Part shown: piece by piece, positions 1 through 64,000 of the stretch
How positions within the stretch are numbered: position 1 is the stretch's first letter
Layout: every line of letters starts with the position of its first letter
DNA from: a virus
DNA length: 64,000 nucleotides
Strand: one strand, 5' to 3'
IMG/VR virus record: IMGVR_UViG_3300024346_000015
Coordinates: 58,344 to 122,343 of that record
The notes under the pieces: model-generated
What the model saw: only the letters and a program-made list of their open reading frames with translations
The model's database searches: none
What the model was told of the DNA's origin: nothing
Position numbers and translations under genes: made by a program

Positions 1-2
1 CG

Positions 3-140
3 ACTACACTAAGTGACATCCAGTTGGGTGACGATCAAGGCGATGCAATTATGGAACTTACGATATCGTTCAAGTTCAAAGATTGGTACAGTAAAGCGCA
101 CGATGCGAAGCGACTTTTTAGTGGACTAAATATACGTTAG
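3..140 (+). CDS. Tail tube protein, C-terminal end (T4 gp19-like), partial
   Basis: An open frame enters from the left edge and ends with TAG at 138-140, giving about 45 residues. The segment LSDIQLGDDQG followed by MELTISFKFKDW resembles the C-terminal strands of T4-type tail tube subunits as I recall them (an 'I.LSW' stretch, then an aromatic-rich 'V.F.Y..W' strand). The tail tube is the inner cylinder through which DNA passes. Its position just before a gp26-like gene and a tape-measure-like gene fits a tail module. Only the end is visible, so a baseplate protein of the same fold is possible. Confidence 0.55.
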   Translation, partial: TTLSDIQLGDDQGDAIMELTISFKFKDWYSKAHDAKRLFSGLNIR

Positions 141-184
141 ACAACCCTGAATTAAACTATTTCTAAATTATTAGGAGAAATGAA

Positions 185-901
185 ATGGCATTACCCAAGT
201 TAAACACCGCACCGCTATATGAATTGGCGGTTCCTTCGACCGGACAGAAAGTAAGTTTTCGTCCGTATCTAGTGAAGGAAGAGAAAGTGTTGATGATGGC
301 GTTTGAATCTGGAGATCAGAAACAAGCGTTGAAAGCAATCGTCTCAACAATTGATGCGTGTGTTCAAGAGAAGTTGACGGTCAGAGACTTAGCAACATTC
401 GATGTAGAGTATATGTTTACTCAGATTCGTTCTAAGTCTGCCGGTGAAAAGGCGACCGTGATGTTGAAGTGTAAGGAATGTGGGACACAACACGAGTACA
501 GCGTTGACTTATCAACGATTGGTGTTGACATCCCAGACGATAGTGGTCTGATTGAGCTGACCGACAATATAACGATCGAGATGCGTTATCCACCATATAG
601 TTCATTGATGGATAGTAATCTAAATGCTGATCAGATGGAATTAGGATTAGCGATGGTCGTGAGTAGTGTCAGTGCAATCATTGTTACTAACGGACTAGAA
701 GAAGAACGAATAGATGCGAAAGACGTATCTAAAAAAGAAATATACGATTTCATCGAATCGATGACGAGTGAACAGTTTGAGAGAGTTACCCAGTATATCG
801 GAGATCTCCCAGCCATGAAACATAATGCGAAGTTTACTTGTTTGAATTGTGATACCGAAAATGACATGGAACTTAAAGGGATATCGGATTTTTTATCCTA
901 A
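185..901 (+). CDS. 26: gp26-like baseplate hub / tail assembly chaperone
   Basis: The 238-residue product starts MALPKLNTAPLYELAVPSTG and continues with SFRPYLVKEEKVLMMA, the signature of the T4 gp26-type baseplate family (T4_baseplate). Two CxxC pairs, C96/C99 and C219/C222, could bind zinc. In T4 gp26 is needed for hub assembly; in this phage it probably chaperones hub or tape-measure assembly, since the tape-measure-like gene follows. The ATG at 185 has a GGAG Shine-Dalgarno just upstream. The last codons (GAT TTT TTA TCC TAA) contain a T TTT TTA slippery heptamer at 889-895, and the -1 frame stays open into the next segment, so some product may be a longer fusion. Confidence 0.85.
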   Translation: MALPKLNTAPLYELAVPSTGQKVSFRPYLVKEEKVLMMAFESGDQKQALKAIVSTIDACVQEKLTVRDLATFDVEYMFTQIRSKSAGEKATVMLKCKECGTQHEYSVDLSTIGVDIPDDSGLIELTDNITIEMRYPPYSSLMDSNLNADQMELGLAMVVSSVSAIIVTNGLEEERIDAKDVSKKEIYDFIESMTSEQFERVTQYIGDLPAMKHNAKFTCLNCDTENDMELKGISDFLS

Positions 902-1089
902 ACCTTTCTCATGATAGTCTTGTAAACCATTATAAGACGAATTTTGCAATGATGCAACATCATCATTATAGTTTAACAGAACTGGACATGATGATGCCAT
1001 GGGAGAGGGAGATTTACGTCAGTATGTTATTGGATCACATTAAAGAAGAGAATGAACGTATAGAACAACAAAATAAACAAAACGGATAG
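895..1089 (+). CDS. 51: gp51-like segment, probably expressed by -1 frameshift from the gp26-like gene
   Basis: The -1 frame relative to the upstream gene is open from 877 to the TAG at 1087-1089. After the slippery site it would add 64 residues, with the recognisable core YSLTELDMMMPWEREIYV followed by an acidic helix. I recall the 'SLTEL...MPWEREIYV' pattern from gp51-like hub assembly proteins of T4-type phages. The first ATG (949) lies inside this core and lacks a clear Shine-Dalgarno, while sequence before it (LSHDSLVNHYKTNFAMMQ) already looks protein-like. This favours translation by frameshifting, giving a product of about 301 residues. Independent initiation at 949 (46 residues) is the alternative. 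Confidence 0.65.
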   Translation: MLNLSHDSLVNHYKTNFAMMQHHHYSLTELDMMMPWEREIYVSMLLDHIKEENERIEQQNKQNG

Positions 1090-1093
1090 AGTA

Positions 1094-3382
1094 ATGGCAA
1101 AACAGGCGAACTTACAAGGTGCGATCGACAAGTTAAGAACTTCTAATGAGAAGGTTCTTGGCGAGATGAATGATCGTTCAGGTGAAATTGCATTCAACAC
1201 AAGAACCACCAAGAATCTTATTGGTGATATGTTGGATGGGATGGCTCTCGATCGTCAAAGAGGTCAAGACGAGGAAGAAACCGTAGCACCAGCCGGTGGG
1301 GGTCGTGATAACGGTTCTCCGGAAAGTAAAGACTCTGGTGGTGGACTCGGTATCGCAAGAATGTTGGCAGGACTTGCCGGTGCAGCCCTTGGTTTTGTAA
1401 GTGGTTTCATTAGTGCGTTTACTAGACCATTGATGAAAGCATTAAAGTCTTTCAAGAAGGCGTTCTCGTCAAGTACGTTAGGTAAAACCGTAACTCAATT
1501 CGGTAAGAACCTATCCAAACAGTTTAAGTTGTTCTTCAAACCTCTGGTCAATACACTCAAGAATATTCGTATTGCATTCTCTGAAGGACTCAAAGGCAAT
1601 GCGAAAGTAGTCCGTGGCGCCATGGGTAGAATGATGAATCCAGTAAAAGGATTCGTTGGTATCTTTGGTCGTATCGGTAACTTGTTGAGTCCGATAGTCA
1701 AGGATATGAAGAGACGTATCAAGGTTGTCCGAAAGTCATTTGGTTTACTCCGAACGGGTGTGAGCAGTGTTTCTGGATTCTTTGGTCGTATCGGATCAGT
1801 CTTCTCTAGAGTAGGTCAAGGTATAAAGGCTGCGGGTTCAGCACTAGGTAGTCTAGGAAACGTCTTCAAAGGTTTCTTTAAAGTGTTCGCCACCATTGGT
1901 CGTGTAGTTGCGTTCCCTATAACCATCATCACTGGATTGGTCGGTGGTTTCATGAACATGTTCAAAGAAGGTAAGGAGTCTATGGCCAAAGGCGATAGTT
2001 TCTTTAAGGTCTTTGTCAATGGTTTCTATGGATTCATCGAAGGTGCGATCAATGCTGTCATAATGGCACCATTAGATATGTTGAAAGATGGTATCGGTTG
2101 GATTGCTGGTAAACTAGGATTCGAGAACTTCGAGAACATGTTGGCTGGATTCAGTTTCTCAGGACTGTTCAGTGGATTGATCGATGGTATAAAGAACATG
2201 ATCTTCGGAATCGCAGACTTCTTTGTACAACTAGTGACAGATCCGATTGGTCTATTCAAGAAGATAGGTGCAGCGATCGGTAGTTTCATGGGTTCTATCG
2301 GAGAGAGTATCTCCGGTATGTTCGGAAACTTGATTGATGGTGTATTCGGATTCTTCACGGGTGATGAAGGTATGTTCGCCAAACTAGGTGAAGGTGTCGC
2401 TAATATTAAGAACAAGTTTAGAGAGTTTATCCTTGGTATGTTACCGGAGAGAGGATCGTTCCTTGAGAAGTTTGTTCCTGATTCCGTCTATGAGTGGGCG
2501 GGTACTACTGCACCACCGGCAGAAGCGGGAGCGGAACCTGTCGCTGACGCACAAGGAGCAACACCAGAAGTAGAGATGACCAAGGAAGAACTACAGAAAC
2601 AATTAGTGGCAGACAAAAAAGATCTTGCAGATGCAACTCAAGCAAGAGATGATGGAACTGGTTCGGATCTTGAAGTCGAGAAGATGCAGATGTTCGTAGA
2701 TGCAACAGAGATGCAACTAGCCGGACTCAAAGAGTTGACCACCTCTAACAAAGATATGAATGACGCAAGACTTGAGGCAATCAAGACTAACGACACATCT
2801 AAGTTAGAAGAAGTGAAGAAGAAAGAACGTAGACCTCGTAAGTCCTATGAAGAACTACAAATGGATAGACTTGCGAAGATGAAGGATCAACTTGAAAGAG
2901 GTGAGGCAACCTTCACGTGGTCACAGGCAGAGTTAGATGGAGCAAATGCAGCAGACCGAGAATGGATGATGCAAGATAACTCTGAGGAAGGTCAAGCGAA
3001 TCAGTTGAAAGAACTCAGTAAGAGTATCGCAGCGAAAGAAAAAGAACTTGAAGACTATAAACTAAAACAAGCACAAAAAGAGATGGATATCGCTAAGTAT
3101 GGTTCTGCTCAAGGGGCGAGACTTGCGAAGATGTCTGAAGCTGACCGTGAGAAGAATCTTACACGTGCAAGAGAAATGATTGCGAAATCTGAGAGAGGCG
3201 AAGAGGTTCTTGCAGTCAATAAGAGAAGAGCAGAAGCGTTACTCGCTGCAGATGCAAATAGACAATCCTCAATGATAGTCGCACCGTCTACCAACGTAGT
3301 AAACAACAGCGCACCTACTACCGCAGTTATGAACATGAACATGCCTGCAACCGATGCATTAGACCTTAGTTACGGTACATAA
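1094..3382 (+). CDS. Tape-measure-like tail protein
   Basis: This 762-residue protein has a basic, helical N-terminus, then about residues 90-430 with repeated hydrophobic and Gly/Phe-rich segments (for example GSFMGSIGESISGMFG), then a charged coiled-coil C-terminal half rich in Lys, Glu and Ala. Long membrane-prone stretches flanked by coiled coil are typical of tail tape-measure proteins, which set tail length and sit inside the tube. It directly follows the gp26/gp51-like pair, the place where tail chaperones precede the tape measure in many tailed phages. In T4 the equivalent role is held by gp29; sequence similarity to gp29 is not obvious by eye. It is the last rightward gene before a terminator reading the other way. 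Confidence 0.6.
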   Translation: MAKQANLQGAIDKLRTSNEKVLGEMNDRSGEIAFNTRTTKNLIGDMLDGMALDRQRGQDEEETVAPAGGGRDNGSPESKDSGGGLGIARMLAGLAGAALGFVSGFISAFTRPLMKALKSFKKAFSSSTLGKTVTQFGKNLSKQFKLFFKPLVNTLKNIRIAFSEGLKGNAKVVRGAMGRMMNPVKGFVGIFGRIGNLLSPIVKDMKRRIKVVRKSFGLLRTGVSSVSGFFGRIGSVFSRVGQGIKAAGSALGSLGNVFKGFFKVFATIGRVVAFPITIITGLVGGFMNMFKEGKESMAKGDSFFKVFVNGFYGFIEGAINAVIMAPLDMLKDGIGWIAGKLGFENFENMLAGFSFSGLFSGLIDGIKNMIFGIADFFVQLVTDPIGLFKKIGAAIGSFMGSIGESISGMFGNLIDGVFGFFTGDEGMFAKLGEGVANIKNKFREFILGMLPERGSFLEKFVPDSVYEWAGTTAPPAEAGAEPVADAQGATPEVEMTKEELQKQLVADKKDLADATQARDDGTGSDLEVEKMQMFVDATEMQLAGLKELTTSNKDMNDARLEAIKTNDTSKLEEVKKKERRPRKSYEELQMDRLAKMKDQLERGEATFTWSQAELDGANAADREWMMQDNSEEGQANQLKELSKSIAAKEKELEDYKLKQAQKEMDIAKYGSAQGARLAKMSEADREKNLTRAREMIAKSERGEEVLAVNKRRAEALLAADANRQSSMIVAPSTNVVNNSAPTTAVMNMNMPATDALDLSYGT

Positions 3383-3405
3383 AAAAAGGGACTCCGAAGA
3401 GTCCC
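3381..3405 (-). terminator. Intrinsic terminator, leftward
   Basis: On the minus strand the sequence is GGGACTC-TTCG-GAGTCCC followed by seven T. A perfect 7-bp stem, a UUCG tetraloop and a T run are a textbook intrinsic terminator. It closes the leftward transcript carrying gp32 and shields the convergent tail genes. Confidence 0.9.
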
Positions 3406-3441
3406 TATAACCATAACGGTTTATCCTAAGGCAAGGATGCT

Positions 3442-3561
3442 TTAGTCTCGGAAACCTTCACCCTTTACAAAGTGATGGAATCTGTGTGAGATTACTGCGA
3501 ACAGCAACCTCACAAGACTTGTCTCTGAATAAGAACCATTCTCAGTATGCAAGTGATACAT
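3442..3561 (-). CDS. Small hypothetical protein downstream of gp32
   Basis: This is a 39-residue ORF beginning MYHLHTENGSYSETSLVRLL. Its ATG lies two bases after the gp32 stop codon, and AGAGGAA, the end of gp32, sits 8 bases upstream as Shine-Dalgarno. It is followed by the leftward terminator, so it would be the last gene of the gp32 transcript. There are no recognisable motifs; the product is His- and Ser-rich and basic. Coding status is inferred from spacing and the ribosome site only. Confidence 0.5.
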   Translation of the reverse strand: MYHLHTENGSYSETSLVRLLFAVISHRFHHFVKGEGFRD

Positions 3562-3563
3562 TC

Positions 3564-4487
3564 TTATTCCTCTGCCGCCATCTTAGCGAAGTATGACAGA
3601 GAATCGTCTTCATCACTTGACGATGATTCAATCGTTGGTTGCGGTGCAGCCACGATAGTTGGTTCTGGACTAGAAGATACTGGTGCAGCTTCCGCAGATT
3701 GCGTCAGTGCCTCATTCTTCATAGTAGAACCCGCACCTACTGAGTGACCTAGTACAAGTTGTAGACGAGAATTTAGATCCTCATACGACTTGTAGTTAGC
3801 GGGATCGATAAACTCCCGTAGTTCAAACAGTTGGTTGTAGGTCGCCTCAAGTCGTGTCTCATCAGCATCAAATAATGCGTTTGGAGATTTGAACTCCGAC
3901 TTATCATAGTTACGATAACCCGCAACATTACGAATCTTCAACTGAAAGTCAGCACCTTCCCAGAAGTTAAATGGATTGACCGGAGTCTCGCCAGGGAACT
4001 GTGGTTGCATAACGTCCATGATCTTATCAAAGATCTTCTTACCATAAACGAACAACTTCACTTGACCTTCGTTCTGAGGGTTAGCTGGATCACTAACAAT
4101 CAGTACGTTAGAGATGTAGTGCAGTCTACGTTTCTGTTTACGAGCAGTCTCTTTGTCCTCTTCATTACCAGAGTTCCACAGACGTGAGTTCAACTCACCG
4201 ACTGGATCCTTCTGACCGATTGAAGTAAGAGACTTCTCGATATACCATTGACCAGTTGGGCCTTTAAAACCGTGATCCCAGTAACGTTCCCAAGGAAGTT
4301 CCTGACCTTCAGTTTCAGGTAAGAATCGAATTACAGCATATCCGTTACCAGCGTCATCGACAGTTGGTTTCCAGATACGGTCATCTTCGTATTTGTTTTT
4401 AGTTTTCTGACCACCAGCAACTTCTTGGGCGGCAGATACGAGTTTAGAGATGTCGGTGCGACCCGACTTTAGATTAGCAAAAGACAT
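3564..4487 (-). CDS. 32: gp32 single-stranded DNA-binding protein
   Basis: The 307-residue product matches T4-type gp32: an N-terminal cooperativity segment (MSFANLKSGR), the OB-fold core with KQKRRLHYISNVLIVSDPA, NEGQVKLFVYGKKIFDKI and PFNFWEGADFQLKIRNVAGY, and an acidic, Ser-rich C-terminal tail for partner binding. It coats single-stranded DNA in replication, recombination and repair. The His/Cys zinc ligands of T4 gp32 are absent and the protein contains no cysteine at all, which I recall as a trait of marine relatives. It is preceded by both an early-type (4556-4585) and a late-type (4590-4597) promoter motif. Confidence 0.95.
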   Translation of the reverse strand: MSFANLKSGRTDISKLVSAAQEVAGGQKTKNKYEDDRIWKPTVDDAGNGYAVIRFLPETEGQELPWERYWDHGFKGPTGQWYIEKSLTSIGQKDPVGELNSRLWNSGNEEDKETARKQKRRLHYISNVLIVSDPANPQNEGQVKLFVYGKKIFDKIMDVMQPQFPGETPVNPFNFWEGADFQLKIRNVAGYRNYDKSEFKSPNALFDADETRLEATYNQLFELREFIDPANYKSYEDLNSRLQLVLGHSVGAGSTMKNEALTQSAEAAPVSSSPEPTIVAAPQPTIESSSSDEDDSLSYFAKMAAEE

Positions 4488-4555
4488 ATTGTTTTCCTTT
4501 ATATTAACAATGTATTAGACAGTTTATCCACTAGTTGATCATATTATAAGACAGT

Positions 4556-4585
4556 ATTATACCACATATAGTATTCATATGGCAA
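4556..4585 (-). promoter_or_regulatory. Early promoter of gp32 (TTGCCA-18-TATAAT)
   Basis: On the minus strand, TTGCCA (4580-4585) and TATAAT (4556-4561) are separated by 18 bp, a sigma70-like arrangement. It belongs to the set of near-identical early promoters found across the window. Confidence 0.75.
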
Positions 4586-4589
4586 CTAT

Positions 4590-4597
4590 TATTTATA
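4590..4597 (-). promoter_or_regulatory. Late promoter motif TATAAATA upstream of gp32
   Basis: A perfect T4 late -10 element on the minus strand, just upstream of the early promoter. It suggests that gp32 is also transcribed late. Confidence 0.6.
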
Positions 4598-4612
4598 CAG
4601 ATCGGAAATTAA

Positions 4613-5128
4613 TCATTTCTGTATCTTTCCCAACCATGCAGTGACGACTAACCTTGTACCCTTTACAACCGGAGACGCAGCGTGCCAATGATCAGCTGGA
4701 AATACTATGGTCTGACCTTCTTCTATTTTCGGAGAATAACCAACATCGTCATCCTCACTTGAATACAAAACAAGACCATCCCCTTCGAAGTCATCTGATA
4801 GTTCAAGAATACTCACCGTAGTATATATTCTATTTTCCTCTTCACCTATAATGCGATCATAATGTTTAACAAACTTCTGACCCTTATCGTAATGAAGAAC
4901 ATCTATCTGTGTGACTTCTAATTCACCGTATATGGAGGCCATTTGTTCACAGAACTCCGGATACCATGTACGATGGACATCTAACTTAGTACTGGTACGA
5001 TCGTTGGAAAGATATCCATTGGTACCAACACTAACCTGACTAGGTGTTACTGACAAAGAACCTGAATAGAAATCGTCCTTGATCTCATCCAGAAGTTCTT
5101 TGTCTATAATGTATCGACCCTCATACAT
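4613..5128 (-). CDS. 2OG-Fe(II) oxygenase, prolyl-hydroxylase type
   Basis: The 171-residue protein has the double-stranded beta-helix signature of 2-oxoglutarate/iron oxygenases: HYD at 89-91 supplies the HxD pair, H149 in FPADHWHAASPV the distal histidine, and R159 the 2-oxoglutarate arginine. Such enzymes hydroxylate proteins or nucleotides; the substrate here is unknown. It sits between gp33 and gp32. A second, different family member is encoded at 59668-60342. Family call strong, substrate unassigned. Confidence 0.85.
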   Translation of the reverse strand: MYEGRYIIDKELLDEIKDDFYSGSLSVTPSQVSVGTNGYLSNDRTSTKLDVHRTWYPEFCEQMASIYGELEVTQIDVLHYDKGQKFVKHYDRIIGEEENRIYTTVSILELSDDFEGDGLVLYSSEDDDVGYSPKIEEGQTIVFPADHWHAASPVVKGTRLVVTAWLGKIQK

Positions 5129-5372
5129 CCAAAGTATTAACCTTTGGTATTATATTCAGATCCATTGCTTCCTTCTCAAGTTGTTCTACTATAGGCAGAT
5201 TGAGGTACTTCTTAATATCTTCTATCTCGATATTATTCTTTTCACACAACCAGACTATCGCATCAAGGTAAGACATCGAGTTCGTCCGAACTGCCATCTC
5301 CACCATCGATGAGAACTTCTTCTTGTTTAGGAAGTTTTCTTTCGTGGACTCTTCTTGGTTCGTTTCCACCAT
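5121..5372 (-). CDS. 33: gp33 late-promoter transcription coactivator
   Basis: The 83-residue product contains NSMSYLDAIVWLCEKNNIE and, near the end, LEKEAMDLNIIP, the pattern I recall from gp33-type proteins of marine T4-like phages. gp33 bridges RNA polymerase and the sliding clamp to activate late promoters, in keeping with the TATAAATA elements in this window. The ATG at 5372 has a strong AAGGAG five bases upstream, so the start is well supported even though it makes the gene overlap the upstream ORF by 110 bases in another frame. It overlaps the oxygenase gene by 8 bases. Confidence 0.75.
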   Translation of the reverse strand: MVETNQEESTKENFLNKKKFSSMVEMAVRTNSMSYLDAIVWLCEKNNIEIEDIKKYLNLPIVEQLEKEAMDLNIIPKVNTLDV

Positions 5373-5829
5373 ACCACTCCTTTTTTAGTTCTTGTGTCCA
5401 CACCTGACTGATGTCTGGATACCATGTACCCACAGATCGTTTAGGTGTTCCATCTGGATAGTACGCCATTGTCGTACAGATTGTCATCATTCGGCCTTCA
5501 CGGTTACGACCGTAACGACTGTCTTGATACACACCCCCAGATAGATAGGACTTCAAGTTTTTCAGATAGACATCCAAGATCTGATATTCGTGTCGTTCCT
5601 TACTATCCTTAGATAGACGTTGTCTCTTTATGGAGTTCAGTTCAGATGTGATTTCTTTCACCCACACCCGAACCTTCTTCCAATGGATAGGACTATCTTC
5701 GTCCATCTCCAACAACTCAGGACTGACCGATTTAGATCCATCGTGTCCACGTTTTTCACGAGCGATCCGCAAACGTTCTGCTGCAGCCAGTCGCTGTTCT
5801 TCAGTCATAGGTTTACGTTTCTTCTTCAT
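5263..5829 (-). CDS. Conserved T4-like phage protein, function unknown
   Basis: The 188-residue protein has a basic N-terminus (MKKKRKPMTEEQRLAAAERL), a helical middle and a distinctive MAYYPDGTPKRSVGTWYPDI segment that I recall next to gp33 in marine T4-like phages. Its C-terminal 36 codons are overlapped by gp33 in another frame. A DNA- or polymerase-related role is possible from the neighbourhood but is not shown by any motif. Confidence 0.75.
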   Translation of the reverse strand: MKKKRKPMTEEQRLAAAERLRIAREKRGHDGSKSVSPELLEMDEDSPIHWKKVRVWVKEITSELNSIKRQRLSKDSKERHEYQILDVYLKNLKSYLSGGVYQDSRYGRNREGRMMTICTTMAYYPDGTPKRSVGTWYPDISQVWTQELKKEWYGGNEPRRVHERKLPKQEEVLIDGGDGSSDELDVLP

Positions 5830-5832
5830 AAA

Positions 5833-6099
5833 TTACTCGATCGGCATAAAGGTTAAGAGTGAATCGTAACGGAAAGATCTCCACTCATTAATACTTAGGT
5901 CATACACACGACACGCAACTTCTTCGTTGTTCGGTGCCTTGTCTGACTTAGGACGTTTGTCTTCCGGAATCATATCCGTTAACAGTGTTGCTTTCATTTC
6001 ACGAACACCACCATCCTTCACTTTGGTAAACGACAGACTTACCATTCCGTCTCGAAGCATGTCGAGGATTTCATCTTTACTATAATTCACTTCACTCAT
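5833..6099 (-). CDS. Small SH3-like protein, WYL_2/DUF2693-like
   Basis: The 88-residue product has the layout 'GMVSLSFTKVKDGGVREMKATLL ... EVACRVYDLSINEWRSFRYDSL', matching the small phage family once called DUF2693 (WYL_2). Proteins of this family copy the beta-barrel of WYL regulators and may bind nucleic acid or modulate host factors; no function is proven. A second member lies at 58291-58518. It overlaps the upstream gene by 4 bases, so translation is probably coupled. Confidence 0.65.
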   Translation of the reverse strand: MSEVNYSKDEILDMLRDGMVSLSFTKVKDGGVREMKATLLTDMIPEDKRPKSDKAPNNEEVACRVYDLSINEWRSFRYDSLLTFMPIE

Positions 6100-6440
6100 G
6101 ATTTTTCTCCATCTAACTTTCCATTATGTAAATCTTTTAACCATTGGTCACCCTGATCAAACCAGATTAGGATCTGTTCCATCGAACTCAATAGTTTCTC
6201 AATACTATCCGACTCTTCGGACTTCTCGGCCATCTTGTCGTCACCGACCTTACCTTCTTTACGATCAAGAAAATAACGGATGGTGTCAACATAAGAATCA
6301 CGCAGATACTCTACAGTAACCGACTCTGCCTCTTCAGCGGATATATCCGGAAGAGCAACACGATTGACCGGAGCGGACATCGGTGCATCTTCTTTCGGTA
6401 ACGGTTTAGAACTATCACCCTTTGTTGCTTTAGCTTTCAT
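6096..6440 (-). CDS. Hypothetical protein
   Basis: The 114-residue ORF has a Lys/Pro-rich disordered N-terminus and a helical C-terminal half (IEKLLSSMEQILIWFDQGDQ). I recognise no family. It is linked by short overlaps and gaps to both neighbours within the gp33 transcript and is counted as real because of this packing. Confidence 0.6.
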   Translation of the reverse strand: MKAKATKGDSSKPLPKEDAPMSAPVNRVALPDISAEEAESVTVEYLRDSYVDTIRYFLDRKEGKVGDDKMAEKSEESDSIEKLLSSMEQILIWFDQGDQWLKDLHNGKLDGEKS

Positions 6441-6441
6441 A

Positions 6442-6654
6442 TTAAATTTCTCCTATGCGAGTATTTTCTAGTACATCACTAAAGTGTGCTTTCGCATAGT
6501 CACTAGCATCACTCCAATGAATTGGGGACATGTCATCGTACTTCTCTACCGATGCCACTAATTTATCAACACGTTTCTCATGCGCCTTTGCTGACTGGAT
6601 CTTCTCCGCAGCACGTCTGATCATGGCATAACGTTGTGCTTTACTTATCTTCAT
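6442..6654 (-). CDS. Small basic helical protein, unknown
   Basis: The start was placed at the ATG at 6654 (MKISKAQRYAMIRRAAEKIQ) because GGAG lies 7 bases upstream, and because upstream sequence in this frame overlaps a better-looking small gene. The 70-residue product has a basic N-terminal helix and an acidic end. No family recognised. Confidence 0.6.
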   Translation of the reverse strand: MKISKAQRYAMIRRAAEKIQSAKAHEKRVDKLVASVEKYDDMSPIHWSDASDYAKAHFSDVLENTRIGEI

Positions 6655-6811
6655 TCTTAACTCCACGTTTCTCGAATTTTTCGGACAACCAACTCTTGTT
6701 GTTTTCTTCGTACTCTTCAATCGACAGATTCTTCTCATTCCAATAATCGCGTTCTTCGCAATTCTCTATCCAATGGTTACGCAAGAAGTTCTTCCAAGTG
6801 TCACTGCACAT
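6641..6811 (-). CDS. Small charged protein, unknown
   Basis: This 56-residue ORF runs from ATG at 6811 (MCSDTWKNFLRNHWIENCEE) to TAA at 6641-6643. GAGG lies about 8 bases before the start, which is 3 bases after the upstream stop codon, and its end overlaps the next gene by 14 bases. The product is Trp- and Glu-rich. Gene packing and composition support it; no function can be given. Confidence 0.6.
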   Translation of the reverse strand: MCSDTWKNFLRNHWIENCEERDYWNEKNLSIEEYEENNKSWLSEKFEKRGVKNEDK

Positions 6812-6814
6812 TCA

Positions 6815-7222
6815 TTATACCTCATCAAAGGGGAAACAGTCAAGGAAAAGTTCACGTTCTAAACGATACGCTTCTTTCTCCCAAGGTTGGTTCATGTAAT
6901 CATAACCATCAGCCTTGCGTCCTTTCCAAGCGAACCCACCTTCACTGGTAAGTTGACCTCGGAAGAACTGACGAGCATGAACCATCTCGTGAGCAAGTGC
7001 TTGCATCTGTCTCATGAAACTCTGACCTTTAGTTGCAATGGTCAAGTAAACAGACTTGGTGTCTCCCATACAGAGACCTTGTGCTTCACCGTCTAACTTA
7101 GACTGAAACTCAATCGCAAGTTCACGGGCAGTAAAACGGTGGATATCTAACGCAACCATGAGGTTACGGATGTATTGATCAACAACTTCTTTCTTTGCGT
7201 GACGACCAGCAACGTAATACAT
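6815..7222 (-). CDS. SprT-like zinc metalloprotease
   Basis: With the start at 7222 the product is 135 residues long and carries HEMVH at 78-82, the HExxH zinc motif, followed by a downstream acidic helix (PWEKEAYRLERE) that could supply the third ligand. This is the layout of SprT/SprT-like minigluzincins. The start was chosen because the conserved early leader TGATGAGAGA lies just before it. Another HExxH protein of SprT type is encoded at 49711-50334. Substrate unknown. Confidence 0.75.
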   Translation of the reverse strand: MYYVAGRHAKKEVVDQYIRNLMVALDIHRFTARELAIEFQSKLDGEAQGLCMGDTKSVYLTIATKGQSFMRQMQALAHEMVHARQFFRGQLTSEGGFAWKGRKADGYDYMNQPWEKEAYRLERELFLDCFPFDEV

Positions 7223-7250
7223 ATTCACTTCTCTCATCAATTAAGTACAC

Positions 7251-7279
7251 ATTATAAGGGATGGGGCAGAGAAAGGCAA
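7251..7279 (-). promoter_or_regulatory. Early promoter (TTGCCT-17-TATAAT)
   Basis: Minus-strand TTGCCT (7274-7279) and TATAAT (7251-7256) with 17 bp between them, followed by a GTACTTAATTGATGAGAGA leader. Drives the SprT-like gene. Confidence 0.8.
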
Positions 7280-7282
7280 GCG

Positions 7283-7576
7283 TTATTTACCAATATCTTT
7301 AATATTATTTCTACCGATCACCTGATATGCACCTTTGTTATAAGCAGGGGCGATAGTATAACCAGATGAAATATGGACTCTCTCTTCACGAGAAAGTGTT
7401 TCATTAACTGTACATTGTACATTATTAGAAACACTTGGGTAGTCCGGTGTGTCGCGCCTGAAGGGCGTCTCAGGTGAGTACTCCTTGAACTCGACCTCAC
7501 GGGTCTTAGTCTTGCCCCATGCGTTATACGACTTCTTACGACCGTTCGGGTAGTGTCTCATACTGCCGTGCAACAT
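7283..7576 (-). CDS. Conserved small phage protein, unknown
   Basis: The 97-residue product contains MRHYPNGRKKSYNAWGK near its N-terminus, a pattern I recall from small conserved proteins in marine T4-like phages. The remainder is polar with few hydrophobic segments. The ATG at 7576 has GGAG 9 bases upstream; a second ATG at 7561 is possible. It overlaps the upstream small gene by 41 bases. Confidence 0.6.
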   Translation of the reverse strand: MLHGSMRHYPNGRKKSYNAWGKTKTREVEFKEYSPETPFRRDTPDYPSVSNNVQCTVNETLSREERVHISSGYTIAPAYNKGAYQVIGRNNIKDIGK

Positions 7577-7694
7577 CTAGATATTCTCCATTCTTCTTGG
7601 ACTCTTTCTTCTTGTCCACGTGGGTATCGGGTTTATGGTACTTATCCATATTTTTCTTAACGGGGTTCTTACGATACTGTGTTTTGTTTTTCAT
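7536..7694 (-). CDS. Small Lys-rich protein, unknown
   Basis: This 52-residue ORF (MKNKTQYRKNPVKKNMDKYH) starts at an ATGA junction with the stop codon of the preceding ORF and ends inside the following gene in another frame. It is strongly basic in its first 35 residues. Coupled translation from the ATGA overlap supports it; no family recognised. Confidence 0.55.
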   Translation of the reverse strand: MKNKTQYRKNPVKKNMDKYHKPDTHVDKKKESKKNGEYLDVARQYETLPERS

Positions 7695-7864
7695 TCGGAC
7701 ACATCAACCATGATTATATCATACTGGCCTGACGTGGTCAAGCGTTCCATCTCATCTAATGCAGAACGAATGTTATCGTACTCACTGATCAGATCGTTCT
7801 TCTCGTCTAACAATTGAACCTTCATTACCTTCGTTCCCCTAGAGTTTATTGCCATAGTAATCAT
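7691..7864 (-). CDS. Small hypothetical protein
   Basis: This 57-residue ORF runs from ATG at 7864 and ends with DIIMVDVSE. GGGAGG lies upstream, but ATG codons at 7855 and within the first 15 residues are alternative starts. The segment LLDEKNDLISEYDNIRSALD is helical. It contains an early promoter inside its coding sequence. Confidence 0.55.
   Translation of the reverse strand: MITMAINSRGTKVMKVQLLDEKNDLISEYDNIRSALDEMERLTTSGQYDIIMVDVSE
7713..7741 (-). promoter_or_regulatory. Early promoter inside a small gene (TTGACC-17-TATAAT)
   Basis: Minus-strand TTGACC (7736-7741), 17 bp that include GGCCAGTA as in other early promoters here, then TATAAT (7713-7718). Placed to express the genes at 7694 and 7576. 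Confidence 0.65.
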
Positions 7865-7979
7865 GCGTCCCAGCCTCCCAATTCTTTCTCCGAGCGCTGA
7901 CCTCCAACATACTGTTTAAACTTGCTTTCCAACCACCATAAGCAAAAAGGATTACAAACAACGTTGCTAGTACCAACAT
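7839..7979 (-). CDS. Small membrane protein, unknown
   Basis: This 46-residue ORF starts at a TAATG junction with the preceding gene. Residues 1-15 (MLVLATLFVILFAYG) form one hydrophobic segment, followed by a basic and polar tail, suggesting an N-terminally anchored inner-membrane protein. Its end overlaps the next gene by 26 bases. Confidence 0.6.
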   Translation of the reverse strand: MLVLATLFVILFAYGGWKASLNSMLEVSARRKNWEAGTHDYYGNKL

Positions 7980-8380
7980 TACGCAGCCTCCTTACGTGAC
8001 AGGTGATATTCTGAACGATCGCCACTAGGCATCATGACGAACGATAACGTACCAGCGTAAGACTCTCGCTGAGCAACATAGTTGCCATAGAAGTTGCGGG
8101 TGACGAAGTACGGGGGCGACCACTCTTCCCACGGAGTTTGATCCGTATCAACGATACTAGAATCAATGACGTACTCTTTTGAGTACTCGTCAGACGATTC
8201 GATCAACGCAGTGATCTCATCACGGTACGTCTCAACGTTTGCGTAATCGCAGTCGATTACGTAGGTGCTACCACCTTTCATCTTCCAATACTGTGGGCAT
8301 GAACCCTCACCGTCCCAATCATGGGCGCCATAGTTTTCTTCGTGTTGGGTCTCGATTACTAAACGGATCATTGCAGTCAT
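7979..8380 (-). CDS. Conserved phage protein, unknown
   Basis: The start at 8380 follows the common early leader GAGAGAATATATT, giving 133 residues. The N-terminal pattern RLVIETQHEENYGAHDWDG with GSCPQYWKMKGGSTYVI is one I recall across many phages without known function. It lies behind its own early promoter (8414-8442). Confidence 0.7.
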   Translation of the reverse strand: MTAMIRLVIETQHEENYGAHDWDGEGSCPQYWKMKGGSTYVIDCDYANVETYRDEITALIESSDEYSKEYVIDSSIVDTDQTPWEEWSPPYFVTRNFYGNYVAQRESYAGTLSFVMMPSGDRSEYHLSRKEAA

Positions 8381-8413
8381 AATATATTCTCTCTTCTCAT
8401 AGTCAATACAAGT

Positions 8414-8442
8414 ATTATACAATACTCAACAGGGTTTGGCAA
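8414..8442 (-). promoter_or_regulatory. Early promoter (TTGCCA-17-TATAAT)
   Basis: TTGCCA at 8437-8442 and TATAAT at 8414-8419 on the minus strand, followed by ATACTTGTATTG, a small dyad shared by five promoters of this window. Confidence 0.8.
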
Positions 8443-8620
8443 CTACTTTTTTAAACTTTCTTCGAGATTTCGACCATTGTTTCATTGGTTTGTTGAACAA
8501 GATCTCTTCGGTGGTGTTCACTTTGATGTAACCGGCAAGTTGTCCTGCCTTGTTTACAATGTAAGTGTGATTGGGAATGGTTTGGTCACCCCAATCGGTG
8601 ACCTCTTGTAAGTACTCCAT
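8426..8620 (-). CDS. Small hypothetical protein
   Basis: The 64-residue ORF (MEYLQEVTDWGDQTIPNHTY) has a mixed beta-like N-terminal half and a Lys/Arg-rich tail. Its 3' end carries the next gene's early promoter. It begins one base after the start of the neighbour's stop codon, so the two are probably co-translated. No family recognised. Confidence 0.6.
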   Translation of the reverse strand: MEYLQEVTDWGDQTIPNHTYIVNKAGQLAGYIKVNTTEEILFNKPMKQWSKSRRKFKKVVAKPC

Positions 8621-8919
8621 TATGATCTCTTCTTACGTGGTTTGAAACCAAGGGTTTCCATAGCTTCCATCGGACTAGTAGTTCGAACCAACTCAACGTA
8701 CTGTTCAACAGTAGAGTTCTTAACTAGGTAGTTAACCCACGACTTCCACGGTTTTGAACCATACTTGAATCGTGCGATGAACGTGCGTTCTGGCATACCG
8801 TGCCAAGATGGGTGACAGTTCGGAGACACTTGCTCCATAGTACGTGAACCTTCGAACGCACCTTGATACATAAGGTACATACCGTCCCAACTGAACTTCT
8901 CTTTATCAAATCTAGTCAT
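8620..8919 (-). CDS. Conserved small phage protein, unknown
   Basis: The start at 8919 (MTRFDKEKFSWDGMYLMYQG) follows the usual early leader and yields 99 residues. The opening resembles small proteins I recall from marine T4-like phages ('K.PWDGMYL.Y.G'), with FIARFKYGSKPWKSWVNYLV after it. Function unknown. Confidence 0.65.
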   Translation of the reverse strand: MTRFDKEKFSWDGMYLMYQGAFEGSRTMEQVSPNCHPSWHGMPERTFIARFKYGSKPWKSWVNYLVKNSTVEQYVELVRTTSPMEAMETLGFKPRKKRS

Positions 8920-8950
8920 AATCATCTCTCTTCTCATATTCAATACAAGT

Positions 8951-8979
8951 ATTATACTGTACTGGCCAGTAAATGGCAA
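8951..8979 (-). promoter_or_regulatory. Early promoter (TTGCCA-17-TATAAT)
   Basis: TTGCCA at 8974-8979 and TATAAT at 8951-8956. The spacer contains the perfect 12-bp palindrome TACTGGCCAGTA; the ATACTTGTATTG dyad follows the -10. Confidence 0.85.
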
Positions 8980-8998
8980 GCGTCTATGATAAAAAAAG

Positions 8999-9006
8999 TA
9001 TAAATA
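8999..9006 (+). promoter_or_regulatory. Late promoter motif TATAAATA, rightward (first)
   Basis: A perfect T4 late -10 element 35 bases before the ATG at 9042, a distance that leaves room for a leader. Confidence 0.65.
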
Positions 9007-9028
9007 AATGGGTATAACGAGAAAAAGG

Positions 9029-9036
9029 TATAAATA
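9029..9036 (+). promoter_or_regulatory. Late promoter motif TATAAATA, rightward (second)
   Basis: A second perfect element ending 5 bases before the ATG at 9042. If used, the transcript would be nearly leaderless. Confidence 0.5.
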
Positions 9037-9041
9037 ACAGT

Positions 9042-9305
9042 ATGTCAAACGAACTATTCGATTTCGGGTTTACCCTTGTAGATGAGAACGAACTGGAGGT
9101 TGTGCAACAGGCGCAAGCAACAGTCACGTCAGCATCAACCTCGGCAACCGAAACACAGGACAAATTAGACAAATTATTCAATGCGATTCAACCATTGTTA
9201 AACAATCTCAAGGCGAACCCAGAGAAAGAGTATATCCTCTGGCCCAATCGTACTGAGAAGATAGAACAATTTGAGTCTCACATTCAAGGTATTTACAAAG
9301 GGTAA
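9042..9305 (+). CDS. Conserved marine T4-like phage protein, unknown
   Basis: The 87-residue protein opens MSNELFDFGFTLVDENELEV, has an Ala/Thr/Ser-rich middle, and ends with LKANPEKEYILWPNR and a short helix. I recall this composite pattern as widely conserved in marine T4-like phages, where its function is not known. With the next gene it forms the only rightward unit between 3.4 kb and the right edge. Confidence 0.75.
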   Translation: MSNELFDFGFTLVDENELEVVQQAQATVTSASTSATETQDKLDKLFNAIQPLLNNLKANPEKEYILWPNRTEKIEQFESHIQGIYKG

Positions 9306-9308
9306 GGT

Positions 9309-10211
9309 ATGTTTTACAAAGATGACAGTGAGTTATATGTTCAATCGACCAGATCAGATGGTGAACTCAATCTGAGGTACGTTACGCCTGAACTGAAGGA
9401 ACGTACCTACCGACACATCAATAGTCGTATTGAGAACAGTAAGCGAAACAAGAATCTCCTTACTCATTACAAGAACGCTGAGATTCATATGGTGGCGGAG
9501 ATAATCAATCGTGTTCCCATGTATTGTAATGTCATCGCATCTCGCGGATACAGTAATATACTGTTCGTTGGTCATTTCAACGCATCTCAATATAAGTGGT
9601 ACCTGAAGACTAGACCAGCAGATCCAGGCACTAGACTGTACCATGAACTACCACCCGAACGTGATGGCCAAGAGAACTTCGTTGACCTAAACATCTGTCA
9701 CCAATTTGTTCCTATCATTTGGGACATGTATGGTTACAAACCCAATATGGACTATGTCCAACCACCTCATTCACGTAACTTGGGTATGATGCACGAGTTG
9801 TATCAGAAGTTCCAACTAAACAGAGTCCGGTCGGATCAACAGTACCGTCACGGTGATACTCAGTTTGTTCTATCTGATTGGGACGAAAACCCGTATGACG
9901 CAGTAGTATTTGCGGGTGTACCTGAAGCGGTAGGTAAAGATTCTTTCTCTATGACAGACGTGGTAGATAGTCTAGGTGCATATGTAACGGATGATTGTGA
10001 GTTTATTGATCTATGGGGAAATGAGTCTCACGACTACCGATTCTATGGCAATGAAGCGGATCATCTACCGACTGATAACAATGTCGCTACTGCATTCCGC
10101 ATTAGAGGGGATTGGGACAAACAGGTTAGGAATGAAGGTCGTCCTGAAGAGTACGCACTAATGTGTAAAAACATCAATGCGTACCGCAAGAGTTTTATCT
10201 TAGAACCTTAA
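9309..10211 (+). CDS. Hypothetical protein, 300 residues
   Basis: This soluble-looking protein (MFYKDDSELYVQSTRSDGEL) has no signal peptide, membrane segment or motif I can name. It contains repeated Asp/Tyr/His-rich stretches such as YGYKPNMDYVQPPHSR and LSDWDENPYDAVVFAGVPEA, the latter Rossmann-like. AAGG precedes the ATG, which comes 3 bases after the end of the upstream gene. Co-transcription behind two late-promoter motifs suggests late expression. It converges with the P-loop gene, overlapping its end by 4 bases. Confidence 0.75.
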   Translation: MFYKDDSELYVQSTRSDGELNLRYVTPELKERTYRHINSRIENSKRNKNLLTHYKNAEIHMVAEIINRVPMYCNVIASRGYSNILFVGHFNASQYKWYLKTRPADPGTRLYHELPPERDGQENFVDLNICHQFVPIIWDMYGYKPNMDYVQPPHSRNLGMMHELYQKFQLNRVRSDQQYRHGDTQFVLSDWDENPYDAVVFAGVPEAVGKDSFSMTDVVDSLGAYVTDDCEFIDLWGNESHDYRFYGNEADHLPTDNNVATAFRIRGDWDKQVRNEGRPEEYALMCKNINAYRKSFILEP

Positions 10212-11080
10212 CCCCAAGTAACTGCTTTAGGAACGTAAGAGGATATCTTTGATTTGATATCCTTTTCTAATTTGTCAACTGGAGTGGCTGGTTTACCTTG
10301 ACGTTTTGCGTAGAAGTATTTCGCATCTTTTAAGAATGAACCACCCCCACCAGATACTTTAAGATCAGCATCGACACCGACCTTGTTGAATGCGAATACG
10401 ATATCCCCATCCATATATCTCTTCAACGTTGAACCCATGTTAACGATGTCAGCCATAGTCTGTGATGCACCACGGTGTGTGTTGACTAGGATCTCTGCGG
10501 GTACAGTACGAGAACGTCTGAGGTTCTGTGCCTTTGCCACTTCGATATCGTTGACTACCCATACGATATGGATGTTCTTCTTGTCGTAACCCACGTTAGT
10601 CAACATACGAGATAGGTTACCTAACTTCTGTAGATCTTTCAGAGTTGTATCGAAAACAAGATTAGGTTTACGATCAGGTGCAGCTGCAAGGACACCACGC
10701 ATCAATACTTTCTCTTTACGTGTATCCAGTTGCAGTACGTTAGCAATGATGTCATGTAACTTACCAACGTTCTCCGGATCCTTTAGATTAGACGCGATCG
10801 CTTCGATATCCATACCAGTCTCCGCCTTGACTCTCTTACGAATCAACGGTGACTTTGCAGAAGCAAGTTTGAGGGAATCAACGTCCATGACTTTACCCTC
10901 AAGACCGACTAGGTTGGATAGGACGAATCCTTTACCAGAACCCGCACCGCCTGCCATGATGACAACGTTACCGAAGTTGGGGTAAGCTTTACCGCCAAAC
11001 GTAATGAGTTTTTCCATCAGAATCTCTGCGGATTCTTGGAGTTCTAGTTCTTCTGTGAGGTGTTCGTTGAATGTTTTCAT
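10208..11080 (-). CDS. P-loop kinase-like protein with capsid-targeting-like N-terminus
   Basis: The 290-residue product carries a Walker A motif AGGAGSGKG at about 43-51 and later LVFDTTLKDLQKLGNLSRML and an LRRSRTVP arginine stretch, the general layout of zeta-toxin or kinase P-loop proteins. The N-terminus MKTFNEHLTEELEL resembles the T4 internal-protein capsid-targeting peptide (MKTYQEFIAEA), with a possible gp21-type cleavage after LTE. TATAAATA ends 6 bases before the start, so the gene is probably late and possibly near-leaderless. A packaged kinase is inferred; substrate unknown. Confidence 0.7.
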   Translation of the reverse strand: MKTFNEHLTEELELQESAEILMEKLITFGGKAYPNFGNVVIMAGGAGSGKGFVLSNLVGLEGKVMDVDSLKLASAKSPLIRKRVKAETGMDIEAIASNLKDPENVGKLHDIIANVLQLDTRKEKVLMRGVLAAAPDRKPNLVFDTTLKDLQKLGNLSRMLTNVGYDKKNIHIVWVVNDIEVAKAQNLRRSRTVPAEILVNTHRGASQTMADIVNMGSTLKRYMDGDIVFAFNKVGVDADLKVSGGGGSFLKDAKYFYAKRQGKPATPVDKLEKDIKSKISSYVPKAVTWG

Positions 11081-11086
11081 GCTTGT

Positions 11087-11094
11087 TATTTATA
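11087..11094 (-). promoter_or_regulatory. Late promoter motif TATAAATA
   Basis: A perfect late element directly upstream of the P-loop gene (start 11080). It overlaps the stop of the small membrane-protein gene, so the distance to the ATG is unusually short. Confidence 0.5.
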
Positions 11095-11242
11095 CAAGTA
11101 AGCAGAGACAAGATACGATAAGTAACAAAATAATCACATTGGGACGAAATTCCCACACGTCACCGATGTCGCTCCAAGTACCTCGAACGAAATCGATTAC
11201 TACTTCTTGTGCTTTGTTCCAAAGTTCTTTTACTTTATCCAT
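11090..11242 (-). CDS. Small C-tail-anchored membrane protein
   Basis: This 50-residue ORF (MDKVKELWNKAQEVVIDFVR) ends in a single hydrophobic segment VIILLLIVSCLCLLV, so it is probably tail-anchored in the membrane. AAGGA lies 9 bases before the ATG, which is embedded in the end of the preceding gene (8-base overlap). It might belong to lysis or envelope functions, but nothing in the sequence decides this. Confidence 0.6.
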   Translation of the reverse strand: MDKVKELWNKAQEVVIDFVRGTWSDIGDVWEFRPNVIILLLIVSCLCLLV

Positions 11243-11870
11243 TCTGGAGTTCCTTAGTCATTGTTTTCTTTGTCTTTACTACTATCTCCACATTCTCAGG
11301 TATTTTGAACTTCACCTTATCATGTGAATGGTACAGATAGAACTTGACATCTTTGTGTTCAGCGAACATTGCAGGCCAGATCGGTCTCCAATGGTTTGCT
11401 ATCCTATGTGTATTATTTATAGATCTATCGCTTTCTAGAATCAAATCAGTAGAACTCAATAGATTCATATCAAACATAGAGTCGAACCCGTAAATGTGTA
11501 CCTCTTTAGCGTTCATCTTTGTACATGCATAATCAACTGCCATGTGACCACAACTAAAGTTAGTCGCATTACCGGCATACTCAGGAACACGTTGATGGAA
11601 AGCACGGATGTTCTGTGAGTACTTTAGATAGAAGTTTGGTTGTATCTCCATCCACTTACGTGGACGTGTACCCAATATCCAATCGTACATATTCAGATTG
11701 ACCTTACCTTCAGCCAATGCCATCATCATCTTAAAATCCACCATACAAGATGCGTGAACTTCGTTTCTAGGTATCTCGAAGGGAGGCATGTTACAGACCA
11801 GTAACTTACCTTCGGTGCCACGTTGGAATAAGAAATTGTGGTCTCCGTTACCTAAAACATTTACTCTCAT
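11235..11870 (-). CDS. Putative glycan-related protein (DUF115/sialyltransferase-like?)
   Basis: The 211-residue protein opens MRVNVLGNGDHNFLFQRG, a nucleotide-binding-like loop, and contains KEVHIYGFDSMFD, which resembles the conserved 'I.GFD' region of DUF115 and some sialyltransferase-type proteins. It begins the run of sugar-modifying genes on the leftward strand and its start is next to the nuclease gene end (one-base overlap). The assignment is tentative; no catalytic residues could be confirmed. Confidence 0.45.
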   Translation of the reverse strand: MRVNVLGNGDHNFLFQRGTEGKLLVCNMPPFEIPRNEVHASCMVDFKMMMALAEGKVNLNMYDWILGTRPRKWMEIQPNFYLKYSQNIRAFHQRVPEYAGNATNFSCGHMAVDYACTKMNAKEVHIYGFDSMFDMNLLSSTDLILESDRSINNTHRIANHWRPIWPAMFAEHKDVKFYLYHSHDKVKFKIPENVEIVVKTKKTMTKELQNG

Positions 11871-12223
11871 TATTTCTTTCCACCAAAGTATTCTGTAGCG
11901 TGACCTTCTTCGAGCAACATCTGATTCACTGTACCATCATCAGTAACAATCGCACCAAGGATACGACCGAACTTACCTTTCGCATCATACTTGTGTGTCA
12001 GTAATGTTACTACCGTTCCAACGGGCGCCATCTCGTTGACTCTCGCCTTGGCGGCAAGTCCCTTCGCTTTTTCTTCCAAATCTCTGGTGCGAGATTCCGG
12101 AGTATTAATACCGTAAAGACGAACGCGCTGATCACGCAGTACAACATCAAAACCAAGATCAATGTCAACGTCAACTGTATCACCATCAACCCACCTATCA
12201 ATGGTTGCTTTATATTCATACAT
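11870..12223 (-). CDS. Staphylococcal-nuclease-like thermonuclease
   Basis: The 117-residue protein is a compact SNase domain. The catalytic set is complete: R35 and E43 in RVRLYGINTPE and R87 in AKGKFGRIL, with the DGDT calcium-site loop at 13-16. SNase proteins cleave DNA and RNA with calcium. No signal peptide is present, so it acts in the cytoplasm or is packaged. It sits inside a glycan gene cluster and overlaps the neighbouring glycosyltransferase gene by 8 bases. Roles in host DNA breakdown are plausible. Confidence 0.85.
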   Translation of the reverse strand: MYEYKATIDRWVDGDTVDVDIDLGFDVVLRDQRVRLYGINTPESRTRDLEEKAKGLAAKARVNEMAPVGTVVTLLTHKYDAKGKFGRILGAIVTDDGTVNQMLLEEGHATEYFGGKK

Positions 12224-12875
12224 CTATTTTACCCCTAATTATATCATTACCTTTTTGTCCTGTGTGGTGTACCACTGTAGGACTTTTTACTGCTGTCCCA
12301 TCTATGTAGTCTAACCGTAACGTATTGAACCGTGATGGTAGACTGTTTATCAGTGACATCCTCATTATCTCATTACCGTCAATCATTCTGTACAGGGTCT
12401 CTTGATCACCTACTTCAGGGTTGTTTATACACTCATCAGCCCAGTGTCTTAATATGTTGGGACTTCCTTTGAAAACAACAACACCAGAGTTATGCCATAC
12501 TCCTTTAGATCCACGTCTACGACTCCACGGTTTATCTTCGACCATTCCTAGTCTACCGTCTTCCGTCCAATTAAAGATAGTGTCGATACTATCGTTCATG
12601 ACTTCACAATCAGTATCTAACCAACATATACGATCATAATCCATACGACTAGCGTCTAACATGGCACGTGGTTTCTTGAACCATCCTTTTGCCTGTGACT
12701 CACAACTACTCACCGTGATGTTTTCTAGTGGTTCTAACGACTCGATCATTTCACTAGACATACCAAAGTCAGAAATAATCAATGGTGTGTCACTGTGTTG
12801 TCTTAGGTTAGTTATGAACCAAGGTAGTTGCCACTCAGTATTCTCATCACATCCTGTCAAAAAGGCATTAGGCAC
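12216..12875 (-). CDS. Glycosyltransferase, GT-A fold with DxD motif
   Basis: The 219-residue protein contains YDRICWLDTDCEVMND, where DTD is the metal/nucleotide-sugar DxD motif of GT-A enzymes, then VWHNSGVVVFKGSP and VGDQETLYRMI, the acceptor-side pattern of GT8-like proteins. It likely transfers a sugar from an NDP donor. It forms an overlapping block with genes on both sides. Confidence 0.75.
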   Translation of the reverse strand: MPNAFLTGCDENTEWQLPWFITNLRQHSDTPLIISDFGMSSEMIESLEPLENITVSSCESQAKGWFKKPRAMLDASRMDYDRICWLDTDCEVMNDSIDTIFNWTEDGRLGMVEDKPWSRRRGSKGVWHNSGVVVFKGSPNILRHWADECINNPEVGDQETLYRMIDGNEIMRMSLINSLPSRFNTLRLDYIDGTAVKSPTVVHHTGQKGNDIIRGKIDV

Positions 12876-13524
12876 GGATCACGTCCACCTTATTATGTTT
12901 AGATTTAGTTCCTTCTTCACGTTGAATAGTAGTAAACGTATCACGTGCAGTTGCAGGCCACGGATAGTATTCTTGTATCCAAGGGAAGTCTTCTAGGTTC
13001 ATAAACACATCGGTTGGACGAGCATATATCTTTGCTTGTGCTACGAGTCTCCTCGCACCTTCGGGTTTCAACATGTAGGCGTGAGCGCCAGGCATGTACG
13101 GGTTTCTTCCGTTCCCACCTTTACTACACAAAGGATTAACACCCAGTGTCATCGGTGTATTGTACTTACCGTAAGAGGGCGCACCGATATTCATCATGTA
13201 GTCAAAGTGTTGGGTCGGTAGACTGTTGTTGAGTACCGCATCATGTTCAAAGATAACAAATGTCTCGTCATCTTCTATACACTGTTTCCATAGACTGTAG
13301 TGTGAAAAGAACGCAGCAGCGCAGTTATCTGGTCTACTGTATTTCTCAAGAAACCCGTCCATCTTCATACCTTCTTTCTCAAACAACACCGCAAGATCAT
13401 CTCTAGGTGTGGTCGCAGGCCAGTTCTTAATGTTGATATTATACCATGAACTGTGACGGATGCATCGATCTGCCACATGAACCGAATCGGGGTTGTCCAT
13501 GATTGTAATTACATAGGCTCTCAT
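12868..13524 (-). CDS. Glycosyltransferase family 25-like
   Basis: The 218-residue protein begins MRAYVITIMDNPDSVHVADR and contains AAFFSHYSLWKQCIEDDETFVIFEHDAVL. This 'S H..W..I......IFEDDA' pattern is the core of GT25 (LPS-type) glycosyltransferases, with EHD in place of EDD. PYMPGAHAYMLKPEGARRLV matches the later conserved region. Two more GT25-like genes lie at 13706 and 17509. Confidence 0.75.
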   Translation of the reverse strand: MRAYVITIMDNPDSVHVADRCIRHSSWYNINIKNWPATTPRDDLAVLFEKEGMKMDGFLEKYSRPDNCAAAFFSHYSLWKQCIEDDETFVIFEHDAVLNNSLPTQHFDYMMNIGAPSYGKYNTPMTLGVNPLCSKGGNGRNPYMPGAHAYMLKPEGARRLVAQAKIYARPTDVFMNLEDFPWIQEYYPWPATARDTFTTIQREEGTKSKHNKVDVIRA

Positions 13525-13709
13525 ATTAAAAAATCTACCTTCGTCATATTTGTTTTAGTATCAATCTTACCATTGTGGTCATATGTAGTGACCTCGTATG
13601 TCATCCTTTCCACCTTGAGTTTACCGTCACTGGTTTTACTGGTAGTCTCAACGTTGTACGAACGAGTAACGACAGAGGTTGATGGACTTACTTGAACGAT
13701 TTCACTCAC
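13521..13709 (-). CDS. Small beta-rich hypothetical protein
   Basis: The 62-residue ORF starts with GTG at a GTGA junction with the upstream stop codon and is rich in Thr, Ser and Val (VTRSYNVETTSKTSDGKLKV). Coupled translation between two glycosyltransferase genes supports it. No family recognised. Confidence 0.55.
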   Translation of the reverse strand: MSEIVQVSPSTSVVTRSYNVETTSKTSDGKLKVERMTYEVTTYDHNGKIDTKTNMTKVDFLI

Positions 13710-14419
13710 GATGTGGTACTAGACGCAGTTCCCTGTACTTTTGTATAATAGGGATAGACAATTCTCAGGTGCATAAAGTTCTCTCTGCATATGAACGCAT
13801 CATTAGGCCACATACCGACTTCCTTTACCTTATCTAGAAACTCCTTTGCGACTCTTGGATCTACCCAGTAAGCAGAACCACCCGCCAATCCTTGGGGTAC
13901 CGGAGGTTCACCCGCTTCGTTTACTGTAGGTACAAACTTGATAGCGTTACTGTAGGACGCAGTTTCGTGGTATCTTGCAGCCTTCCTTGTCGCACCACGT
14001 GGATCACATAATCCTACAATACCCAGACCTTTACGTAAACCAGTAAACTTACGAGTAAACATCGCGTCACTCTCAAGAACTAGACACGCACGATCTTCCT
14101 TGATGATCTCTTCCCAGACACGCATATGAGACACCGCACAAGCAATCACTTTAAGTTGATTCTCTGCACGGTACATCTTCTTGTAGACACCTGTCTGTAG
14201 ATCGATACCCTCTTCATCCGGACTCATGGGCCAGTTCCAACGCCAATCATTGGAATCAAACATGATCATGTCTCTGATATCTTGTTCCATTGTTGCGGGA
14301 GTAGACGCACGGAAAATCTTCACATCAACATCCGACTCGGTGTCCTTGATACTCTTCCTCAAACGTTTGATTTGATTCTGTTGTTCGCCCGTAACATTGA
14401 TAACATATGCAGTTGTCAT
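13706..14419 (-). CDS. Glycosyltransferase family 25-like
   Basis: The 237-residue protein opens MTTAYVINVTGEQQNQIKRL and has CAVSHMRVWEEIIKEDRACLVLESDAMF, a clear GT25 core with ESD at the acidic motif. GLAGGSAYWVDPRVAKEFLD corresponds to the later conserved block. It starts at a TAATG junction with the methyltransferase gene, so expression is coupled. The sugar and acceptor cannot be deduced. Confidence 0.7.
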   Translation of the reverse strand: MTTAYVINVTGEQQNQIKRLRKSIKDTESDVDVKIFRASTPATMEQDIRDMIMFDSNDWRWNWPMSPDEEGIDLQTGVYKKMYRAENQLKVIACAVSHMRVWEEIIKEDRACLVLESDAMFTRKFTGLRKGLGIVGLCDPRGATRKAARYHETASYSNAIKFVPTVNEAGEPPVPQGLAGGSAYWVDPRVAKEFLDKVKEVGMWPNDAFICRENFMHLRIVYPYYTKVQGTASSTTS

Positions 14420-14985
14420 TAGATTCTCTCGATCATCATTGCGCCTACCCCAGTCTTAACCTCGGCAGTAACCTTCCAAGGTTTACCCTCGATCCACTTA
14501 TGTATCCCCGGCCCTATGGTCGATGGATTACCATTACATCTGGCAGTATCATGGAAGACAATCGCCTTCTTAACCTTGGTCGCATGTACCGCTAACTCTT
14601 TCTTCGTATGACGCCAATGGTGTAATGAATCTATCATTAGAACATCACAGTCACCAGCGGTCATCGGATTGTCTGAACCCGTCTCGTGTTGTACAATCTT
14701 GATACCATTCTTTTGAGCATAGTCTTCGAACAACTTACTGTTCTCTCTATAGAAGTCCAATGTCATATCTACCAAGTGAACTGTCTTCGCACCATTCAAC
14801 ATTGCGGATGCGAGAGATGCACCTTGATGCACCCCCAGTTCCTTATAGACATCACCGCCACTCAAGACACCCTTGACCATATCGTGATGACTACAGTAAT
14901 CTTGTCCTTGCGCCCTCTCTTGTTGGGTTCTAATTTCTTCGTAGAACTGTTTGAGATCCCTTGCGGTGATAATGGATTTAATCAT
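14419..14985 (-). CDS. Class I SAM-dependent methyltransferase-like
   Basis: With ATG at 14985 the product has 188 residues. VYKELGVHQGASLASAMLNG is a Gly-containing SAM-binding motif I, KTVHLVDMTLDFY the acidic motif, and CDVLMIDSLHHWRHTKKEL with KKAIVFHDTARCNG matches Methyltransf_24-type enzymes. These usually methylate sugars or small molecules, fitting the glycan cluster. The start overlaps the end of groES by 8 bases. Confidence 0.65.
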   Translation of the reverse strand: MIKSIITARDLKQFYEEIRTQQERAQGQDYCSHHDMVKGVLSGGDVYKELGVHQGASLASAMLNGAKTVHLVDMTLDFYRENSKLFEDYAQKNGIKIVQHETGSDNPMTAGDCDVLMIDSLHHWRHTKKELAVHATKVKKAIVFHDTARCNGNPSTIGPGIHKWIEGKPWKVTAEVKTGVGAMMIERI

Positions 14986-15250
14986 CGGATACAATCAACT
15001 TAACAAACTCGACATCGACTACTGCACATTTGACACCTTCAAGTTCTACTGCAAACGCCTTTGTCCAATCTAAGTAAACCTTCTGTTTAGGAACGAGTCC
15101 TGCCTCTGCGACTGAAATAGATCCACTTGTCGCAAGAACGATTGCGGGTTTATTGCCCGTTGCGATATCGTTTTGTAGAATGATACCACCGGAAGTTTGT
15201 TCTTCCTTGGCTGCCTCTGTTACTAATATGTTATTACCTAGTACTTTCAT
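14978..15250 (-). CDS. groES: GroES-type co-chaperonin (gp31 analogue)
   Basis: The 90-residue protein begins MKVLGNNILVTEAAKEEQTS and carries the mobile loop TSGGIILQN, whose hydrophobic tripeptide docks onto GroEL, followed by the beta-barrel with KQKVYLDW and a C-terminal VDVEFVKLIV strand. Phage co-chaperonins retune host GroEL for the large capsid protein, as T4 gp31 does for gp23. It begins at a TAATG junction with the upstream gene. Its position among glycan genes is unusual. Confidence 0.85.
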   Translation of the reverse strand: MKVLGNNILVTEAAKEEQTSGGIILQNDIATGNKPAIVLATSGSISVAEAGLVPKQKVYLDWTKAFAVELEGVKCAVVDVEFVKLIVSDD

Positions 15251-15717
15251 TATAACTCCCAACTTATGGTAGGACGTTGATCGCCTTTACCGTTCCAATG
15301 TATTGAACACCCACATTCTTCAATGATGGGGATGATCGCCTTTAAATTCTTTACGCCTGTCTTGTCTCCGTTAAAACAGAATGAACTACTGTCTTGTTCT
15401 TCAGGTGAGTAGGTTTCCATAGTACCTTCACCTTCGTACTCGTAGTCTTCCTCATCTTCTTCTTCCATGTCTTCCCACATATCTTCGTTCTCACAGTCTT
15501 GCTCGTGATTGAAGAGAACCTTGGTCAGATCAACATCTACGTATTCTATCTCGTTACCGTCTTTGTCCTTAGTGATGAGATAACCTTTATCATCATACTT
15601 AGCGTCAAAGTAATCAGGTATGTCCATCCATGCACACGACTGACAACATAGATGTCCCCATCCAACGTACCAGCCTTCTTCGGTCAAACGTTTCTGTAAC
15701 TTTCTAAAACCATTCAT
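15250..15717 (-). CDS. Hypothetical protein with acidic insert
   Basis: Of three successive ATG codons the third (15717) is best spaced from GAGGA. The 155-residue protein begins MNGFRKLQKRLTEEGWYVGW, has a CCQSC cluster, and a long Glu/Asp-rich stretch at about residues 75-105. It may bind metal through its cysteines. I recall similar phage and bacterial proteins (DUF6891-like) but am not certain. Confidence 0.6.
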   Translation of the reverse strand: MNGFRKLQKRLTEEGWYVGWGHLCCQSCAWMDIPDYFDAKYDDKGYLITKDKDGNEIEYVDVDLTKVLFNHEQDCENEDMWEDMEEEDEEDYEYEGEGTMETYSPEEQDSSSFCFNGDKTGVKNLKAIIPIIEECGCSIHWNGKGDQRPTISWEL

Positions 15718-15743
15718 CATCATTCCTCATATTATAGGTGTCT

Positions 15744-15773
15744 ATTATAACACACTTTAGTCCCAAAGTCCAG
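15744..15773 (-). promoter_or_regulatory. Possible early promoter (CTGGAC-18-TATAAT)
   Basis: A perfect TATAAT lies 27 bases before the start at 15717, with a weak -35 18 bp upstream. It lacks the shared spacer seen in stronger promoters. Confidence 0.4.
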
Positions 15774-16164
15774 TATAATATTTACCAAATAACCGAAATC
15801 CGTTCTGAACACGTTTAGTTTTCTCTTCACTAAACTCCCACTCATCCATGTCATTGACCTTGGCGTCAAATGCGTATATCATTTCGGACATGATCCAATC
15901 CCATCGATCGTGTACTGCATCTTCGTGTTCACCCTGTAACTCAAAGGGTACATCCGATTTATCGGTAATTGGTGATCCGTGTTTGGTCTTCGTTAGTTGC
16001 AACAACATAGGGAGTATTATATGTGCGAGCGTAGAGTCCATACTCCAAGTGTCATAGTTATCGATCCGGATCTTTCTTTTCTGTTCCGGTGCATATCCGA
16101 ACCACTTATAAAGATATGTGTTGTACCATCTCCACTCAGGGTATTTACCTATAGATACTTTCAT
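15757..16164 (-). CDS. Conserved phage protein, unknown
   Basis: The 135-residue product opens MKVSIGKYPEWRWYNTYLYK and contains DNYDTWSMDSTLAHIILPML and EEKTKRVQNGFRLFGKYYTG. I recall this layout as common in large phages, but with no assigned function. The overlap of 4 bases with the upstream methyltransferase gene suggests coupled translation. Confidence 0.7.
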   Translation of the reverse strand: MKVSIGKYPEWRWYNTYLYKWFGYAPEQKRKIRIDNYDTWSMDSTLAHIILPMLLQLTKTKHGSPITDKSDVPFELQGEHEDAVHDRWDWIMSEMIYAFDAKVNDMDEWEFSEEKTKRVQNGFRLFGKYYTGLWD

Positions 16165-16730
16165 TTCCTTGTACTCACTACTACTCTACTGTTACCGTGG
16201 CCCGCGTTCACATTGAATGTGATAACTTCTTCGAAACCCAACCCCTCGATAATGTTCAGGAACTCACCTTTACTTATCTGTAACGGATCCATGTCAGATG
16301 ACGTGTTGTCTGATCCTACCATCAACTCAACACAAAGAATACCATCCTCAGTCAGTTGGTCTGTCCATGTCCGTAAACACTTTTCAGGATCGTAAGAATG
16401 ATCGAATGAGTTTGAGTATATCATGTTCCACTTACCAACCCACTCTTCCTTCACTTCATGAAAATCCCATTCGAACATATTGGAGATATCATTTGCGGTC
16501 GGAGATATATCAGTTCCAGCAACACACCCGTCAGGGTATTGATCGAGAAAGAATTGCAGTTCTCGACCGTTCCTTGCACCGTGACACAGAACACTATCGA
16601 CATCCGGATACATGAGTTGTATCTTCTTTACGGTAGATTCACTACACCAGACCGCATGTAACTTCTTTATATTTGCGTCTATCTGTAGTTGCTTATACTC
16701 TTCGTAGTTTTTATACTTCCATAGTTTCAT
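16161..16730 (-). CDS. SAM-dependent methyltransferase-like
   Basis: The start at 16730 (MKLWKYKNYEEYKQLQIDAN) forms an ATGA junction with the glycosyltransferase gene upstream. In the 189-residue product, VDSVLCHGARNGRELQFF is SAM motif I, CVAGTDISP the acidic motif II and WNMIYSNSFDHSYDPEKCLR the motif before catalysis. This is a Methyltransf_11-like arrangement. The target is probably a sugar, lipid or small metabolite given the neighbours. Confidence 0.65.
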   Translation of the reverse strand: MKLWKYKNYEEYKQLQIDANIKKLHAVWCSESTVKKIQLMYPDVDSVLCHGARNGRELQFFLDQYPDGCVAGTDISPTANDISNMFEWDFHEVKEEWVGKWNMIYSNSFDHSYDPEKCLRTWTDQLTEDGILCVELMVGSDNTSSDMDPLQISKGEFLNIIEGLGFEEVITFNVNAGHGNSRVVVSTRK

Positions 16731-17512
16731 ATCTGTGACATCAGTAGTTCGACATTCTCGCCCCGCTCGGGAAGTTTGTCTTTCAGGAAAAAGTGAATAA
16801 AGTGACATTCATCGATCTTTGTATTGGCGGTATAGAGACCGTTCCACACGTCACTCAAGTGTCTAGTCGGGATCTTGTATTTCTTCAAGAAGAAGTTTAG
16901 TAGGGTCTGGTCGGTACTCCACTTCCAAGAACCGATACCATCAACAAACTCTTTGAACTCCATACGGTTCAAGAACTGTTTGGCTGTCTGTCCTTTAAGG
17001 AATGGTTTGAATTTCTCAACGTTGATCACCATCAATCCCATGTTAAAGAACTCGAATCCTCGATCATTGGGTTTGAAGTCTGTCTTGTTAGAGTGTAACT
17101 GTGAGTACTGCATATGACTGTAGTTTCGGATCTTATCGACATACTGCGGAGTGATAGACATCTCACGTTCAGATACCGCAGCAAAGGCACAGTTGCAATC
17201 AAACTCATCTAGAATGTTGGGAGCAGTGTCACGGATATAGATGTCAGCGTCAATGATTATCAAACGGTCATACCCATCCATCATATCAAACGCATTCTCC
17301 TTCTCGTAGATAGGGAGATAACCACCGTGTTTCTTATATGAATCTTCACTACGATTGGTGAAGAATGGGTCGGGTGCGATCATTAGTTTGGGTGTAGTCT
17401 GAACAAAGTGATCAAACCCTAACCTCTCACAATAGTCATGAACACTGCGAATACAGTGTTGATATAACTTAGACGGTCTTCCCACCGAAACTTGATATAC
17501 TAGTGTCTTCAT
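16727..17512 (-). CDS. Glycosyltransferase, GT-A fold (GT8-like)
   Basis: The 261-residue protein contains YDRLIIIDADIYIRDTAPN, a DAD version of the DxD metal motif, then FEFFNMGLMVINVEKF, WSTDQTLLNFFLKK and a C-terminal HFIHFFLKDK, all typical of GT8-like enzymes. It is overlapped by 4 bases on both sides. Sugar specificity is not visible. Confidence 0.75.
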   Translation of the reverse strand: MKTLVYQVSVGRPSKLYQHCIRSVHDYCERLGFDHFVQTTPKLMIAPDPFFTNRSEDSYKKHGGYLPIYEKENAFDMMDGYDRLIIIDADIYIRDTAPNILDEFDCNCAFAAVSEREMSITPQYVDKIRNYSHMQYSQLHSNKTDFKPNDRGFEFFNMGLMVINVEKFKPFLKGQTAKQFLNRMEFKEFVDGIGSWKWSTDQTLLNFFLKKYKIPTRHLSDVWNGLYTANTKIDECHFIHFFLKDKLPERGENVELLMSQI

Positions 17513-18207
17513 TTTATTTTACCATCAGCCTTAAATAACGAAACGTGCTCTTTACCATGTTCTATTGTAGTACCTATATGTGCATGAACTATCTGTCTAC
17601 AATACTTTATATTCTTAACCTTACTTATCTTCGGTTGTCTAGGGTCTGACACATCATGCGAGATATCAGACAACAGATTCTCAAGGACACCGTCTACATT
17701 ATGTTTAACACCCGTTTTCCATATTGGTTGTTCGAGTATCCATTTTGCCATCGGACTTGTCATATACATTGCGGTACACGCCAGTTTTACAAGTCTACCT
17801 GTAGGTGCCACTTGGTGACCTAATAACGACCATTCCAAGTCCAGCAATAACAGTTTAGGTATGTAATGCAGGAGTTCAGTGTCATGTTCGCATACAATTC
17901 CACTCTCACCCGAATCAGCGATCATCTGGATCGCCTTTAAATAACTATAGAATATAGATCTCTCGGTCGGGGTGTGATCTCTATGTGGTACCTTAAAGTC
18001 CTTCTTATTGAACTTAATCCAGTTGTGCGGAGGCTTACCTTCCGTTGCCGGAGTTATCGCCTCAACACTCACCACCTCGTGATCGTGATCCCACCAAGTC
18101 GGTTCAGATAGTTCTCGATAATATTGAGAGATCTCATTATCACTGATAGATATCTGATATACTTTTACTCTATGTCCTGTAATCTTCAAGGTCAAATTCC
18201 GTACCAT
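17509..18207 (-). CDS. Glycosyltransferase family 25-like, divergent
   Basis: The 232-residue protein has RSIFYSYLKAIQMIADSGESGIVCEHDTELL, a GT25-type core with EHD, and later TAMYMTSPMAKWILEQ. Only one ATG is available, at 18207, which overlaps the radical SAM gene by 38 bases; an internal sigma70-like promoter (18236-18264) lies just upstream. Similarity to the other two GT25-like genes here is weak, so the call is less certain. Confidence 0.55.
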   Translation of the reverse strand: MVRNLTLKITGHRVKVYQISISDNEISQYYRELSEPTWWDHDHEVVSVEAITPATEGKPPHNWIKFNKKDFKVPHRDHTPTERSIFYSYLKAIQMIADSGESGIVCEHDTELLHYIPKLLLLDLEWSLLGHQVAPTGRLVKLACTAMYMTSPMAKWILEQPIWKTGVKHNVDGVLENLLSDISHDVSDPRQPKISKVKNIKYCRQIVHAHIGTTIEHGKEHVSLFKADGKIK

Positions 18208-19135
18208 GCATCTTCATTAAGTCACGTTCATGGTTAGTATACACTAAAACTTCGGGATCGTCAAGCAGAAAATCACATGTTTTACAATAATCTGGATAAT
18301 TCTTAGTTGTATGCATGTCACGTAGTTCTGTGTATTGAGGGCCATCCCAGATCTCTTGGATAGTATTCTCAGACGTATGACCCAGTACCGCCTCTTCGTC
18401 TTGACCCAGTACTTGACAACAAGGGGCAACCGCACCCGTCTTACCGTCCAGTCCACCGGCACGAATCACAACATCCGGAGAGAATGGTCGTCCACAAGTT
18501 TTGACCTCACCTTTACGTTCGTTCTGTTTGATGTCATATACACCAGACCAGTTGTGCATCTTCCAGATCTCGGTCTTCACCCCCAGATCATCTACCAACT
18601 CTTTATACGCATCTAGTTCATTGTCTAGGTTGTCGTTATCGGTAATCAGATGATAGGTTGCAACAGTACAATCTGATCCAGTCTTCTCGACATACTCTTG
18701 CATCTCTCGTATGTTCTTACAGATCAAATCGTAGTTACCACCTTGAGTGTTATACATCCACTCGTTGTACTTCTCTTTGTTGTATCCAATAAAAGAAAAA
18801 CGATAGAAGTCTAGTCCAGCGTCTACACAATCTTCCATGAACTTACCGTGCATACGGAAACCGTTAGAGAACATGAAACACTTAGCTCCATACTTCTTAA
18901 CGATCTTGATGTACTCAGGTAGTTGACGGTTCAGGGTAGGTTCACCCGATCCTTCTAGGTTTACAACACGCAATCCATGTTGGGCGCAATCACGAACATT
19001 GTCTTCAAACTCTAACAAGTTCATCTTACGTAGGAAACGTTTGTCACGTCCACCTGTACGCATATCCTGTGGACACATCGTACAAGAGTAGTTACACCCA
19101 CCATTAATCTCTATTACTGCTCTATCTATCTTCAC
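18170..19135 (-). CDS. Radical SAM enzyme with SPASM-type C-terminus
   Basis: The 321-residue protein has C14-x3-C18-x2-C21 in NGGCNYSCTMCPQDM, the cluster-binding motif of radical SAM enzymes, followed by NLEGSGEPTLN and MFSNGFRMHG. The C-terminal cysteines (KTCGRPF, APCCQVLG, YCKTCDFL) form a SPASM-like auxiliary cluster region. Such enzymes modify peptides or sugars through radical chemistry. It uses a GTG start with GGAG upstream, behind a late-promoter motif at 19160-19167. In this cluster it may tailor an unusual sugar. Confidence 0.9.
   Translation of the reverse strand: MKIDRAVIEINGGCNYSCTMCPQDMRTGGRDKRFLRKMNLLEFEDNVRDCAQHGLRVVNLEGSGEPTLNRQLPEYIKIVKKYGAKCFMFSNGFRMHGKFMEDCVDAGLDFYRFSFIGYNKEKYNEWMYNTQGGNYDLICKNIREMQEYVEKTGSDCTVATYHLITDNDNLDNELDAYKELVDDLGVKTEIWKMHNWSGVYDIKQNERKGEVKTCGRPFSPDVVIRAGGLDGKTGAVAPCCQVLGQDEEAVLGHTSENTIQEIWDGPQYTELRDMHTTKNYPDYCKTCDFLLDDPEVLVYTNHERDLMKMHGTEFDLEDYRT
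18236..18264 (-). promoter_or_regulatory. Possible internal promoter (TTGACG-17-TATACT)
   Basis: A near-consensus sigma70-like pair within the radical SAM gene, well placed for the glycosyltransferase start at 18207. It lies in coding sequence, so chance is not excluded. Confidence 0.4.
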
Positions 19136-19159
19136 TCTTTTTCTCCAATATGGGGAATA

Positions 19160-19167
19160 TATTTATA
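19160..19167 (-). promoter_or_regulatory. Late promoter motif TATAAATA
   Basis: A perfect late element 25 bases before the GTG start of the radical SAM gene, in one of the few gaps of the glycan cluster. Confidence 0.7.
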
Positions 19168-19168
19168 G

Positions 19169-19786
19169 TTACTTTATCTCAAATATCCAACTGGTATCCA
19201 TGAATACCTTATCGGGTTCCCCTAACATTGCATGTACTGCCTCGACCACTTCCGGCCATCCTTGTGGATCATAGTCGTGACCAGCAATGAACCCACCCTT
19301 TTTTAGTTTGGGTAAGTACAGTTGAATATCTAAACATACGGAATCGTAAGTGTGGTCTGCGTCTATATAGATGAAGTCAAAGAACTCGTCTTCGAACAAC
19401 TCTACCGCAGATTTGGATTTCCCACGAATGACATGGAATTTTTGATGACAGTAGTCAGGTACACTCGGCCCATACATTCTAGTATTGTAATTAAACTCAT
19501 CACGAATGTCTTTCCAAGTTAACTCTACGTCATCGTTTCTAACTTTATACTCATCGTCAGGGCCTGCCCAAGGATCTACTGCATAGAATCCAGATGTCCA
19601 CAATCCACTTGCAAGAAACATTTGAGTAGACTCACCCATGAATGACCCGATCTCGATACCTTTATACTCTTTTTTGTTAGGTCGGTTCTCGTGATAATAG
19701 GATATCAATTGAGTTAACCCCAAGTACTGGTGATTGACTTTAGGGTTTATCCATTCTGGCGGTGGTCTATATCTCATGTATCCCAT
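19169..19786 (-). CDS. Class I methyltransferase, Methyltransf_24-like
   Basis: In the 205-residue protein YKGIEIGSFMGESTQMFLAS is SAM motif I, GFYAVDPWAG the acidic motif, and FFDFIYIDADHTYDSVCLDI with KKGGFIAGHDYD is the hallmark of Methyltransf_24 enzymes acting on sugars or antibiotics. It lies between the radical SAM gene and a GT-B-like gene, consistent with O-methylation of a glycan. Confidence 0.8.
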   Translation of the reverse strand: MGYMRYRPPPEWINPKVNHQYLGLTQLISYYHENRPNKKEYKGIEIGSFMGESTQMFLASGLWTSGFYAVDPWAGPDDEYKVRNDDVELTWKDIRDEFNYNTRMYGPSVPDYCHQKFHVIRGKSKSAVELFEDEFFDFIYIDADHTYDSVCLDIQLYLPKLKKGGFIAGHDYDPQGWPEVVEAVHAMLGEPDKVFMDTSWIFEIK

Positions 19787-19792
19787 AACACT

Positions 19793-20653
19793 TTACTCTT
19801 TTTTAATTAATCTCAATATTCTCTTTCTGTATGATATGGTCTTCTTCTTGGTGTGACCTAACATCAATTTGACATCCTTTACCCAAAACCATATATTCGT
19901 TTTTGCCTTTCCGGAAGCTGAAGCACGTACAGCATTCGGTGTGTGATATTTCGTAATTCCTTCATCACTAGATACTATCATAGGAATACACGCATTCCTC
20001 GCTATGTAATGCCACATACCATCGTAACATAACACCATACGACTAGTATTGATATGAAACATCGCTTCTCTAACCGGAGTTCTGTAGGTCAATTCTACTA
20101 CATGTAATCCGGCTTGGCGGAGAAGCCCTAGTATAACATCCCAGTCATCATTTGTCAAGAGCCTTTTCCATAATCTTGGAATTTCTGCATTATGCAGTGG
20201 TCTCCATATAACAACCTTCATTCGATTGTAATAAAGTGGCGCATTAACACCGGATATATCGTTTCGGAATAACCAGTCGTTATCCGGTGCCTTACCACCA
20301 GACTTTTTAGGCCCATCGTGTACGTGACCGTCCTCAAACCAGAATCTATTCTTCTCTTTCAGGTTCTTCTGATCTTCGTCATTATAGAAGTATCGAGTAC
20401 CTTCACGTTGATCGAACAGGTGAGTAACTCTTACTCGATCCTTGTCCATATACAGATTGTGAATATACTCCAGTCTTTCTATAATGGTCTCTTCTTCTTC
20501 AAAATGGTGTAGATGGTCAGGCCCGTGTGGCCAATGAAACTCAAGGTTTATAATCAGGTCGTTCTTCTGAGCGTGTAGGTGACACGAATTCAACGCCCAC
20601 ATAAAGTCACCTACGCCAGGTGTACCACGCCAAGTTGCCTTGATCTCTTTCAT
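19793..20653 (-). CDS. Putative GT-B-like protein, unknown
   Basis: The 286-residue protein opens MKEIKATWRGTPGVGDFMWA, with a Gly-rich loop like that of GT9-type GT-B enzymes, and later has MFHINTSRMVLCYDGMWHYI and ACIPMIVSSDEGITKYHTPN, resembling their donor-binding region. Basic residues dominate the C-terminus. Family assignment is tentative. A consensus-like promoter occurs within its coding sequence. Confidence 0.5.
   Translation of the reverse strand: MKEIKATWRGTPGVGDFMWALNSCHLHAQKNDLIINLEFHWPHGPDHLHHFEEEETIIERLEYIHNLYMDKDRVRVTHLFDQREGTRYFYNDEDQKNLKEKNRFWFEDGHVHDGPKKSGGKAPDNDWLFRNDISGVNAPLYYNRMKVVIWRPLHNAEIPRLWKRLLTNDDWDVILGLLRQAGLHVVELTYRTPVREAMFHINTSRMVLCYDGMWHYIARNACIPMIVSSDEGITKYHTPNAVRASASGKAKTNIWFWVKDVKLMLGHTKKKTISYRKRILRLIKKE
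20130..20158 (-). promoter_or_regulatory. Possible internal promoter (TTGACA-17-TATACT)
   Basis: A near-perfect sigma70-like pair within the GT-B-like gene, about 340 bases before the methyltransferase start. Expression from it is unproven. Confidence 0.35.
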
Positions 20654-20998
20654 CTACTTTCGCTTAGCTAATGCTTCTTTACCATAGAACGCGGCAACGA
20701 TTGCAGCGACAGATACAAAGTATGTCGGTGCCATATCACCCAGAGTCTTACCCGCATTATCTAATCCTACAATCTCACAGAACACAACCAGAGACGGATA
20801 CAACAACATACCGAACAAGGCAAACCATGCCATGTTACGTTGTGCATCACGCATTGCATCCGCATCTTCGAGTTCTTTGCGTTTAAACTCCAGATGCATT
20901 AATAGTTCCTTTTCGGAAACATGACCGTCACCGTTGACATCTGCACCGGCAAGGGTACCATCACTATCGACAGTTATACTTCTCTTATCTTCTGACAT
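20654..20998 (-). CDS. EF-hand membrane protein
   Basis: The 114-residue protein has one EF-hand-type calcium loop, DVNGDGHVSEKE at about 19-30, a short coiled-coil stretch and two hydrophobic segments near residues 52-75 and 90-105. It probably sits in the inner membrane with the calcium loop in the cytoplasm or periplasm. I recall similar small proteins in marine T4-like phages, of unknown role. Confidence 0.65.
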   Translation of the reverse strand: MSEDKRSITVDSDGTLAGADVNGDGHVSEKELLMHLEFKRKELEDADAMRDAQRNMAWFALFGMLLYPSLVVFCEIVGLDNAGKTLGDMAPTYFVSVAAIVAAFYGKEALAKRK

Positions 20999-20999
20999 C

Positions 21000-22472
21000 T
21001 TAAAATACCTTTACTTTATATTTCTGTTCCCATAACCTAGCGTCATGTTCGTTGTTGACCATAGGTCTTCCCCGTATGTTCAATGATGTATTTAGTAACA
21101 TAGGAACTCCGGTTCTTTCATAGTACTCTTCGATAACCTTTCTGAACACTGACTGACAATCTTTCTTTACGACTTGTACTCGTGCAGTACCGTCTACGTG
21201 TGTGACAGACTTGTAGTCATGTTTTGCGGTAGACGTGTATTGCATGTACTCGTTCATAGGGCCATCAAAGTACTCCTCTGCATACTCCTCTAGGATAGCA
21301 GGGGCGAATGGACGGTACTTCTGTCTGCGTTTGATAGTGTTGACTGTGTCCTTTACGTCATATCTCACGTCTGCAATCAGAGACCGATTACCTAACGCAC
21401 GTGGGCCAAACTCTGCCCTACCGTTCGCCAGACCGCATACTTTCTTGTCTAAGAGGTGATCGACTACTTCCGTAGGGTTTATGTCTCTTTCTATATTGTA
21501 ACCAAGATATGGTGTCCATACCAACTGATCTTTTCCGGTTGCTTGACTCCACGCATGGGCCGCACATCCTAACGATGATCCCGCATCTGTAGGAGATACC
21601 GCAATGTGAACATCATCGAATAGTTCTGGTAGTCTTGAATTGATAACAACATTCTGAGCGCAACCACCAGAGTAAACAAGTTTGTTACCGTACTGACGTG
21701 CCTTCGTCATGATTTCCATAATCGCCCACTCTGCAAACTTCTGTACAGTCATTGCAAAGTCACGGTGTTCCATACCACCGTTTAGTCTCTTCTCCATGAT
21801 CTTCCACATTCGAGCTCTCTCGATCTCAGACAGTGAGGTTCGTTCTGCATTAATAACGTTACCCATGGCGATGTCGGCATTGACATCAGGTTGTTCTTGA
21901 TACCAGTCCTTCAGGTCATAGAATAACTGTTCGTTCGGAACGCCATAAGAACTTAGTCCCATAACAACATACTCGTCCTCAAGTGGACGCAAACCCAACA
22001 GTTTTGTGGCGGCCGTGTAGACTAATCCTACGGACTTAGGATATGTTTGTTCATACACTAGATTGAAGTTACTGTCTAGGATGACAGTTGTTTGATGTTC
22101 CCCCACGCCATCGATCGATACCATAACTGTAGAGTCACGGTCTTTCCAAGGTCGTGTATAAAATGCACCAGCACAATGAGAAACGTGGTGAGACGTGAAT
22201 GTGTCTGGCTCAGGGAAGTAGTGTTCTGATTTGACTTTTAATAGTGCGTCAGTGAAGGGTCGCCTTATTTCATTCTTTAAGTCGGTGTCTTCATAAAAGG
22301 ATATGTGGTCGGACTTTTTGTGATAATCCCACAAGGACTGTGGGATCCACGCTGTATTTTTATTTTGATCAAAACGTTCGGCATGGGACGCAAATTCAAT
22401 CGTCCCATCCTCGTTTATTATTGATAATCCGGCATCATGATAGTTTTGCGAGTATCCGGTATAACGGGTCAT
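21000..22472 (-). CDS. Carbamoyltransferase, NodU/CmcH-type
   Basis: The 490-residue protein opens GYSQNYHDAGLSIINEDG and includes FTSHHVSHCAGAFYTRPW (histidine-rich motif of the N-terminal domain), MVSIDGVGEH, VYSGGCAQNVVINSRL and FGPRALGNRSLIADVR, all conserved in O-carbamoyltransferases that use carbamoyl phosphate and ATP. It is somewhat shorter than typical bacterial members. It would put a carbamoyl group on a sugar or other hydroxyl, consistent with the neighbouring methyl- and glycosyltransferases. Overlaps the HAD gene by one base. Confidence 0.9.
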   Translation of the reverse strand: MTRYTGYSQNYHDAGLSIINEDGTIEFASHAERFDQNKNTAWIPQSLWDYHKKSDHISFYEDTDLKNEIRRPFTDALLKVKSEHYFPEPDTFTSHHVSHCAGAFYTRPWKDRDSTVMVSIDGVGEHQTTVILDSNFNLVYEQTYPKSVGLVYTAATKLLGLRPLEDEYVVMGLSSYGVPNEQLFYDLKDWYQEQPDVNADIAMGNVINAERTSLSEIERARMWKIMEKRLNGGMEHRDFAMTVQKFAEWAIMEIMTKARQYGNKLVYSGGCAQNVVINSRLPELFDDVHIAVSPTDAGSSLGCAAHAWSQATGKDQLVWTPYLGYNIERDINPTEVVDHLLDKKVCGLANGRAEFGPRALGNRSLIADVRYDVKDTVNTIKRRQKYRPFAPAILEEYAEEYFDGPMNEYMQYTSTAKHDYKSVTHVDGTARVQVVKKDCQSVFRKVIEEYYERTGVPMLLNTSLNIRGRPMVNNEHDARLWEQKYKVKVF

Positions 22473-23053
22473 TACCCCTCCAAGTATTCGTAGACCTCCT
22501 TCCAGTTCTTCATTAGAGGGAAATCAGTGTTATCCATGTTGTAAGCATGTTCTATTAGTATACTATCTAGACCTAACTTATCACCGACTTCTGCATTCTC
22601 AACCTTGTCCTCGATCCAAGTCAAACCACTGTCAGCATAGGGGATCAAAGCATCGTCCTTGTCAGCACCAGTGTCCAGACATACAACCTTCGCAAAGGCA
22701 GTCTCACCGAACAACTTCTTTAGGTTCTCTTCACGCAGACGGGCCGCATGTGGGTCAAGACTCAGACTAGTAATCGCATGGAACACATAACCGTGTTCTT
22801 CGTGTAACTTACGTACATAGTGAATCGCGTCACGTAGTGGCGGAAGGAACCCAATCGCCGCACTCTCGTTGAAGTGACGAACCATCTTCTTACTCTCGGC
22901 TCGTTCCATATCAAATATCTTATCTACATTGTAGACATCAGGGTCTTTTACGTTGTAACCCTTTTGTTCCATCCAGACCTTGAACGCATATCCCCAGTTC
23001 AGGAGAACACCGTCAACATCGGTCAGAATAACTTTTTCGTAATCTTTGTGCAT
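22472..23053 (-). CDS. HAD-superfamily phosphatase-like protein
   Basis: The start at 23053 (MHKDYEKVILTDVDGVLLNW) follows an early promoter and a GAGAGGAAAG ribosome site, giving 193 residues. DVDG at 12-15 is the HAD motif I, HAITSL motif II and GLTWIEDKVENAEVG motif IV-like. HAD proteins often dephosphorylate sugars or nucleotides. Expression from its own early promoter sets it apart from the glycan genes. Confidence 0.75.
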   Translation of the reverse strand: MHKDYEKVILTDVDGVLLNWGYAFKVWMEQKGYNVKDPDVYNVDKIFDMERAESKKMVRHFNESAAIGFLPPLRDAIHYVRKLHEEHGYVFHAITSLSLDPHAARLREENLKKLFGETAFAKVVCLDTGADKDDALIPYADSGLTWIEDKVENAEVGDKLGLDSILIEHAYNMDNTDFPLMKNWKEVYEYLEG

Positions 23054-23083
23054 CTTTCCTCTCTTTCTCTCAGTTAGGTACCC

Positions 23084-23112
23084 ATTATATGACATTGGGC
23101 ATCTTTTGTCAA
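23084..23112 (-). promoter_or_regulatory. Early promoter (TTGACA-17-TATAAT)
   Basis: Perfect consensus hexamers with 17-bp spacing, overlapping the end of the upstream glycosyltransferase gene, followed by a TGAGAGA leader. Drives the HAD and carbamoyltransferase genes. Confidence 0.85.
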
Positions 23113-23115
23113 GCG

Positions 23116-24111
23116 TTAAATCATGTTTTCTGTACCATGTCTGGTAACTTTTTTGTGGACAACCATAGGTTCTGGTGGCGTGAGTTCTATCCAATTCATC
23201 TTACGAGAGTAGTCACTTATGTACTTGGTCACTAGTGCGAACTCTTGTTGTAGAGCCCACTGCAACATCCACCGTTTCTCTCTGATACCATTGAAGTGTG
23301 GAAACTTGATTTCATAACAATCAGACGGGGGTGGATTCACCCAAGGTTCAACATATAACGGATTGTCCATCCAGAGTGGACTTATCGTCTCATAGTTAAA
23401 CCCCAGATTAGTTACGTTCACACTGACATATGCGTCATCATAGTATAGACAGTTTACTCTTTGTTGCGGGTCAGTGTTACAGACACCATCTTCATATAAC
23501 CAGTCCTTCCAATCACTGAACTCTTCTCTGGCACGTATTCTACCCTCTCTACTGAATACCATCATACCACCTTGCATATGCATGTATTTCGAGGTAGTGT
23601 AGGCACCACGTATGCCCGCAACTGAACCGATCATCTTAAAACCAGATCGTTCTATCTTGTCTCTATAGATGTTACTTACTCGTTCATCCGCATCCCATGG
23701 CGCACATTGATAGTGTCGCATTCTATAGTCAGCTTCATTGACACCATAGACATCCGCATCAGATGCCTCGAATATGTTCTCTTTGGTGTTTGCAACTACG
23801 TCTAGATCAAAGACCGCAATCTTATCATACTTGTCGTACTCAGGGTCGTAGATTATCTCTAACCACTCAAAGTAGACAGACGCAGAATGACGATGTCCGC
23901 CTATGGTCATAGACTCCGGACTATTGTCAAACTCATATTCTGCACCAATGGACTTGGCGTAATTACGGAAGGATTCTGTCGATACGAGAATCATATCGTG
24001 GTAGAGGTCGTTCACCGATTCGACATCAGGGCCATACTCAGATGAACTTGCTTCGGGTTGGACTTTAGAGGTTCGGGACTTATCCACAAACCTCTGATAG
24101 ACAAGGTTCAT
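23116..24111 (-). CDS. Glycosyltransferase-like protein, DLD motif (paralogue 1)
   Basis: The 331-residue protein contains YDKIAVFDLDVVANTKENIF with DLD as the likely DxD motif, then DADVYGVNEADYRMRHYQ and MHMQGGMMVFSREGRIRARE, the GT8-like donor and acceptor regions. It is clearly paralogous to the next gene upstream (shared 'F.LD.V.NTKENIFE.SDA.VYGV'). The two genes abut by a single base. Confidence 0.7.
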   Translation of the reverse strand: MNLVYQRFVDKSRTSKVQPEASSSEYGPDVESVNDLYHDMILVSTESFRNYAKSIGAEYEFDNSPESMTIGGHRHSASVYFEWLEIIYDPEYDKYDKIAVFDLDVVANTKENIFEASDADVYGVNEADYRMRHYQCAPWDADERVSNIYRDKIERSGFKMIGSVAGIRGAYTTSKYMHMQGGMMVFSREGRIRAREEFSDWKDWLYEDGVCNTDPQQRVNCLYYDDAYVSVNVTNLGFNYETISPLWMDNPLYVEPWVNPPPSDCYEIKFPHFNGIREKRWMLQWALQQEFALVTKYISDYSRKMNWIELTPPEPMVVHKKVTRHGTENMI

Positions 24112-24971
24112 TACCAGTCCTTTTGAAATATCGGGAACTTATCCTTATGGTATAAATCAATCATAATGAGTTTCTGATCACCTCCGGTGTAGTGTAAGAA
24201 GTTACACTTACCTTGGTCAATCCACTTCTGAGGATCATTATAATGTGTGGGGGTGTCATTCCATTTCTGATCGACAGACTCAACATCAAAGTCGTGTTTC
24301 ATCAACTGACCAGAAATAAACGGTTGGTCATTTAATATAGACATGTGATGTTCTTTGTTATTAGGATCTAGTCGTTTGGGTTCCATCCAATGAACCCAGT
24401 TGTCGAAGTCTCTACGTGCTTTGAGTCTAGCTTCCTTAGTCCAGACAACAACACCTGTATTAAAGATCGTCAACTTAGAATCAAATGAATGACCGATACC
24501 GAACGATGGTACCATTGGTATATCGTGCATCGCGAACTTTTCTTGATAGTCCATGAGGATGTTGGCGTCATAGTCCCAAGAGTTATAACCACCAGTCTTT
24601 TCAGTACGAATGTCACTCTCCAGTACACCATATACTTCAGCATCAGATACTTCAAATATATTCTCTTTGGTGTTACAGACGATGTCGGTATCTAGGAAAC
24701 AGACTTTGTCAAAGTCATCGAAGAACGGATCGTAGATGATACGTAGACATTCGAATAAACAGGACGTAGAGTTTTGAGCGTAGTCTTGAGTCAACCATCT
24801 TTTGTCAGAGTAGAGGTACTCACAATCTATCTCATCTGCGTACATCTCGAACGATGATCGAGAGATGTCAGCCATCTCTTTGTAAACATCAGAACGTTTC
24901 CGTCCCTCTAGATCACCTCGAGCATCAACTCGGTCGTCTACTACTAGATACTGAAAAATGATGTTCTTCAT
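24111..24971 (-). CDS. Glycosyltransferase-like protein, DTD motif (paralogue 2)
   Basis: The start at 24971 (MKNIIFQYLVVDDRVDARGD) has AGGA about 7 bases upstream and gives 286 residues. FDKVCFLDTDIVCNTKENIF carries DTD; KLTIFNTGVVVWTKEARLKA and NFLHYTGGDQK match GT8-like enzymes. It is a tandem duplicate of the downstream gene, diverged outside the core. Confidence 0.7.
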   Translation of the reverse strand: MKNIIFQYLVVDDRVDARGDLEGRKRSDVYKEMADISRSSFEMYADEIDCEYLYSDKRWLTQDYAQNSTSCLFECLRIIYDPFFDDFDKVCFLDTDIVCNTKENIFEVSDAEVYGVLESDIRTEKTGGYNSWDYDANILMDYQEKFAMHDIPMVPSFGIGHSFDSKLTIFNTGVVVWTKEARLKARRDFDNWVHWMEPKRLDPNNKEHHMSILNDQPFISGQLMKHDFDVESVDQKWNDTPTHYNDPQKWIDQGKCNFLHYTGGDQKLIMIDLYHKDKFPIFQKDW

Positions 24972-25089
24972 GTTGTGTCCTATTATATGATTCAACCGAT
25001 CTCATTTTGGTTGATGCACCTTCCTGAGATCTTTGCTTATGCTTGTTGCGTTTCTTATTTTGGGGATCGTGGCGTGTATACTTTGCCAT
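24925..25089 (-). CDS. Small basic protein, unknown
   Basis: This 54-residue ORF (MAKYTRHDPQNKKRNKHKQR) lies between the peptidase gene and the glycosyltransferase gene and overlaps the latter by 47 bases. It is strongly basic, as expected for a nucleic-acid-binding peptide; I recall similar 'DP.NKK...K.R' peptides in marine T4-like phages. AAGGA sits somewhat far (10 bases) from the start. Confidence 0.5.
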   Translation of the reverse strand: MAKYTRHDPQNKKRNKHKQRSQEGASTKMRSVESYNRTQHEEHHFSVSSSRRPS

Positions 25090-25095
25090 GACTAA

Positions 25096-25563
25096 TTAGT
25101 CCTTTTGAATGCCTATTTTATACACTGTCTTGCCGTCTTCTTTAACAGCAGTCAGTACCGATTTACGGTTGGCATCAGGATCTAAGTAAGACACGTGAAC
25201 CCAACCGCTGTCGGGAATACCTACAGTATAGAACTCTAAAATCAACTGATCAAAACTGAGGTTATCCCGAATCCATTCCGCAACTTCTGCATTAGGTACG
25301 CCCGGACATTCGATATCGACTGCCTCGCCCTTACAGTGTTGACTCTTGGATGAACCACCTACCGCCTTGTTTAACTCTTCTCCCCGATAACCAGAATTGA
25401 TTACCGTTGGCCCGAAGTGATCTCGAACTGGTTGAACAACATACTCGAACAACATCTCTGCGTTCTCTAAGTGAATGTCAGACGGGGTATTATCTAACCC
25501 CAGTCTAGTTGCGGTCTGTGATTTGGTGAACTCTTGTAGAGTAAAATTCTTTGATAGTCTCAT
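25096..25563 (-). CDS. Peptidase M15-type murein peptidase, candidate endolysin
   Basis: The 155-residue protein matches Peptidase_M15_3: SGYRGEELNKAVGG, then zinc ligands H76 and D83 in SQHCKGEAVDIE and H123 in GWVHVSY. These DD-carboxypeptidase/endopeptidase enzymes cut the peptide stems of murein. No signal peptide is present, so export would need a holin; a 3TM holin-like protein is encoded at 36262. It begins at the end of phoH. Confidence 0.8.
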   Translation of the reverse strand: MRLSKNFTLQEFTKSQTATRLGLDNTPSDIHLENAEMLFEYVVQPVRDHFGPTVINSGYRGEELNKAVGGSSKSQHCKGEAVDIECPGVPNAEVAEWIRDNLSFDQLILEFYTVGIPDSGWVHVSYLDPDANRKSVLTAVKEDGKTVYKIGIQKD

Positions 25564-26255
25564 TAGTTGATCTCTAACATTTCTTTTGTCATTATATAGT
25601 CACGCACGAAGTCAGATCTGACAATGTCTGCCCATGTAAACGTAACCACGCTAAACTTAGTCATATGTTCAATGATCTTCAGGAACTTACCGAACCCAGT
25701 TTTATCAGACTCCTTAGTGAAGTCGGACTGGAGATAGTCTCCGCAGAATATGATTCTACAGTTCTGTCCAATCCTAGTGATAACCGAATCAAGTTCGTGG
25801 AATGTGAGGTTCTGCATCTCATCCACAATGATTACTGCATCATTAAACGTTGTCCCTCTTATATAGGACGTAGATAAAAACTCTACAACATCTTGTTCTA
25901 CAAGTTTGTCGTATGCTTTAGTGTCTTGGAATAACTCAGTACAGATCGATTTGTATGGCCCCGCATAGGGTTCCATCTTCTCTTCCATACTGCCAGGCAA
26001 GAAACCTATCTCCCGTGTAGGTACAATCGATCGAGTCAGTATGACCTTCTCTAATTGATTGCCCTTATCGAGAACTTGTTCTAACGCCAGATAGATAGCG
26101 GAGAACGTCTTACCTGTACCGGCAGATCCGGTCAGTACCAGATGGTTGTTATCTGCCCATGCCCGATAAACCTTTTCTTGATTTTCGGTCATAGGTTCAA
26201 ACGTATGAAGATCGTCAATACGTAACTTCATAGGAATCGTTTTTTCTTTTCTCAT
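25563..26255 (-). CDS. phoH: PhoH-like ATPase
   Basis: The 230-residue protein has Walker A GSAGTGKT, the PhoH segment VILTRSIVPTREIGFLPGSM, Walker B VIIVDEMQNLTFHELDSVIT and IIFCGDYLQSDF, the typical order for PhoH/RecD-like ATPases. PhoH is common in marine phages; its role is unresolved and may involve RNA or phosphate stress. The ATG at 26255 forms an ATGA junction with the upstream gene. Confidence 0.9.
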   Translation of the reverse strand: MRKEKTIPMKLRIDDLHTFEPMTENQEKVYRAWADNNHLVLTGSAGTGKTFSAIYLALEQVLDKGNQLEKVILTRSIVPTREIGFLPGSMEEKMEPYAGPYKSICTELFQDTKAYDKLVEQDVVEFLSTSYIRGTTFNDAVIIVDEMQNLTFHELDSVITRIGQNCRIIFCGDYLQSDFTKESDKTGFGKFLKIIEHMTKFSVVTFTWADIVRSDFVRDYIMTKEMLEIN

Positions 26256-26488
26256 GTATTAATCTTATTCTCTTTACCGGAACCTTTCTTGATTCGGGAT
26301 AGATGATCATTCCATTCCGTACCCGCCATAGACATGGTGGATTTGGTTCCGGATATGAGTGAAGGGGCGCTTGTTATGACTTTAACAAGGTTCGGGTTTG
26401 TTGCATGGTATTCATCTAGTTCGCTGATCTTCATCAGTTTATCGAACTCTTCGCCTGTGACGGTGTCTCTAAATGTATATATGGGCAT
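26252..26488 (-). CDS. Small conserved phage protein, unknown
   Basis: The start at 26488 has GGAAGAG upstream and gives 78 residues beginning MPIYTFRDTVTGEEFDKLMK. The opening resembles FmdB-type zinc ribbons and conserved phage proteins, but no cysteine pair is present, so any zinc role is lost. Followed directly by phoH. Confidence 0.65.
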   Translation of the reverse strand: MPIYTFRDTVTGEEFDKLMKISELDEYHATNPNLVKVITSAPSLISGTKSTMSMAGTEWNDHLSRIKKGSGKENKINT

Positions 26489-26519
26489 AATCTCTTCCAT
26501 TGTTAATCGTTAACGAAGA

Positions 26520-26536
26520 CGGGGACTTAGTCCCCG
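26520..26536 (-). terminator. Short GC hairpin, possible terminator or attenuator
   Basis: On the minus strand CGGGGAC-TAA-GTCCCCG forms a perfect 7-bp stem with a 3-base loop, followed by TCTTCGTT rather than a clean T run. It lies between a small gene and the next start, so it may partially terminate or protect RNA ends. Confidence 0.45.
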
Positions 26537-26561
26537 CCTACGAGATACTTTATCACCTTCC

Positions 26562-26726
26562 TTATCGAGCTGAGGACATGTAATCCTCGATTGTTTGATT
26601 TAAGAAATTTTCTTTCACCATTAGCCGGTGGGCCTTTGAATCATTACCTTTCTTCTTATGGCGTCTGATCTGGTGAGAGAGTTCTCTCTGGTCTTTCCTC
26701 AATCGTTCTATTTGGTTTCTCGACAT
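26562..26726 (-). CDS. Small basic helical protein, unknown
   Basis: This 54-residue ORF (MSRNQIERLRKDQRELSHQI) has a strong AAGGAG 4 bases before its ATG. It is almost entirely a charged helix and could be a coiled coil or nucleic-acid binder. It is followed by the GC hairpin at 26520-26536. Confidence 0.6.
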   Translation of the reverse strand: MSRNQIERLRKDQRELSHQIRRHKKKGNDSKAHRLMVKENFLNQTIEDYMSSAR

Positions 26727-26754
26727 AATACTCCTTATGTTATTATTATAGGAA

Positions 26755-27189
26755 CTACGTTGTGATTAATTTAGGGAATGCCTCCTGTACAAGCTTCTTG
26801 GTTAGATATTTGACTGGTGACTTCTTAGACACCATTGATAGAACCACTTCCGCATCCTGTGGATGAATTGCTTCCAATAGACGGATAAACATATTCTCTC
26901 TTTTATATGCGGGCAGGCCACTACTCTTCGCACCTTTAACAAAGTAACCGAATTGACGGTGTTCTCGTAAAAGTGTCGAAGGAATAGATTCTGGTTTATT
27001 GGCGACAAACGGTGGTTTGCCGACAGGTAAGACCCACTCCAAGGATTCATCAAATGTGCCTCGGAGTACATCTTGGAATGCGGGTACGTCTGCGTACTTC
27101 TCAAGTACCGCTTTTCGTTTTGGTCGAGTAGTTTCTTTACTAAACTCTTCTAGTATTTCAAATATTTCTTTGTGTATCACGTGTGCCAT
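26755..27189 (-). CDS. Conserved marine T4-like phage protein (DUF6433-like)
   Basis: The 144-residue protein is helical and ends MSKKSPVKYLTKKLVQEAFP. The layout 'IFEILEEFSKETTRPKRKAVLEKY ... LLEAIHPQDAEVVLSM.S' is what I recall for the DUF6433 family of cyanophage-type viruses. Function unknown. About 30 bases separate it from its neighbour on either side. Confidence 0.7.
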   Translation of the reverse strand: MAHVIHKEIFEILEEFSKETTRPKRKAVLEKYADVPAFQDVLRGTFDESLEWVLPVGKPPFVANKPESIPSTLLREHRQFGYFVKGAKSSGLPAYKRENMFIRLLEAIHPQDAEVVLSMVSKKSPVKYLTKKLVQEAFPKLITT

Positions 27190-27220
27190 AAAAAACTCAT
27201 ATATGATTGATTAAAAATTA

Positions 27221-27763
27221 TTAAGTGTTTGGATTCCACCAAGGGTTCGGATCTTCTCCGTGTGTTGCAGAATCCCATGCCCACTCACCGTTGTCCAGTC
27301 GCTCTCGTATGTCCGAATCTAAATTGTCATAAACGTATGTCGGTTCGGTATTCAAAGTTCGAATCCCTTCGTAAGCATCTAGACTAATATCTATAAGAAT
27401 CTCATTTACCAGTTCTCTCTGGTCTTCTCGACACCTATAAACAAATTCCGCATCATGATCGGTTAGGAAGTCAGCGTTGTTAGTGGTATGTCTGCTGATA
27501 GAGAAACGGATGTCTCCACCAAGGTGATGATCTGAAGTAGTGACGCACATGTAATCACATGCTTCGTAACCCAACTGTGAGTATCGGCCACCGTATTCTT
27601 CTGGTAGAGCCCAAGTCAGGGCAGTCAAACCGTTAGAATAGTTTCGTCTGTAGGACGGTTCCACGCCATCACCCAATATAGTTTTGAGTTCTCCGTGGGT
27701 ATTGGTTATCCAGCCAGCTTTGACTAGATCCGTATGATCTTGGTCACTGTTAATAATGGGCAT
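27221..27763 (-). CDS. Hypothetical protein, 180 residues
   Basis: An acidic, soluble-looking protein beginning MPIINSDQDHTDLVKAGWIT and rich in Tyr and Asp, with DHHLGGDIRFSISRHTTNNA in the middle. No motif was recognised. It has its own late-promoter motif 25 bases upstream, so it may be a late protein within an otherwise early region. Confidence 0.65.
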   Translation of the reverse strand: MPIINSDQDHTDLVKAGWITNTHGELKTILGDGVEPSYRRNYSNGLTALTWALPEEYGGRYSQLGYEACDYMCVTTSDHHLGGDIRFSISRHTTNNADFLTDHDAEFVYRCREDQRELVNEILIDISLDAYEGIRTLNTEPTYVYDNLDSDIRERLDNGEWAWDSATHGEDPNPWWNPNT

Positions 27764-27787
27764 ATTTTACTCGTTATCTTTTACTTT

Positions 27788-27795
27788 TATTTATA
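27788..27795 (-). promoter_or_regulatory. Late promoter motif TATAAATA
   Basis: A perfect late element 25 bases before the ATG at 27763, directly after the inverted repeat at 27801-27855. Confidence 0.7.
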
Positions 27796-27800
27796 AAATA

Positions 27801-27855
27801 GGCGACTTTTAAGTTGCATAACAATATATAGTAATCTTCGAACTTTAAAGTCGCC
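27801..27855 (-). terminator. Long-loop inverted repeat, possible terminator
   Basis: Arms GGCGACTTTAAAGTT and AACTTAAAAGTCGCC (minus strand, one mismatch) enclose a 25-base AT-rich loop, with TATTTTAT after the second arm. It fits a leftward terminator between an early gene and a late-promoter-driven gene. A regulatory site is also possible. Confidence 0.5.
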
Positions 27856-27867
27856 TTCCTCTAAAAG

Positions 27868-27875
27868 TATTTATA
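27868..27875 (-). promoter_or_regulatory. Late promoter motif TATAAATA at a gene end
   Basis: A perfect element overlapping the stop of the gene at 27871-28308. It is followed by the inverted repeat rather than a start codon, so its use is doubtful. Confidence 0.35.
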
Positions 27876-28308
27876 CAGATTCGATGTCCACGGGGCCAAT
27901 AACATACGTTCTATAGTCAATATCACTCCAACCTTCCTCACGGAAAAACTCGTCAGAGAAGGCACAGTCTTCGATGGCCTCAAGGATCCGATCCTCTTCG
28001 TCTGCATCGACTCCTTCAAACTCGTATTCCAGACTACACCCGTCATAACAATCTTCGAACTCAACATCTTCGAAAGAATCGAACTCAAAGATCTCATCAT
28101 CATCAGCGTAGGTTGCACCCTCCAGATCTTCGACTTCATCCTCGTTCTGTGGACGAATGATATATGTACCGTTCCGGAACACTTCAGATATCTGAACGGA
28201 GACATAATCTCCGTTATCGAAAGATCCCTTGGCCCAGATACACTCCTCGACAAATGATTTTTTATTTGAGGCGATTACGCGGTACGCACCCCCGACTACA
28301 ATACTCAT
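27871..28308 (-). CDS. Acidic hypothetical protein
   Basis: The 145-residue protein opens MSIVVGGAYRVIASNKKSFV and is highly acidic (about 35% Asp/Glu in the second half), with EFEDCYDGCSLEYEFEGVDA and a final WSDIDYRTYVIGPVDI. I recall acidic proteins of this layout in marine phages, function unknown. DNA mimicry would be one possibility for so acidic a protein, but nothing specific supports it. The 4-base overlap with the next gene suggests coupling. Confidence 0.65.
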   Translation of the reverse strand: MSIVVGGAYRVIASNKKSFVEECIWAKGSFDNGDYVSVQISEVFRNGTYIIRPQNEDEVEDLEGATYADDDEIFEFDSFEDVEFEDCYDGCSLEYEFEGVDADEEDRILEAIEDCAFSDEFFREEGWSDIDYRTYVIGPVDIESV

Positions 28309-28577
28309 AACTTCTGTACCCTCTCATCATATTCACTAAACGCTGTTTCGTAAGGAACAAACACTTCCTCACCTATTTCATATTGACCGTGTGATGACTC
28401 TTCACACTTCACAATGTAACAAGAGAACGGAATCGAAATATCTCCGCGCATCTCACCGAACTCGTGACGCTTGATAACCGTACCAACTACGAAACGGTCT
28501 GGTCGATCATCCATTGGACGGAAGTCGAGTGCTTTTAAACGATCGCCCAACTGAGCAGTGTTTTCAAATTTCATCAT
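28305..28577 (-). CDS. Small hypothetical protein, beta-rich
   Basis: The 90-residue ORF (MMKFENTAQLGDRLKALDFR) has a beta-barrel-like pattern with FVVGTVIKRHEFGEMRGDIS and CYIVKCEESSHGQYEIGEEV. Two ATG codons in tandem precede it. No family recognised. Confidence 0.6.
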   Translation of the reverse strand: MMKFENTAQLGDRLKALDFRPMDDRPDRFVVGTVIKRHEFGEMRGDISIPFSCYIVKCEESSHGQYEIGEEVFVPYETAFSEYDERVQKL

Positions 28578-28580
28578 AAT

Positions 28581-29093
28581 TTATGCCGCCTTTTTCATGT
28601 CTAGTTTAAGTTCATCACGGATCGCCTTGACTTCAGCAATTCGAGCAGAAAGATCTTTGGTCTCACTAGTGCAAACGTAAGGTTTGTCGTAAGAACCAAC
28701 GTTGATGTCCGTGTAATGCGAACGGTGAAAGTAATCAGTCATTGAGTCATCTTCGTTGAAGAACTCAGGCCCTTCCATCGCAGATTTCAGTTCAGTCAGG
28801 AACGCAGAGATCTCAGGGTAGTTCTTGTAAGTATCTTCGATCCAATACTCATTGACGCGAACGTACTCTTCTAACTGGATGTATTGGTCAGGGTGGTGAT
28901 ACAACTCACGTTCAATGTGATCGAGTCGAGTCTCTTGGTAAGCGCTGATAATGTCTAGATCACCAGACTTGATATTCACAACAAGGGTAGAGTGGTGACG
29001 AACAGCGATAGACGCTTTCATGTTGTACTTTTTAAGTACTGCTTTGATCGCGGGGGTTAACATCTTTTTATCTTCTTGACTTACAAACGCCAT
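28581..29093 (-). CDS. Conserved phage/plasmid-type protein, unknown
   Basis: The 170-residue protein opens MAFVSQEDKKMLTPAIKAVL and has SIAVRHHSTLVVNIKSGDLD and DYFHRSHYTDINVGSYDKPY. I recall this arrangement in large phages and in polyvalent plasmid/phage proteins (LPD-type domains), where its role is unclear. Transcribed from its own early promoter, first of a small early operon. Confidence 0.65.
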   Translation of the reverse strand: MAFVSQEDKKMLTPAIKAVLKKYNMKASIAVRHHSTLVVNIKSGDLDIISAYQETRLDHIERELYHHPDQYIQLEEYVRVNEYWIEDTYKNYPEISAFLTELKSAMEGPEFFNEDDSMTDYFHRSHYTDINVGSYDKPYVCTSETKDLSARIAEVKAIRDELKLDMKKAA

Positions 29094-29126
29094 AATTTCT
29101 TCTCTCTCTCAATCAATTAGGTAACT

Positions 29127-29155
29127 ATTATCTCATGCTGGGCAACTATTGTCAA
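29127..29155 (-). promoter_or_regulatory. Early promoter (TTGACA-17-GATAAT)
   Basis: TTGACA at 29150-29155 and GATAAT at 29127-29132, followed by a GTTACCTAATTGATTGAGAGA leader like other promoters of this class. Confidence 0.8.
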
Positions 29156-29168
29156 GCGTTTTCTTCAA

Positions 29169-29462
29169 TTAATTATAAGTTTTTTGCGAGAATCTTGGGT
29201 ACAACCGGAACGGTGCCTGTACATCAAGAGTCTCAGAATAGATGATCGGTTCGGGAAGACACTTCTCATCTAACGCATCAAAGAACAACGCCATGTCGCA
29301 GTCTTCCTCTAACCAGATATAATCTTTGTTGAAGAACGAATACTCAGAGATCTTGTTGATAAAGTTTAGGTTCTCAGCCAGACGGACTGGAACTTTCAGG
29401 TAACTATGTGACGGATCAGAAACATATGTCACGGCATTTTGGGGATTAGTTGCAAAACTCAT
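29169..29462 (-). CDS. Conserved phage/plasmid-type protein, unknown
   Basis: The 97-residue product contains SHSYLKVPVRLAENLNFINK and YIWLEEDCDMALFFDALDE, a pattern I recall from small proteins in plasmids and phages ('GHAWL.VP... SSYSY... YLEEDCD'). Function unknown. A 4-base overlap couples it to the upstream gene. Confidence 0.65.
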   Translation of the reverse strand: MSFATNPQNAVTYVSDPSHSYLKVPVRLAENLNFINKISEYSFFNKDYIWLEEDCDMALFFDALDEKCLPEPIIYSETLDVQAPFRLYPRFSQKTYN

Positions 29463-29734
29463 TTTGATGCCTCACTCATTAATTTCATTATGTGGTAGTC
29501 TTTCTCAAGGATATCACGAACACGTTCACGGTCAATCGAGTCACCGTCACCCCACTCAAAGTGGTTCTTAGGACTAACGACTAGTTTGAGGTATTCTTGG
29601 ATAGCTGACTCTACTTTGTCAACAGAGTTACTCTCAATAGGGTAGAGACCGTCATACGCATAGAACGACAAGACATAGTTACGGAAGTTAACTAACGAAG
29701 GGTTTGAACGCAGTGCAATTACATTAGAAGTCAT
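29459..29734 (-). CDS. Small hypothetical protein
   Basis: The start at 29734 (MTSNVIALRSNPSLVNFRNY) follows the GAGAGAAAAT leader of an early promoter and gives 91 residues. It is helical, with an acidic C-terminal half. No family recognised. Confidence 0.6.
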   Translation of the reverse strand: MTSNVIALRSNPSLVNFRNYVLSFYAYDGLYPIESNSVDKVESAIQEYLKLVVSPKNHFEWGDGDSIDRERVRDILEKDYHIMKLMSEASK

Positions 29735-29768
29735 ATTTTCTCTCTCAGTTCTCATAATCAATACAAGT

Positions 29769-29797
29769 ATTATACGGTACTGGCCAGAGAAAGGCAA
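29769..29797 (-). promoter_or_regulatory. Early promoter (TTGCCT-17-TATAAT)
   Basis: The spacer carries TGGCCAGTAC and the -10 is followed by ATACTTGTATTG, nearly identical to the promoter at 8951-8979. Confidence 0.85.
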
Positions 29798-29806
29798 GCG
29801 TTTTCT

Positions 29807-29938
29807 TTAAATAGTTACAATCTTTTTACATTCATTGAGTCTACGGATACTAGACATAACACCGTAGTAATCGTCTTGATTGTCAACAGAGAATGCCAAC
29901 CAGAGAATCAAGACGATACGAGCGACTAATAGTCTCAA
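29807..29938 (-). CDS. Small secreted or membrane protein, TTG start
   Basis: This 43-residue ORF starts with TTG at a TTGA junction with the preceding stop codon. Residues 1-17 (LRLLVARIVLILWLAFS) are a signal-like hydrophobic stretch, followed by an acidic then basic tail. Coding is inferred from the junction and the sensible composition. Confidence 0.45.
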   Translation of the reverse strand: MRLLVARIVLILWLAFSVDNQDDYYGVMSSIRRLNECKKIVTI

Positions 29939-30474
29939 ACGAACCAACTAGGAACTTCGCGGTTCGTCCATTTGGCCATGTACTTCTTCTCTTGGATGTA
30001 GTACTTACGGTAAGCTTGAACGGGATCGTTCATCTTACACGAATCTGGCATCGCCTGTGCGAACGTATCCATAGTTGCTACTTGGTCGATGTTACGAGGA
30101 GCGAACCACAACTGTCCTTTCAGTTTCTCTTCGGTCATGTGAACCTTACCGTAACGTCTGGTGTACTCTGTACACAATGCACGGAAGTGCTTGTACAACC
30201 AACGGTAGTTCTGGTCGTTCTTACGTGTCCATATGTTGGACGGATGGTTTACGTGGGACGCCTTGTACAAGAGTCGTTCTTGTGCATCAGGCGCCAACCT
30301 CCATCGTTTGATCTTACTACCATTCTTGGTCTTGTCCAGATACAACTCACCGTCTAGTACACGGTGTGCAGTAGACATCAGCTGAGCGTACTCGACTATC
30401 ATTTTTACGACATGTTTATCACACATCATTTGTGCAGCTTTCACGGGGTCATTATCTAAGTGGAAAATGTTCAT
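29935..30474 (-). CDS. Conserved phage protein with DKHVVKM motif
   Basis: The ATG at 30474 forms an ATGA junction with the preceding gene and gives 179 residues. The N-terminus NIFHLDNDPVKAAQMMCDKH continues into VVKMIVEYAQLMSTAH, and SHVNHPSNIWTRKNDQNYRW follows. I recall this combination from many large phages; annotations there are vague and I do not assign an enzyme activity. Conserved His and Asp residues suggest one. Confidence 0.7.
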   Translation of the reverse strand: MNIFHLDNDPVKAAQMMCDKHVVKMIVEYAQLMSTAHRVLDGELYLDKTKNGSKIKRWRLAPDAQERLLYKASHVNHPSNIWTRKNDQNYRWLYKHFRALCTEYTRRYGKVHMTEEKLKGQLWFAPRNIDQVATMDTFAQAMPDSCKMNDPVQAYRKYYIQEKKYMAKWTNREVPSWFV

Positions 30475-30683
30475 GCAAAGTATATCCAATCTCGAAAGGT
30501 GTTGATAACACGGAGTTTGTTTGGTTGGTAAGTGAAGGCGTTCAACGCGACAGTAAAGATATCATGACCTTCTGGACATGTCGCCTGATACGAATACTTA
30601 GTGAAACCTTCGTCATCCGGAATTTCTTCACAGGTTAAAACGTAACTCTGGTAAACGTCAATAACATCTGAGTAATGTATCAT
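30471..30683 (-). CDS. Small hypothetical protein
   Basis: The 70-residue ORF begins MIHYSDVIDVYQSYVLTCEE at a TGATG junction with the upstream gene. CEE and CPEGHD provide two separated cysteines, not a clear zinc motif. No family recognised. Confidence 0.6.
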   Translation of the reverse strand: MIHYSDVIDVYQSYVLTCEEIPDDEGFTKYSYQATCPEGHDIFTVALNAFTYQPNKLRVINTFRDWIYFA

Positions 30684-30859
30684 CAATAGTCTCCCTGTCT
30701 GATAGCGTACATCACCTCGAACTTTTGGGATGAGTTCGCACCGATCGAAGTCAACGCTTCGCTGAGTGCAGTCCAGTCCGGATGGCGTGGCATCTCGATG
30801 TACTGTTCTGCGAGGTTCGCAACCAACTGCTGGGTGATAACGAAATTATCTGTATTCAT
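30683..30859 (-). CDS. Small hypothetical protein
   Basis: This 58-residue ORF (MNTDNFVITQQLVANLAEQY) sits between a membrane-protein gene and the next small gene, joined by overlaps on both sides. GGAGAG precedes its ATG. The product is helical with a conserved-looking PRHPDWTALSEAL segment. Confidence 0.6.
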   Translation of the reverse strand: MNTDNFVITQQLVANLAEQYIEMPRHPDWTALSEALTSIGANSSQKFEVMYAIRQGDY

Positions 30860-31031
30860 CTAACTCTCCTCTATTGGCAAGATCGTAAAGACCCCAACCG
30901 ACTAGTGACATACCTAAGACACACTTCAACAGTAATGGCCCGATTGGTTGTGGTTCCATCGCCGCGATCATCATATCATCGTAACCAACAGCACCCATAA
31001 CAATAAAAAACCCGATAGCAATTCTAATCAT
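30846..31031 (-). CDS. Small membrane protein, two hydrophobic segments
   Basis: The 61-residue protein has hydrophobic stretches at about 2-16 (IRIAIGFFIVMGAVG) and 32-48 (GPLLLKCVLGMSLVGWG), with a short acidic tail. Probably an inner-membrane protein; no family recognised. Confidence 0.6.
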   Translation of the reverse strand: MIRIAIGFFIVMGAVGYDDMMIAAMEPQPIGPLLLKCVLGMSLVGWGLYDLANRGELDEYR

Positions 31032-31033
31032 CT

Positions 31034-31189
31034 CTATACCTCAAACTCGACTACTTGAAATTTGTGAAACTTGTTTTGTGTTGCGTAAGATTCTGCACTT
31101 TCTTTGTCAGCGAAACATGGCATGTTGTGTAACAATTGACTCTCGTCTTCTCTTATCTCAACCACGTAATAGACTTTATCTCGACTCAC
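31034..31189 (-). CDS. Small hypothetical protein, GTG start
   Basis: This 51-residue ORF starts with GTG at a GTGA junction with the upstream stop codon (product MSRDKVYYVVEIREDESQLL). The middle contains FADKESAESYATQNKF, typical of small ferredoxin-like or SPOR-like alpha/beta folds, though nothing more can be said. Confidence 0.55.
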   Translation of the reverse strand: MSRDKVYYVVEIREDESQLLHNMPCFADKESAESYATQNKFHKFQVVEFEV

Positions 31190-31359
31190 GTTTTACTCTC
31201 CAAATAATCTCTTGTTGATATCAACTCTTCTAACACTTCGGGATGTTGACTGGCCAAACTTACCAGTAGTGAATAGTAGTAACCCGAACGGAAAGCAAAG
31301 GAAGGGTTCGTGGCTTCAAGGGCGGACTCAACGTCATCCATAATATCGCGAACATTCAT
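31186..31359 (-). CDS. Small hypothetical protein
   Basis: The start at 31359 (MNVRDIMDDVESALEATNPS) follows the TGATGAGAGA leader and gives 57 residues; an earlier ATG at 31374 lies inside the leader. The product is helical. It is the first gene of a five-gene overlapping early operon. Confidence 0.6.
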   Translation of the reverse strand: MNVRDIMDDVESALEATNPSFAFRSGYYYSLLVSLASQHPEVLEELISTRDYLESKT

Positions 31360-31387
31360 ATCAAAATCTCTCATCAATTAAGTACCT

Positions 31388-31416
31388 ATTATAGGTCATG
31401 GGGCATGAAATGGCAA
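31388..31416 (-). promoter_or_regulatory. Early promoter (TTGCCA-17-TATAAT)
   Basis: TTGCCA at 31411-31416, TATAAT at 31388-31393, and the GTACTTAATTGATGAGAGA leader. A late motif lies just upstream at 31421-31428. Confidence 0.8.
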
Positions 31417-31419
31417 GTA

Positions 31420-31605
31420 TTATTTATACAATTTAGTGAATATTTTGTCAATCTCTTGGGCGGTGGCGGTCTTGTCTACCACGATCATCTCGTAGTAATC
31501 ATCGTTATACCAGTTGGTATCGTTACCGAACTTATCGATCTTGGGATTGTAGTAGTACTTTGCGACTTCATCGGTGGTGTTCATACGGTGAATAAGGTTA
31601 AACAT
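31420..31605 (-). CDS. Small hypothetical protein
   Basis: The 61-residue ORF (MFNLIHRMNTTDEVAKYYYN) is Tyr- and Asp-rich and ends KIFTKLYK. It joins the upstream gene by a one-base overlap. The early-promoter/late-motif pair for the next operon begins at its stop codon. Confidence 0.6.
   Translation of the reverse strand: MFNLIHRMNTTDEVAKYYYNPKIDKFGNDTNWYNDDYYEMIVVDKTATAQEIDKIFTKLYK
31421..31428 (-). promoter_or_regulatory. Late promoter motif TATAAATA
   Basis: A perfect late element overlapping the stop codon of the gene at 31420-31605 and lying just before the early promoter at 31388-31416. Confidence 0.5.
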
Positions 31606-31796
31606 TATACGTATTCCTCAGCAATTTCATCAAATAGATTGTAGTACATATTAACGGTTTCGTTGACAGGGTTGAGACGCACAAAGACATCTGCGTCAAC
31701 GAAGTTCCAGTTGATATCTCCACAAGGAAAACGGTTCTCTGGAGAGGCGACAGCCTCTGCGACATAAGATTGAATGACTCGTTTAAGATCTTGCAT
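31605..31796 (-). CDS. Small hypothetical protein
   Basis: The ATG at 31796 forms a TAATG junction with the upstream gene; the 63-residue product begins MQDLKRVIQSYVAEAVASPE and has a DINWNFVDADVFVRLNP beta-like middle. No family recognised. Confidence 0.6.
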   Translation of the reverse strand: MQDLKRVIQSYVAEAVASPENRFPCGDINWNFVDADVFVRLNPVNETVNMYYNLFDEIAEEYV

Positions 31797-31960
31797 TACT
31801 TTACCTCCACCCAATCGATCCAAGTGTTAGACATAAACTCTCTGGTCTCATCTTTGTTCATGCGCCACTGAAGCGCATCAGTCATAGAATGGAACACAGG
31901 AGAAGGAACTTGAGCATCGTTGATCATATTGCGGATAATGTATACATATTCTTTAGTCAT
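31796..31960 (-). CDS. Small early protein, tandem paralogue A
   Basis: The 54-residue product starts MTKEYVYIIRNMINDAQVPS after a GAGAGAAAGAA leader. The pattern 'YIIR.M ... SMTDALQWR ... NTWIDWVEVK' parallels the gene at 32017-32205, and the two promoters are almost identical, so gene and promoter were duplicated together. Confidence 0.6.
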   Translation of the reverse strand: MTKEYVYIIRNMINDAQVPSPVFHSMTDALQWRMNKDETREFMSNTWIDWVEVK

Positions 31961-31991
31961 TTCTTTCTCTCTTTTCTCAGTTTGTATACAC

Positions 31992-32020
31992 ATTATAGTG
32001 CTGCCAGCAGAAAAAGTCAA
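31992..32020 (-). promoter_or_regulatory. Early promoter (TTGACT-17-TATAAT), duplicated copy
   Basis: TTGACT at 32015-32020, TATAAT at 31992-31997. The spacer TTTTCTGCTGGCAGCAC differs at only two positions from the promoter at 32234-32262. Confidence 0.8.
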
Positions 32021-32205
32021 GCGTTTTCTTGAATAAATTTCCAGTTAATCCACTGAATGTTTGAAAATTTTAGCGATCGGAAGATACTATAATTTTCAGG
32101 ATGGTCTAGTTCTGCACGGTAATTAAGTGCATCATCAATACATTCAAACTTCTTGTGGGTAATTATCTTATTGTTTTCTAGGGAACGAATCGAATAAATA
32201 TACAT
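32017..32205 (-). CDS. Small early protein, tandem paralogue B
   Basis: The 62-residue product starts MYIYSIRSLENNKIITHKKF and shares with paralogue A the order 'YIYSIR ... CIDDALNYR ... SNIQWINWKFIQ'. It is expressed from its own copy of the duplicated early promoter. Function unknown. Confidence 0.6.
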   Translation of the reverse strand: MYIYSIRSLENNKIITHKKFECIDDALNYRAELDHPENYSIFRSLKFSNIQWINWKFIQENA

Positions 32206-32233
32206 AACTTTTTCTCTCTTATTTTGAATACAC

Positions 32234-32262
32234 ATTATAGTGCAGCCAGCAGAGAAAGTCAA
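32234..32262 (-). promoter_or_regulatory. Early promoter (TTGACT-17-TATAAT), duplicated copy
   Basis: TTGACT at 32257-32262 and TATAAT at 32234-32239, nearly identical in spacer and flanks to 31992-32020. Confidence 0.8.
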
Positions 32263-32270
32263 GCGTTTTT

Positions 32271-32741
32271 TTACGGTCGATTATGCCACGGTTCTTGGCG
32301 GTGACCCAGTTTTTTGGTGGTTATCTGTAGGTCTTTAGGTAGGTGTTTCCCGTGGATCTTGCATCCAATGAAGGCGTTGTAGTAGTCATCACGGAGTAGA
32401 ACATCGTGGTCGAATTGATACTTGGTTTCAAAGTAAGAACACTCACCCTTGGTACGACACAGTTTGAGTATCTCACGTTTGAATGAAGCTTCACCTCGTT
32501 CGATCAGTAGTTTGACTTCTGCCGATGATCCGTAATACTTCATCCAGTCAGATTGGACTCTGGTCTTCTTACGTCTCTTTCTTGCTTTTGTAACAGGTAG
32601 GGTCTTAGGTTTCCAAAAGAACTTCTTACCGATATACTTCATACCAGTAGTTTCTTCGGTCAATAGATAAACGAACCCTTGATAGTCTTCTAAGAAGGGT
32701 TCGTCTGGTGTAAATTCTTCGTTCTGATAATACCAAGTCAT
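32271..32741 (-). CDS. GIY-YIG-like nuclease-domain protein
   Basis: The 156-residue protein has GFVYLLTEETTGMKYIGKKF, equivalent to the GIY...YIG strands (residues about 22-38), then a basic loop (KARKRRKKTR) and SDWMKYYGSS, SFKREILKL and GECSYFETKYQFD, the layout I recall for phage 'Seg-like' GIY-YIG proteins. It may nick or cleave DNA; there is no intron or intein nearby to suggest homing. Confidence 0.65.
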   Translation of the reverse strand: MTWYYQNEEFTPDEPFLEDYQGFVYLLTEETTGMKYIGKKFFWKPKTLPVTKARKRRKKTRVQSDWMKYYGSSAEVKLLIERGEASFKREILKLCRTKGECSYFETKYQFDHDVLLRDDYYNAFIGCKIHGKHLPKDLQITTKKLGHRQEPWHNRP

Positions 32742-32752
32742 ACAGGTATATA

Positions 32753-32884
32753 TCAGTCTTCTATCTGGTCAGCCTCAACCTCTGTGCCGCACATTGGACA
32801 AAACATAGGTATCTCATCCGATTCTGTGGTTTCGTGTACGACTGTAATACAATCGCACACACCACATACCAATTCGTAAGACAT
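32753..32884 (-). CDS. Small zinc-ribbon-like protein
   Basis: This 43-residue ORF (MSYELVCGVCDCITVVHETT) starts at a TGATG junction with the nrdB stop codon. Two CxxC pairs, CGVC and CPMC, form a probable zinc ribbon. Similar mini-ribbons often follow nrd genes in phages, but its partner is unknown. Confidence 0.65.
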   Translation of the reverse strand: MSYELVCGVCDCITVVHETTESDEIPMFCPMCGTEVEADQIED

Positions 32885-33855
32885 CAAGCGACCTCTGTCT
32901 CGAATGCATCCCAGTTCCATTCACCGTCCATTCCATTCACGGAATACTCAGTGACACGTTTCTCAAAGAAGTTATCATGTGACGCACCATTCAGTACCCA
33001 GTCCAACCACGGTAGTGGATTGTCCTTGACCTTGAAGTTTGGTTTCATACCCAGTTGTAGTAGTCTACGATCTGCAATGTGACGGATGTATTGTTTCACA
33101 TCTGCCTCTGACAGTCCTTCGATGTCTCCAGACTTATATGCAAGTTTGATGAATCGATCTTCTAACTTAACAGCGTTCTTCGCCATCTCGTAGATCTTTG
33201 ACTTCAGTTCATCGTTTACGATACGTGGATGTTCCTCACAGAACTCACGGAACAACTTAGCGTTACCTTGTACGTGCATAGTCTCATCACGGATAGACCA
33301 TTCTACGATTGTACCCATACCCTTCATCTTACCGAAGCGTTGGAAGTTCAACAACATCACGAATGATGCGAACAATGACATACCTTCGTTGAATACAGAT
33401 TGTGCAAGTACAAGTGCGAGTCCAGTATGAGAATGAATGTCACCCTCTTTCATGAAGTCGATCTTGTCGGCCATCTCCTTGTACTCAAGGAATGCATGGT
33501 GTTCTTCGTCAGGTAAACCCAGAGTGTCGTTCAACAATGCATAGGCACGTTGGTGTACACCTTCTCGGTTTGCGAACGATGATAACATGTTACGGATCTC
33601 ATTGTTCTTAAACTTAGGAATCAGTAACTCATGGTAGTTCTCCCCTACCTGTACATCCGACTGTGTAAACAATCGTAGTACTTGAGTGATGAACTCTTTC
33701 TCTTGTTCAGAGAGTTTCGTTCTCCAATCTTGGATATCTTCAGAGAGTTCTGCCTCGTCTTCTACCCAGTGGATCTCTTCGTGTTTCTTAGTCAGTTCTA
33801 CTGCCCAAGGAAACATGAATGGTTTATATGTTTTGCTAAATTCTAGTAATGCCAT
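32884..33855 (-). CDS. nrdB: Ribonucleotide reductase class I, beta subunit
   Basis: The 323-residue protein is a class I small subunit: HWVEDEAELSEDIQDW opens the ferritin-like fold, NREGVHQRAYALLNDTLGL includes the probable radical tyrosine, and EWSIRDETMHVQGNAKLFRE the second iron-site ligands. The tail ends NWDAFETEVA. With NrdA it converts ribonucleotides to deoxyribonucleotides for replication. It is 3 bases from the nrdA stop. Confidence 0.95.
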   Translation of the reverse strand: MALLEFSKTYKPFMFPWAVELTKKHEEIHWVEDEAELSEDIQDWRTKLSEQEKEFITQVLRLFTQSDVQVGENYHELLIPKFKNNEIRNMLSSFANREGVHQRAYALLNDTLGLPDEEHHAFLEYKEMADKIDFMKEGDIHSHTGLALVLAQSVFNEGMSLFASFVMLLNFQRFGKMKGMGTIVEWSIRDETMHVQGNAKLFREFCEEHPRIVNDELKSKIYEMAKNAVKLEDRFIKLAYKSGDIEGLSEADVKQYIRHIADRRLLQLGMKPNFKVKDNPLPWLDWVLNGASHDNFFEKRVTEYSVNGMDGEWNWDAFETEVA

Positions 33856-33858
33856 TTA

Positions 33859-35844
33859 TTATCCTTCGCAGGCCCGACATTCATCGGACTCTTCTAGTTC
33901 TACTGGTTTGTTTAGGTGTTCCATCAACTCGTCATATCCACCGACATATTTGCCTTCGATATAGATTTGTGGTACTGTTTTTACTTTACGTCCGGTAACT
34001 TCAGAGGCAGTCTTACCGATATCCGCAAGATCAATATAGTCATACGTGATACCTCGTAATTTTAACTCGTCCTTTGCCAACTGACAATACGGACATCCTT
34101 TCTTACCATAGACAATTGTACGTACATCTTCTGATAGAGCGACACGTTCTACCTTATCCGAAACATTCTCTGCACGTTGTTTTGCTTCTGTACGTAGGTA
34201 GTATAGACCTTTCAGTCCCTTCGCCCACGCACTATAATGAACTAAACTCACATAAGACTTCTCTGCACCGGCAGGGAAGAATAGGTTAACCGATTGTCCT
34301 TGACAGATAAACGGTTGACGTTCTGCAGCATGGGTCACTACCCACATCTGATCTAACTCTTGAGCTGTCTTGAACACTGACTTCTCACCTTCGGTCAAGA
34401 ACGGTAGATGTTGTACCGAACCTTTGTTGGTGATAATCGATGTCCAGTTAGACTCGTTGTTCTCACCCTTCTCATCTAACAATAAGGTCAGGTACTTGTT
34501 CTTCACTAGGAATGAACCAGCACGTGTACGGTGAGTATATGCATTTGCCTTCAGTGGTTCAATAGAAGGACTTGTACTCAAAATAACACCAGATGATGCA
34601 TTAGGTGCAATTGCCATCAAGTGAGAGTTTCTCTTACCAGATCCCTCACCATCAAGATACTCTCCACGTTCAACCGCAAGACGATCTGTCTCTTCGTGCG
34701 CTCGATCGTTGATAGTCTCGAACACCACTTTATTCATTTCACGGGCTGTCTCTGACTCCCACGCAACACCATGTTTTTGGAGTAAGGAATGGAATCCCAT
34801 TGCCCCAAGTCCGATACTTCGTTCTCTCGCAGCAGAGTATTTTGCTCGTGAGATCGTATCAGGAGCATTATTAATAAAATACTCAAGGACGTTATCAAGC
34901 ATACGAACAATATCTTGAACAATCGTAGTGTCTTTCCATTCATCGTAATACTCCAGATTCAGAGAAGACAGACAACATACGGCAGTACGTTCTGCATCTG
35001 TGGGAAGATGTATCTCATTACATAGGTTAGATCCATGAATCTTCAATCCTTTATCTTTCAGTGGTTGTGGCATATCCGCATTGGCGGTATCAATAAAGTT
35101 CAGGTAAGGTTCACCTGTACGGAATCGTGTCTCTAGGATACGTTCCCATAGTTTACGGGCATCGACTGTGTCTTTGACCGCATCGTCCTTCGGATCACGC
35201 AGATCAAAAGAACTTCCCTGTTTAACTGCCTCCATGAACTCGTTACTAATGTTAAGTGCATTGTGAAGGTTCAATGCCTTTCGTTGCACATCACCTGTCG
35301 GGATACGCATGTTTAGAAATTCGATAATGTCTGGATGACTCACATCCATATACGCAGCATAAGAACCCTTTCGAGTCTTACCTTGTCTATACGCAATCAT
35401 GTCCGCATCTACGGTATGTAGGAACGGCATCGGGCCAGGCGCAATGTCACTTACTGTACGTACATCACTCCAGTGTCCACCTACACCACCACCATAAACA
35501 GACAACCACCTCAACTCAGATGAATGGTCGATTAGTCCCTCAAGTGTGTCCGGAACATATGTCAGGAAACAACTGATAGGCATCCCCTTACCTTTACCAT
35601 CACCATTAGGTGCATTAGATAGTACCGGAGACGCAAACATAAACCACTTCTTACTTACGTAGTCATAGAGACGTTGTGCAAGTTCAGGATCTAGTTCATC
35701 CTTGTATGTACTCCAAGCTGTCGCTGCACGTGCATATGCTTGTTGGGGAGAATCTTCTTTTGCGGTCAAATAAAAATCTTTCAACATACCTACTGCGTAA
35801 TCGGCCAGTAGATCATCCATAGATCTATTAATTTTTATTTTCAT
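33859..35844 (-). CDS. nrdA: Ribonucleotide reductase alpha subunit fused to glutaredoxin
   Basis: The 661-residue protein has the catalytic barrel: ISCFLTYVPD, NLCNEIHLP with the catalytic Cys and Glu, CCLSSLNLEY with the partner Cys, and GLKGLYYLRT for radical transfer. No N-terminal ATP-cone is visible, so dATP inhibition of the usual kind is probably absent. After about residue 560 comes a glutaredoxin domain (YGKKGCPYCQLAKDEL, KTVPQIYIEGKYVGG), and only then the redox tail ECRACEG. The built-in glutaredoxin would recharge the enzyme without a separate partner. It is preceded by a small unknown gene. Confidence 0.95.
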   Translation of the reverse strand: MKIKINRSMDDLLADYAVGMLKDFYLTAKEDSPQQAYARAATAWSTYKDELDPELAQRLYDYVSKKWFMFASPVLSNAPNGDGKGKGMPISCFLTYVPDTLEGLIDHSSELRWLSVYGGGVGGHWSDVRTVSDIAPGPMPFLHTVDADMIAYRQGKTRKGSYAAYMDVSHPDIIEFLNMRIPTGDVQRKALNLHNALNISNEFMEAVKQGSSFDLRDPKDDAVKDTVDARKLWERILETRFRTGEPYLNFIDTANADMPQPLKDKGLKIHGSNLCNEIHLPTDAERTAVCCLSSLNLEYYDEWKDTTIVQDIVRMLDNVLEYFINNAPDTISRAKYSAARERSIGLGAMGFHSLLQKHGVAWESETAREMNKVVFETINDRAHEETDRLAVERGEYLDGEGSGKRNSHLMAIAPNASSGVILSTSPSIEPLKANAYTHRTRAGSFLVKNKYLTLLLDEKGENNESNWTSIITNKGSVQHLPFLTEGEKSVFKTAQELDQMWVVTHAAERQPFICQGQSVNLFFPAGAEKSYVSLVHYSAWAKGLKGLYYLRTEAKQRAENVSDKVERVALSEDVRTIVYGKKGCPYCQLAKDELKLRGITYDYIDLADIGKTASEVTGRKVKTVPQIYIEGKYVGGYDELMEHLNKPVELEESDECRACEG

Positions 35845-35847
35845 ATT

Positions 35848-36219
35848 TTATCCATTGTTCTGTTTAGTATGTTGACTATAATCGTAAATTGGTAACTCAT
35901 CGTTGAAGTCGATTTCTTCAATGAGTAATTGTTTACCCGTTCTTTGAAACTCTCTTATCTGTTTCACCATGTAATCCATCTGTTCGCCAGAGTCGAGAAG
36001 ACCTTCCCACATCATATGATTAGTGAGAGACTGGTGATAATTCTCTGTGAGAAACCTGTCGGGGTGAAGATATTTATCATCGCAACCATCTAGAGCGACA
36101 TAAATTAAGCGACCAGTTATACCTTCTCGGTCGTAAGTATTTTGGATATCGTGTATCCATTTGAGATCCTCTCCTTCTTTGATAAAAAAGATCGGATCTC
36201 CATAATCAAGAAACTCCAT
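35848..36219 (-). CDS. Hypothetical protein upstream of nrdA
   Basis: The 123-residue ORF (MEFLDYGDPIFFIKEGEDLK) is acidic, with GRLIYVALDGCDDKYLHPDR in the middle and a helical C-terminal half. AAGGAAG precedes the ATG. It is the first gene after the early promoter at 36256-36284, so it opens the nrd operon. No family recognised. Confidence 0.65.
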   Translation of the reverse strand: MEFLDYGDPIFFIKEGEDLKWIHDIQNTYDREGITGRLIYVALDGCDDKYLHPDRFLTENYHQSLTNHMMWEGLLDSGEQMDYMVKQIREFQRTGKQLLIEEIDFNDELPIYDYSQHTKQNNG

Positions 36220-36255
36220 GAAACTTCCTTAGTGGTTAGTTTTATCTAGGAGTGC

Positions 36256-36284
36256 AGTATATCACAATCCACGTGACTTGTCAA
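36256..36284 (-). promoter_or_regulatory. Early promoter of the nrd operon (TTGACA-17-TATACT)
   Basis: TTGACA at 36279-36284 and TATACT at 36256-36261, overlapping the end of the holin-like gene. Drives 35848 and nrdAB. Confidence 0.75.
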
Positions 36285-36723
36285 TAGCCCGTGACCCAAA
36301 CCAGAAAGAAATAATTGCGGCGAAGATTGCCTTGGTGTCATCATCCCAAAGGACGTTCAATGCTTGTGTCAGATCTGCACCCTTATCAAGGGCATCCATC
36401 AGAAGACTGACTTCGATCGCAGCAAAGAGTCCGAAGAAACAATAGGTGATAACTGGACGTACAGACTTCTGAAGGCCTGCGATGATACCAGTCGATTTTG
36501 CGATTGCGATATCATGATCGATCAATCGTTGATGTTCTTGATCCGATGCTTGTTGTTCATACATCTTGATGTCTTGGTCAAATCCCATCTTGCGGAGTTC
36601 CGCCATGTGGGTCATCTGTTCAAGTTTAAATTTGTTGTCTGCCTTTGTCTTGAAGTGATCTGTTATTGCGGGTACTACTGACCCACCGAATCCCAAAAGA
36701 CTGCCTAATAATCCACTAACCAT
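36262..36723 (-). CDS. Holin-like protein, 3TM family
   Basis: The 153-residue protein has a hydrophobic N-terminus (GLLGSLLGFGGSVVPAI), a long charged helix with LEQMTHMAELRKMGFDQDIK, then two membrane segments around residues 88-110 and 128-145 (VRPVITYCFFGLFAAIEVSL, AIFAAIISFWFGSRAI). This is the layout of Holin_3TMs proteins. It could permeabilise the inner membrane for the M15 endolysin. Confidence 0.75.
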   Translation of the reverse strand: MVSGLLGSLLGFGGSVVPAITDHFKTKADNKFKLEQMTHMAELRKMGFDQDIKMYEQQASDQEHQRLIDHDIAIAKSTGIIAGLQKSVRPVITYCFFGLFAAIEVSLLMDALDKGADLTQALNVLWDDDTKAIFAAIISFWFGSRAIDKSRGL

Positions 36724-36731
36724 TTTCTACC

Positions 36732-36893
36732 TCACTTTGCTATACGCTTTAGTACTTTTTCAATATCTTTACGTTTCTTCTTACGGTCATACTTCTTACG
36801 CATTACTACGGTATCGGAATCATCTCCCGCACCCGCAACAGACGAAGTAGTCGTACCACCCATGTCTTCAATAAACTTTTTAAAATTCTTCAT
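36732..36893 (-). CDS. Small basic protein with capsid-targeting-like N-terminus
   Basis: This 53-residue ORF has AGAGG 5 bases before its ATG. It begins MKNFKKFIEDMGGTTTSS, very like the T4 internal-protein targeting peptide, and ends in a Lys/Arg-rich helix (MRKKYDRKKKRKDIEKVLKR) fit for DNA binding. A small packaged basic protein is the likely role, inferred from the N-terminus. Confidence 0.6.
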   Translation of the reverse strand: MKNFKKFIEDMGGTTTSSVAGAGDDSDTVVMRKKYDRKKKRKDIEKVLKRIAK

Positions 36894-36905
36894 ATCTACC
36901 TCTAC

Positions 36906-37514
36906 TTATACTCGTTTTAACAGGGTGGCCCAAGATTTATCTTCGACCAGACTCCCGTCTTTAGCGAACGCAGTTACACGGTAAGTAAATCGTTCTATTG
37001 GTTCAAATGCGGACAAGATGTCTTGTTCGAATTGTTTAACGACATGATGAATGGGTTCCTCATCTGTTCTCATAACAAGAATGTATTCGGCACCGTTATC
37101 GTCTGCCTTCTGAAAGTATTGAGCAATGCTTCGGTGATTACTACCGGCATCAAATATCCATAGGTCGTGGATGTTTTCTATCTCTTGAGTGTAATCCTTT
37201 ATGTCTGCGATAACACCTTGGAATCGTCCACCGAATATACCACGGATGACATGCATGTTCTCTCTACTGTAACCGTATCGATCATCATCAACACTGGTAA
37301 ACCTAACTTGACCATCGTGTTGTAACCACAATAAAGAACTGTGTCCGGCTCCAAATCCTAGTTCAACTACACTGGTCGCCCCAGTACGATCGTAGACTTT
37401 ATCTATCATGTCTACGGTAGTGGTATGTAAGGACATGTATGCTTCGAGAACTTTACCTTGGTTACCTAGTGCGATATACTCGTCTACTAGATTATCAACA
37501 GACAATGTGGTCAT
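36906..37514 (-). CDS. Class I methyltransferase-like protein
   Basis: In the 202-residue protein TSVVELGFGAGHSSLLWLQH is SAM motif I and VRFTSVDDDRYGYSRENMHV the acidic motif, with HDLWIFDAGSNHRSIAQYFQ in the catalytic region. The target is unknown. It overlaps the next gene by 4 bases. Confidence 0.65.
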   Translation of the reverse strand: MTTLSVDNLVDEYIALGNQGKVLEAYMSLHTTTVDMIDKVYDRTGATSVVELGFGAGHSSLLWLQHDGQVRFTSVDDDRYGYSRENMHVIRGIFGGRFQGVIADIKDYTQEIENIHDLWIFDAGSNHRSIAQYFQKADDNGAEYILVMRTDEEPIHHVVKQFEQDILSAFEPIERFTYRVTAFAKDGSLVEDKSWATLLKRV

Positions 37515-38104
37515 TTAGTGATATCCGATATGGTTACTAATACTTTGTGTCCAGACTTCATGTGAGTACCCTCGTAGATATTGAGTCCAAGAATACTGTC
37601 TATAGGAAGTGTCTTCTCTATACGTAACTGGTCACCCTTGCGAACTACCTCTGCACATTGGGTAGTCATTGAATCGTACTTCATACGATAGATGCCTGGC
37701 CCGATCTCTTCACCATCGATCATGAACCATTGGTGATCTTCTGCCAGACAATCTAGAATGTCGATACCTGTCTTCTCGTGGATCTTCATCAGGTTCGAAT
37801 CTGACAACTCACCATGTTCTTTAATCAATGCGAGTGCGGCACCATATCGTGCAACTACCGACTGACCGCCAGGCACCTTTGCCATGATTCGTTTTAAATT
37901 GAAAACAAGTCTATGGAAGGGGGTGTAGTGACTACGATACGCTTCACGGTCATCTGTCAAGTTGGTACTGAAATCCTTATTCTTCTTACCGTCTTTGTCA
38001 ATGATACCTGCCTTGAACGCATCGGTATCCTCGAAAGGGGTAACTAAGAGTTTGAGGAATCTAATTGTATAGACTAGATCCGCAGCTGATTTTAAAATTC
38101 CCAT
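37511..38104 (-). CDS. Conserved marine T4-like phage protein, unknown
   Basis: The 197-residue protein opens MGILKSAADLVYTIRFLKLL and continues TPFEDTDAFKAGIIDKDGKK and HRLVFNLKRIMAKVPGG, a sequence I recall as conserved in cyanophage-type T4-like viruses. The C-terminal half resembles a small beta domain. Late expression is suggested by the TATAAATA at 38130-38137. Structural or assembly roles are plausible. Confidence 0.7.
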   Translation of the reverse strand: MGILKSAADLVYTIRFLKLLVTPFEDTDAFKAGIIDKDGKKNKDFSTNLTDDREAYRSHYTPFHRLVFNLKRIMAKVPGGQSVVARYGAALALIKEHGELSDSNLMKIHEKTGIDILDCLAEDHQWFMIDGEEIGPGIYRMKYDSMTTQCAEVVRKGDQLRIEKTLPIDSILGLNIYEGTHMKSGHKVLVTISDITK

Positions 38105-38129
38105 TATCTTTTCTCTAAAGGTTTATCTT

Positions 38130-38137
38130 TATTTATA
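38130..38137 (-). promoter_or_regulatory. Late promoter motif TATAAATA
   Basis: A perfect late element 25 bases before the ATG at 38104, straddling the stop of the upstream gene. Confidence 0.7.
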
Positions 38138-38501
38138 GTCTGGCGATTTCACGTAGTGCTTGAATCGCAACTTTATCCATTTCAATACCCGTTATTTCAT
38201 CATTTTTGATGGCACGGAGATATATTAGGAAGGGTTTGAGTGTGGGCCAGTGTTCTACTACGATTTTCTGTGCCAACATCTCAACGGCAGGTTCAGTACC
38301 GAATACATTGAGTAGGACAATAAGGTGATTTAGGATTAGTCTCTCTGACAAATCTCCCCCACCATAGTACCTATTCAACAATCGTTTGATGTACTTGAAT
38401 CGTTTTAGATCTTCGAAGAACTCGTCTTCGTCAATACAGGTGGGGTTACGATAATGCTTTGCTGCATATAACGTGAAGTTATTTCTGTTTAGTTCCATCA
38501 T
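38133..38501 (-). CDS. Conserved T4-like phage protein (DUF7207-like)
   Basis: The 122-residue helical protein (MELNRNNFTLYAAKHYRNPT) contains DEDEFFEDLKRFKYIKRLLN, LILNHLIVLLNVFG and EMDKVAIQALREIARL, which matches my memory of the DUF7207 family, common in marine T4-like phages. No function known. Its start overlaps the end of the glycosyltransferase gene. Confidence 0.7.
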   Translation of the reverse strand: MMELNRNNFTLYAAKHYRNPTCIDEDEFFEDLKRFKYIKRLLNRYYGGGDLSERLILNHLIVLLNVFGTEPAVEMLAQKIVVEHWPTLKPFLIYLRAIKNDEITGIEMDKVAIQALREIARL

Positions 38502-39504
38502 TAACCAATCTCAAAGATTTATAAAATGTGTCTTCATATTTAGTCTCTAGGTTAGACTCTATAATATAGTCCATCAGAGTTACCATCCACTCATAAGAAA
38601 ACCTACCATCCGGAATATTCTCTTTCATTTTGTTCATGACGACTCCAGTGGGGTCAGGTGAGTACAAGTATGTGAACTCGTCCTCTTCGTCATGATAGGC
38701 GACATCTAGTTCACCTCTCACACCTTTCTGTTTGATCTCCCACCATTGCATAGTGTCTTCACCTACCAACAATTTGGGATCATAATTTATATGGGACGCA
38801 CCTTTACGTGAGAAGAATACCATACGATTGAAGAGATCCCGATAACCGTTTTTGTTCTTTGTCGGATTGGACATCTTCCAACATAGTTTTTCGAACGCAA
38901 CTCTTGACTTTGCCCATTCCATCATGGTATTATCGTCACACCAATCGTAGACCATCTCATGATCACTAAACTCAGGGCCGCGACACCGTTGCTTTCTCCA
39001 CCAGTTCGTCCAATCTGTGGGTAGGCATTCATTTATCTCTTTATCTAGTTTTGCCCATCCTTTAGTTCGAGACCACGATTCGACCACATCGTTACCATTT
39101 TTGTCCTTAGTAAACTGAGTCGCTACTTTACTCCACTGATTGACAAGGGCAACTACATCTGGAGGAGACGGGTGTTCAGATAACTGTCGGTAGAACTCTA
39201 CGCCATATTCAGTGACTATATCGTCACCGTCAACGGCAACCATATGTTCATGAGTAGACTCAAGGAACAATCGAATTAACGAGTTTTTTCCGGTAGATGG
39301 AGTTCCATCAGATTCGGTAACATAGTGTTCTATACCCATGAACCAACAGTAGTCGGTCGCACGTTCCACGTAATCCTTATCCAGAGAGTTGATAACTACA
39401 ATAAGATCTTCGCGGGGAATCGTTCGCAAGTGTTTTACAAACAAGCAATTGTCGGGGTTGTGACGGAGGGATTTATCCCTAGATAGTAAGACATAATATT
39501 TCAT
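38479..39504 (-). CDS. Glycosyltransferase-like protein with DGDD motif
   Basis: The 341-residue protein begins MKYYVLLSRDKSLRHNPDNC and has STGKNSLIRLFLESTHEHMVAVDGDDIV, where VDGDD resembles the DxD motif of GT2-type enzymes. The rest is Trp-rich and unlike common families. It stands apart from the main glycan cluster, among late genes. Confidence 0.5.
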   Translation of the reverse strand: MKYYVLLSRDKSLRHNPDNCLFVKHLRTIPREDLIVVINSLDKDYVERATDYCWFMGIEHYVTESDGTPSTGKNSLIRLFLESTHEHMVAVDGDDIVTEYGVEFYRQLSEHPSPPDVVALVNQWSKVATQFTKDKNGNDVVESWSRTKGWAKLDKEINECLPTDWTNWWRKQRCRGPEFSDHEMVYDWCDDNTMMEWAKSRVAFEKLCWKMSNPTKNKNGYRDLFNRMVFFSRKGASHINYDPKLLVGEDTMQWWEIKQKGVRGELDVAYHDEEDEFTYLYSPDPTGVVMNKMKENIPDGRFSYEWMVTLMDYIIESNLETKYEDTFYKSLRLVNDGTKQK

Positions 39505-39534
39505 GTAACTATCTAGGGATATGTTTGGACAGGT

Positions 39535-39873
39535 TTATCCTACGATTTCATTCATTTGAGCTAGTAGGTCTTTCTTAGAACGTCTACGATCTAATTCCAC
39601 ACCCATAGTACGTCCCAGTGCTTCTAGTTCGATCTTAGTCATTTCTTCTAACGACTTACCACCTACAGGTGCTTCAGTCAACATAGACACATCAGCACCA
39701 CCCAGTTTGGCGTTAACAAGAAGATCGATCTCATCCTGTTCGCCATGGAATTCATTGATCTGTGCTTGAGTGAAACCACTCGATATAAACAGTTCTCCGG
39801 TGTTCGGATCTTCCCAACCGTTTAGGGTTGGTACTGCGTCTGGACACCAGCCTGGAGCTCTTAATTTAGACAT
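39535..39873 (-). CDS. Conserved T4-like phage protein with HeH/Rho_N-like C-terminus
   Basis: The 112-residue protein opens MSKLRAPGWCPDAVPTLNGW and ends with MTKIELEALGRTMGVELDRRRSKKDLLAQM, typical of the HeH/SAP-like helix-extended-loop-helix domain ('ELEA.GR..GVELDRR..K..L'). I recall it as conserved in marine T4-like phages beside late structural genes. The C-terminus may bind nucleic acid. Confidence 0.7.
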   Translation of the reverse strand: MSKLRAPGWCPDAVPTLNGWEDPNTGELFISSGFTQAQINEFHGEQDEIDLLVNAKLGGADVSMLTEAPVGGKSLEEMTKIELEALGRTMGVELDRRRSKKDLLAQMNEIVG

Positions 39874-39890
39874 AATCTTTTACCTTTGTT

Positions 39891-40847
39891 TTATGATTTA
39901 CGGAGTTGTTCCAAAGTACGTTGAATCAGATCAGAATGTTCCTTAACAGGTTTTGGTGCAGCGTCACCCTGTCCAGTATCGCCTGGCAGTTTCTTGGGTG
40001 ATGGGCCACCTTTACCAGCAGCAGTAGTAACCTTAACCGCATCTTCGTAACTGTCTTCAAGTTTCTTATCAGACTTAGCGTGTAACTCAGCGAATGCTTT
40101 CTCTTGAGGAGACTGAGTCTCACCGTGTTCTTCGCCAGGTGCTTTGCTTTCCAACAGACCCATGAGTTCACTGATCAATGCGTCAGATGATTCTTTAAAT
40201 GATTCTTTTTTCATTGCTTTACCAATTGCCTTACGTCTCTTATGTAGGAACTTATCAGAAGAATCGACATCACCATCGTTATCAATGTCTTTGTCTTTAC
40301 GATCTTTGAACTTCTTCTTAGCAGCTTTAGGGTCTGCCTTGTCAAGTCCTTCACCGTCATCTTCGTCATCGTTAGATGCGTCTTCTTTGACATCATCTTT
40401 CTCAACGTCTTTCTCTAGTTCGGTCTTCTCGTCTTCTTTCTTCTTTTTCTTCTTAGGCTTATCTTCAGACTCTTCACCAGAATCTTTCTCTTCGCCTTCG
40501 TCTTCGTCTTCGTCTTTCTCTACGTCAACGTCTTTACCAGCAGGAACTGCTTTCTTACCGGACTCTTCTTCGTCATCCGACTTCTTCTTACCTACAGCAG
40601 CTTTCTTCAGAAGTTCAGGATCGATGTCTTCGTTCTGACGTTTCAGTACCGCAGCAACCTGTGGATGCTGAGATAGACCCTTGGCGAGTTTCTCGATTGT
40701 TTTAACTGCACCAGAGTAGTTACCACCAGCGTAACGTTTATCGGATGCAATCCCTATGGCTTGTTTGATAACTTTCGCATCAAACTTCGCTTCAGAGACA
40801 ACCTCAAGATATGCCTCTTTCATTTTGTTAATATCTTGACTGTTCAT
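39891..40847 (-). CDS. Highly charged internal head-like protein
   Basis: The 318-residue protein has a helical N-terminus (MNSQDINKMKEAYLEVVSEA), a long Lys/Glu/Asp-rich disordered middle (about 85-190), an EF-hand/dockerin-like DIDNDGDVDSSDKFLHKRRK segment at about 190-210, and a C-terminal part with several L-x-E sites. VSE/A near residue 19 fits a gp21-type cleavage site. I recall such proteins in marine T4-like phages. Prohead core or internal protein is the best guess. Confidence 0.6.
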   Translation of the reverse strand: MNSQDINKMKEAYLEVVSEAKFDAKVIKQAIGIASDKRYAGGNYSGAVKTIEKLAKGLSQHPQVAAVLKRQNEDIDPELLKKAAVGKKKSDDEEESGKKAVPAGKDVDVEKDEDEDEGEEKDSGEESEDKPKKKKKKEDEKTELEKDVEKDDVKEDASNDDEDDGEGLDKADPKAAKKKFKDRKDKDIDNDGDVDSSDKFLHKRRKAIGKAMKKESFKESSDALISELMGLLESKAPGEEHGETQSPQEKAFAELHAKSDKKLEDSYEDAVKVTTAAGKGGPSPKKLPGDTGQGDAAPKPVKEHSDLIQRTLEQLRKS

Positions 40848-40855
40848 GTCGTCTC

Positions 40856-41143
40856 CTATTGACTTAACCAGAAGTAGTCTGTCACAACACCAACTGTCGC
40901 GATAGCTACCATGTATACTATTGAGTTAATTATTTTAATGGTGTGACCTTGGTCATCCACCTTTCTTTCTATATCATCTAACTTCTGAGAGAACTTATTC
41001 ATTCTCTCGAAATGGTTATTGTGGTTGTTCTCTATGCCGATAAGTTTTTCTTCAGCACGAGCCAATGCAATCATGGCATCAGAGAGTTTATCAATCTTCT
41101 CCTCGATACGATCTAATCGCTTTTGGTTTGTATCTGTTGCCAT
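40856..41143 (-). CDS. Coiled-coil protein with C-terminal membrane segment, XhlA-like
   Basis: The 95-residue protein is a coiled coil (RLDRIEEKIDKLSDAMIALA ... ERMNKFSQKLDDIERKVDDQ) ending with a membrane segment, IINSIVYMVAIATVGVVTDY. This is the layout of XhlA-like holin-associated proteins. Lysis or envelope function is possible. A late motif precedes it. Confidence 0.6.
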   Translation of the reverse strand: MATDTNQKRLDRIEEKIDKLSDAMIALARAEEKLIGIENNHNNHFERMNKFSQKLDDIERKVDDQGHTIKIINSIVYMVAIATVGVVTDYFWLSQ

Positions 41144-41185
41144 TACTTCATCGTTCCCATATGTTAAAAGTCGGTTGACTTATAC

Positions 41186-41193
41186 TATTTATA
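41186..41193 (-). promoter_or_regulatory. Late promoter motif TATAAATA
   Basis: A perfect late element in the 45-base gap upstream of the coiled-coil protein gene (start 41143), overlapping the stop of the cupin-like gene. Confidence 0.6.
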
Positions 41194-41461
41194 CTTCTAA
41201 GATACGCAGTATTAAGGTATCTGTTCCTTTTATTAATCGGTGGTACTCCATCTTAGTGATGGTGTAGCTATGTCCTTCTAATAATTCGATTGGTTCTTCG
41301 TTGTCCATTTGAAGTTCCCAACCATATCCTTCCATGACTATAATCCTTCGATCTCGTTTGTCCCTATGCCAGACTAGTTCCTCGTCAGCAACATTGGGAT
41401 CAAATGTCCTAAGTCTACTACCATCATGTAAGTTTAACTCAAGATAAGGACGATCTACCAA
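41189..41461 (-). CDS. Small cupin-like protein
   Basis: The 90-residue product has the beta-strand pattern ELVWHRDKRDRRIIVMEGYGWELQMDNE and IELLEGHSYTITKMEYHRLI, a compact cupin with two histidines, one per conserved block. I recall similar small proteins next to head genes in cyanophage-type viruses. Whether it binds metal is unclear. Confidence 0.6.
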   Translation of the reverse strand: MVDRPYLELNLHDGSRLRTFDPNVADEELVWHRDKRDRRIIVMEGYGWELQMDNEEPIELLEGHSYTITKMEYHRLIKGTDTLILRILEV

Positions 41462-41964
41462 AAGAAACTACCGCCTCCGGAGAGACCTAGTTGTTTTGCG
41501 TATCGCGGTAAACGACATGCCCAGTATGCAGCGGTCATACGATCATTCTGTTGGTCACACTTGTGACGTGCAGCGAATGATTTGCGTGCCTTGGGGTCGT
41601 TTAGTTTAACTTTAAGTCCGGTGGTGTCACCCCAAGAGATCTTCTTGATGTTACCTGTAGAAGGATCTTTGACGTGTACGTAATACTTCTTAGGGCCACC
41701 GGCTTTGGGTTTACCCAGTTCTGGTTCTTTCTCTTCGAAGATGCAATCTAATGCAACGTTCTCTCCATTGAACTCAGCAAACTCACCTAGATTACCTTCC
41801 ATGATGTCTACTTCGGATGGATCAATCTCTAGGTTACCAGCATAGTAATCTTCACGACACTGTCTCCAGTAATCGAAATACGCCTCTGATCCAACCCGAT
41901 AGATATTACTCTCTACTAGGTTAGATTCAGATCCGCAGTTACAATGGTCGTTAAATGATTTCAT
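41455..41964 (-). CDS. DUF5872-like protein with capsid-targeting-like N-terminus
   Basis: The 169-residue protein begins MKSFNDHCNCGSESNLVE/S, a possible targeting peptide with L-V-E cleavage, and ends with YYVHVKDPSTGNIKKISWGD, KLNDPKARKSFAARHKCDQQ and AAYWACRLPRYAKQLG. The last block is the DUF5872-like domain, widespread in T4-type phages, with conserved Cys and Arg. Probably a virion-packaged protein. Confidence 0.65.
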   Translation of the reverse strand: MKSFNDHCNCGSESNLVESNIYRVGSEAYFDYWRQCREDYYAGNLEIDPSEVDIMEGNLGEFAEFNGENVALDCIFEEKEPELGKPKAGGPKKYYVHVKDPSTGNIKKISWGDTTGLKVKLNDPKARKSFAARHKCDQQNDRMTAAYWACRLPRYAKQLGLSGGGSFFW

Positions 41965-43151
41965 TTCAGTTTCAGTGCTTTCTGTAAATCCTGTGGACTC
42001 TGAGATGCCAAGTCCGCGAACTTCAACTTCTGATCGTTTCGTTTAATGCTATTATACTTCATCAGTACCGCTTTGGCAAGGTTTTGTTTCAAGTTTACTT
42101 TCTTACCGTTCTTGAACTCGATCACTCCACCCTTAGATAGATCAGCAACTCTACGCAACTGAACAATGATGTTCTTGTCTGCCGCTTTACGGTCATCTGC
42201 CGTTGCCTTCACATCGTCATCGTCAGCAGAGTCCTTACCACGTTTATCCATAGCACGGAATGCATCACGTTTCGCACTCTCTAGAATACTGTCTTCAAAC
42301 AACTTTGCAGCTTGTTTCATACTTATGGTTTTGATATCACCGAATTGGTTCTTGGTTCTAACAGTAATCTTACGTCCACTCATATCGAAATCAAGTGTGT
42401 AGGTCTTACCGTCTTTACCACGAACGTTCTTGAGTGCTTCGTTGACTGCGGGTTTGTCGTGAGTGTAACCTAACTTAGCATACTTGTCATGATCCGCCTG
42501 AGTATCTGCATCGTACTCTTTACCAGTTTCGGGATCATACATCTTGTGAGGTTTGAACGCTTCTTCCAACGATTCTTTGATGATCTTAACTGGATATAAC
42601 GCAGAACCGCCAGTCTTGGGATCGATCTGCATAGCGTATGGAACGCCTTTCATCTTAGTCTTATAATCTTTATGAATCTTGGCATAGTTCTTCGCGGTCA
42701 TCTCGATCTCGCCCTTGGCATTTAACTTGCCCATTGCTTCATCAAGAACTTCTTCGTTACGCTTACCTTTCTGGTATGCGTTGTACTCTTTACGTCTCTC
42801 TGCATCTTTCTTCTTCTCAGCAGGAGTCATCTGAGATACAGGTTTCTTACCCTCTACCATCGCAGATTCAATGTACATGTTCAGTTCGTAACGTCTGTTA
42901 TCTAAGTTCGCAACTTGGATATGTACATTACGGTTCTTCTTTTGAGTTGAAAGAATGTATTTGTTGGTCTTACCCGAAGATGGTTTCTTCGGCCCCATTG
43001 CAACCTTGTTATCGATATCATCAGTAGATACGACATAACCTTTCTTCTTCGCATATGCATATGCGTGTTGCATAGCACCAGAGAAGTCTTTGTGGTATAG
43101 GTCGTAACCAGACGAAGATTTCGCTTCTCTAATTTGATTGAAAGATTTCAT
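41961..43151 (-). CDS. Internal head-type protein with capsid-targeting-like N-terminus
   Basis: The 396-residue protein opens MKSFNQIREAKSSSG, where IRE/A matches the gp21 protease consensus exactly. It is Lys-rich and apparently multi-domain: an alpha/beta region to about 95, repeated L-x-E sites (VLDEA, SLEEAF), and a C-terminal region with VIEFKNGKKVNLKQNLAKAV. No enzyme motif. A prohead internal protein processed by the head protease is likely. Confidence 0.6.
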   Translation of the reverse strand: MKSFNQIREAKSSSGYDLYHKDFSGAMQHAYAYAKKKGYVVSTDDIDNKVAMGPKKPSSGKTNKYILSTQKKNRNVHIQVANLDNRRYELNMYIESAMVEGKKPVSQMTPAEKKKDAERRKEYNAYQKGKRNEEVLDEAMGKLNAKGEIEMTAKNYAKIHKDYKTKMKGVPYAMQIDPKTGGSALYPVKIIKESLEEAFKPHKMYDPETGKEYDADTQADHDKYAKLGYTHDKPAVNEALKNVRGKDGKTYTLDFDMSGRKITVRTKNQFGDIKTISMKQAAKLFEDSILESAKRDAFRAMDKRGKDSADDDDVKATADDRKAADKNIIVQLRRVADLSKGGVIEFKNGKKVNLKQNLAKAVLMKYNSIKRNDQKLKFADLASQSPQDLQKALKLK

Positions 43152-43153
43152 TG

Positions 43154-43426
43154 TTATGCCAGATCCTTATCGTGATTTAGTGTGCCTTTTTTCTTTTTGA
43201 CTATGAACGCATTTACTCGTGCATGTCCCCATTGTTGTGGAGTGGTGCCTGGTCTGTGACCCGTCTTCCATGCCGCTACTCCACGGTTATATACCTTCTT
43301 GAGTGTAGCAGGCGATATACCAGACTTCTTTGCCTTCGCAGCAATACCGTCCGAACCTTCCTTTACGTCTACCTCATCGTACATAGAATATCGTTTTTCT
43401 TCTAAGTATTTCTTGAAATTAATCAT
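43154..43426 (-). CDS. Small DUF5824-like protein with capsid-targeting-like N-terminus
   Basis: The 90-residue protein starts MINFKKYLEEKRYSMYDE and contains KKSGISPATLKKVYNRGVAA with AWKTGHRPGTTPQQWGHARV, a domain (DUF5824-like) I recall in many phages. The N-terminus is T4-internal-protein-like. The domain looks DNA-binding (helix-turn-helix-like), but no function is proven. Confidence 0.65.
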   Translation of the reverse strand: MINFKKYLEEKRYSMYDEVDVKEGSDGIAAKAKKSGISPATLKKVYNRGVAAWKTGHRPGTTPQQWGHARVNAFIVKKKKGTLNHDKDLA

Positions 43427-45159
43427 TTGGTTTCTCTATTCTTTGCTTTGGTTGCGGCCAATCTTGCACGATCCATCATACGATCATGTTTTGCCTTGTC
43501 AGCTTCCTTCTCACGGTCAATGGCATCTTTTGCGGCAGAGACATCGTCTTCACCCAGTAGACCGTGGAGGACTTTTCTATCCATACCACTATACGTATTG
43601 GCGATCTTTTGTGCATAATAGTCAGTACTATGTCGCAACTTACCACCGTTCTCTTTCTTTTTACGTACCAATAAATCTTTTAATGTCTTCAATGCGTGTT
43701 GATACTGCTTCTTATTCGTAGTAACCGACTTCAACTTGTTTAACATTCTACCCTCTGTTGTTTCAGTGGTAATAACATTAGAGGTAGTTTTGAAGTTTTT
43801 CTTACGCATTATTGTTTTGTTAACAACTTCGAACTCATCCTTCTTACGGTCATAGTTTATGACAACCGGAAGATTCAAATCAGTTTGTAAATCTTTAATG
43901 ACCGCTTCACTGTCAGGATTCTGACGAATGTTCTTCGCCTTCCTCTTTGCGATCTTCTTGAATACACGTTGTAACTCAGCCACCGTGATAGGTGGATCAT
44001 TACGTTTGTCATTCATACGGTCAGCGAAATGCCGTGTGAACTCGATATCGACATCGAACTTTGCGAGCAGTCGGTCTGCGAACTTCTCAAGGTCGTTGAG
44101 TTGTTTTTGACTGACTTCTTCGTACATGTCTTTGAATTGTTTGGTGTACTTGGATGGTTTCGTTTTCGCGGTAGCATCGCCTGGAGCGGGTTTATAGGCT
44201 GAATCATCATCGTCTGCTTTCTTCCCGTGTTTCTTAAAGTGTGCATCACGTGCAACCTTAGTGGACTTCTTGAGACCAGAGTGATAACGTGCGGGTTGAG
44301 TACCTTTGCGATCCTTGATATCAGAATCTTGTGCTTCGACTAATTCAATTGCGTCAATCCACTTGCGATACTTCTTATCCCCGCACTCTACGATTACGTA
44401 GTTGGAACCCAGAAACTTTACCACGCCAAGTTCTTCAGACTCTTTAACGACAACTGAATCACCCACTTGGAAAAGATCCCCCTGCACATACTGTTCTCTT
44501 GTTTCAGAAACAGGCGCGAGTTCAACGTGGTTCTTGAAAGATCGTTCTTCCGATAACCCCATACCCTTACGTACATCATTGAATAAAGACCGTGCGTCCT
44601 TGTTGGACATAGTTCTAGGAACACCCTGAGAGAAACTAACGAAGTCATTTTCGGATGCATTCGCTCGTTGTTTGGATGCGGACATACCTTCAACACCTTC
44701 CGCATCGGGATCTCTTGCTCCCGCAGATACTATCTTGATACTTTTAAAGTTGTAGAAACCGTGTCTAGCTTGTTTCGCATTGTATTTGTTGAGTAACGTT
44801 TCGAACTCTCGAATACGATCTGCACCGACAACCATAGTTACATTGCGGTAACCTTGGTCATACAATGATGCAGCTACATCAAATACGTTTTTGATCTTTT
44901 TGTCCATCATAACATTCCGTGCATGTTTTGGGAACATCTTACGGATATGTTTAACTTTCTGAGAATATGTCAACGGATCCTTTTTAGGATTCTGTGACTG
45001 AGACACAAACACCTTGTAGTCTGATTTACCAGACTTAGATGCCAGTGTATCCATTACCTTACCATGACCAATTGTTGGAGGATTCATTCTACCAAAGGTA
45101 AAATAACATTCTCTCTCTTCTTCAATCAGGTATTGTGAGAAATTTTTAAGATTCTTCAC
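43423..45159 (-). CDS. Multi-domain nucleotidyltransferase-like protein, packaged type
   Basis: The GTG start at 45159 has GGGG upstream and gives 578 residues beginning MKNLKNFSQYLIEEERECYF, a targeting-type N-terminus with LIE. FTFGRMNPPTIGHGKVMDTL and TMVVGADRIREFETLLNKYN (to about 165) are the cytidylyltransferase/HIGH-superfamily core. A linker with SDIKDRKGTQPARYHSGLKK and a C-terminal domain with DIEFTRHFADRMNDKRNDPP follow, as I recall from marine T4-like phages. It may act on nucleotides or cofactors in the infected cell after ejection. Confidence 0.7.
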   Translation of the reverse strand: MKNLKNFSQYLIEEERECYFTFGRMNPPTIGHGKVMDTLASKSGKSDYKVFVSQSQNPKKDPLTYSQKVKHIRKMFPKHARNVMMDKKIKNVFDVAASLYDQGYRNVTMVVGADRIREFETLLNKYNAKQARHGFYNFKSIKIVSAGARDPDAEGVEGMSASKQRANASENDFVSFSQGVPRTMSNKDARSLFNDVRKGMGLSEERSFKNHVELAPVSETREQYVQGDLFQVGDSVVVKESEELGVVKFLGSNYVIVECGDKKYRKWIDAIELVEAQDSDIKDRKGTQPARYHSGLKKSTKVARDAHFKKHGKKADDDDSAYKPAPGDATAKTKPSKYTKQFKDMYEEVSQKQLNDLEKFADRLLAKFDVDIEFTRHFADRMNDKRNDPPITVAELQRVFKKIAKRKAKNIRQNPDSEAVIKDLQTDLNLPVVINYDRKKDEFEVVNKTIMRKKNFKTTSNVITTETTEGRMLNKLKSVTTNKKQYQHALKTLKDLLVRKKKENGGKLRHSTDYYAQKIANTYSGMDRKVLHGLLGEDDVSAAKDAIDREKEADKAKHDRMMDRARLAATKAKNRETK

Positions 45160-45613
45160 TCTTGCCCCTCTTACGTGCCAATTCTTGTTTGCGAACTTTG
45201 GGTAACAATTTCTTCGCAAGTTTATCGATTTTAGGTTTCATTTTGTCCAGACGTTTTTCGATTTCCATTCGTCTAGCCATATTTAGGTCGGCTTTACCGA
45301 CACCTTTTGTCAACTTTTTGGCAAGCATATTACGTGCTTGTTTCTTCGCACGTTTCTTTAGGGTATCCATATTAGCAATCTTACGTGCAGCTCTTGCACG
45401 ACCTATTGCGATCTTGGGGGCGAGTTTCTTCATTTGACGCGCCTTCTTCAGACGCTGTTGAATATTAAGAGCCGCTTGGAGTTCTACCTCTTCACTGTTG
45501 TTACCAGTGGGTATATCCTTTTTGCGTTTCTTACTATTGAGCGCGAGTTGATCATCTCCGGTCTGAGTATAATCGACTGCTATGAAATCTTTAAAACCTA
45601 ACTTCTTAGGCAT
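45146..45613 (-). CDS. Basic internal protein, conserved in T4-like phages
   Basis: The 155-residue protein is strongly basic and helical, with RLKKARQMKKLAPKIAIGRA, ARKIANMDTLKKRAKKQARN and KRLDKMKPKIDKLAKKLLPK. I recall the 'IGRARAA.K.A.MD.LK.RA.KQAR' block as conserved in marine T4-like phages. The N-terminus MPKKLGFKDFIAVD is targeting-like. DNA-condensing internal head protein is the likely role. Confidence 0.65.
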   Translation of the reverse strand: MPKKLGFKDFIAVDYTQTGDDQLALNSKKRKKDIPTGNNSEEVELQAALNIQQRLKKARQMKKLAPKIAIGRARAARKIANMDTLKKRAKKQARNMLAKKLTKGVGKADLNMARRMEIEKRLDKMKPKIDKLAKKLLPKVRKQELARKRGKSEES

Positions 45614-45637
45614 AACGTCCTCTTTTGGTTTTTCCCA

Positions 45638-46858
45638 TTAATTACGACTAGGTTTGTCCCAGCCTTTAACAACATCGGGCGAAAAGTTATTATAGGAGAA
45701 TTCCATCCTATTAACCAATTTCACCGCATCACCACCAAGTGTATCAATAGCGACATATCCTTCTTCACCAGTGGTCTTATAACCATTGGTAGTCTTAACG
45801 AACGTGTCGATATTTTTTAAACTATCAAGTTTATTTATAAGAATTAGTTTCGCAAGAACTATGTTTTTTTGCAATTCGAACATCTGAACTAACGATCTTT
45901 GGTTTTTTTGTGAGAAGAATGTCAGTATATCATCTAACTTCTGTTGTTGTACACCCTTACCTTTCTCGGTCTTTCTCTTATCGATCTCTTTCTGGAACTT
46001 CTTATTGATCCAACCGATAAGACCACGAACGTGCGCTTTAGTGTTCGTAATGACCATTCCTTCCCGCACAAAAGTGTTGTTGTACTGTTCGATCAACTGT
46101 GCGAGATCTTGTTTACTTTCTAGTTCACGTAACGTTGTACCCGATACTTTGTTGAACAGTTGACCGCACGTAGTCAGGTAACCATTCACGGCTTCAGTTT
46201 CTTTCTTGGTCAGTGTTGCCCCTTGTTCGTTAGACAACATCGCATCCTGTGACCATACGTTAGTAGACTTACGGAACTTAGACACGTCCACACCATACTG
46301 CGCTTTCATACTTTCGAACGTATCACCAGTATAGGTTGTGTGCCATACAATACCGATCTTCGCCTTCTTGACTTCCGCAGCCTGTTCTACAGGTACCGCA
46401 TAGATGATTGTGTTTGGGTGAAAGACAACATACGACTTACCGTCAATCTTCTTGGTCTCTAGGTCTGATTTTGAGAACAAGAAATCTCCTTGGACGACAC
46501 CCTTGATACCCAGAGAGGGAAGATACTCAAGTGCATCTTTCATCTTACTGGCCAGATCACCAGACATATCCGCATCAATTTCTGCGTTAGTCTTATAGAT
46601 CTTTGGGTTCTTTGCAAAGATACCTTTCTTCGCCACAAAGAACTTACCGTCAGATGGATCTTGTCCACAGAAGATTGCAGGCGCACCGTCCCACTTGACC
46701 GATACTTTACTCGCCTTCTTACCACCCAACATGTCACGCATATCACGTAACGCATTGATTGCCGAACGAGTACCAGCGACACCCCCATAGAGAACCTTAT
46801 CCTCAATGTGGGTCATGTGGGTATTTTTCTGTTCTGTTATAAAGTTTTTAAAGTCCAT
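45638..46858 (-). CDS. Ligase-like nucleotidyltransferase (DUF6267-like), packaged type
   Basis: The 406-residue protein begins MDFKNFITEQKNTHM, with ITE as possible cleavage site. KVSVKWDGAPAIFCG has the K-x-D-G motif I of DNA/RNA ligases and capping enzymes; GVVQGDFLFSKSDLE resembles motif III and FVREGMVITNTKAHVRG motif IV (EGxV). I recall the family as DUF6267 in marine T4-like phages. Adenylation-dependent nucleic acid ligation or capping is thus possible, delivered from the virion. Activity is unproven. Confidence 0.65.
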   Translation of the reverse strand: MDFKNFITEQKNTHMTHIEDKVLYGGVAGTRSAINALRDMRDMLGGKKASKVSVKWDGAPAIFCGQDPSDGKFFVAKKGIFAKNPKIYKTNAEIDADMSGDLASKMKDALEYLPSLGIKGVVQGDFLFSKSDLETKKIDGKSYVVFHPNTIIYAVPVEQAAEVKKAKIGIVWHTTYTGDTFESMKAQYGVDVSKFRKSTNVWSQDAMLSNEQGATLTKKETEAVNGYLTTCGQLFNKVSGTTLRELESKQDLAQLIEQYNNTFVREGMVITNTKAHVRGLIGWINKKFQKEIDKRKTEKGKGVQQQKLDDILTFFSQKNQRSLVQMFELQKNIVLAKLILINKLDSLKNIDTFVKTTNGYKTTGEEGYVAIDTLGGDAVKLVNRMEFSYNNFSPDVVKGWDKPSRN

Positions 46859-47970
46859 TAGAATTTCAACGTGGTGAAGTCACACATCATTCGTGTGGGG
46901 TAACCATCTTTGCCTTGAGTGTCTCGTATATTTAGTTTGAATCTATAGTACGGTGAACTGAGTTCCATGTCAATACGTTTACCTCGACCTGTCTTACCAC
47001 CGTAGTGAACGGTACAAGTAGTAACCTTTGATGCAGCTTGCATCGCAGCGAGATCCATCTTCTTGGAATGAACGTTCTTCTTCATCTTATGGATGACATG
47101 GTAACCGTGACCGATACCACTTTCGAGTAATGCCTTCATCGCCTGTTTGTCTGGTCGGGTAACGACTTTACCACCTTTGGTCTTAACATCGTCATTGAAT
47201 ATACCACAGAATCTCTCGTTGTCAATACCGAATAGATTGAGTAACTTCAGACCATCAGCGTTCTGGATCTTACCTTCTTTGATTTCTTTGGGGGTTAACT
47301 TGGTACGGACACCTACGTTGAAGAACGTGGTGGTAGACTCGAACTTGAGACTGAGATAGACTTTGGTTCCGTCTTCCTTTATCAGGGTAACATCAGTAAC
47401 ACTAGAACCGATATCTGTACCCACACCTTTAGTGTTAGTCAAAACGATATTAGCGCCAGTGAAGTTCAATGGTCTCTTGGTGTTCTCTCCACCCACAACA
47501 TTGATCTTGAGTGTCTTGGAACCACTGAGATCATACAACTCATCAAGATGCATGATCGCCTTGAGATTACCCTCATCTTTTACGGCATCCTTACCTTCCG
47601 CATACCAAGTATTCAGATCATTTGCAAACGAAGTCTCAAACAGATTACCTCTATTCTTCACACCACGATTACCACTAGAACCATTACCATACTTGATACG
47701 TACAGTCTTTACTCCAGCGTTACGTTTGATGTCACCGATATCCTCTACCGCCTTGAAGGTACGAGCTATGTTGATATCTTTCTGTTTTTTCATGTCGATG
47801 TTGATCGGTGCTTCTACACCTTTGTTCGACAAGTACTTGAATAGTGCGAGTACATCTGCAACACTATCATGTGGCCAGTCCGCCAGAGTGGTTGAGATTT
47901 CATCTTCCGTTTTAGGGAAGAATGAATATGCTTCCCCCAACATCTCGACATGTTGTTTAAATCGTAACAT
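46858..47970 (-). CDS. Virion-type protein of unknown fold, capsid-targeting-like N-terminus
   Basis: The 370-residue protein opens MLRFKQHVEMLGEAYSFFPK; LGE/A at about residue 13 is a canonical gp21-type site. SSGNRGVKNRGNLFETSFAND, an EDGTKVYLSLKFEST strand pair with acidic and Lys residues, and CTVHYGGKTGRGKRIDMEL suggest a restriction-endonuclease-like core, but the motif is not secure. It abuts the ligase-like gene by one base and lies behind a late motif. Confidence 0.55.
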   Translation of the reverse strand: MLRFKQHVEMLGEAYSFFPKTEDEISTTLADWPHDSVADVLALFKYLSNKGVEAPINIDMKKQKDINIARTFKAVEDIGDIKRNAGVKTVRIKYGNGSSGNRGVKNRGNLFETSFANDLNTWYAEGKDAVKDEGNLKAIMHLDELYDLSGSKTLKINVVGGENTKRPLNFTGANIVLTNTKGVGTDIGSSVTDVTLIKEDGTKVYLSLKFESTTTFFNVGVRTKLTPKEIKEGKIQNADGLKLLNLFGIDNERFCGIFNDDVKTKGGKVVTRPDKQAMKALLESGIGHGYHVIHKMKKNVHSKKMDLAAMQAASKVTTCTVHYGGKTGRGKRIDMELSSPYYRFKLNIRDTQGKDGYPTRMMCDFTTLKF

Positions 47971-48009
47971 CTGTTTGTCCCAGTGAGTAATTTAAATTAA
48001 TTATAACAC

Positions 48010-48017
48010 TATTTATA
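48010..48017 (-). promoter_or_regulatory. Late promoter motif TATAAATA
   Basis: A perfect late element 40 bases before the ATG at 47970, heading the run of packaged-type genes. Confidence 0.65.
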
Positions 48018-48690
48018 ACAAAACGGAAGTAGAACTTTGCTCCTCATTGTATTTTTCTATGGTCTCACGGAGAGGACGAACCCAGTTATCACGGTGTTCG
48101 ATGAACACTTGAGGGGCATTACCATCAACAGAAATGACAGTAACCAACTGAGTGATAGGTTGACCAGTACGTTCTTCCCACATGATTGCATACGCAGCTT
48201 CTTGCATGAAGTAGTTCTTAATCCAGTCTTTACGTTTAGGTTTCATCGAAGTCTTGTAGTCAATGATAGATGGTTTGCCATCGAAGATACCCACGCAATC
48301 CACTCGACCCGCCACACCAAGGTGGTTGGAGTACAGTGGTGCCTCTTGAGCATACACTTTAGTCAGACGTTCATCTAGTATTGGTTTCAAATCAAGAAAC
48401 GATTGTACAATGTCCGGAGTATAACCATCCTTGAAGTTGGGATCATTATCAACATACTTCTCAAGGATCTCGTGAACAGATGTACCACGAGTAGACGCAC
48501 GATAAGAGATACGGTTAGCTTCCGCATCACCGACCTTCTTACGCCACTTGGCAATTGAGTCACGACTAAGTATAGATAGTACAGTAGTAATAGAAGGTAG
48601 ATTGACACCCTCTGGAGTTTTGTATTTACGACCAGAGTCCGTAGTAACGGCATTCATCTCAGTCAATTCAACGCTTTCATGTTCAAACAT
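48013..48690 (-). CDS. PD-(D/E)XK exonuclease, RecB-like
   Basis: The 225-residue protein has RGTSVHEILEKYV, then LGVAGRVDCVGIFDGKPSIIDYKTSMKPKR, giving D and DYK of the PD-(D/E)XK nuclease core, and FMQEAAYAIMWEERTGQPIT, the usual 'QAA.Y...' helix. These RecB-type proteins trim DNA during replication and recombination. Expressed from its own early promoter at 48720-48748. Confidence 0.8.
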   Translation of the reverse strand: MFEHESVELTEMNAVTTDSGRKYKTPEGVNLPSITTVLSILSRDSIAKWRKKVGDAEANRISYRASTRGTSVHEILEKYVDNDPNFKDGYTPDIVQSFLDLKPILDERLTKVYAQEAPLYSNHLGVAGRVDCVGIFDGKPSIIDYKTSMKPKRKDWIKNYFMQEAAYAIMWEERTGQPITQLVTVISVDGNAPQVFIEHRDNWVRPLRETIEKYNEEQSSTSVLL

Positions 48691-48719
48691 ATATATCTCT
48701 CTTCTCGGTAACAGCTGTT

Positions 48720-48748
48720 ATTATACAGGAAAATACAGTTATTGTCAA
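48720..48748 (-). promoter_or_regulatory. Early promoter (TTGACA-17-TATAAT)
   Basis: Perfect hexamers at 48743-48748 and 48720-48725, followed by a GAGAAGAGAGA leader before the nuclease start. Confidence 0.85.
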
Positions 48749-48984
48749 GCCATAGTTTCAATTAAATTTCGTGCAAGGAAGGTCAGTCCCAGACCATTTA
48801 CCAGTATCAACGCCCTGTCTTTCCAGAGTATCGATACCCATAACCATCCGATTACACCCACAAACGATAGACTCAGGTCATAGATCTGGAGTCCATCAAC
48901 ACCTCTGATTGACATGGCACTGATCATCAATACGGATGCGGCCCACTTTACATACCAATCTAATTCTCTCTTAGCCCCAGACAT
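48745..48984 (-). CDS. Small membrane protein, three hydrophobic segments
   Basis: The 79-residue protein has segments near 12-25, 36-53 and 58-72 (WYVKWAASVLMISAM, LSFVGVIGWLWVSILW, ALILVNGLGLTFLAR). The end KDRALILVNGLGLT resembles a small membrane family I recall from cyanophage-type viruses. Function unknown. Confidence 0.65.
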   Translation of the reverse strand: MSGAKRELDWYVKWAASVLMISAMSIRGVDGLQIYDLSLSFVGVIGWLWVSILWKDRALILVNGLGLTFLARNLIETMA

Positions 48985-49156
48985 CTGGTAATCCTTCTTG
49001 TGACTGTTCCATATAGTACTCGCCCGGATAGTGTCTCAGACATCTGTACGCTTCCTTGCGTACTGCACTAGGTACCCTTGGAGTCTTCTTTGGATCTAAC
49101 AAGTCAATCAAGAACTGACGGGTGTTGTTAACCGCCCATGTTCTCTCATCTGGCAT
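48971..49156 (-). CDS. Small conserved phage protein, unknown
   Basis: The start at 49156 (MPDERTWAVNNTRQFLIDLL) follows AGAGTGACA and gives 61 residues; longer readings would overlap a better small gene. DPKKTPRVPSAVRKEAYRCL with LRHYPGEYYMEQ is a pattern I recall from many phages. Function unknown. Confidence 0.65.
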   Translation of the reverse strand: MPDERTWAVNNTRQFLIDLLDPKKTPRVPSAVRKEAYRCLRHYPGEYYMEQSQEGLPDVWG

Positions 49157-49158
49157 TG

Positions 49159-49338
49159 TCACTCTGCAACCTCCAACCACTCGAAGTGTCCGTTCTGCGG
49201 GTTGAACTGAGCGCATGATGTTGCGGCTGAATCTAATCGCCATTGGTTCTGAACTGAACCCGCACCTAACATCGACCCCACAATTACTCCAATAAACACT
49301 ACCACAGCGTAAATCATCAATTCGTTATTTCTACTCAT
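49159..49338 (-). CDS. Small membrane-anchored protein
   Basis: This 59-residue ORF (MSRNNELMIYAVVVFIGVIV) has one N-terminal membrane segment (about 8-27) and a periplasmic tail with a single Cys (SCAQFNPQNGHFEW). GAGAG lies before the ATG, which overlaps the preceding gene by 8 bases. I recall similar 'CA.FN..TG.F.W' tails in marine phages. Confidence 0.6.
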   Translation of the reverse strand: MSRNNELMIYAVVVFIGVIVGSMLGAGSVQNQWRLDSAATSCAQFNPQNGHFEWLEVAE

Positions 49339-49714
49339 CTCTCAATCCTCTATGTTCCAATTCAAGTTCCATCGCTTTACGTATAACAGGTCTAATAAAC
49401 AGTTGTTGTGTTTCCAAGACCGCTTCAATATGAGCGGTATCCATCTCACTCAATTTAACATACGATAACGGTTGATCACCATCTTTACCGTATGTACCCC
49501 ACTCAACAGACTCTCGTATCACACTGAACTTATCGGTATCATACACAGCCAGACTGATTTGATCCTCGTGTACGGACGCACGAATATAGTCTAGACCACC
49601 ATCCACCACATATTTTTTACCGTTGGCATCGGTATGACTCTGATAATCGTGACGGTTACGTGACACGAGAATCGTGCCATCCGGAGTCTGTATTGCATTT
49701 CTAACTAATGTCAT
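49331..49714 (-). CDS. Conserved phage protein (DUF7695-like)
   Basis: The 127-residue protein opens MTLVRNAIQTPDGTILVSRN, then HDYQSHTDANGKKYVVDGGL and WGTYGKDGDQPLSYVKLSEM. I recall this as a widespread phage family (DUF7695) without known function. It overlaps the metalloprotease gene by 4 bases. Confidence 0.7.
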   Translation of the reverse strand: MTLVRNAIQTPDGTILVSRNRHDYQSHTDANGKKYVVDGGLDYIRASVHEDQISLAVYDTDKFSVIRESVEWGTYGKDGDQPLSYVKLSEMDTAHIEAVLETQQLFIRPVIRKAMELELEHRGLRDE

Positions 49715-50334
49715 AGTTTCTCTCTCATTGTTTTCATTCTATTCTTAGACTCGACCCACTTCTCGAACGTCTGAGGTTTACGGGGTTCTCCAAATGCGAG
49801 ACCCTTTCTCTTGAACTCGTGTTTCAGAATCTTCTTCTCGTCTGCACCCATGAAGGTACCTACCAGACTCACTAGGCATTGACGGAACGAACGTCCGTGG
49901 TGCATGTGACCCAGAGTATGGGCAAGTTCATGGAGTAAGATGTACTTATTGAATCCGTTAATCGGACACAGAGTGACGGTACGACCGTTGGTAAAACCGG
50001 ACAGGGTTTTGTTACGTTTACTCATCACGACAATCTCAGGTTGAGAGTTGAAGATACGACCCATGTCATCATCAAGAGATTTCTGCCACAACTTGATCCA
50101 AGTCTTGGATTTGTAGATCTTCTTGGAGAGTTTGCGGATCTCTTCAACAGTGTCGTAAGTCGGGATATCGACTTGACGCATAAAGAGGTTCTCGGCCGAG
50201 TAAGTCATCTGACGTTCGGAATCGCGAGACTTCGACCCTTTGTTTTGTTTCGCTTTATGTTTGGTGAGATATTGGTTGTACTTATGTTCATCGGAATCGT
50301 ACAACGGCATGTCAAAGTAATTATAGAGCGACAT
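49711..50334 (-). CDS. SprT-like zinc metalloprotease, second copy
   Basis: The ATG at 50334 has a strong GGAGG 5 bases upstream and gives 207 residues. ILLHELAHTLGHMHHGRSF contains HELAH plus a downstream histidine, matching the SprT/WLM group of zinc peptidases, and FRQCLVSLV follows. It is unlike the HEMVH protein at 6815-7222 apart from the motif, so two separate proteases are encoded. Confidence 0.75.
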   Translation of the reverse strand: MSLYNYFDMPLYDSDEHKYNQYLTKHKAKQNKGSKSRDSERQMTYSAENLFMRQVDIPTYDTVEEIRKLSKKIYKSKTWIKLWQKSLDDDMGRIFNSQPEIVVMSKRNKTLSGFTNGRTVTLCPINGFNKYILLHELAHTLGHMHHGRSFRQCLVSLVGTFMGADEKKILKHEFKRKGLAFGEPRKPQTFEKWVESKNRMKTMREKL

Positions 50335-50512
50335 TGTCACCTCCAGTCATTCCAACCCATGCATAGGCAGGGTTCGCACAGAACATTCCGATCTCATCGA
50401 AACCTAAGATGCAGAACCCTTCTTCAGGGTTAGTGCCTTTCTCAAACTCGACTAACTCGTAGCCAGCACGGAACTCACGGACGGTGTTGATGTCAACTAA
50501 TTCTACTTTCAT
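50321..50512 (-). CDS. Small hypothetical protein
   Basis: The start at 50512 follows the GAGAGAATATATT leader. The 63-residue product (MKVELVDINTVREFRAGYEL) has GFCILGFDEIGMFCANPAYA in the middle. Function unknown. Confidence 0.6.
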   Translation of the reverse strand: MKVELVDINTVREFRAGYELVEFEKGTNPEEGFCILGFDEIGMFCANPAYAWVGMTGGDNVAL

Positions 50513-50549
50513 AATATATTCTCTCTCAGTTCTCATAATCAATACAAGT

Positions 50550-50578
50550 ATTATAGATGACTGGGCAGGAAATGTCAA
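50550..50578 (-). promoter_or_regulatory. Early promoter (TTGACA-17-TATAAT)
   Basis: TTGACA at 50573-50578 and TATAAT at 50550-50555, followed by the ATACTTGTATTGATTATGAGAACTGAGAGA leader shared with 29769-29797. Located right after the terminator at 50600-50625. Confidence 0.85.
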
Positions 50579-50599
50579 GCGCTCATTTGCAAATAAAGC

Positions 50600-50625
50600 A
50601 AAAAAAAGGGGATATTTCTATCCCC
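50600..50625 (-). terminator. Intrinsic terminator, leftward
   Basis: Minus strand GGGGATA-GAAA-TATCCCC followed by a T run (seven or eight). A GAAA tetraloop and perfect stem make it a strong terminator for the DUF932 gene. Confidence 0.9.
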
Positions 50626-50632
50626 CCAAAGG

Positions 50633-51598
50633 TTAGGCAGAGGCGAACTCAACTGCCTTGTTAACTGCGTTGACCTTACGGTTCTGGTTAGCACCGAACC
50701 ATGCAGAACTCATTCGAGTGTCAGCACTACGACCCATCTCGTGGTCAGTCAAGTAGGTCACACTGTTCAGTGCTTGCCACCAAGTACCACGTCCAAACTC
50801 TGCTCCTGGCTGAGTCTCTAACAGATCAAACGCTTTCTTTGCGTTAGTGGTCAGATCATCGTACTTCTCAACCGCGACAGGATTCTTACCGTGATAGGTA
50901 CGTGGGAACACTTCGTTGTAGTACTTGATGAGGTTGTCCATAGAGAATCTCTTTGAAGATAGGAACTGAGACATCTCTTTGAACTGGTCAAACTTCTCGT
51001 GGGCAAGACCCATAGTAGTTTTAACGTGATCCGCATCGAATACGTTACGGTGGTTCATCTTAACACCGTTGATCGCACGACCACGAAGGGCAGTAGCGAG
51101 AGTGTTCATACAAGACACACGGATCGGAGTGAATCGGATATCGACAGACTTACCGTAATCGTGTGGGTTGGAGAACAACAAGTAAGAATCAACACGGTCA
51201 CCGTCCATCACATCGAACGACTCGTTGATCTTGGCCAATGCCCAAACCATCTTACCACCTTTCAGTGAACCGGCAGTGTGCATTTCCATACCACCTTCTA
51301 GACAGTACTCGTTGAAGAACTCAAAGGCAGTTTCGTTTTGGACTGGATTCCACTTACCACCAACTTGGGTAAGAATCTTGTTATCTGTAGAACGAACGAG
51401 TGCTTCCATTCCGGTCGGGACTTCTTCCCCGCCCACTCGTGCGTATGTAGGAATTTTTGATACTGACCAGTCTAAACCAGCCTTCTGCATCATTTGTTGT
51501 GGAGACAGGTCATTTGATACTTGTGTACCAATCTCACCCCAAGGTGAAGAACCAGCGTATGCCATAGTCTCGATCTGAAGGATATCATTCATGCTCAT
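50633..51598 (-). CDS. DUF932 / phage-plasmid primase-associated-type protein
   Basis: The 321-residue protein matches DUF932 proteins: WGEIGTQVSNDLSPQQMMQKAGLDW near the start, then a VRSTDNKILTQVGGKWNPVQ beta strand block, RVSCMNTLATAL and, late, LNSVTYLTDHEMGRSADTRM with AWFGANQNRKVNAVNKAVE. They are abundant in phages and plasmids, of uncertain biochemical role. Monocistronic: own promoter and a strong terminator, suggesting high expression. Confidence 0.85.
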   Translation of the reverse strand: MSMNDILQIETMAYAGSSPWGEIGTQVSNDLSPQQMMQKAGLDWSVSKIPTYARVGGEEVPTGMEALVRSTDNKILTQVGGKWNPVQNETAFEFFNEYCLEGGMEMHTAGSLKGGKMVWALAKINESFDVMDGDRVDSYLLFSNPHDYGKSVDIRFTPIRVSCMNTLATALRGRAINGVKMNHRNVFDADHVKTTMGLAHEKFDQFKEMSQFLSSKRFSMDNLIKYYNEVFPRTYHGKNPVAVEKYDDLTTNAKKAFDLLETQPGAEFGRGTWWQALNSVTYLTDHEMGRSADTRMSSAWFGANQNRKVNAVNKAVEFASA

Positions 51599-51644
51599 AG
51601 TTTTCTCTCTTTTCTCTAGTTAATTTCTCATTCTCAATACAAGT

Positions 51645-51674
51645 ATTATATCATACTCAATACAAGTTTGGCAA
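51645..51674 (-). promoter_or_regulatory. Early promoter of the DUF932 gene (TTGCCA-18-TATAAT)
   Basis: TTGCCA at 51669-51674 and TATAAT at 51645-51650 with 18-bp spacing; the ATACTTGTATTGAG dyad follows the -10. Lies just downstream of the adenylate cyclase gene end. Confidence 0.8.
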
Positions 51675-51688
51675 CTGTTTTCTTGAAA

Positions 51689-53509
51689 TTATTTTAAGAA
51701 AGTGTATATTTCTATGAGTTCTTCTTTACCCTTAACTTTGATGTCCCCAATCTTACGGGATACTGTGTCGGTCAATTGGTCTTTGGTGTGACTTGAGTAG
51801 ATGGTCGGGAAGTCTTTGTAGTCCCCTCGTGCAGCCGTTGCTTCCAATCGTGCGGCAAGGTTTACCGCGTCACCGATAACTGAATAGTCAAATCTGGACT
51901 CAGAACCCATATTACCAACAATACAGTCTCCGGTATTAATGCCAGTACCAACATTGATGTCAGGAAGACCTCGCTCTTTGTAAGTTTCCTTAAGCTCATC
52001 TGTTTTCTCCTCTATTTCTTTGGCAGACTTTACTGCCATGTCTGCGTGGTTCTCACAGGGTACAGGTGCGTTCCAGAACGCCATGATACAGTCACCCATG
52101 TACTTATCGATAGTACCACCGTTGTTTAAGATAATCTGTGTCATCGCATCTAGGAACTCATTGACCAACTCAACCAATCCTTCGGGATCATCGTTGTTCT
52201 TGTAGTGTTCTGAGATCGGAGTGAAGCCACATATATCCATAAATAAGAACGACATCTCCTTACGTTCGCCCCCTAGTTTCAAAAGTGATGGATCCTTCTG
52301 AAGCATATATACCATGTCCGGAGATAAATATGTCCCGAACTGTTTTTTTACTTGCTCTTTCAATTTGTATGTGGTATAATACTGATTAAAAGACGATTGC
52401 CCAAATACAAGGAACCCCGCAATTGAGACCCAAACGATATCCAGCACAAAGTAAGAATTACTCCAGACGATCCACGATATTATCGGGACGCTTGAAAGAA
52501 ACAAAACAGAACTTATCACCCCAACAACTGTGGGAAATCTATAGACCGATACAAGGATTCCTAGACACACTACCAAAATCGAAAGCACTTCAACTATTAG
52601 ACTCCAGTCGGGCCTCTGTATTTGAACACCTGAGAGTACGGTCTGAATTTGATGGCCTTGAACTTCGTGGGGATACACTGCACCCATTGGGGTTGGTACT
52701 GGATTAGCAACTCCCTCTGCGGTCACACCTAAAATTATTATCTTACCTTCGGGGATGGGTTCGAGTATACTCTGAGACTTAAAGTCGTGCCAGAAGGCAA
52801 CAGGCAACTCTGAGGACGGCTCTGTGACCAAAGGATCCTGTTTACCCAGTCTTATCCACTCTACACCAAGAGAATTGTATTTCACGGTGTAGGATGGTTC
52901 CCCTATCCACACCCTAACGGCGTCTAACCCAAGAGAGGGGTACGGTTGTCCGTTGATGCCTACCATTAATGGTGTCCGTCTGAGAACACCTGTAGGTTGA
53001 TCAACTTCAGCGGATACTGCACCCACCCCCATACTCATCTGTGCGAGTTCCGGAATAGGTATCAGTATACCACTGTAGTCGATTAGTGAATCTATAGGTT
53101 TACCGAACGTAGATACGTTGGCATATATCCCTAGATCATCCGTAGTAGTTTGGCGTGTAGGTGCGCTGGCCAGGATTACGGGTTTTAGGGCGATTGATTT
53201 TGATAGTTCCAGATCCCCCGCAAACCGATCGGGTTCTGACCATATCATTGTTGATACTATTAGAGAATTGGGTGGTGCTTGGTTGATATACTTGGCGATT
53301 GTCTTTCGCGGCCACGGGTATTGTCCTTCCTTTTCAATTGATGCTTCATCTATGTTTACCAATACAATATCGTCTATCGAGATAACCTCGTGACTTTGTT
53401 GTAGTTGATCGTAGTATGCGTACTGCAACGACTTCACAATGTCGATCTGCGATACTTTTAAAACCGCGAACAGAATGATCACGGGGATGACACTATACCA
53501 CTTTGTCAT
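51689..53509 (-). CDS. CHASE2 sensor - class III adenylate cyclase
   Basis: With ATG at 53509, in ATGA overlap with the curlin-like gene, the product has 606 residues. It has an N-terminal membrane segment, a periplasmic CHASE2 domain (about 35-300) with IDDIVLVNIDEASIEKEGQY, WPRKTIAKYI and ILGVTAEGVANPVPTP, three further membrane helices (about 305-385), and a class III cyclase domain from about 413. Metal ligands D425 (FMDICGF) and D473 (KYMGDC), K469 and D541 for adenine, and N550/R554 (VNLAAR) are all present, so it should make cAMP from ATP. CHASE2 senses an unknown periplasmic cue. It ends the curli-type operon. Confidence 0.9.
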   Translation of the reverse strand: MTKWYSVIPVIILFAVLKVSQIDIVKSLQYAYYDQLQQSHEVISIDDIVLVNIDEASIEKEGQYPWPRKTIAKYINQAPPNSLIVSTMIWSEPDRFAGDLELSKSIALKPVILASAPTRQTTTDDLGIYANVSTFGKPIDSLIDYSGILIPIPELAQMSMGVGAVSAEVDQPTGVLRRTPLMVGINGQPYPSLGLDAVRVWIGEPSYTVKYNSLGVEWIRLGKQDPLVTEPSSELPVAFWHDFKSQSILEPIPEGKIIILGVTAEGVANPVPTPMGAVYPHEVQGHQIQTVLSGVQIQRPDWSLIVEVLSILVVCLGILVSVYRFPTVVGVISSVLFLSSVPIISWIVWSNSYFVLDIVWVSIAGFLVFGQSSFNQYYTTYKLKEQVKKQFGTYLSPDMVYMLQKDPSLLKLGGERKEMSFLFMDICGFTPISEHYKNNDDPEGLVELVNEFLDAMTQIILNNGGTIDKYMGDCIMAFWNAPVPCENHADMAVKSAKEIEEKTDELKETYKERGLPDINVGTGINTGDCIVGNMGSESRFDYSVIGDAVNLAARLEATAARGDYKDFPTIYSSHTKDQLTDTVSRKIGDIKVKGKEELIEIYTFLK

Positions 53510-54243
53510 TGTTGTGTTATTGTAACAGAACAACCGCCTACTGTCAAGCAATTTTGCTGTAAAGTATAGGTTGCGGTTGAATTAAATTGTTTGAGAGTCA
53601 AGTCAGTACCATACGTACCGTCAAGAGTTATATTTGCGGTATGGGTTGCGTTGGGCCCTTTCTGACGGATGAACACATCGTTCTCGTCATTGTAGATATT
53701 GAGGTTGATTTCCTTTGCACCATCGTGTTGTTGGATGGTCGTAACCTCGTTGTTGTCTCCAGCTACGTGTAGATCGACTGCATGACCATCGACACTACCT
53801 TGATTGGTCTGTTGAATAGAAACACCGTTGTTGTCTCCGTGAACGGTTAGGTCAACGGTATGTCCACCGCCTTCCCAGTTATCGTACCAATAGTCATGGT
53901 TGGTATAACTCTCTGGATAATCGAATGCACATCCTTGACAGATCTTTACTCCATTACCAGAACCACTCATCTCATCTGTTGTAATCTTGTTTACAGAAGA
54001 AGTGTCTTCGTTGTATTGAATGAATAGAAGTCCACTATAGGTGGTGTTGATAAATGATCCAGTATCTAACATATCCACCACATTGTGTGAACCGACTTGT
54101 TCTATACCTAAACTGAAATTAGTACCGGATTGATCGATAGTTATTTGATTGTCCGCTGATGCGGTATCGGTGAAGAAACATATTAGACCAATGAAGAATA
54201 TGGCCATGATACATGTATCTCTGAATTCGTTGTCGTCTTTCAT
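53506..54243 (-). CDS. Curlin-like secreted subunit 2
   Basis: The 245-residue protein has a long n-region and a hydrophobic signal peptide (MAIFFIGLICFFTDTASA), then curlin-type repeats such as NQITIDQSGTNFSLGIEQVG and HGDNNGVSIQQTNQG, in which Q-x-G-x-N and Q residues recur about every 20-25 residues as in CsgA/CsgB. Cysteine pairs ICQGC and CLTVGGC are unusual for curlins. It probably forms or nucleates an amyloid-like fibre outside the cell after export through CsgG. Follows the FecR gene. Confidence 0.75.
   Translation of the reverse strand: MKDDNEFRDTCIMAIFFIGLICFFTDTASADNQITIDQSGTNFSLGIEQVGSHNVVDMLDTGSFINTTYSGLLFIQYNEDTSSVNKITTDEMSGSGNGVKICQGCAFDYPESYTNHDYWYDNWEGGGHTVDLTVHGDNNGVSIQQTNQGSVDGHAVDLHVAGDNNEVTTIQQHDGAKEINLNIYNDENDVFIRQKGPNATHTANITLDGTYGTDLTLKQFNSTATYTLQQNCLTVGGCSVTITQQ
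53519..53547 (-). promoter_or_regulatory. Possible early-type promoter before the cyclase gene (TTGACA-17-TACAAT)
   Basis: TTGACA at 53542-53547 and TACAAT at 53519-53524 lie within the end of the curlin-like gene. The transcript would begin almost at the ATG at 53509, so its use is doubtful. Confidence 0.35.
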
Positions 54244-54244
54244 A

Positions 54245-55390
54245 TCAATTGCTCTGTCTTATTACCACCAAAATGTCATCACCCCCGTCTGCGGTGATCG
54301 TTCCTACGTAACCTTCTACCTCTGTATCTAGTCTTATACTACCTCCGGTTAAAAAGTTCAATGCAATAACACCGTTTACGTCACGGTAGAAAACAATACC
54401 TTGGTCTTCTTGGAAAACTGCATATTGACTGTCAACGTTCTTACCCCAGACAGCACCCTTCAACCTTATCGCACCACCACCTCTACCCGATTGCATATCT
54501 TCGAGATCACCCATAGTGCGTACTAATGCTTCTACTTCATCTAATAGATCCACCAACAATTCTGAGTCAAGTGCATCATAGTCTAATCTAGTGTAGACCG
54601 GATCTTCAGCGTAATCATCATATGACTTTTCCAGTTCATCGAACTGAAGGAAGTCTGCGTCCAATGAACCCATGTCTATATCAGCGTCATCTAACAACTG
54701 TTCTTGTATCGCCTCTGCCACTTCATCGGGTGGACTGACAATGAACATGTTATCGATTGACGATGGTGTTATATTCTCGATGACCACAACTCTGGTCGGA
54801 GGCGAGTCTAAACTAGACACCATTGTCGTTGCATAGGCTTGAGTGAGAGTAGTCTCACCCGCATCATTAGAAACAACAATCTCACCAGACGGATTACCAT
54901 ATTCGTCCGGTAATAATATAACGAGAGTCCGACCCAACTCATCGATCGTTGTAGTGAAATCCGTTCCACGGACAGCAATCTGTGCAGTCGGGGTAGAGAT
55001 ATCGATATTCTTCTTATCTACCATTCCCAATCGACCAGACGCAAATCGAGCAGTCCCAAGTGCCATCTTCATGACCATCTTAGACTTACTCGGATCTGGA
55101 TCGTAATACACCTTATCAATAAAGACTTTGGTGTGTTCGATCAACGACAACTCAGCATCATCCTTGAACTTAATTAACATCCTTCCCTTTGCAGTTTGGG
55201 CTGTATCATTAAGTTCTATGTCAGTGCCTACCACGGACGATATGACATCCGTCTCTCTTAGCAAAGAACCGATTCCTTTCGATTCAACTATCCCGCCGAT
55301 AGATTCTGCATGTACTACCCCAGAACCCATTGACAGTATAACACTAATTATCGTTGGCGTTATCTTTCTGATTAATCTGTATGACTGCAT
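54245..55390 (-). CDS. Secreted FecR-domain protein
   Basis: The ATG at 55390 gives 381 residues with a signal peptide ending near GSGVVHA. The FecR domain follows: TAKGRMLIKFKDDAELSLIE, TKVFIDKVYYDPDPS, KMALGTARFASGRLG and ISTPTAQIAVRGTDFTTTID with the 'A.RGT.F' hallmark. The second half is acidic and contains a beta-rich stretch. FecR-domain proteins of this soluble type commonly accompany CHASE2 proteins and probably relay a periplasmic signal. It overlaps the upstream curlin-like gene by 47 bases. Confidence 0.8.
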   Translation of the reverse strand: MQSYRLIRKITPTIISVILSMGSGVVHAESIGGIVESKGIGSLLRETDVISSVVGTDIELNDTAQTAKGRMLIKFKDDAELSLIEHTKVFIDKVYYDPDPSKSKMVMKMALGTARFASGRLGMVDKKNIDISTPTAQIAVRGTDFTTTIDELGRTLVILLPDEYGNPSGEIVVSNDAGETTLTQAYATTMVSSLDSPPTRVVVIENITPSSIDNMFIVSPPDEVAEAIQEQLLDDADIDMGSLDADFLQFDELEKSYDDYAEDPVYTRLDYDALDSELLVDLLDEVEALVRTMGDLEDMQSGRGGGAIRLKGAVWGKNVDSQYAVFQEDQGIVFYRDVNGVIALNFLTGGSIRLDTEVEGYVGTITADGGDDILVVIRQSN

Positions 55391-56069
55391 TGTCTGACGT
55401 AATATCCATAGTAATGATACCCTTACACGACTGTATTCCGGTTGGACACGTACCACTTAACTGGTTGATGTCGATATCCGCATTGTCACCGGCAAACTCT
55501 ACTGTCTGTGTCTGATAGAAACCATCGTTCTGTAATGATACTATGTTATTACCGTCACCAGTAATGTCCCAGTCCCAAGTTACGTCATCGGTCTCAACGT
55601 CAATGTCGAACACATTAGAAGATCCAAGAACCTGTAGATCTAAATCTAAACGTTCAGAAGATGCAGCTGCACCTTGATCGAAATCAATTGTGTTAGAGTC
55701 GCCCGTCATTGTGATATCCATTGTGGTAGCGTCCGTAGATCCTATATCACCAATGAAATAATCGAGTACGTTAGCATCACCAGTCCACAGTAAATTGTAT
55801 GTAGAACTGTTAGATGTCAATGTACCGAACAACAGGTTTTCGTTACCAACTTGATCGATGTTAAATGTTAGTGAGGAACCTGTGATCGGTGTCGCACTAG
55901 AATTTGTCGCGAAGTTGTCTAAACCAATTTTGTTACCGTAACCAATCTGATCGATATAAAGGGTAAGCGTGTTACCCGATTGATCGATGTTGATCTCGTT
56001 GTCGTCAGATGCTGCACCATAACTTAAACTAGAAAACAGTGCAACTAGTCCTATTAAGTACTTATTCAT
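55344..56069 (-). CDS. Curlin-like secreted subunit 1
   Basis: The 241-residue protein has a clean signal peptide (MNKYLIGLVALFSSLSYGA) and at least seven repeats of about 22-30 residues, for example NIDQSGNTLTLYIDQIGYGN, FNIDQVGNENLLFG and DITGDGNNIVSLQND. Asn, Gln and Gly recur at curlin-like positions and the rest alternates hydrophobic and polar, as in a beta-solenoid amyloid. A late CPTGIQSC pair is unusual. It follows csgG with an 8-base overlap, so synthesis of pore and substrate is coupled. Confidence 0.8.
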   Translation of the reverse strand: MNKYLIGLVALFSSLSYGAASDDNEINIDQSGNTLTLYIDQIGYGNKIGLDNFATNSSATPITGSSLTFNIDQVGNENLLFGTLTSNSSTYNLLWTGDANVLDYFIGDIGSTDATTMDITMTGDSNTIDFDQGAAASSERLDLDLQVLGSSNVFDIDVETDDVTWDWDITGDGNNIVSLQNDGFYQTQTVEFAGDNADIDINQLSGTCPTGIQSCKGIITMDITSDNAVIQINQKDNANDN

Positions 56070-56982
56070 CGTCTTTACTTTCTCCTATCGGGTGACCTTC
56101 GTTTGTCCCATCATGCTGATGGGGATGACGATGTCCTGTCCCTACTTTCCAAAGACCTCTATCATGTCCTTGGTAGATTAACTCTAGTACGCCCGCTTCT
56201 ATAGCCGTTCGTACCGCATATGTCACTGATTCATTATTTCCCACTCCGTCTTCATACTCCACCAGCTGTGTCCCCTGTTCGTAAAATCTAAACAAGTCTC
56301 CACCCGCACCATAACTAAGAATCGTCTTTGTACTCTGGACGTTCAACAAAACTTCTCCCGTCAGAACAGAAACTGCTCTGATAGAAACCGTCACAATATC
56401 TTTACGATACTGCCTAGAGAATCCGATACCTAATGTTCTGGCACCTCGTCCTCCAGTCTGGATATTGGTATCATAACCAATAATACCTCCTTCAATAATC
56501 ATACCAGCAAAGAGCAAAGGCCCAATACTACCAGACTTCTCGTCAGAGTATTCCTTACGGGTTGATCGAACGATCTGTCTCTCTCGTACCAGATTATCGA
56601 TGCCCTGTCTCTCTACTACACGGAACCACTTACCTTGGGATGCCGTCTTGAGAGCGTCTATTAATAACTCGGTTCCCCCTTGGGATACCGCAGTACTGAA
56701 GTCCGCAATTCCATCGCGTGCCTTCCGTTGACCAGTGAGATCCTTAAATCCATATACAGCTACAACTGGCATGTTTGTTGCCGGTGGTACGTTTAATAAG
56801 TCAACGTATGCCGGCAACTTTACTACTGTAGGTTGATCTACGCAAATATACTTGCGAGACATAACCTTGTCTAATCCTTTGTCCGTTCCACAATCTTTCG
56901 GGTTTTCTGACCATTGTGGTATCTGAGCGCAACCTGTCATAAAAATGACGCTCAACAATAGTAGATGCAATTTACGTACCAT
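56062..56982 (-). CDS. csgG: CsgG curli secretion pore, outer-membrane lipoprotein
   Basis: The ATG at 56982 gives 306 residues with a lipobox ending at C18 (VIFMTGC). The body follows E. coli CsgG closely: MPVVAVYGFKDLTGQRKARD, STAVSQGGTELLIDALKTA, WFRVVERQGIDNLVRERQIV, MIIEGGIIGYDTNIQTGGRG, KDIVTVSIRAVSVLTGEVLLN, TKTILSYGAGGDLFRF and a final IYQGHDRGLW. CsgG forms a nonameric outer-membrane channel for unfolded curlins. A His-rich tail follows. Confidence 0.95.
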   Translation of the reverse strand: MVRKLHLLLLSVIFMTGCAQIPQWSENPKDCGTDKGLDKVMSRKYICVDQPTVVKLPAYVDLLNVPPATNMPVVAVYGFKDLTGQRKARDGIADFSTAVSQGGTELLIDALKTASQGKWFRVVERQGIDNLVRERQIVRSTRKEYSDEKSGSIGPLLFAGMIIEGGIIGYDTNIQTGGRGARTLGIGFSRQYRKDIVTVSIRAVSVLTGEVLLNVQSTKTILSYGAGGDLFRFYEQGTQLVEYEDGVGNNESVTYAVRTAIEAGVLELIYQGHDRGLWKVGTGHRHPHQHDGTNEGHPIGESKDDE

Positions 56983-57472
56983 CACCACCATCACTCCCGT
57001 CTGTACCGAAGTTACCTGTTCCGACAGGTATTTCGATCACGGTCTCAGTTCCATCTGTGTCGATGATAGTCATCTTGATGTAATCTTCACCGGCTTCGTT
57101 GGTGAGTACCTCATATGACACAACTGATCCCTCAAGGGTAAATGACCCAAAGGTTACTGCATTTTCGTTGCTGAACATATTGTCCACCAACTGTTTAGAT
57201 AGTTGTGCATAGATTCTACTCTCTAGGTTACGTATGAACTTGGCTAAGGTTGTATTCTCTGCTTCCCGTTCTGCGGCCTTTTGTGCCGCCTCTAACGCAT
57301 CCTCGATAGATTTCTTTCTACTGTGTTCTTGGTTTTCAATGGTGAGATAGTGTGATCCAGTACCCACTCCACTAAAGGACGGGTTCTTAAAACCAAATGT
57401 TATCTCTGACGTTGCCGCCAATGGCGACATCATTACCAAAACAAGAATACTACTTGTTAGTCTTTTTATCAT
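56972..57472 (-). CDS. csgF: CsgF-like curli assembly factor
   Basis: The ATG at 57472 gives 166 residues with a signal peptide (MIKRLTSSILVLVMMSPLAA). The mature start TSEITFGFKNPSFSGVG matches the CsgF N-terminus (TFQFRNPNFGG), the part that plugs into CsgG, and YAQLSKQLVDNMFSN with the C-terminal beta region fits CsgF as well. It couples secretion to fibre nucleation at the cell surface. A Lys/Glu-rich helix in the middle is an addition. It overlaps csgG by 11 bases. Confidence 0.85.
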   Translation of the reverse strand: MIKRLTSSILVLVMMSPLAATSEITFGFKNPSFSGVGTGSHYLTIENQEHSRKKSIEDALEAAQKAAEREAENTTLAKFIRNLESRIYAQLSKQLVDNMFSNENAVTFGSFTLEGSVVSYEVLTNEAGEDYIKMTIIDTDGTETVIEIPVGTGNFGTDGSDGGDGT

Positions 57473-57731
57473 TTCGTTCAACCATTTCCTGCTGTTGCAG
57501 TATCATATCTAATTTAGTACGCAATCTAATCAAGTCATTGTCGAGCATTCGTACTCGATCGATCAACTGGATCAGAGTCAAATGCGACTCCTCTATCACT
57601 GGATCTACATGGTCAGTAACCCAGTGCCACACATAATAGATGAAGTACCCTAATCCTATACAAGCGATAATGGGGAATCCATATGTGTTTATCATGTCTA
57701 CGATATTTAGTGATTCGATAGGTTCCATCAA
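57450..57731 (-). CDS. Membrane/coiled-coil protein, curli operon gene 2
   Basis: The 93-residue protein has an N-terminal membrane segment (GFPIIACIGLGYFIYYVWHW) and a coiled coil with IDRVRMLDNDLIRLRTKLDM. It is a distant relative of the gene before it and of small proteins in marine T4-like phages. Overlaps both neighbours (4 and about 23 bases). A holin-like or secretion-accessory role is possible. Confidence 0.65.
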   Translation of the reverse strand: MMEPIESLNIVDMINTYGFPIIACIGLGYFIYYVWHWVTDHVDPVIEESHLTLIQLIDRVRMLDNDLIRLRTKLDMILQQQEMVERNDKKTNK

Positions 57732-58006
57732 TCCTTCCTCGAATCTTTCTGTCCATCGGCCCTAGACAATCGGTCTAGGTCTGGCCGTAAGTCAAAAGAA
57801 TGTGATATCAACAAGTCGATACGAACCAACTCATTGTTCATAGTTTTTATTCGGTTTTCCAAACTCAATACAAATCCGCGTTGCGTCTTGATATTACTCA
57901 AGGCACCGTCCAGTATAAATTTTAAAGTTAGGAATACGAAAAATCCTCCGGCGAGTGCGGAGGCGATAGGGAATCCAACGTCCATGACGCTTAGAAATAA
58001 ATCCAT
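57728..58006 (-). CDS. Membrane/coiled-coil protein, curli operon gene 1
   Basis: The 92-residue protein has a membrane segment at about 10-35 (VGFPIASALAGGFFVFLTLK) and a coiled coil with LENRIKTMNNELVRIDLLIS, then an Asp/Arg-rich tail. It shares the 'GFP...', coiled-coil layout with the next gene. First gene after the late-promoter motif at 58039-58046. Confidence 0.65.
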   Translation of the reverse strand: MDLFLSVMDVGFPIASALAGGFFVFLTLKFILDGALSNIKTQRGFVLSLENRIKTMNNELVRIDLLISHSFDLRPDLDRLSRADGQKDSRKD

Positions 58007-58038
58007 CGTAATACCTTCAAATCAAAAGACTGTGAAAG

Positions 58039-58046
58039 TATTTATA
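58039..58046 (-). promoter_or_regulatory. Late promoter motif TATAAATA of the curli-type operon
   Basis: A perfect late element 32 bases before the first gene of an uninterrupted eight-gene overlapping run that ends with the adenylate cyclase. Confidence 0.75.
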
Positions 58047-58054
58047 CGTCTAGA

Positions 58055-58294
58055 CTATTTGATCTCGCCCTTTTCTATCAAATCGGTAAATATGTCCCAC
58101 ATTTTCTGGAACTTTAGTTCATACATCTTCTTTATACCGAAGTATTGGTTCATAAGTTCGTCTTGATACTCTGCATCGCCACACTTATTCTGCCACTTGG
58201 GGTCGTCTACGAAGTGACACGTAGCTTCGTCTATATCATCTAGTATTAACCAACATCGCATCATTGCATTCTCTAAATCAAATCTATCACTCAT
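58055..58294 (-). CDS. Small conserved phage protein, unknown
   Basis: The 79-residue ORF (MSDRFDLENAMMRCWLILDD) is helical, with GDAEYQDELMNQYFGIKKMY and a final IFTDLIEKGEI. The opening is one I recall from T4-like phages ('MS.RFDLE..I..CW...DD'). Function unknown. Confidence 0.65.
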   Translation of the reverse strand: MSDRFDLENAMMRCWLILDDIDEATCHFVDDPKWQNKCGDAEYQDELMNQYFGIKKMYELKFQKMWDIFTDLIEKGEIK

Positions 58295-58518
58295 TCTATA
58301 ACCTTCCAGTCAGTTATTGTTTTCACATCAATAGTTTCCCATCGTCTACTTACTACATCAAAGAACGCCAGAACACCATTGTCTTTTTGTTGTTTCAATG
58401 ATGTGGGGGTGGCAAGTAAAGTGAAGTTAGAACACAACTCTTCACCTGTTCTATAATGGTTAAACGTAATCTTCACTACACCTTTGTATGCAGCGTTAAG
58501 TAATTTATCAGTGTCCAT
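58291..58518 (-). CDS. Small SH3-like protein, WYL_2/DUF2693-like, second copy
   Basis: The 75-residue product has GVVKITFNHYRTGEELCSNF, VLAFFDVVSRRWETIDVKTI and a final DWKVIE, the same layout as the gene at 5833-6099 with low identity. Function unknown. Confidence 0.6.
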   Translation of the reverse strand: MDTDKLLNAAYKGVVKITFNHYRTGEELCSNFTLLATPTSLKQQKDNGVLAFFDVVSRRWETIDVKTITDWKVIE

Positions 58519-59307
58519 CTATTCCTCTTGGAATTTTTGTTCTATGTATTTAGCGAAGGCGGTATGCGCCTCTGCACTTGGGTGATGGCCAGACATAAAA
58601 CCAACACACTTATTATCTTTGTCTACGACTTCGGTACATACTTGAGAGAAGGACTTTCCACTAGCAAACCCCAGTCGAGATTTCTTTGGTAATGAATACA
58701 TCATCTTCTTTATCATATGTTGCCAGTCTTGCAGGGATTGGACTTCAGGTCTATTACAATCAAGGATCGCGTTCAATAACTGTCTCCACTGATTCCTATG
58801 GAACTGAGTCATAACTAGTTTGATTCCTCGCGCCTCACATATCTGATGTATCGCAATCATGTAACTCATCTGGTGAGTAATGGCTGTACGAAACATTAGA
58901 TTCATTTCATCATAATATAGGTGCAAGGCATCCTTGGTTCGGTTTTTAGCGAAACCTATGCTGTTAATACGGGTTGGTGACAACTGAGTGATACTGTTGT
59001 ATCTAGGAACATGATAGAGATGTTCATCTTCCGGTGACACGTCATTGACAATCTCTTCTCTCTCCCATGCAGACCACACTATAACCATGTGAGTACAATC
59101 ATCTGCATGTTCGGACGATAAGAAGTTTAATGTGTCACGGAAGATCTTATGGTTACTGCCTCCGCAACTGGCGTAGTTCATTAGATCTATGTCTAGTGAC
59201 TTTGCCAGTTTGTCGGAGAACCTGTGGTGTTGATGGGTGGGCGGATTAGTATTAAAACCCGGCAGTTCATCCCCCCAAACAAAACTACAACCATTTGTAA
59301 ATAGCAT
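58519..59307 (-). CDS. SGNH-hydrolase-like protein
   Basis: The 262-residue protein opens LFTNGCSFVWGDELPGFN, with Ser in the place of the SGNH nucleophile, then MNYASCGGSNHKIFRDTLNF (Gly and Asn blocks), MVIVWSAWEREEI, and near the end FMSGHHPSAEAHTAFAKYI, the D/H-x-x-H-like block, here HHPS. SGNH enzymes are esterases or acetylhydrolases, often on sugars. Family call is moderate. Confidence 0.65.
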   Translation of the reverse strand: MLFTNGCSFVWGDELPGFNTNPPTHQHHRFSDKLAKSLDIDLMNYASCGGSNHKIFRDTLNFLSSEHADDCTHMVIVWSAWEREEIVNDVSPEDEHLYHVPRYNSITQLSPTRINSIGFAKNRTKDALHLYYDEMNLMFRTAITHQMSYMIAIHQICEARGIKLVMTQFHRNQWRQLLNAILDCNRPEVQSLQDWQHMIKKMMYSLPKKSRLGFASGKSFSQVCTEVVDKDNKCVGFMSGHHPSAEAHTAFAKYIEQKFQEE

Positions 59308-59663
59308 TACTTTCCGCTATTCTCGTGATCATGGACGTGCAATGCGATTAACGCATAGTGCAACACCTTCATTATATCATCACGGTTGTGACCGTTCTTG
59401 TGACCATATCGTTGTGTATACTTGAGTATATTACCAAGAGTAAACCCGATACCATGCCCGCCATCAATGATGAACTCAGTCGCTTGAAATTTGTTTTTTG
59501 AATAGTGTTGATCATATGTCTTATTGACGTATTCAAGTAATCCATCTAGATTCTCCTTTTCATTATATTTATACTCAACGGGGGGTTGTAGGTTAAACTC
59601 GATCTTATAGTCGGGGTCAGCTACTGTCCAGTTATCGTCATCGTAATATTCAGATCCTGCCAT
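59307..59663 (-). CDS. DUF3310-like nucleotide-kinase-type protein
   Basis: The ATG at 59663 gives 118 residues. ATEFIIDGGHGIGFTLGNIL with KYTQRYGHKNGHNRDDIMKV and LHYALIALHVHD matches the DUF3310 pattern ('GLDFCLGNVIKYI.R.GKK......DL.KA..Y'). These proteins are common in phages and sometimes called nucleotide kinases; no P-loop is present. Coupled to the oxygenase gene. Confidence 0.65.
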   Translation of the reverse strand: MAGSEYYDDDNWTVADPDYKIEFNLQPPVEYKYNEKENLDGLLEYVNKTYDQHYSKNKFQATEFIIDGGHGIGFTLGNILKYTQRYGHKNGHNRDDIMKVLHYALIALHVHDHENSGK

Positions 59664-59667
59664 TATT

Positions 59668-60342
59668 TTACTCACTCTCAATTTCTTCTATTAACATATC
59701 CCGCATCATCTGTGCGGAACGATCCTTTGCATCGCCATTTGCGACACCGTTGTTTACAAACTTATATGCAAGGGTGATTCTCTCACCCCCAGCATACGCA
59801 CTGTGCCAACATAGATTCTCTGGTTCTTTGTCTGAACCAAAGTAGTAATGTCTACATTGCCAACCTTTTACATCGGGTATGGTAACCATCTCTCCAGTCT
59901 TATTATCTAAGTACCGGAAGAAACCATTACCATCACTCCATGTGAAAAGAATCTGATATGCATTCGCATCGTAGTTAGTGTGCCAACCTACGTACCCGCC
60001 AGGCGCATAGTAAGTCAACAGTGCGGACGTGTGTGCGCCCAACTCCTTCGCGAAATCATACTTGACCCGTTGTTTGTAGTCTGACCAAACTTCCGGATCT
60101 TCCTTACACATCTTCGCAATAGGTGAACCAAAGTATTTTACGGGTGCGCCAATAAGTTTATCTGATGACAGACACTCGTCCAAATACTCACGTTCACAGT
60201 ATTTTGTACCAGCCATTATACCATCTTCGTCATGGAATGTCCAGTGTTTTTTGTGATCGTAATCCGGAGTAGATAACATCTCATCTGAGATACTATTCAA
60301 ACGATCTAAAAACTCCTGATTCCGGATTACGATCTCAGCCAT
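59668..60342 (-). CDS. 2OG-Fe(II) oxygenase-like protein, second type
   Basis: The 224-residue protein has LLTYYAPGGYVGWHTNYDAN, where HTN is placed as the HxD/HxN metal pair, ILFTWSDGNGFFRYL, and NLCWHSAYAGGERITLAYKF with the distal His and the 2-oxoglutarate Arg. This pattern is known to me from cyanophage 2OG oxygenases. HxN instead of HxD is odd and may alter activity. Distinct from the enzyme at 4613-5128. Confidence 0.75.
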   Translation of the reverse strand: MAEIVIRNQEFLDRLNSISDEMLSTPDYDHKKHWTFHDEDGIMAGTKYCEREYLDECLSSDKLIGAPVKYFGSPIAKMCKEDPEVWSDYKQRVKYDFAKELGAHTSALLTYYAPGGYVGWHTNYDANAYQILFTWSDGNGFFRYLDNKTGEMVTIPDVKGWQCRHYYFGSDKEPENLCWHSAYAGGERITLAYKFVNNGVANGDAKDRSAQMMRDMLIEEIESE

Positions 60343-60620
60343 TACAGGATCAACCCACTCACTGCTTGAAAGTATGCCTTCTCAATCTCATCATTGGATT
60401 GAGCAGTGAACACGATACCACCACTATAGAATGACATCACGGTTGGGTTCTCCTTACCTGTCACACATACACCACGGGCAAAACCCATACCTTCCTGTGT
60501 CTGGATTACCATACGTGGATCATCGATAGTAAGTCTCGATGGACTCTCGTCACTGAACTTACCTACAAACTCACCAGCTGCTGTAACAACTGATATTACT
60601 TCACCATTTTTATAACTCAT
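60342..60620 (-). CDS. Small conserved marine phage protein
   Basis: The ATG at 60620 follows TTGAGGAATAAA and gives 92 residues. MSYKNGEVISVVTAAGEFVG, MGFARGVCVTGKENP and IVFTAQSNDEIEKAYFQAVS match a protein I recall in cyanophage-type viruses. It looks like a small beta-barrel with a C-terminal helix. Function unknown; sits next to thyX. Confidence 0.7.
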   Translation of the reverse strand: MSYKNGEVISVVTAAGEFVGKFSDESPSRLTIDDPRMVIQTQEGMGFARGVCVTGKENPTVMSFYSGGIVFTAQSNDEIEKAYFQAVSGLIL

Positions 60621-60621
60621 T

Positions 60622-61317
60622 TTATTCCTCAAGTGCTTTAATTACATCGGGAAAGTGTTGCCCGATTATTTCCCAACATTGTTCTGCAACGGTCATATGT
60701 TCTTTCTGTGTACCGTTACCCATTCTCAACTCACAATAATGTATCCATGATCTTAGCGATCCTGCCATATACAGAGTCGTTTCAGTATTACCTTCTGGTA
60801 AGACCGCACGTGCCTGTTCTTTTGCGATACCATTATCTAGTGCCCATTTATATATCTCTTTGGACTTATTGATAACTTCTCGTTGTTTCATACTCCACTG
60901 TTCCACCAGAGCATTCCTACTTGTCTTTGCGCCTTCACTACCCACACCGTATTCCGCATGAATCTCAATAGAGTTCTGTCGGTTCTTCGGATCTTGGAGT
61001 CGAGCCATACGAGTAGAGAAGTTCTCACTCTCTGCGTATCGTTGACTAAACTCTTGGAATGAAAACGAGCGATGACGAATAATCTGACGGGAGATATCAC
61101 GTGTTGTTGTGATCTCCATAGTTAGGTGAACCATCTCCAGAGGCGACCAATGGTTCTCCTTGATAAGATAACGAACCAATTTACCGGCAGTTACCTTATT
61201 ACTCTGGTTAGCGGGATTACTAACCCTAGCTGCATATGCAACCAACTCTTCTGCTGTATGACAATCCGTAGTCGCAGAAGGTTGACTTAGACATACTAGT
61301 TTTACTTTACTCATCAT
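60622..61317 (-). CDS. thyX: FAD-dependent thymidylate synthase ThyX
   Basis: The ATG at 61317 gives 231 residues. ISRQIIRHRSFSFQEFSQRYAES holds the ThyX motif RHRxxSxxxxSxR, and LPEGNTETTLYMAGSLRSWIHYCELR the C-terminal conserved region. ThyX makes dTMP from dUMP with FAD and methylene-tetrahydrofolate. It overlaps the MazG gene end, linking two nucleotide-pool enzymes. Confidence 0.95.
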   Translation of the reverse strand: MMSKVKLVCLSQPSATTDCHTAEELVAYAARVSNPANQSNKVTAGKLVRYLIKENHWSPLEMVHLTMEITTTRDISRQIIRHRSFSFQEFSQRYAESENFSTRMARLQDPKNRQNSIEIHAEYGVGSEGAKTSRNALVEQWSMKQREVINKSKEIYKWALDNGIAKEQARAVLPEGNTETTLYMAGSLRSWIHYCELRMGNGTQKEHMTVAEQCWEIIGQHFPDVIKALEE

Positions 61318-61606
61318 CCGATTCCTTAATAAAAATTCCATCTACCATACGTCCCTTTCTGTCTTTGATGTCGTGGTATGCAACCTCAAGACAGTGTTCC
61401 ATAGGTAGTCCGTTTCGTTTGGCAATGTTGATTAACACTACCATGATGTCACCAATATCATCTGCGACATCCTTTCCCTTACACACGTTGTCAGAGAGTT
61501 CTCCGACTTCCTGTATTAGTTTCATCACCTGATCTTTATCTGTCGCACCATCGATCAAATTACGATCAATATGCCACTGTTCAACCAGTTTAATCAGTTC
61601 TTGCAT
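61307..61606 (-). CDS. mazG: MazG-like nucleotide pyrophosphohydrolase
   Basis: The ATG at 61606 has GGAGAGAAAAA upstream and gives 99 residues. MKLIQEVGELSDNVCKGKDV and ADDIGDIMVVLINIAKRNG supply the ExxE and DxxD-type metal ligands of MazG-like enzymes, which hydrolyse (d)NTPs or ppGpp-like nucleotides. Common in marine phages. Its start lies within the end of the membrane-protein gene. Confidence 0.85.
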   Translation of the reverse strand: MQELIKLVEQWHIDRNLIDGATDKDQVMKLIQEVGELSDNVCKGKDVADDIGDIMVVLINIAKRNGLPMEHCLEVAYHDIKDRKGRMVDGIFIKESDDE

Positions 61607-61874
61607 TTTTTCTCTCCGCATCTAAGAATACCGCATTAGTAATAATAGTTGGTACAATTATGGATAAGTGTACCGCAATCGACATCGGTATACTGTAACC
61701 TAGCCACCCAAAATAGAACATCGCAATCAAACCAAAGAACCCACACCACATAACAAATAGGACGGTCAATAGGTAACCTTGTAAAACGGGATCTGGAATA
61801 AACCGCAATGGGTTAAACCTTAGATCCATTACTATGCGATATGCATTTATAATACTAGTAATTGTCTTCTTCAT
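61590..61874 (-). CDS. Small membrane protein, two segments
   Basis: With ATG at 61874 the 94-residue product begins MKKTITSIINAYRIVMDLRF and has two hydrophobic segments (YLLTVLFVMWCGFFGLIAMF and MSIAVHLSIIVPTIITNAVF). The 'DLRFNP....IPD' lead is one I recall from cyanophage-type viruses. Function unknown. Confidence 0.65.
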   Translation of the reverse strand: MKKTITSIINAYRIVMDLRFNPLRFIPDPVLQGYLLTVLFVMWCGFFGLIAMFYFGWLGYSIPMSIAVHLSIIVPTIITNAVFLDAERKNARTD

Positions 61875-62064
61875 CGTCATACTCTTCTTCCTCTTCATAT
61901 TCAATATCTATTACGCCTTGATCTTGGAAATATTCGATCGTAGCTGCTACGCCTTCTCCGATACCGTCTCTATAACCGAAGTGTCTACCCAAGTAGAACA
62001 CTCCCGCCATTAACATAGTAAAGAATAAGGCACCAACTTCGGGTGACATAGGTAAACTAACCAT
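61855..62064 (-). CDS. Small membrane protein with acidic tail
   Basis: The 69-residue protein has one membrane segment (GALFFTMLMAGVFYLGRHFG), an amphipathic GVAATIEYFQDQGVI helix and an extremely acidic tail (YEEEEEYDDEED). It directly follows gp41, overlapping it by one base. Function unknown. Confidence 0.65.
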   Translation of the reverse strand: MVSLPMSPEVGALFFTMLMAGVFYLGRHFGYRDGIGEGVAATIEYFQDQGVIDIEYEEEEEYDDEEDNY

Positions 62065-63473
62065 TAGTAATTAAAATCCTTGAATTTGTTTTTCTCGGCA
62101 CTCATTCGTTGGCCACTAGAAGTATTATCAAAGATGGGTTTGTCGTCCCAGCCTTTGTCTTGATCATCATCATCAACCTCACTAGACTGATCACAATCAA
62201 ATAACTTCATCTTACTTCTATCTACCCCTACCATAAATCGTTGATTTGAGGTCGGGTCGTTGTAACGGTTCTTCAACTGTTTGACCATGATCTTACCTTG
62301 GGCATTCAGTTCATCGTTACTAATCAATGCAAACATAAAGTCAGCAGTTGCAGGCAGACCGAACGACTCGGACGTATCTTCCAGACCAATGTCATCATTA
62401 CCAAAACCAGAACGTGTAGTCTGTGTCGCAGATACGATAGGCACATTGAACTCTACTGCCAGTCCTCGTAACTCTTCCGCAATACTCTTGATATAAGAAT
62501 AAGAATTAATCGCACCACCCATACCCTTCATACGAGACGAGGCACAGATATTCAGATAATCAATAAAGACGATATCCGGTACGAAGTTCTTCTTCAACTT
62601 CAACTCATTCATCAATGCACGGAAGTGATTCGCATGGGCTTGTCCGGTAGGATATTCCTTGATAATCAGTTTACCGTTGGTCTTGTCAGAGATTGCCTTG
62701 ACTCGATCGGTGAACATAGTCTTGGACAGATTCTCTAACTGATCGATCGCCACGTCCATTAGGTTCGCATCAATACGTTCTGCGATACGTTCTTCTGCCA
62801 TCTCCATAGTGATGTACAATGCGTTCTTACCCGCAGACAGAGCTGCACCGGCAACGTGACACATGTACAATGATTTACCAACACCAGTACCCGCAAGGGC
62901 AATGTTCAGTGTCTTGTTAGGCAGACCACCCTTGGTGATTGCATTGAAGTATTCCAGATCAAACGGTAGACGTTCTTCTTGTTCGTGATAGAATGCGAAA
63001 CGTTCTTCAACACTTTCAAGATAATCGTGACCCACGTTGGTATCGAACGAGACACCCAGTGCCTTACTCAATACATCGGGGATCGCATTCTTGGATAGAT
63101 CTTTGTGCTTACCGTCAATGATAGAAATAGATTCCATCACGGCATTATAGACCGCACGATCCTGACACCACTTCTCCGTAGTATCAATCAACCAATCTAG
63201 GTTCTCTTCTTTCTTAGTGAATACATCGGGTAGGATTTCCATACCATGACGGTACGCTTCATCACTGAGTCGATCGCCCTGATCAACCTCAATCTTGAAT
63301 GCTTCCATAGTAGGAAGTTTGTTGTACTTCGCAATAAACAAGGTCAGTTCTTTGAACAAACCCTTGTACACGCCCTCGAAGTAATTGGGATCGAGGAAGG
63401 CCGCAACCTTCCTCATGTACATGTCGTTAGTCAGTAGATTCCGTAGAATCGTCTGTTCTAAATTTATCTCCAT
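62064..63473 (-). CDS. 41: gp41 replicative DNA helicase (DnaB-type)
   Basis: The ATG at 63473 (MEINLEQTILRNLLTNDMYM) gives 469 residues. An N-terminal helical domain is followed by the RecA-like core: LAGTGVGKSLYMCHVAGAAL (Walker A), LYITMEMAEERIAERID, DIVFIDYLNICASS (Walker B) and IVSATQTTRSGF. gp41 is the ring helicase moving on the lagging strand. The start overlaps the preceding gene by 47 bases. It stands next to uvsX as in marine T4-like phages. Confidence 0.9.
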   Translation of the reverse strand: MEINLEQTILRNLLTNDMYMRKVAAFLDPNYFEGVYKGLFKELTLFIAKYNKLPTMEAFKIEVDQGDRLSDEAYRHGMEILPDVFTKKEENLDWLIDTTEKWCQDRAVYNAVMESISIIDGKHKDLSKNAIPDVLSKALGVSFDTNVGHDYLESVEERFAFYHEQEERLPFDLEYFNAITKGGLPNKTLNIALAGTGVGKSLYMCHVAGAALSAGKNALYITMEMAEERIAERIDANLMDVAIDQLENLSKTMFTDRVKAISDKTNGKLIIKEYPTGQAHANHFRALMNELKLKKNFVPDIVFIDYLNICASSRMKGMGGAINSYSYIKSIAEELRGLAVEFNVPIVSATQTTRSGFGNDDIGLEDTSESFGLPATADFMFALISNDELNAQGKIMVKQLKNRYNDPTSNQRFMVGVDRSKMKLFDCDQSSEVDDDDQDKGWDDKPIFDNTSSGQRMSAEKNKFKDFNY

Positions 63474-63792
63474 AAGTATCATCCATCTCAGCAGTTTGCA
63501 ATGTTCCATTGTGGTACGACTTTTCAAGTACGTCCTCAAGGATGTCAGCGGCGGTATTCTGTAAATCAATATCTGTCGTTTGGAGATCTGGATCTGGTGA
63601 TGAGATAACGAAGAAGTTGAACTTCAAACATTTTTCTGCACCATCAAAACTTACATTACCATAACGTAGAACTGTCTCGACAAAGTCTCCACGTAGGACA
63701 CGAATGTCCCACGCTTGTTCGTTGTCAGCGTCAGCGGGGATCAACTCATAGTCAATCCCCTCACTCATTTTTTCAATATCTATATCACGCAT
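63427..63792 (-). CDS. Conserved protein between uvsX and gp41
   Basis: The 121-residue product (MRDIDIEKMSEGIDYELIPA) has WDIRVLRGDFVETVLRYGNV and CLKFNFFVISSPDPDLQTTD, beta-rich, then an acidic tail. I recall a protein of this kind between uvsX and gp41 in marine T4-like phages. It overlaps uvsX by 8 bases and gp41 by 47. Function unknown. Confidence 0.7.
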   Translation of the reverse strand: MRDIDIEKMSEGIDYELIPADADNEQAWDIRVLRGDFVETVLRYGNVSFDGAEKCLKFNFFVISSPDPDLQTTDIDLQNTAADILEDVLEKSYHNGTLQTAEMDDTYGDKFRTDDSTESTD

Positions 63793-64000
63793 CGCCTTCG
63801 ACCATTATATCAAATTCTACCTCAGATGGCAACCCTATTTGGAATTGTTTCTTCAAGAAGTCTTTGAAGTCGGTGTTCGCAAAGATCGGTGTCCAGAAAT
63901 CTTCCTCGAGCGTTTCCTTCTGTCGGAACTTCCGGTCTTCACCATTACGTGAGTACCAACCATTACTTGGTTTGACAACATATCCACCGGCTAATGCCAC
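63785..64000 (-). CDS. uvsX: UvsX recombinase, C-terminal part (partial)
   Basis: The reading frame leaves the window at 64000, so only the last 71 residues are seen. LAGGYVVKPSNGWYSRNGED followed by FRQKETLEEDFWTPIF matches the UvsX C-terminal domain ('GG.V.KPSNGWY.......KFRAK.T...FW.PI'). UvsX is the RecA-like strand-exchange protein. The acidic end (VEFDIMVEGDA) could bind UvsY or gp32. Confidence 0.85.
   Translation of the reverse strand: MALAGGYVVKPSNGWYSRNGEDRKFRQKETLEEDFWTPIFANTDFKDFLKKQFQIGLPSEVEFDIMVEGDA

What the first reader, a model, noticed from the sequence alone, without database searches (positions are those of the whole stretch)
51689..53509. A CHASE2-adenylate cyclase with all catalytic residues in a phage genome
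All class III cyclase residues are present (two metal Asp, Lys/Asp for adenine, Asn/Arg for transition state), so it should be active. Phage-encoded membrane sensors producing cAMP are very unusual. Because CHASE2 faces the periplasm, the enzyme could read fibre export or envelope state and change host cAMP-CRP regulation, or intersect with cyclic-nucleotide defence.
Basis: partly seen in the sequence, partly recalled or inferred. Interest (0 to 1): 0.75.

Follow-up and report, generated by a model that had tools for sequence, protein, structure and literature searches.

The report
Cyclase gene in phage curli operon
A marine tailed phage carries an intact membrane cAMP-making enzyme as the last gene of a curli (amyloid fibre) secretion operon; this gene set is already known from ocean phages, but here its sensor and enzyme halves are seen to be swapped between phages and its partner gene looks like a borrowed bacterial signalling partner.

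Summary
ORF 51689-53509(-) encodes CHASE2 plus a class III cyclase domain in a T4-like phage. The adenine pair is Lys469/Ser543 (class IIIb), not Lys/Asp; the other catalytic residues are present. It is not very unusual: it closes a fixed operon csgF-csgG-curlin-FecR-curlin-cyclase, published for SAR11 phages (PMC9599517), annotated in HTVC008M and Melnitz, and common in IMG/VR. Order held in 95/95 cyclase-seeded loci; 36/36 CsgG-seeded loci keep FecR and cyclase. New here: (1) bacterial relatives lie near FecR genes (36/80), never near curli, and ten bacterial curli loci lack both, so the phage module joins two bacterial units; (2) sensor and catalytic domains are exchanged between phages at one junction; (3) FecR is Sec-exported, lacks anti-sigma architecture and ends in a curlin-like strand motif in 65/65 phages (1/37 bacterial FecRs); (4) some relatives, including Melnitz, have Ser for the transition-state Asn. 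Best reading: FecR relays fibre export or envelope state to the CHASE2 cyclase, whose cAMP acts on a host effector (no cNMP-binding domain in 11 phage records). Mechanism inferred, not tested.

The parts
51689..53509 (-). CHASE2 adenylate cyclase, 606 aa: TM1 ~8-20, CHASE2 ~22-300, three TM helices ~303-391, cyclase domain ~413-604
53506..54243 (-). second curlin-like secreted repeat protein (curB), 245 aa, signal peptide, ends in VTITQQ
   Evidence: sequence; repeats listed; no Pfam hit
54245..55390 (-). FecR-domain protein; ATG at 55390 gives a Sec signal peptide (MQSYRLIRKITPTIISVILSMGSGVVHA), no later TM helix, C-terminus VVIRQSN
   Evidence: PF04773 E 1e-7; alignment; hydropathy; model
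55344..56069 (-). curlin-like secreted repeat protein (curA), 241 aa
   Evidence: PF07012 E 0.0026, below cut-off; weak CsgA/CsgB match
56062..56994 (-). CsgG outer-membrane curli pore, lipobox MTGC
   Evidence: PF03783 E 5.7e-51
56972..57481 (-). CsgF
   Evidence: PF10614 E 1.8e-16
52314..52384 (-). sensor/output junction (residues ~376-399: end of last TM helix to QVKKQFGTYLSP linker) where identity jumps between mosaic homologues

Best explanation
It is an inner-membrane class IIIb adenylate cyclase whose CHASE2 domain lies in the periplasm, and the last gene of a phage curli (type VIII secretion) operon. Shown: intact domains and active-site residues, purifying selection, fixed operon, mosaic evolution. 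Inferred: during infection the phage makes the CsgGF pore and secretes curlin-like subunits; the exported FecR-domain protein is the periplasmic partner of CHASE2 and reports whether subunits or fibres are being exported (or the state of the envelope); CHASE2 passes this through the membrane to the cyclase, and the cAMP acts on a host effector, probably a CRP-family regulator, to tune the infected cell's surface and metabolism.
For: Domains and catalytic residues; in 70 full-length proteins found with CHASE2-only seeds (query included), D425, D473, K469, R554 and K593 are invariant. Model mean pLDDT 86.8 with one TM helix, CHASE2, three TM helices, cyclase; cyclase matches CyaB and CyaC structures. 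dN/dS 0.15 against L006. Operon order in 95/95 loci with room upstream; 36/36 CsgG-seeded loci with 7 kb downstream keep fecR and cyclase (contigs overlap the earlier sets in part). Bacterial CHASE2 cyclases have a FecR-like ORF within 10 kb in 36/80 loci, 13 of 42 well-covered loci directly upstream on the same strand, against about 0.016 expected per 20 kb from 0.78 FecR per Mb. Campylobacterota CHASE2 cyclases cluster with a FecR outer-membrane protein (PMC9239204). In S. meliloti an outer-membrane barrel (NsrA) signals to CHASE2 cyclases (PMC13001267) and CyaD1 without CHASE2 makes cAMP constitutively (PMC5498481). FecR has a signal peptide and a curlin-like tail.
Against: No binding between FecR and CHASE2 is shown; FecR-CHASE2 co-divergence beyond csgG is weak (partial Mantel 0.23, p 0.002, but the bootstrap interval of the difference from csgG includes zero). 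The FecR C-terminal domain shows no profile match to the curlins, so the shared tail is a short motif only. No cAMP effector in the phages; host unknown. Relatives of the Melnitz type have Ser for Asn550, so full activity may not be required in all phages.
Confidence: 0.5

Rival explanations
1. The cyclase answers an intracellular cue such as bicarbonate/CO2 (class IIIb enzymes with Ser or Thr at this site are known for it); CHASE2 is mainly an anchor and dimeriser.
For: Lys/Ser site aligned with CyaC and its Thr; the bicarbonate property of this subset is general knowledge, not tested here.
Against: CHASE2 is retained in all loci, has its own invariant residues, and CHASE2 removal deregulates a bacterial relative. 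Some phage relatives carry Asp at this site with the same operon.
Confidence: 0.2
2. It is a constant cAMP source that reprograms the host (catabolite control, surface or biofilm genes); it senses nothing in particular.
For: Fast-changing CHASE2 and exchangeable catalytic domain suit a loosely tuned input.
Against: Fixed link with FecR in phages and frequent link in bacteria.
Confidence: 0.2
3. It counters or mimics cyclic-nucleotide defence (Pycsar-like) in the host.
For: Best PADLOC matches are PycC cyclases, E 1.3e-24.
Against: Only the common cyclase fold is matched; CHASE2 membrane architecture; no defence gene seen in the operon; Lys at the base-binding position predicts ATP as substrate.
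Confidence: 0.04
4. A non-functional passenger or contaminating host DNA.
For: None found.
Against: Phage hallmark genes on the same record; dN/dS 0.15; invariant active site; phage clade separate from bacteria.
Confidence: 0.02

Closest known systems
Pelagiphage type VIII secretion (curli) module, Wittmers et al. 2022 mSystems, PMC9599517
   Same: Same gene set and order: CsgF, CsgG, CsgA/B, FecR, second CsgA/B, adenylate cyclase
   Different: No histidine kinase gene noticed before csgF here (not searched for specifically); the main text does not contain the word CHASE2, reads FecR as an iron regulator, and in the parts read does not describe the sensor/output mosaic or the bacterial FecR-cyclase pairing
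HTVC008M AGE60353 and Melnitz QZI94611 'adenylate/guanylate cyclase'
   Same: Same operon position and architecture
   Different: 42.5% and 31% identity; Melnitz has a different cyclase subtype with Ser for Asn550
Bacterial CHASE2 adenylate cyclases (S. meliloti CyaD1/CyaD2/CyaK; Campylobacterota CHASE2-AC with FecR protein)
   Same: CHASE2 plus class III cyclase, often with a FecR gene
   Different: About 33% identity at best in the genomes scanned; no curli genes nearby
Class IIIb cyclases CyaC (1wc0) and CyaB (3r5g)
   Same: Catalytic fold and Lys plus hydroxyl residue
   Different: No CHASE2 in the aligned part; Ser instead of Thr

Membership tests
CHASE2 domain (PF05226) | profile match over cut-off, full length, between TM helices | tested here: met
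   107 bits vs 26.3, positions 3-254/257; TM layout
Class III nucleotidyl cyclase | two metal Asp, transition-state Asn and Arg | tested here: met
   D425, D473, N550, R554
Class IIIb subset | Lys paired with Thr/Ser instead of Asp | tested here: met
   K469/S543 aligned with CyaC and CyaB
Adenylate (not guanylate) cyclase | Lys at the base-selecting site; product cAMP | tested here: inconclusive
   Lys present; product not measurable here
Phage curli (T8SS) module | csgF, csgG, curlin, FecR, (curlin), cyclase in order | tested here: met
FecR anti-sigma regulator | cytoplasmic N-terminal sigma-binding part and one TM helix; partners FecI and FecA | tested here: not met
   signal peptide then periplasmic domain; no sigma70_r2 or TonB plug in the record
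Pycsar | PycC cyclase with a PycTM/PycTIR effector | tested here: inconclusive
   fold-level PycC matches only; effector not searched with its own model
Complete enterobacterial curli system | CsgE, CsgC and CsgD also present | not tested
   no separate search was made; not seen among the ORFs scanned in the operon

The most novel reading that the evidence does not exclude
Phages fused two bacterial devices, a curli exporter and a FecR-CHASE2 cyclase sensor, into one operon in which an exported FecR protein tipped with a curlin-like strand reports fibre assembly to a cyclase whose output domain is swapped between phages like a plug-in: a virus-encoded feedback loop from extracellular amyloid to host cAMP.
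Probability: 0.25. Interest if true: 0.8.

Novelty: new member of a known kind. Interest (0 to 1): 0.42.

Why it matters
Phage curli modules have been reported since 2020 with no agreed function. Reading FecR plus CHASE2 cyclase as one sensory pair, rather than an iron regulator and a loose cyclase, gives a testable role: infected marine bacteria would couple fibre export to cAMP. The sensor/output swapping shows that phages treat the catalytic domain as exchangeable, which suggests that the signal input, not the enzyme, is the part matched to the rest of the module or the host.

Tried and rejected
Phage-encoded cAMP effector: PF00027 absent from the window record and ten relatives. FecI/FecA partners: absent. 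FecR C-terminal domain as a curlin homologue: hhalign negative. Bacterial curli operons with FecR or CHASE2 cyclase: none in ten (5 alpha-, 5 gammaproteobacterial) loci. RNA families in the window: none. Promoter scan: a TTGACA-17-TACAAT site lies just before the cyclase start (53547-53519), but the number of sites is no higher than in shuffles. Host assignment: not attempted beyond composition and named relatives; left open. The FecR structure model is poor (mean pLDDT 69) and was not searched.

Full report
Observation. The ORF at 51689-53509(-) is real: 606 aa, ATG start overlapping the upstream stop, with CHASE2 and class III cyclase domains well over cut-off. Alignment with solved cyclases places D425 and D473 at the metal sites, K469 at the base-selecting site, N550 and R554 at the transition-state sites. 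The record carries terminase, portal, T4-type capsid, sheath and baseplate genes, so it is a contractile-tailed phage.

Context. The gene is last in a same-strand run csgF, csgG, curlin-like, FecR, curlin-like, cyclase. The same set was reported for Pelagibacter podo- and myophages (PMC9599517) and lies in HTVC008M and Melnitz. PHROG 35576 already covers the protein over its full length. In 95 of 95 loci with at least 5 kb upstream of the cyclase, csgG, fecR and a curlin are present in this order, csgF in 94. Seeding on CsgG instead, 36 of 36 loci with at least 7 kb downstream have fecR and the cyclase; part of these contigs are the same as before and all are close to the query, so this does not speak for distant podophages, where the paper says the cyclase is sometimes missing.

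Is it active? The first set of relatives was found with patterns that include the active site, so conservation there is biased. A second set found with CHASE2-only seeds gives 70 full-length proteins (query included): D425, D473, K469, R554 and K593 in all; Ser543 in 43, Thr in 11, Asp in 16; Asn550 in 54, Ser in 16. The 16 are one subtype, which Melnitz shares, with Asp543 and Ser550 together. The query itself has the full set. dN/dS against the near relative L006 is 0.15 (0.06 in the cyclase part). The AlphaFold model (mean pLDDT 86.8) has one N-terminal helix, a mixed CHASE2 domain, three helices and the cyclase domain; Foldseek matches for the latter are CyaB, CyaC, Cya2 and photoactivated cyclases. 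With the N-terminus inside, four membrane helices put CHASE2 in the periplasm and the cyclase in the cytoplasm; this is inference from helix count.

Mosaic sensor and output. Pairwise identities differ between the halves: L183 has CHASE2 50% to the query and 31% to Melnitz but cyclase 38% to the query and 81% to Melnitz; HTVC008M and Melnitz share 51% in CHASE2 and 37% in the cyclase; query and L082 share 29% and 82%. Sliding identity changes at residues ~376-391, at the end of the last helix. Separate trees disagree: CHASE2 data reject the Melnitz-type proteins as one clade (AU p 0.0036) and cyclase data reject the query's CHASE2 clade (p 1e-8). The groups were named after seeing the trees, so the p values are optimistic, but the likelihood gaps are 256 and 98 units. 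Across 65 dereplicated modules, distances of csgF, csgG, curA and fecR run together (rho 0.85-0.89), CHASE2 less (0.43-0.53), the cyclase hardly (0.08-0.19).

Origin. Phage cyclases form one side of a fully supported branch against 49 bacterial CHASE2 cyclases (quick tree, midpoint root). A FecR-like ORF lies within 10 kb in 36 of 80; among 42 loci with 6 kb on both sides, 25 have it, 15 within 500 b, 13 of these directly upstream on the same strand. The density of FecR in 31 of these genomes is 134 in about 171 Mb, so about 0.016 per 20 kb is expected. None of the 80 has csgF, csgG or curlin nearby, and ten bacterial curli loci have neither FecR nor cyclase. So the phage operon joins a bacterial FecR-cyclase unit with a curli unit. 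CsgF itself was found over cut-off in only 5 of 385 alpha- and 6 of 369 gammaproteobacterial genomes.

FecR. The likely start at 55390 gives a Sec signal peptide; the rest has no membrane helix. Sigma70 region 2 and TonB plug domains are absent from the record. This does not fit an anti-sigma FecR. All 65 phage FecR proteins end in a hydrophobic-x-hydrophobic-x-Gln strand like the curlins in the same operon (63/65 curA, 43/49 curB, though these repeat proteins have the motif often anyway), against 5% by composition and 1 of 37 bacterial FecR-like ORFs. Profile comparison finds no homology of the domain to curlins, so this is a shared short motif, perhaps for export through CsgG or docking to the fibre.

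Mechanism. Bacterial precedents link CHASE2 cyclases with outer-membrane or periplasmic partners. The most likely reading is FecR to CHASE2 to cAMP to a host effector. Co-divergence of FecR and CHASE2 beyond csgG is only suggestive. No cNMP-binding domain occurs in eleven phage records, so the effector should be the host's; whether the host has a CRP protein was not tested, since the host is unknown.

Verdict. A new member of a known phage module, with a corrected active-site class, a better-supported partner gene and a new finding of domain exchange. Ordinary in presence, interesting in mechanism.

Noticed in passing
window 10208-11080 (-): Zeta-toxin-like kinase (PF06414, E 1.2e-8) in the phage
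   Followed up: no
window 12868-22472 (-): Surface-sugar type cluster: glycosyltransferase families 25 and 8, radical SAM/SPASM, methyltransferase, carbamoyltransferase
   Followed up: no
window 43423-45219 (-): 598-aa protein with a cytidylyltransferase-like domain and a weak DUF5824 match
   Followed up: no
window 50633-51598 (-): DUF932 protein, directly downstream of the cyclase
   Followed up: no
L086 and L183, L205, L208, L210, L213, L222: Melnitz-type cyclase domain with Asp543 and Ser550: transition-state Asn replaced, at three separate places on the CHASE2 tree
   Followed up: partly
L125, L136, L142, L158 upstream of the cyclase: Very large FecR-domain proteins (over 2000 aa) directly before CHASE2 cyclases in Bradyrhizobium
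   Followed up: partly
window 53519-53547 (-): Extended -10 type promoter-like site, 11/12, just before the cyclase start; count of such sites not above chance
   Followed up: no
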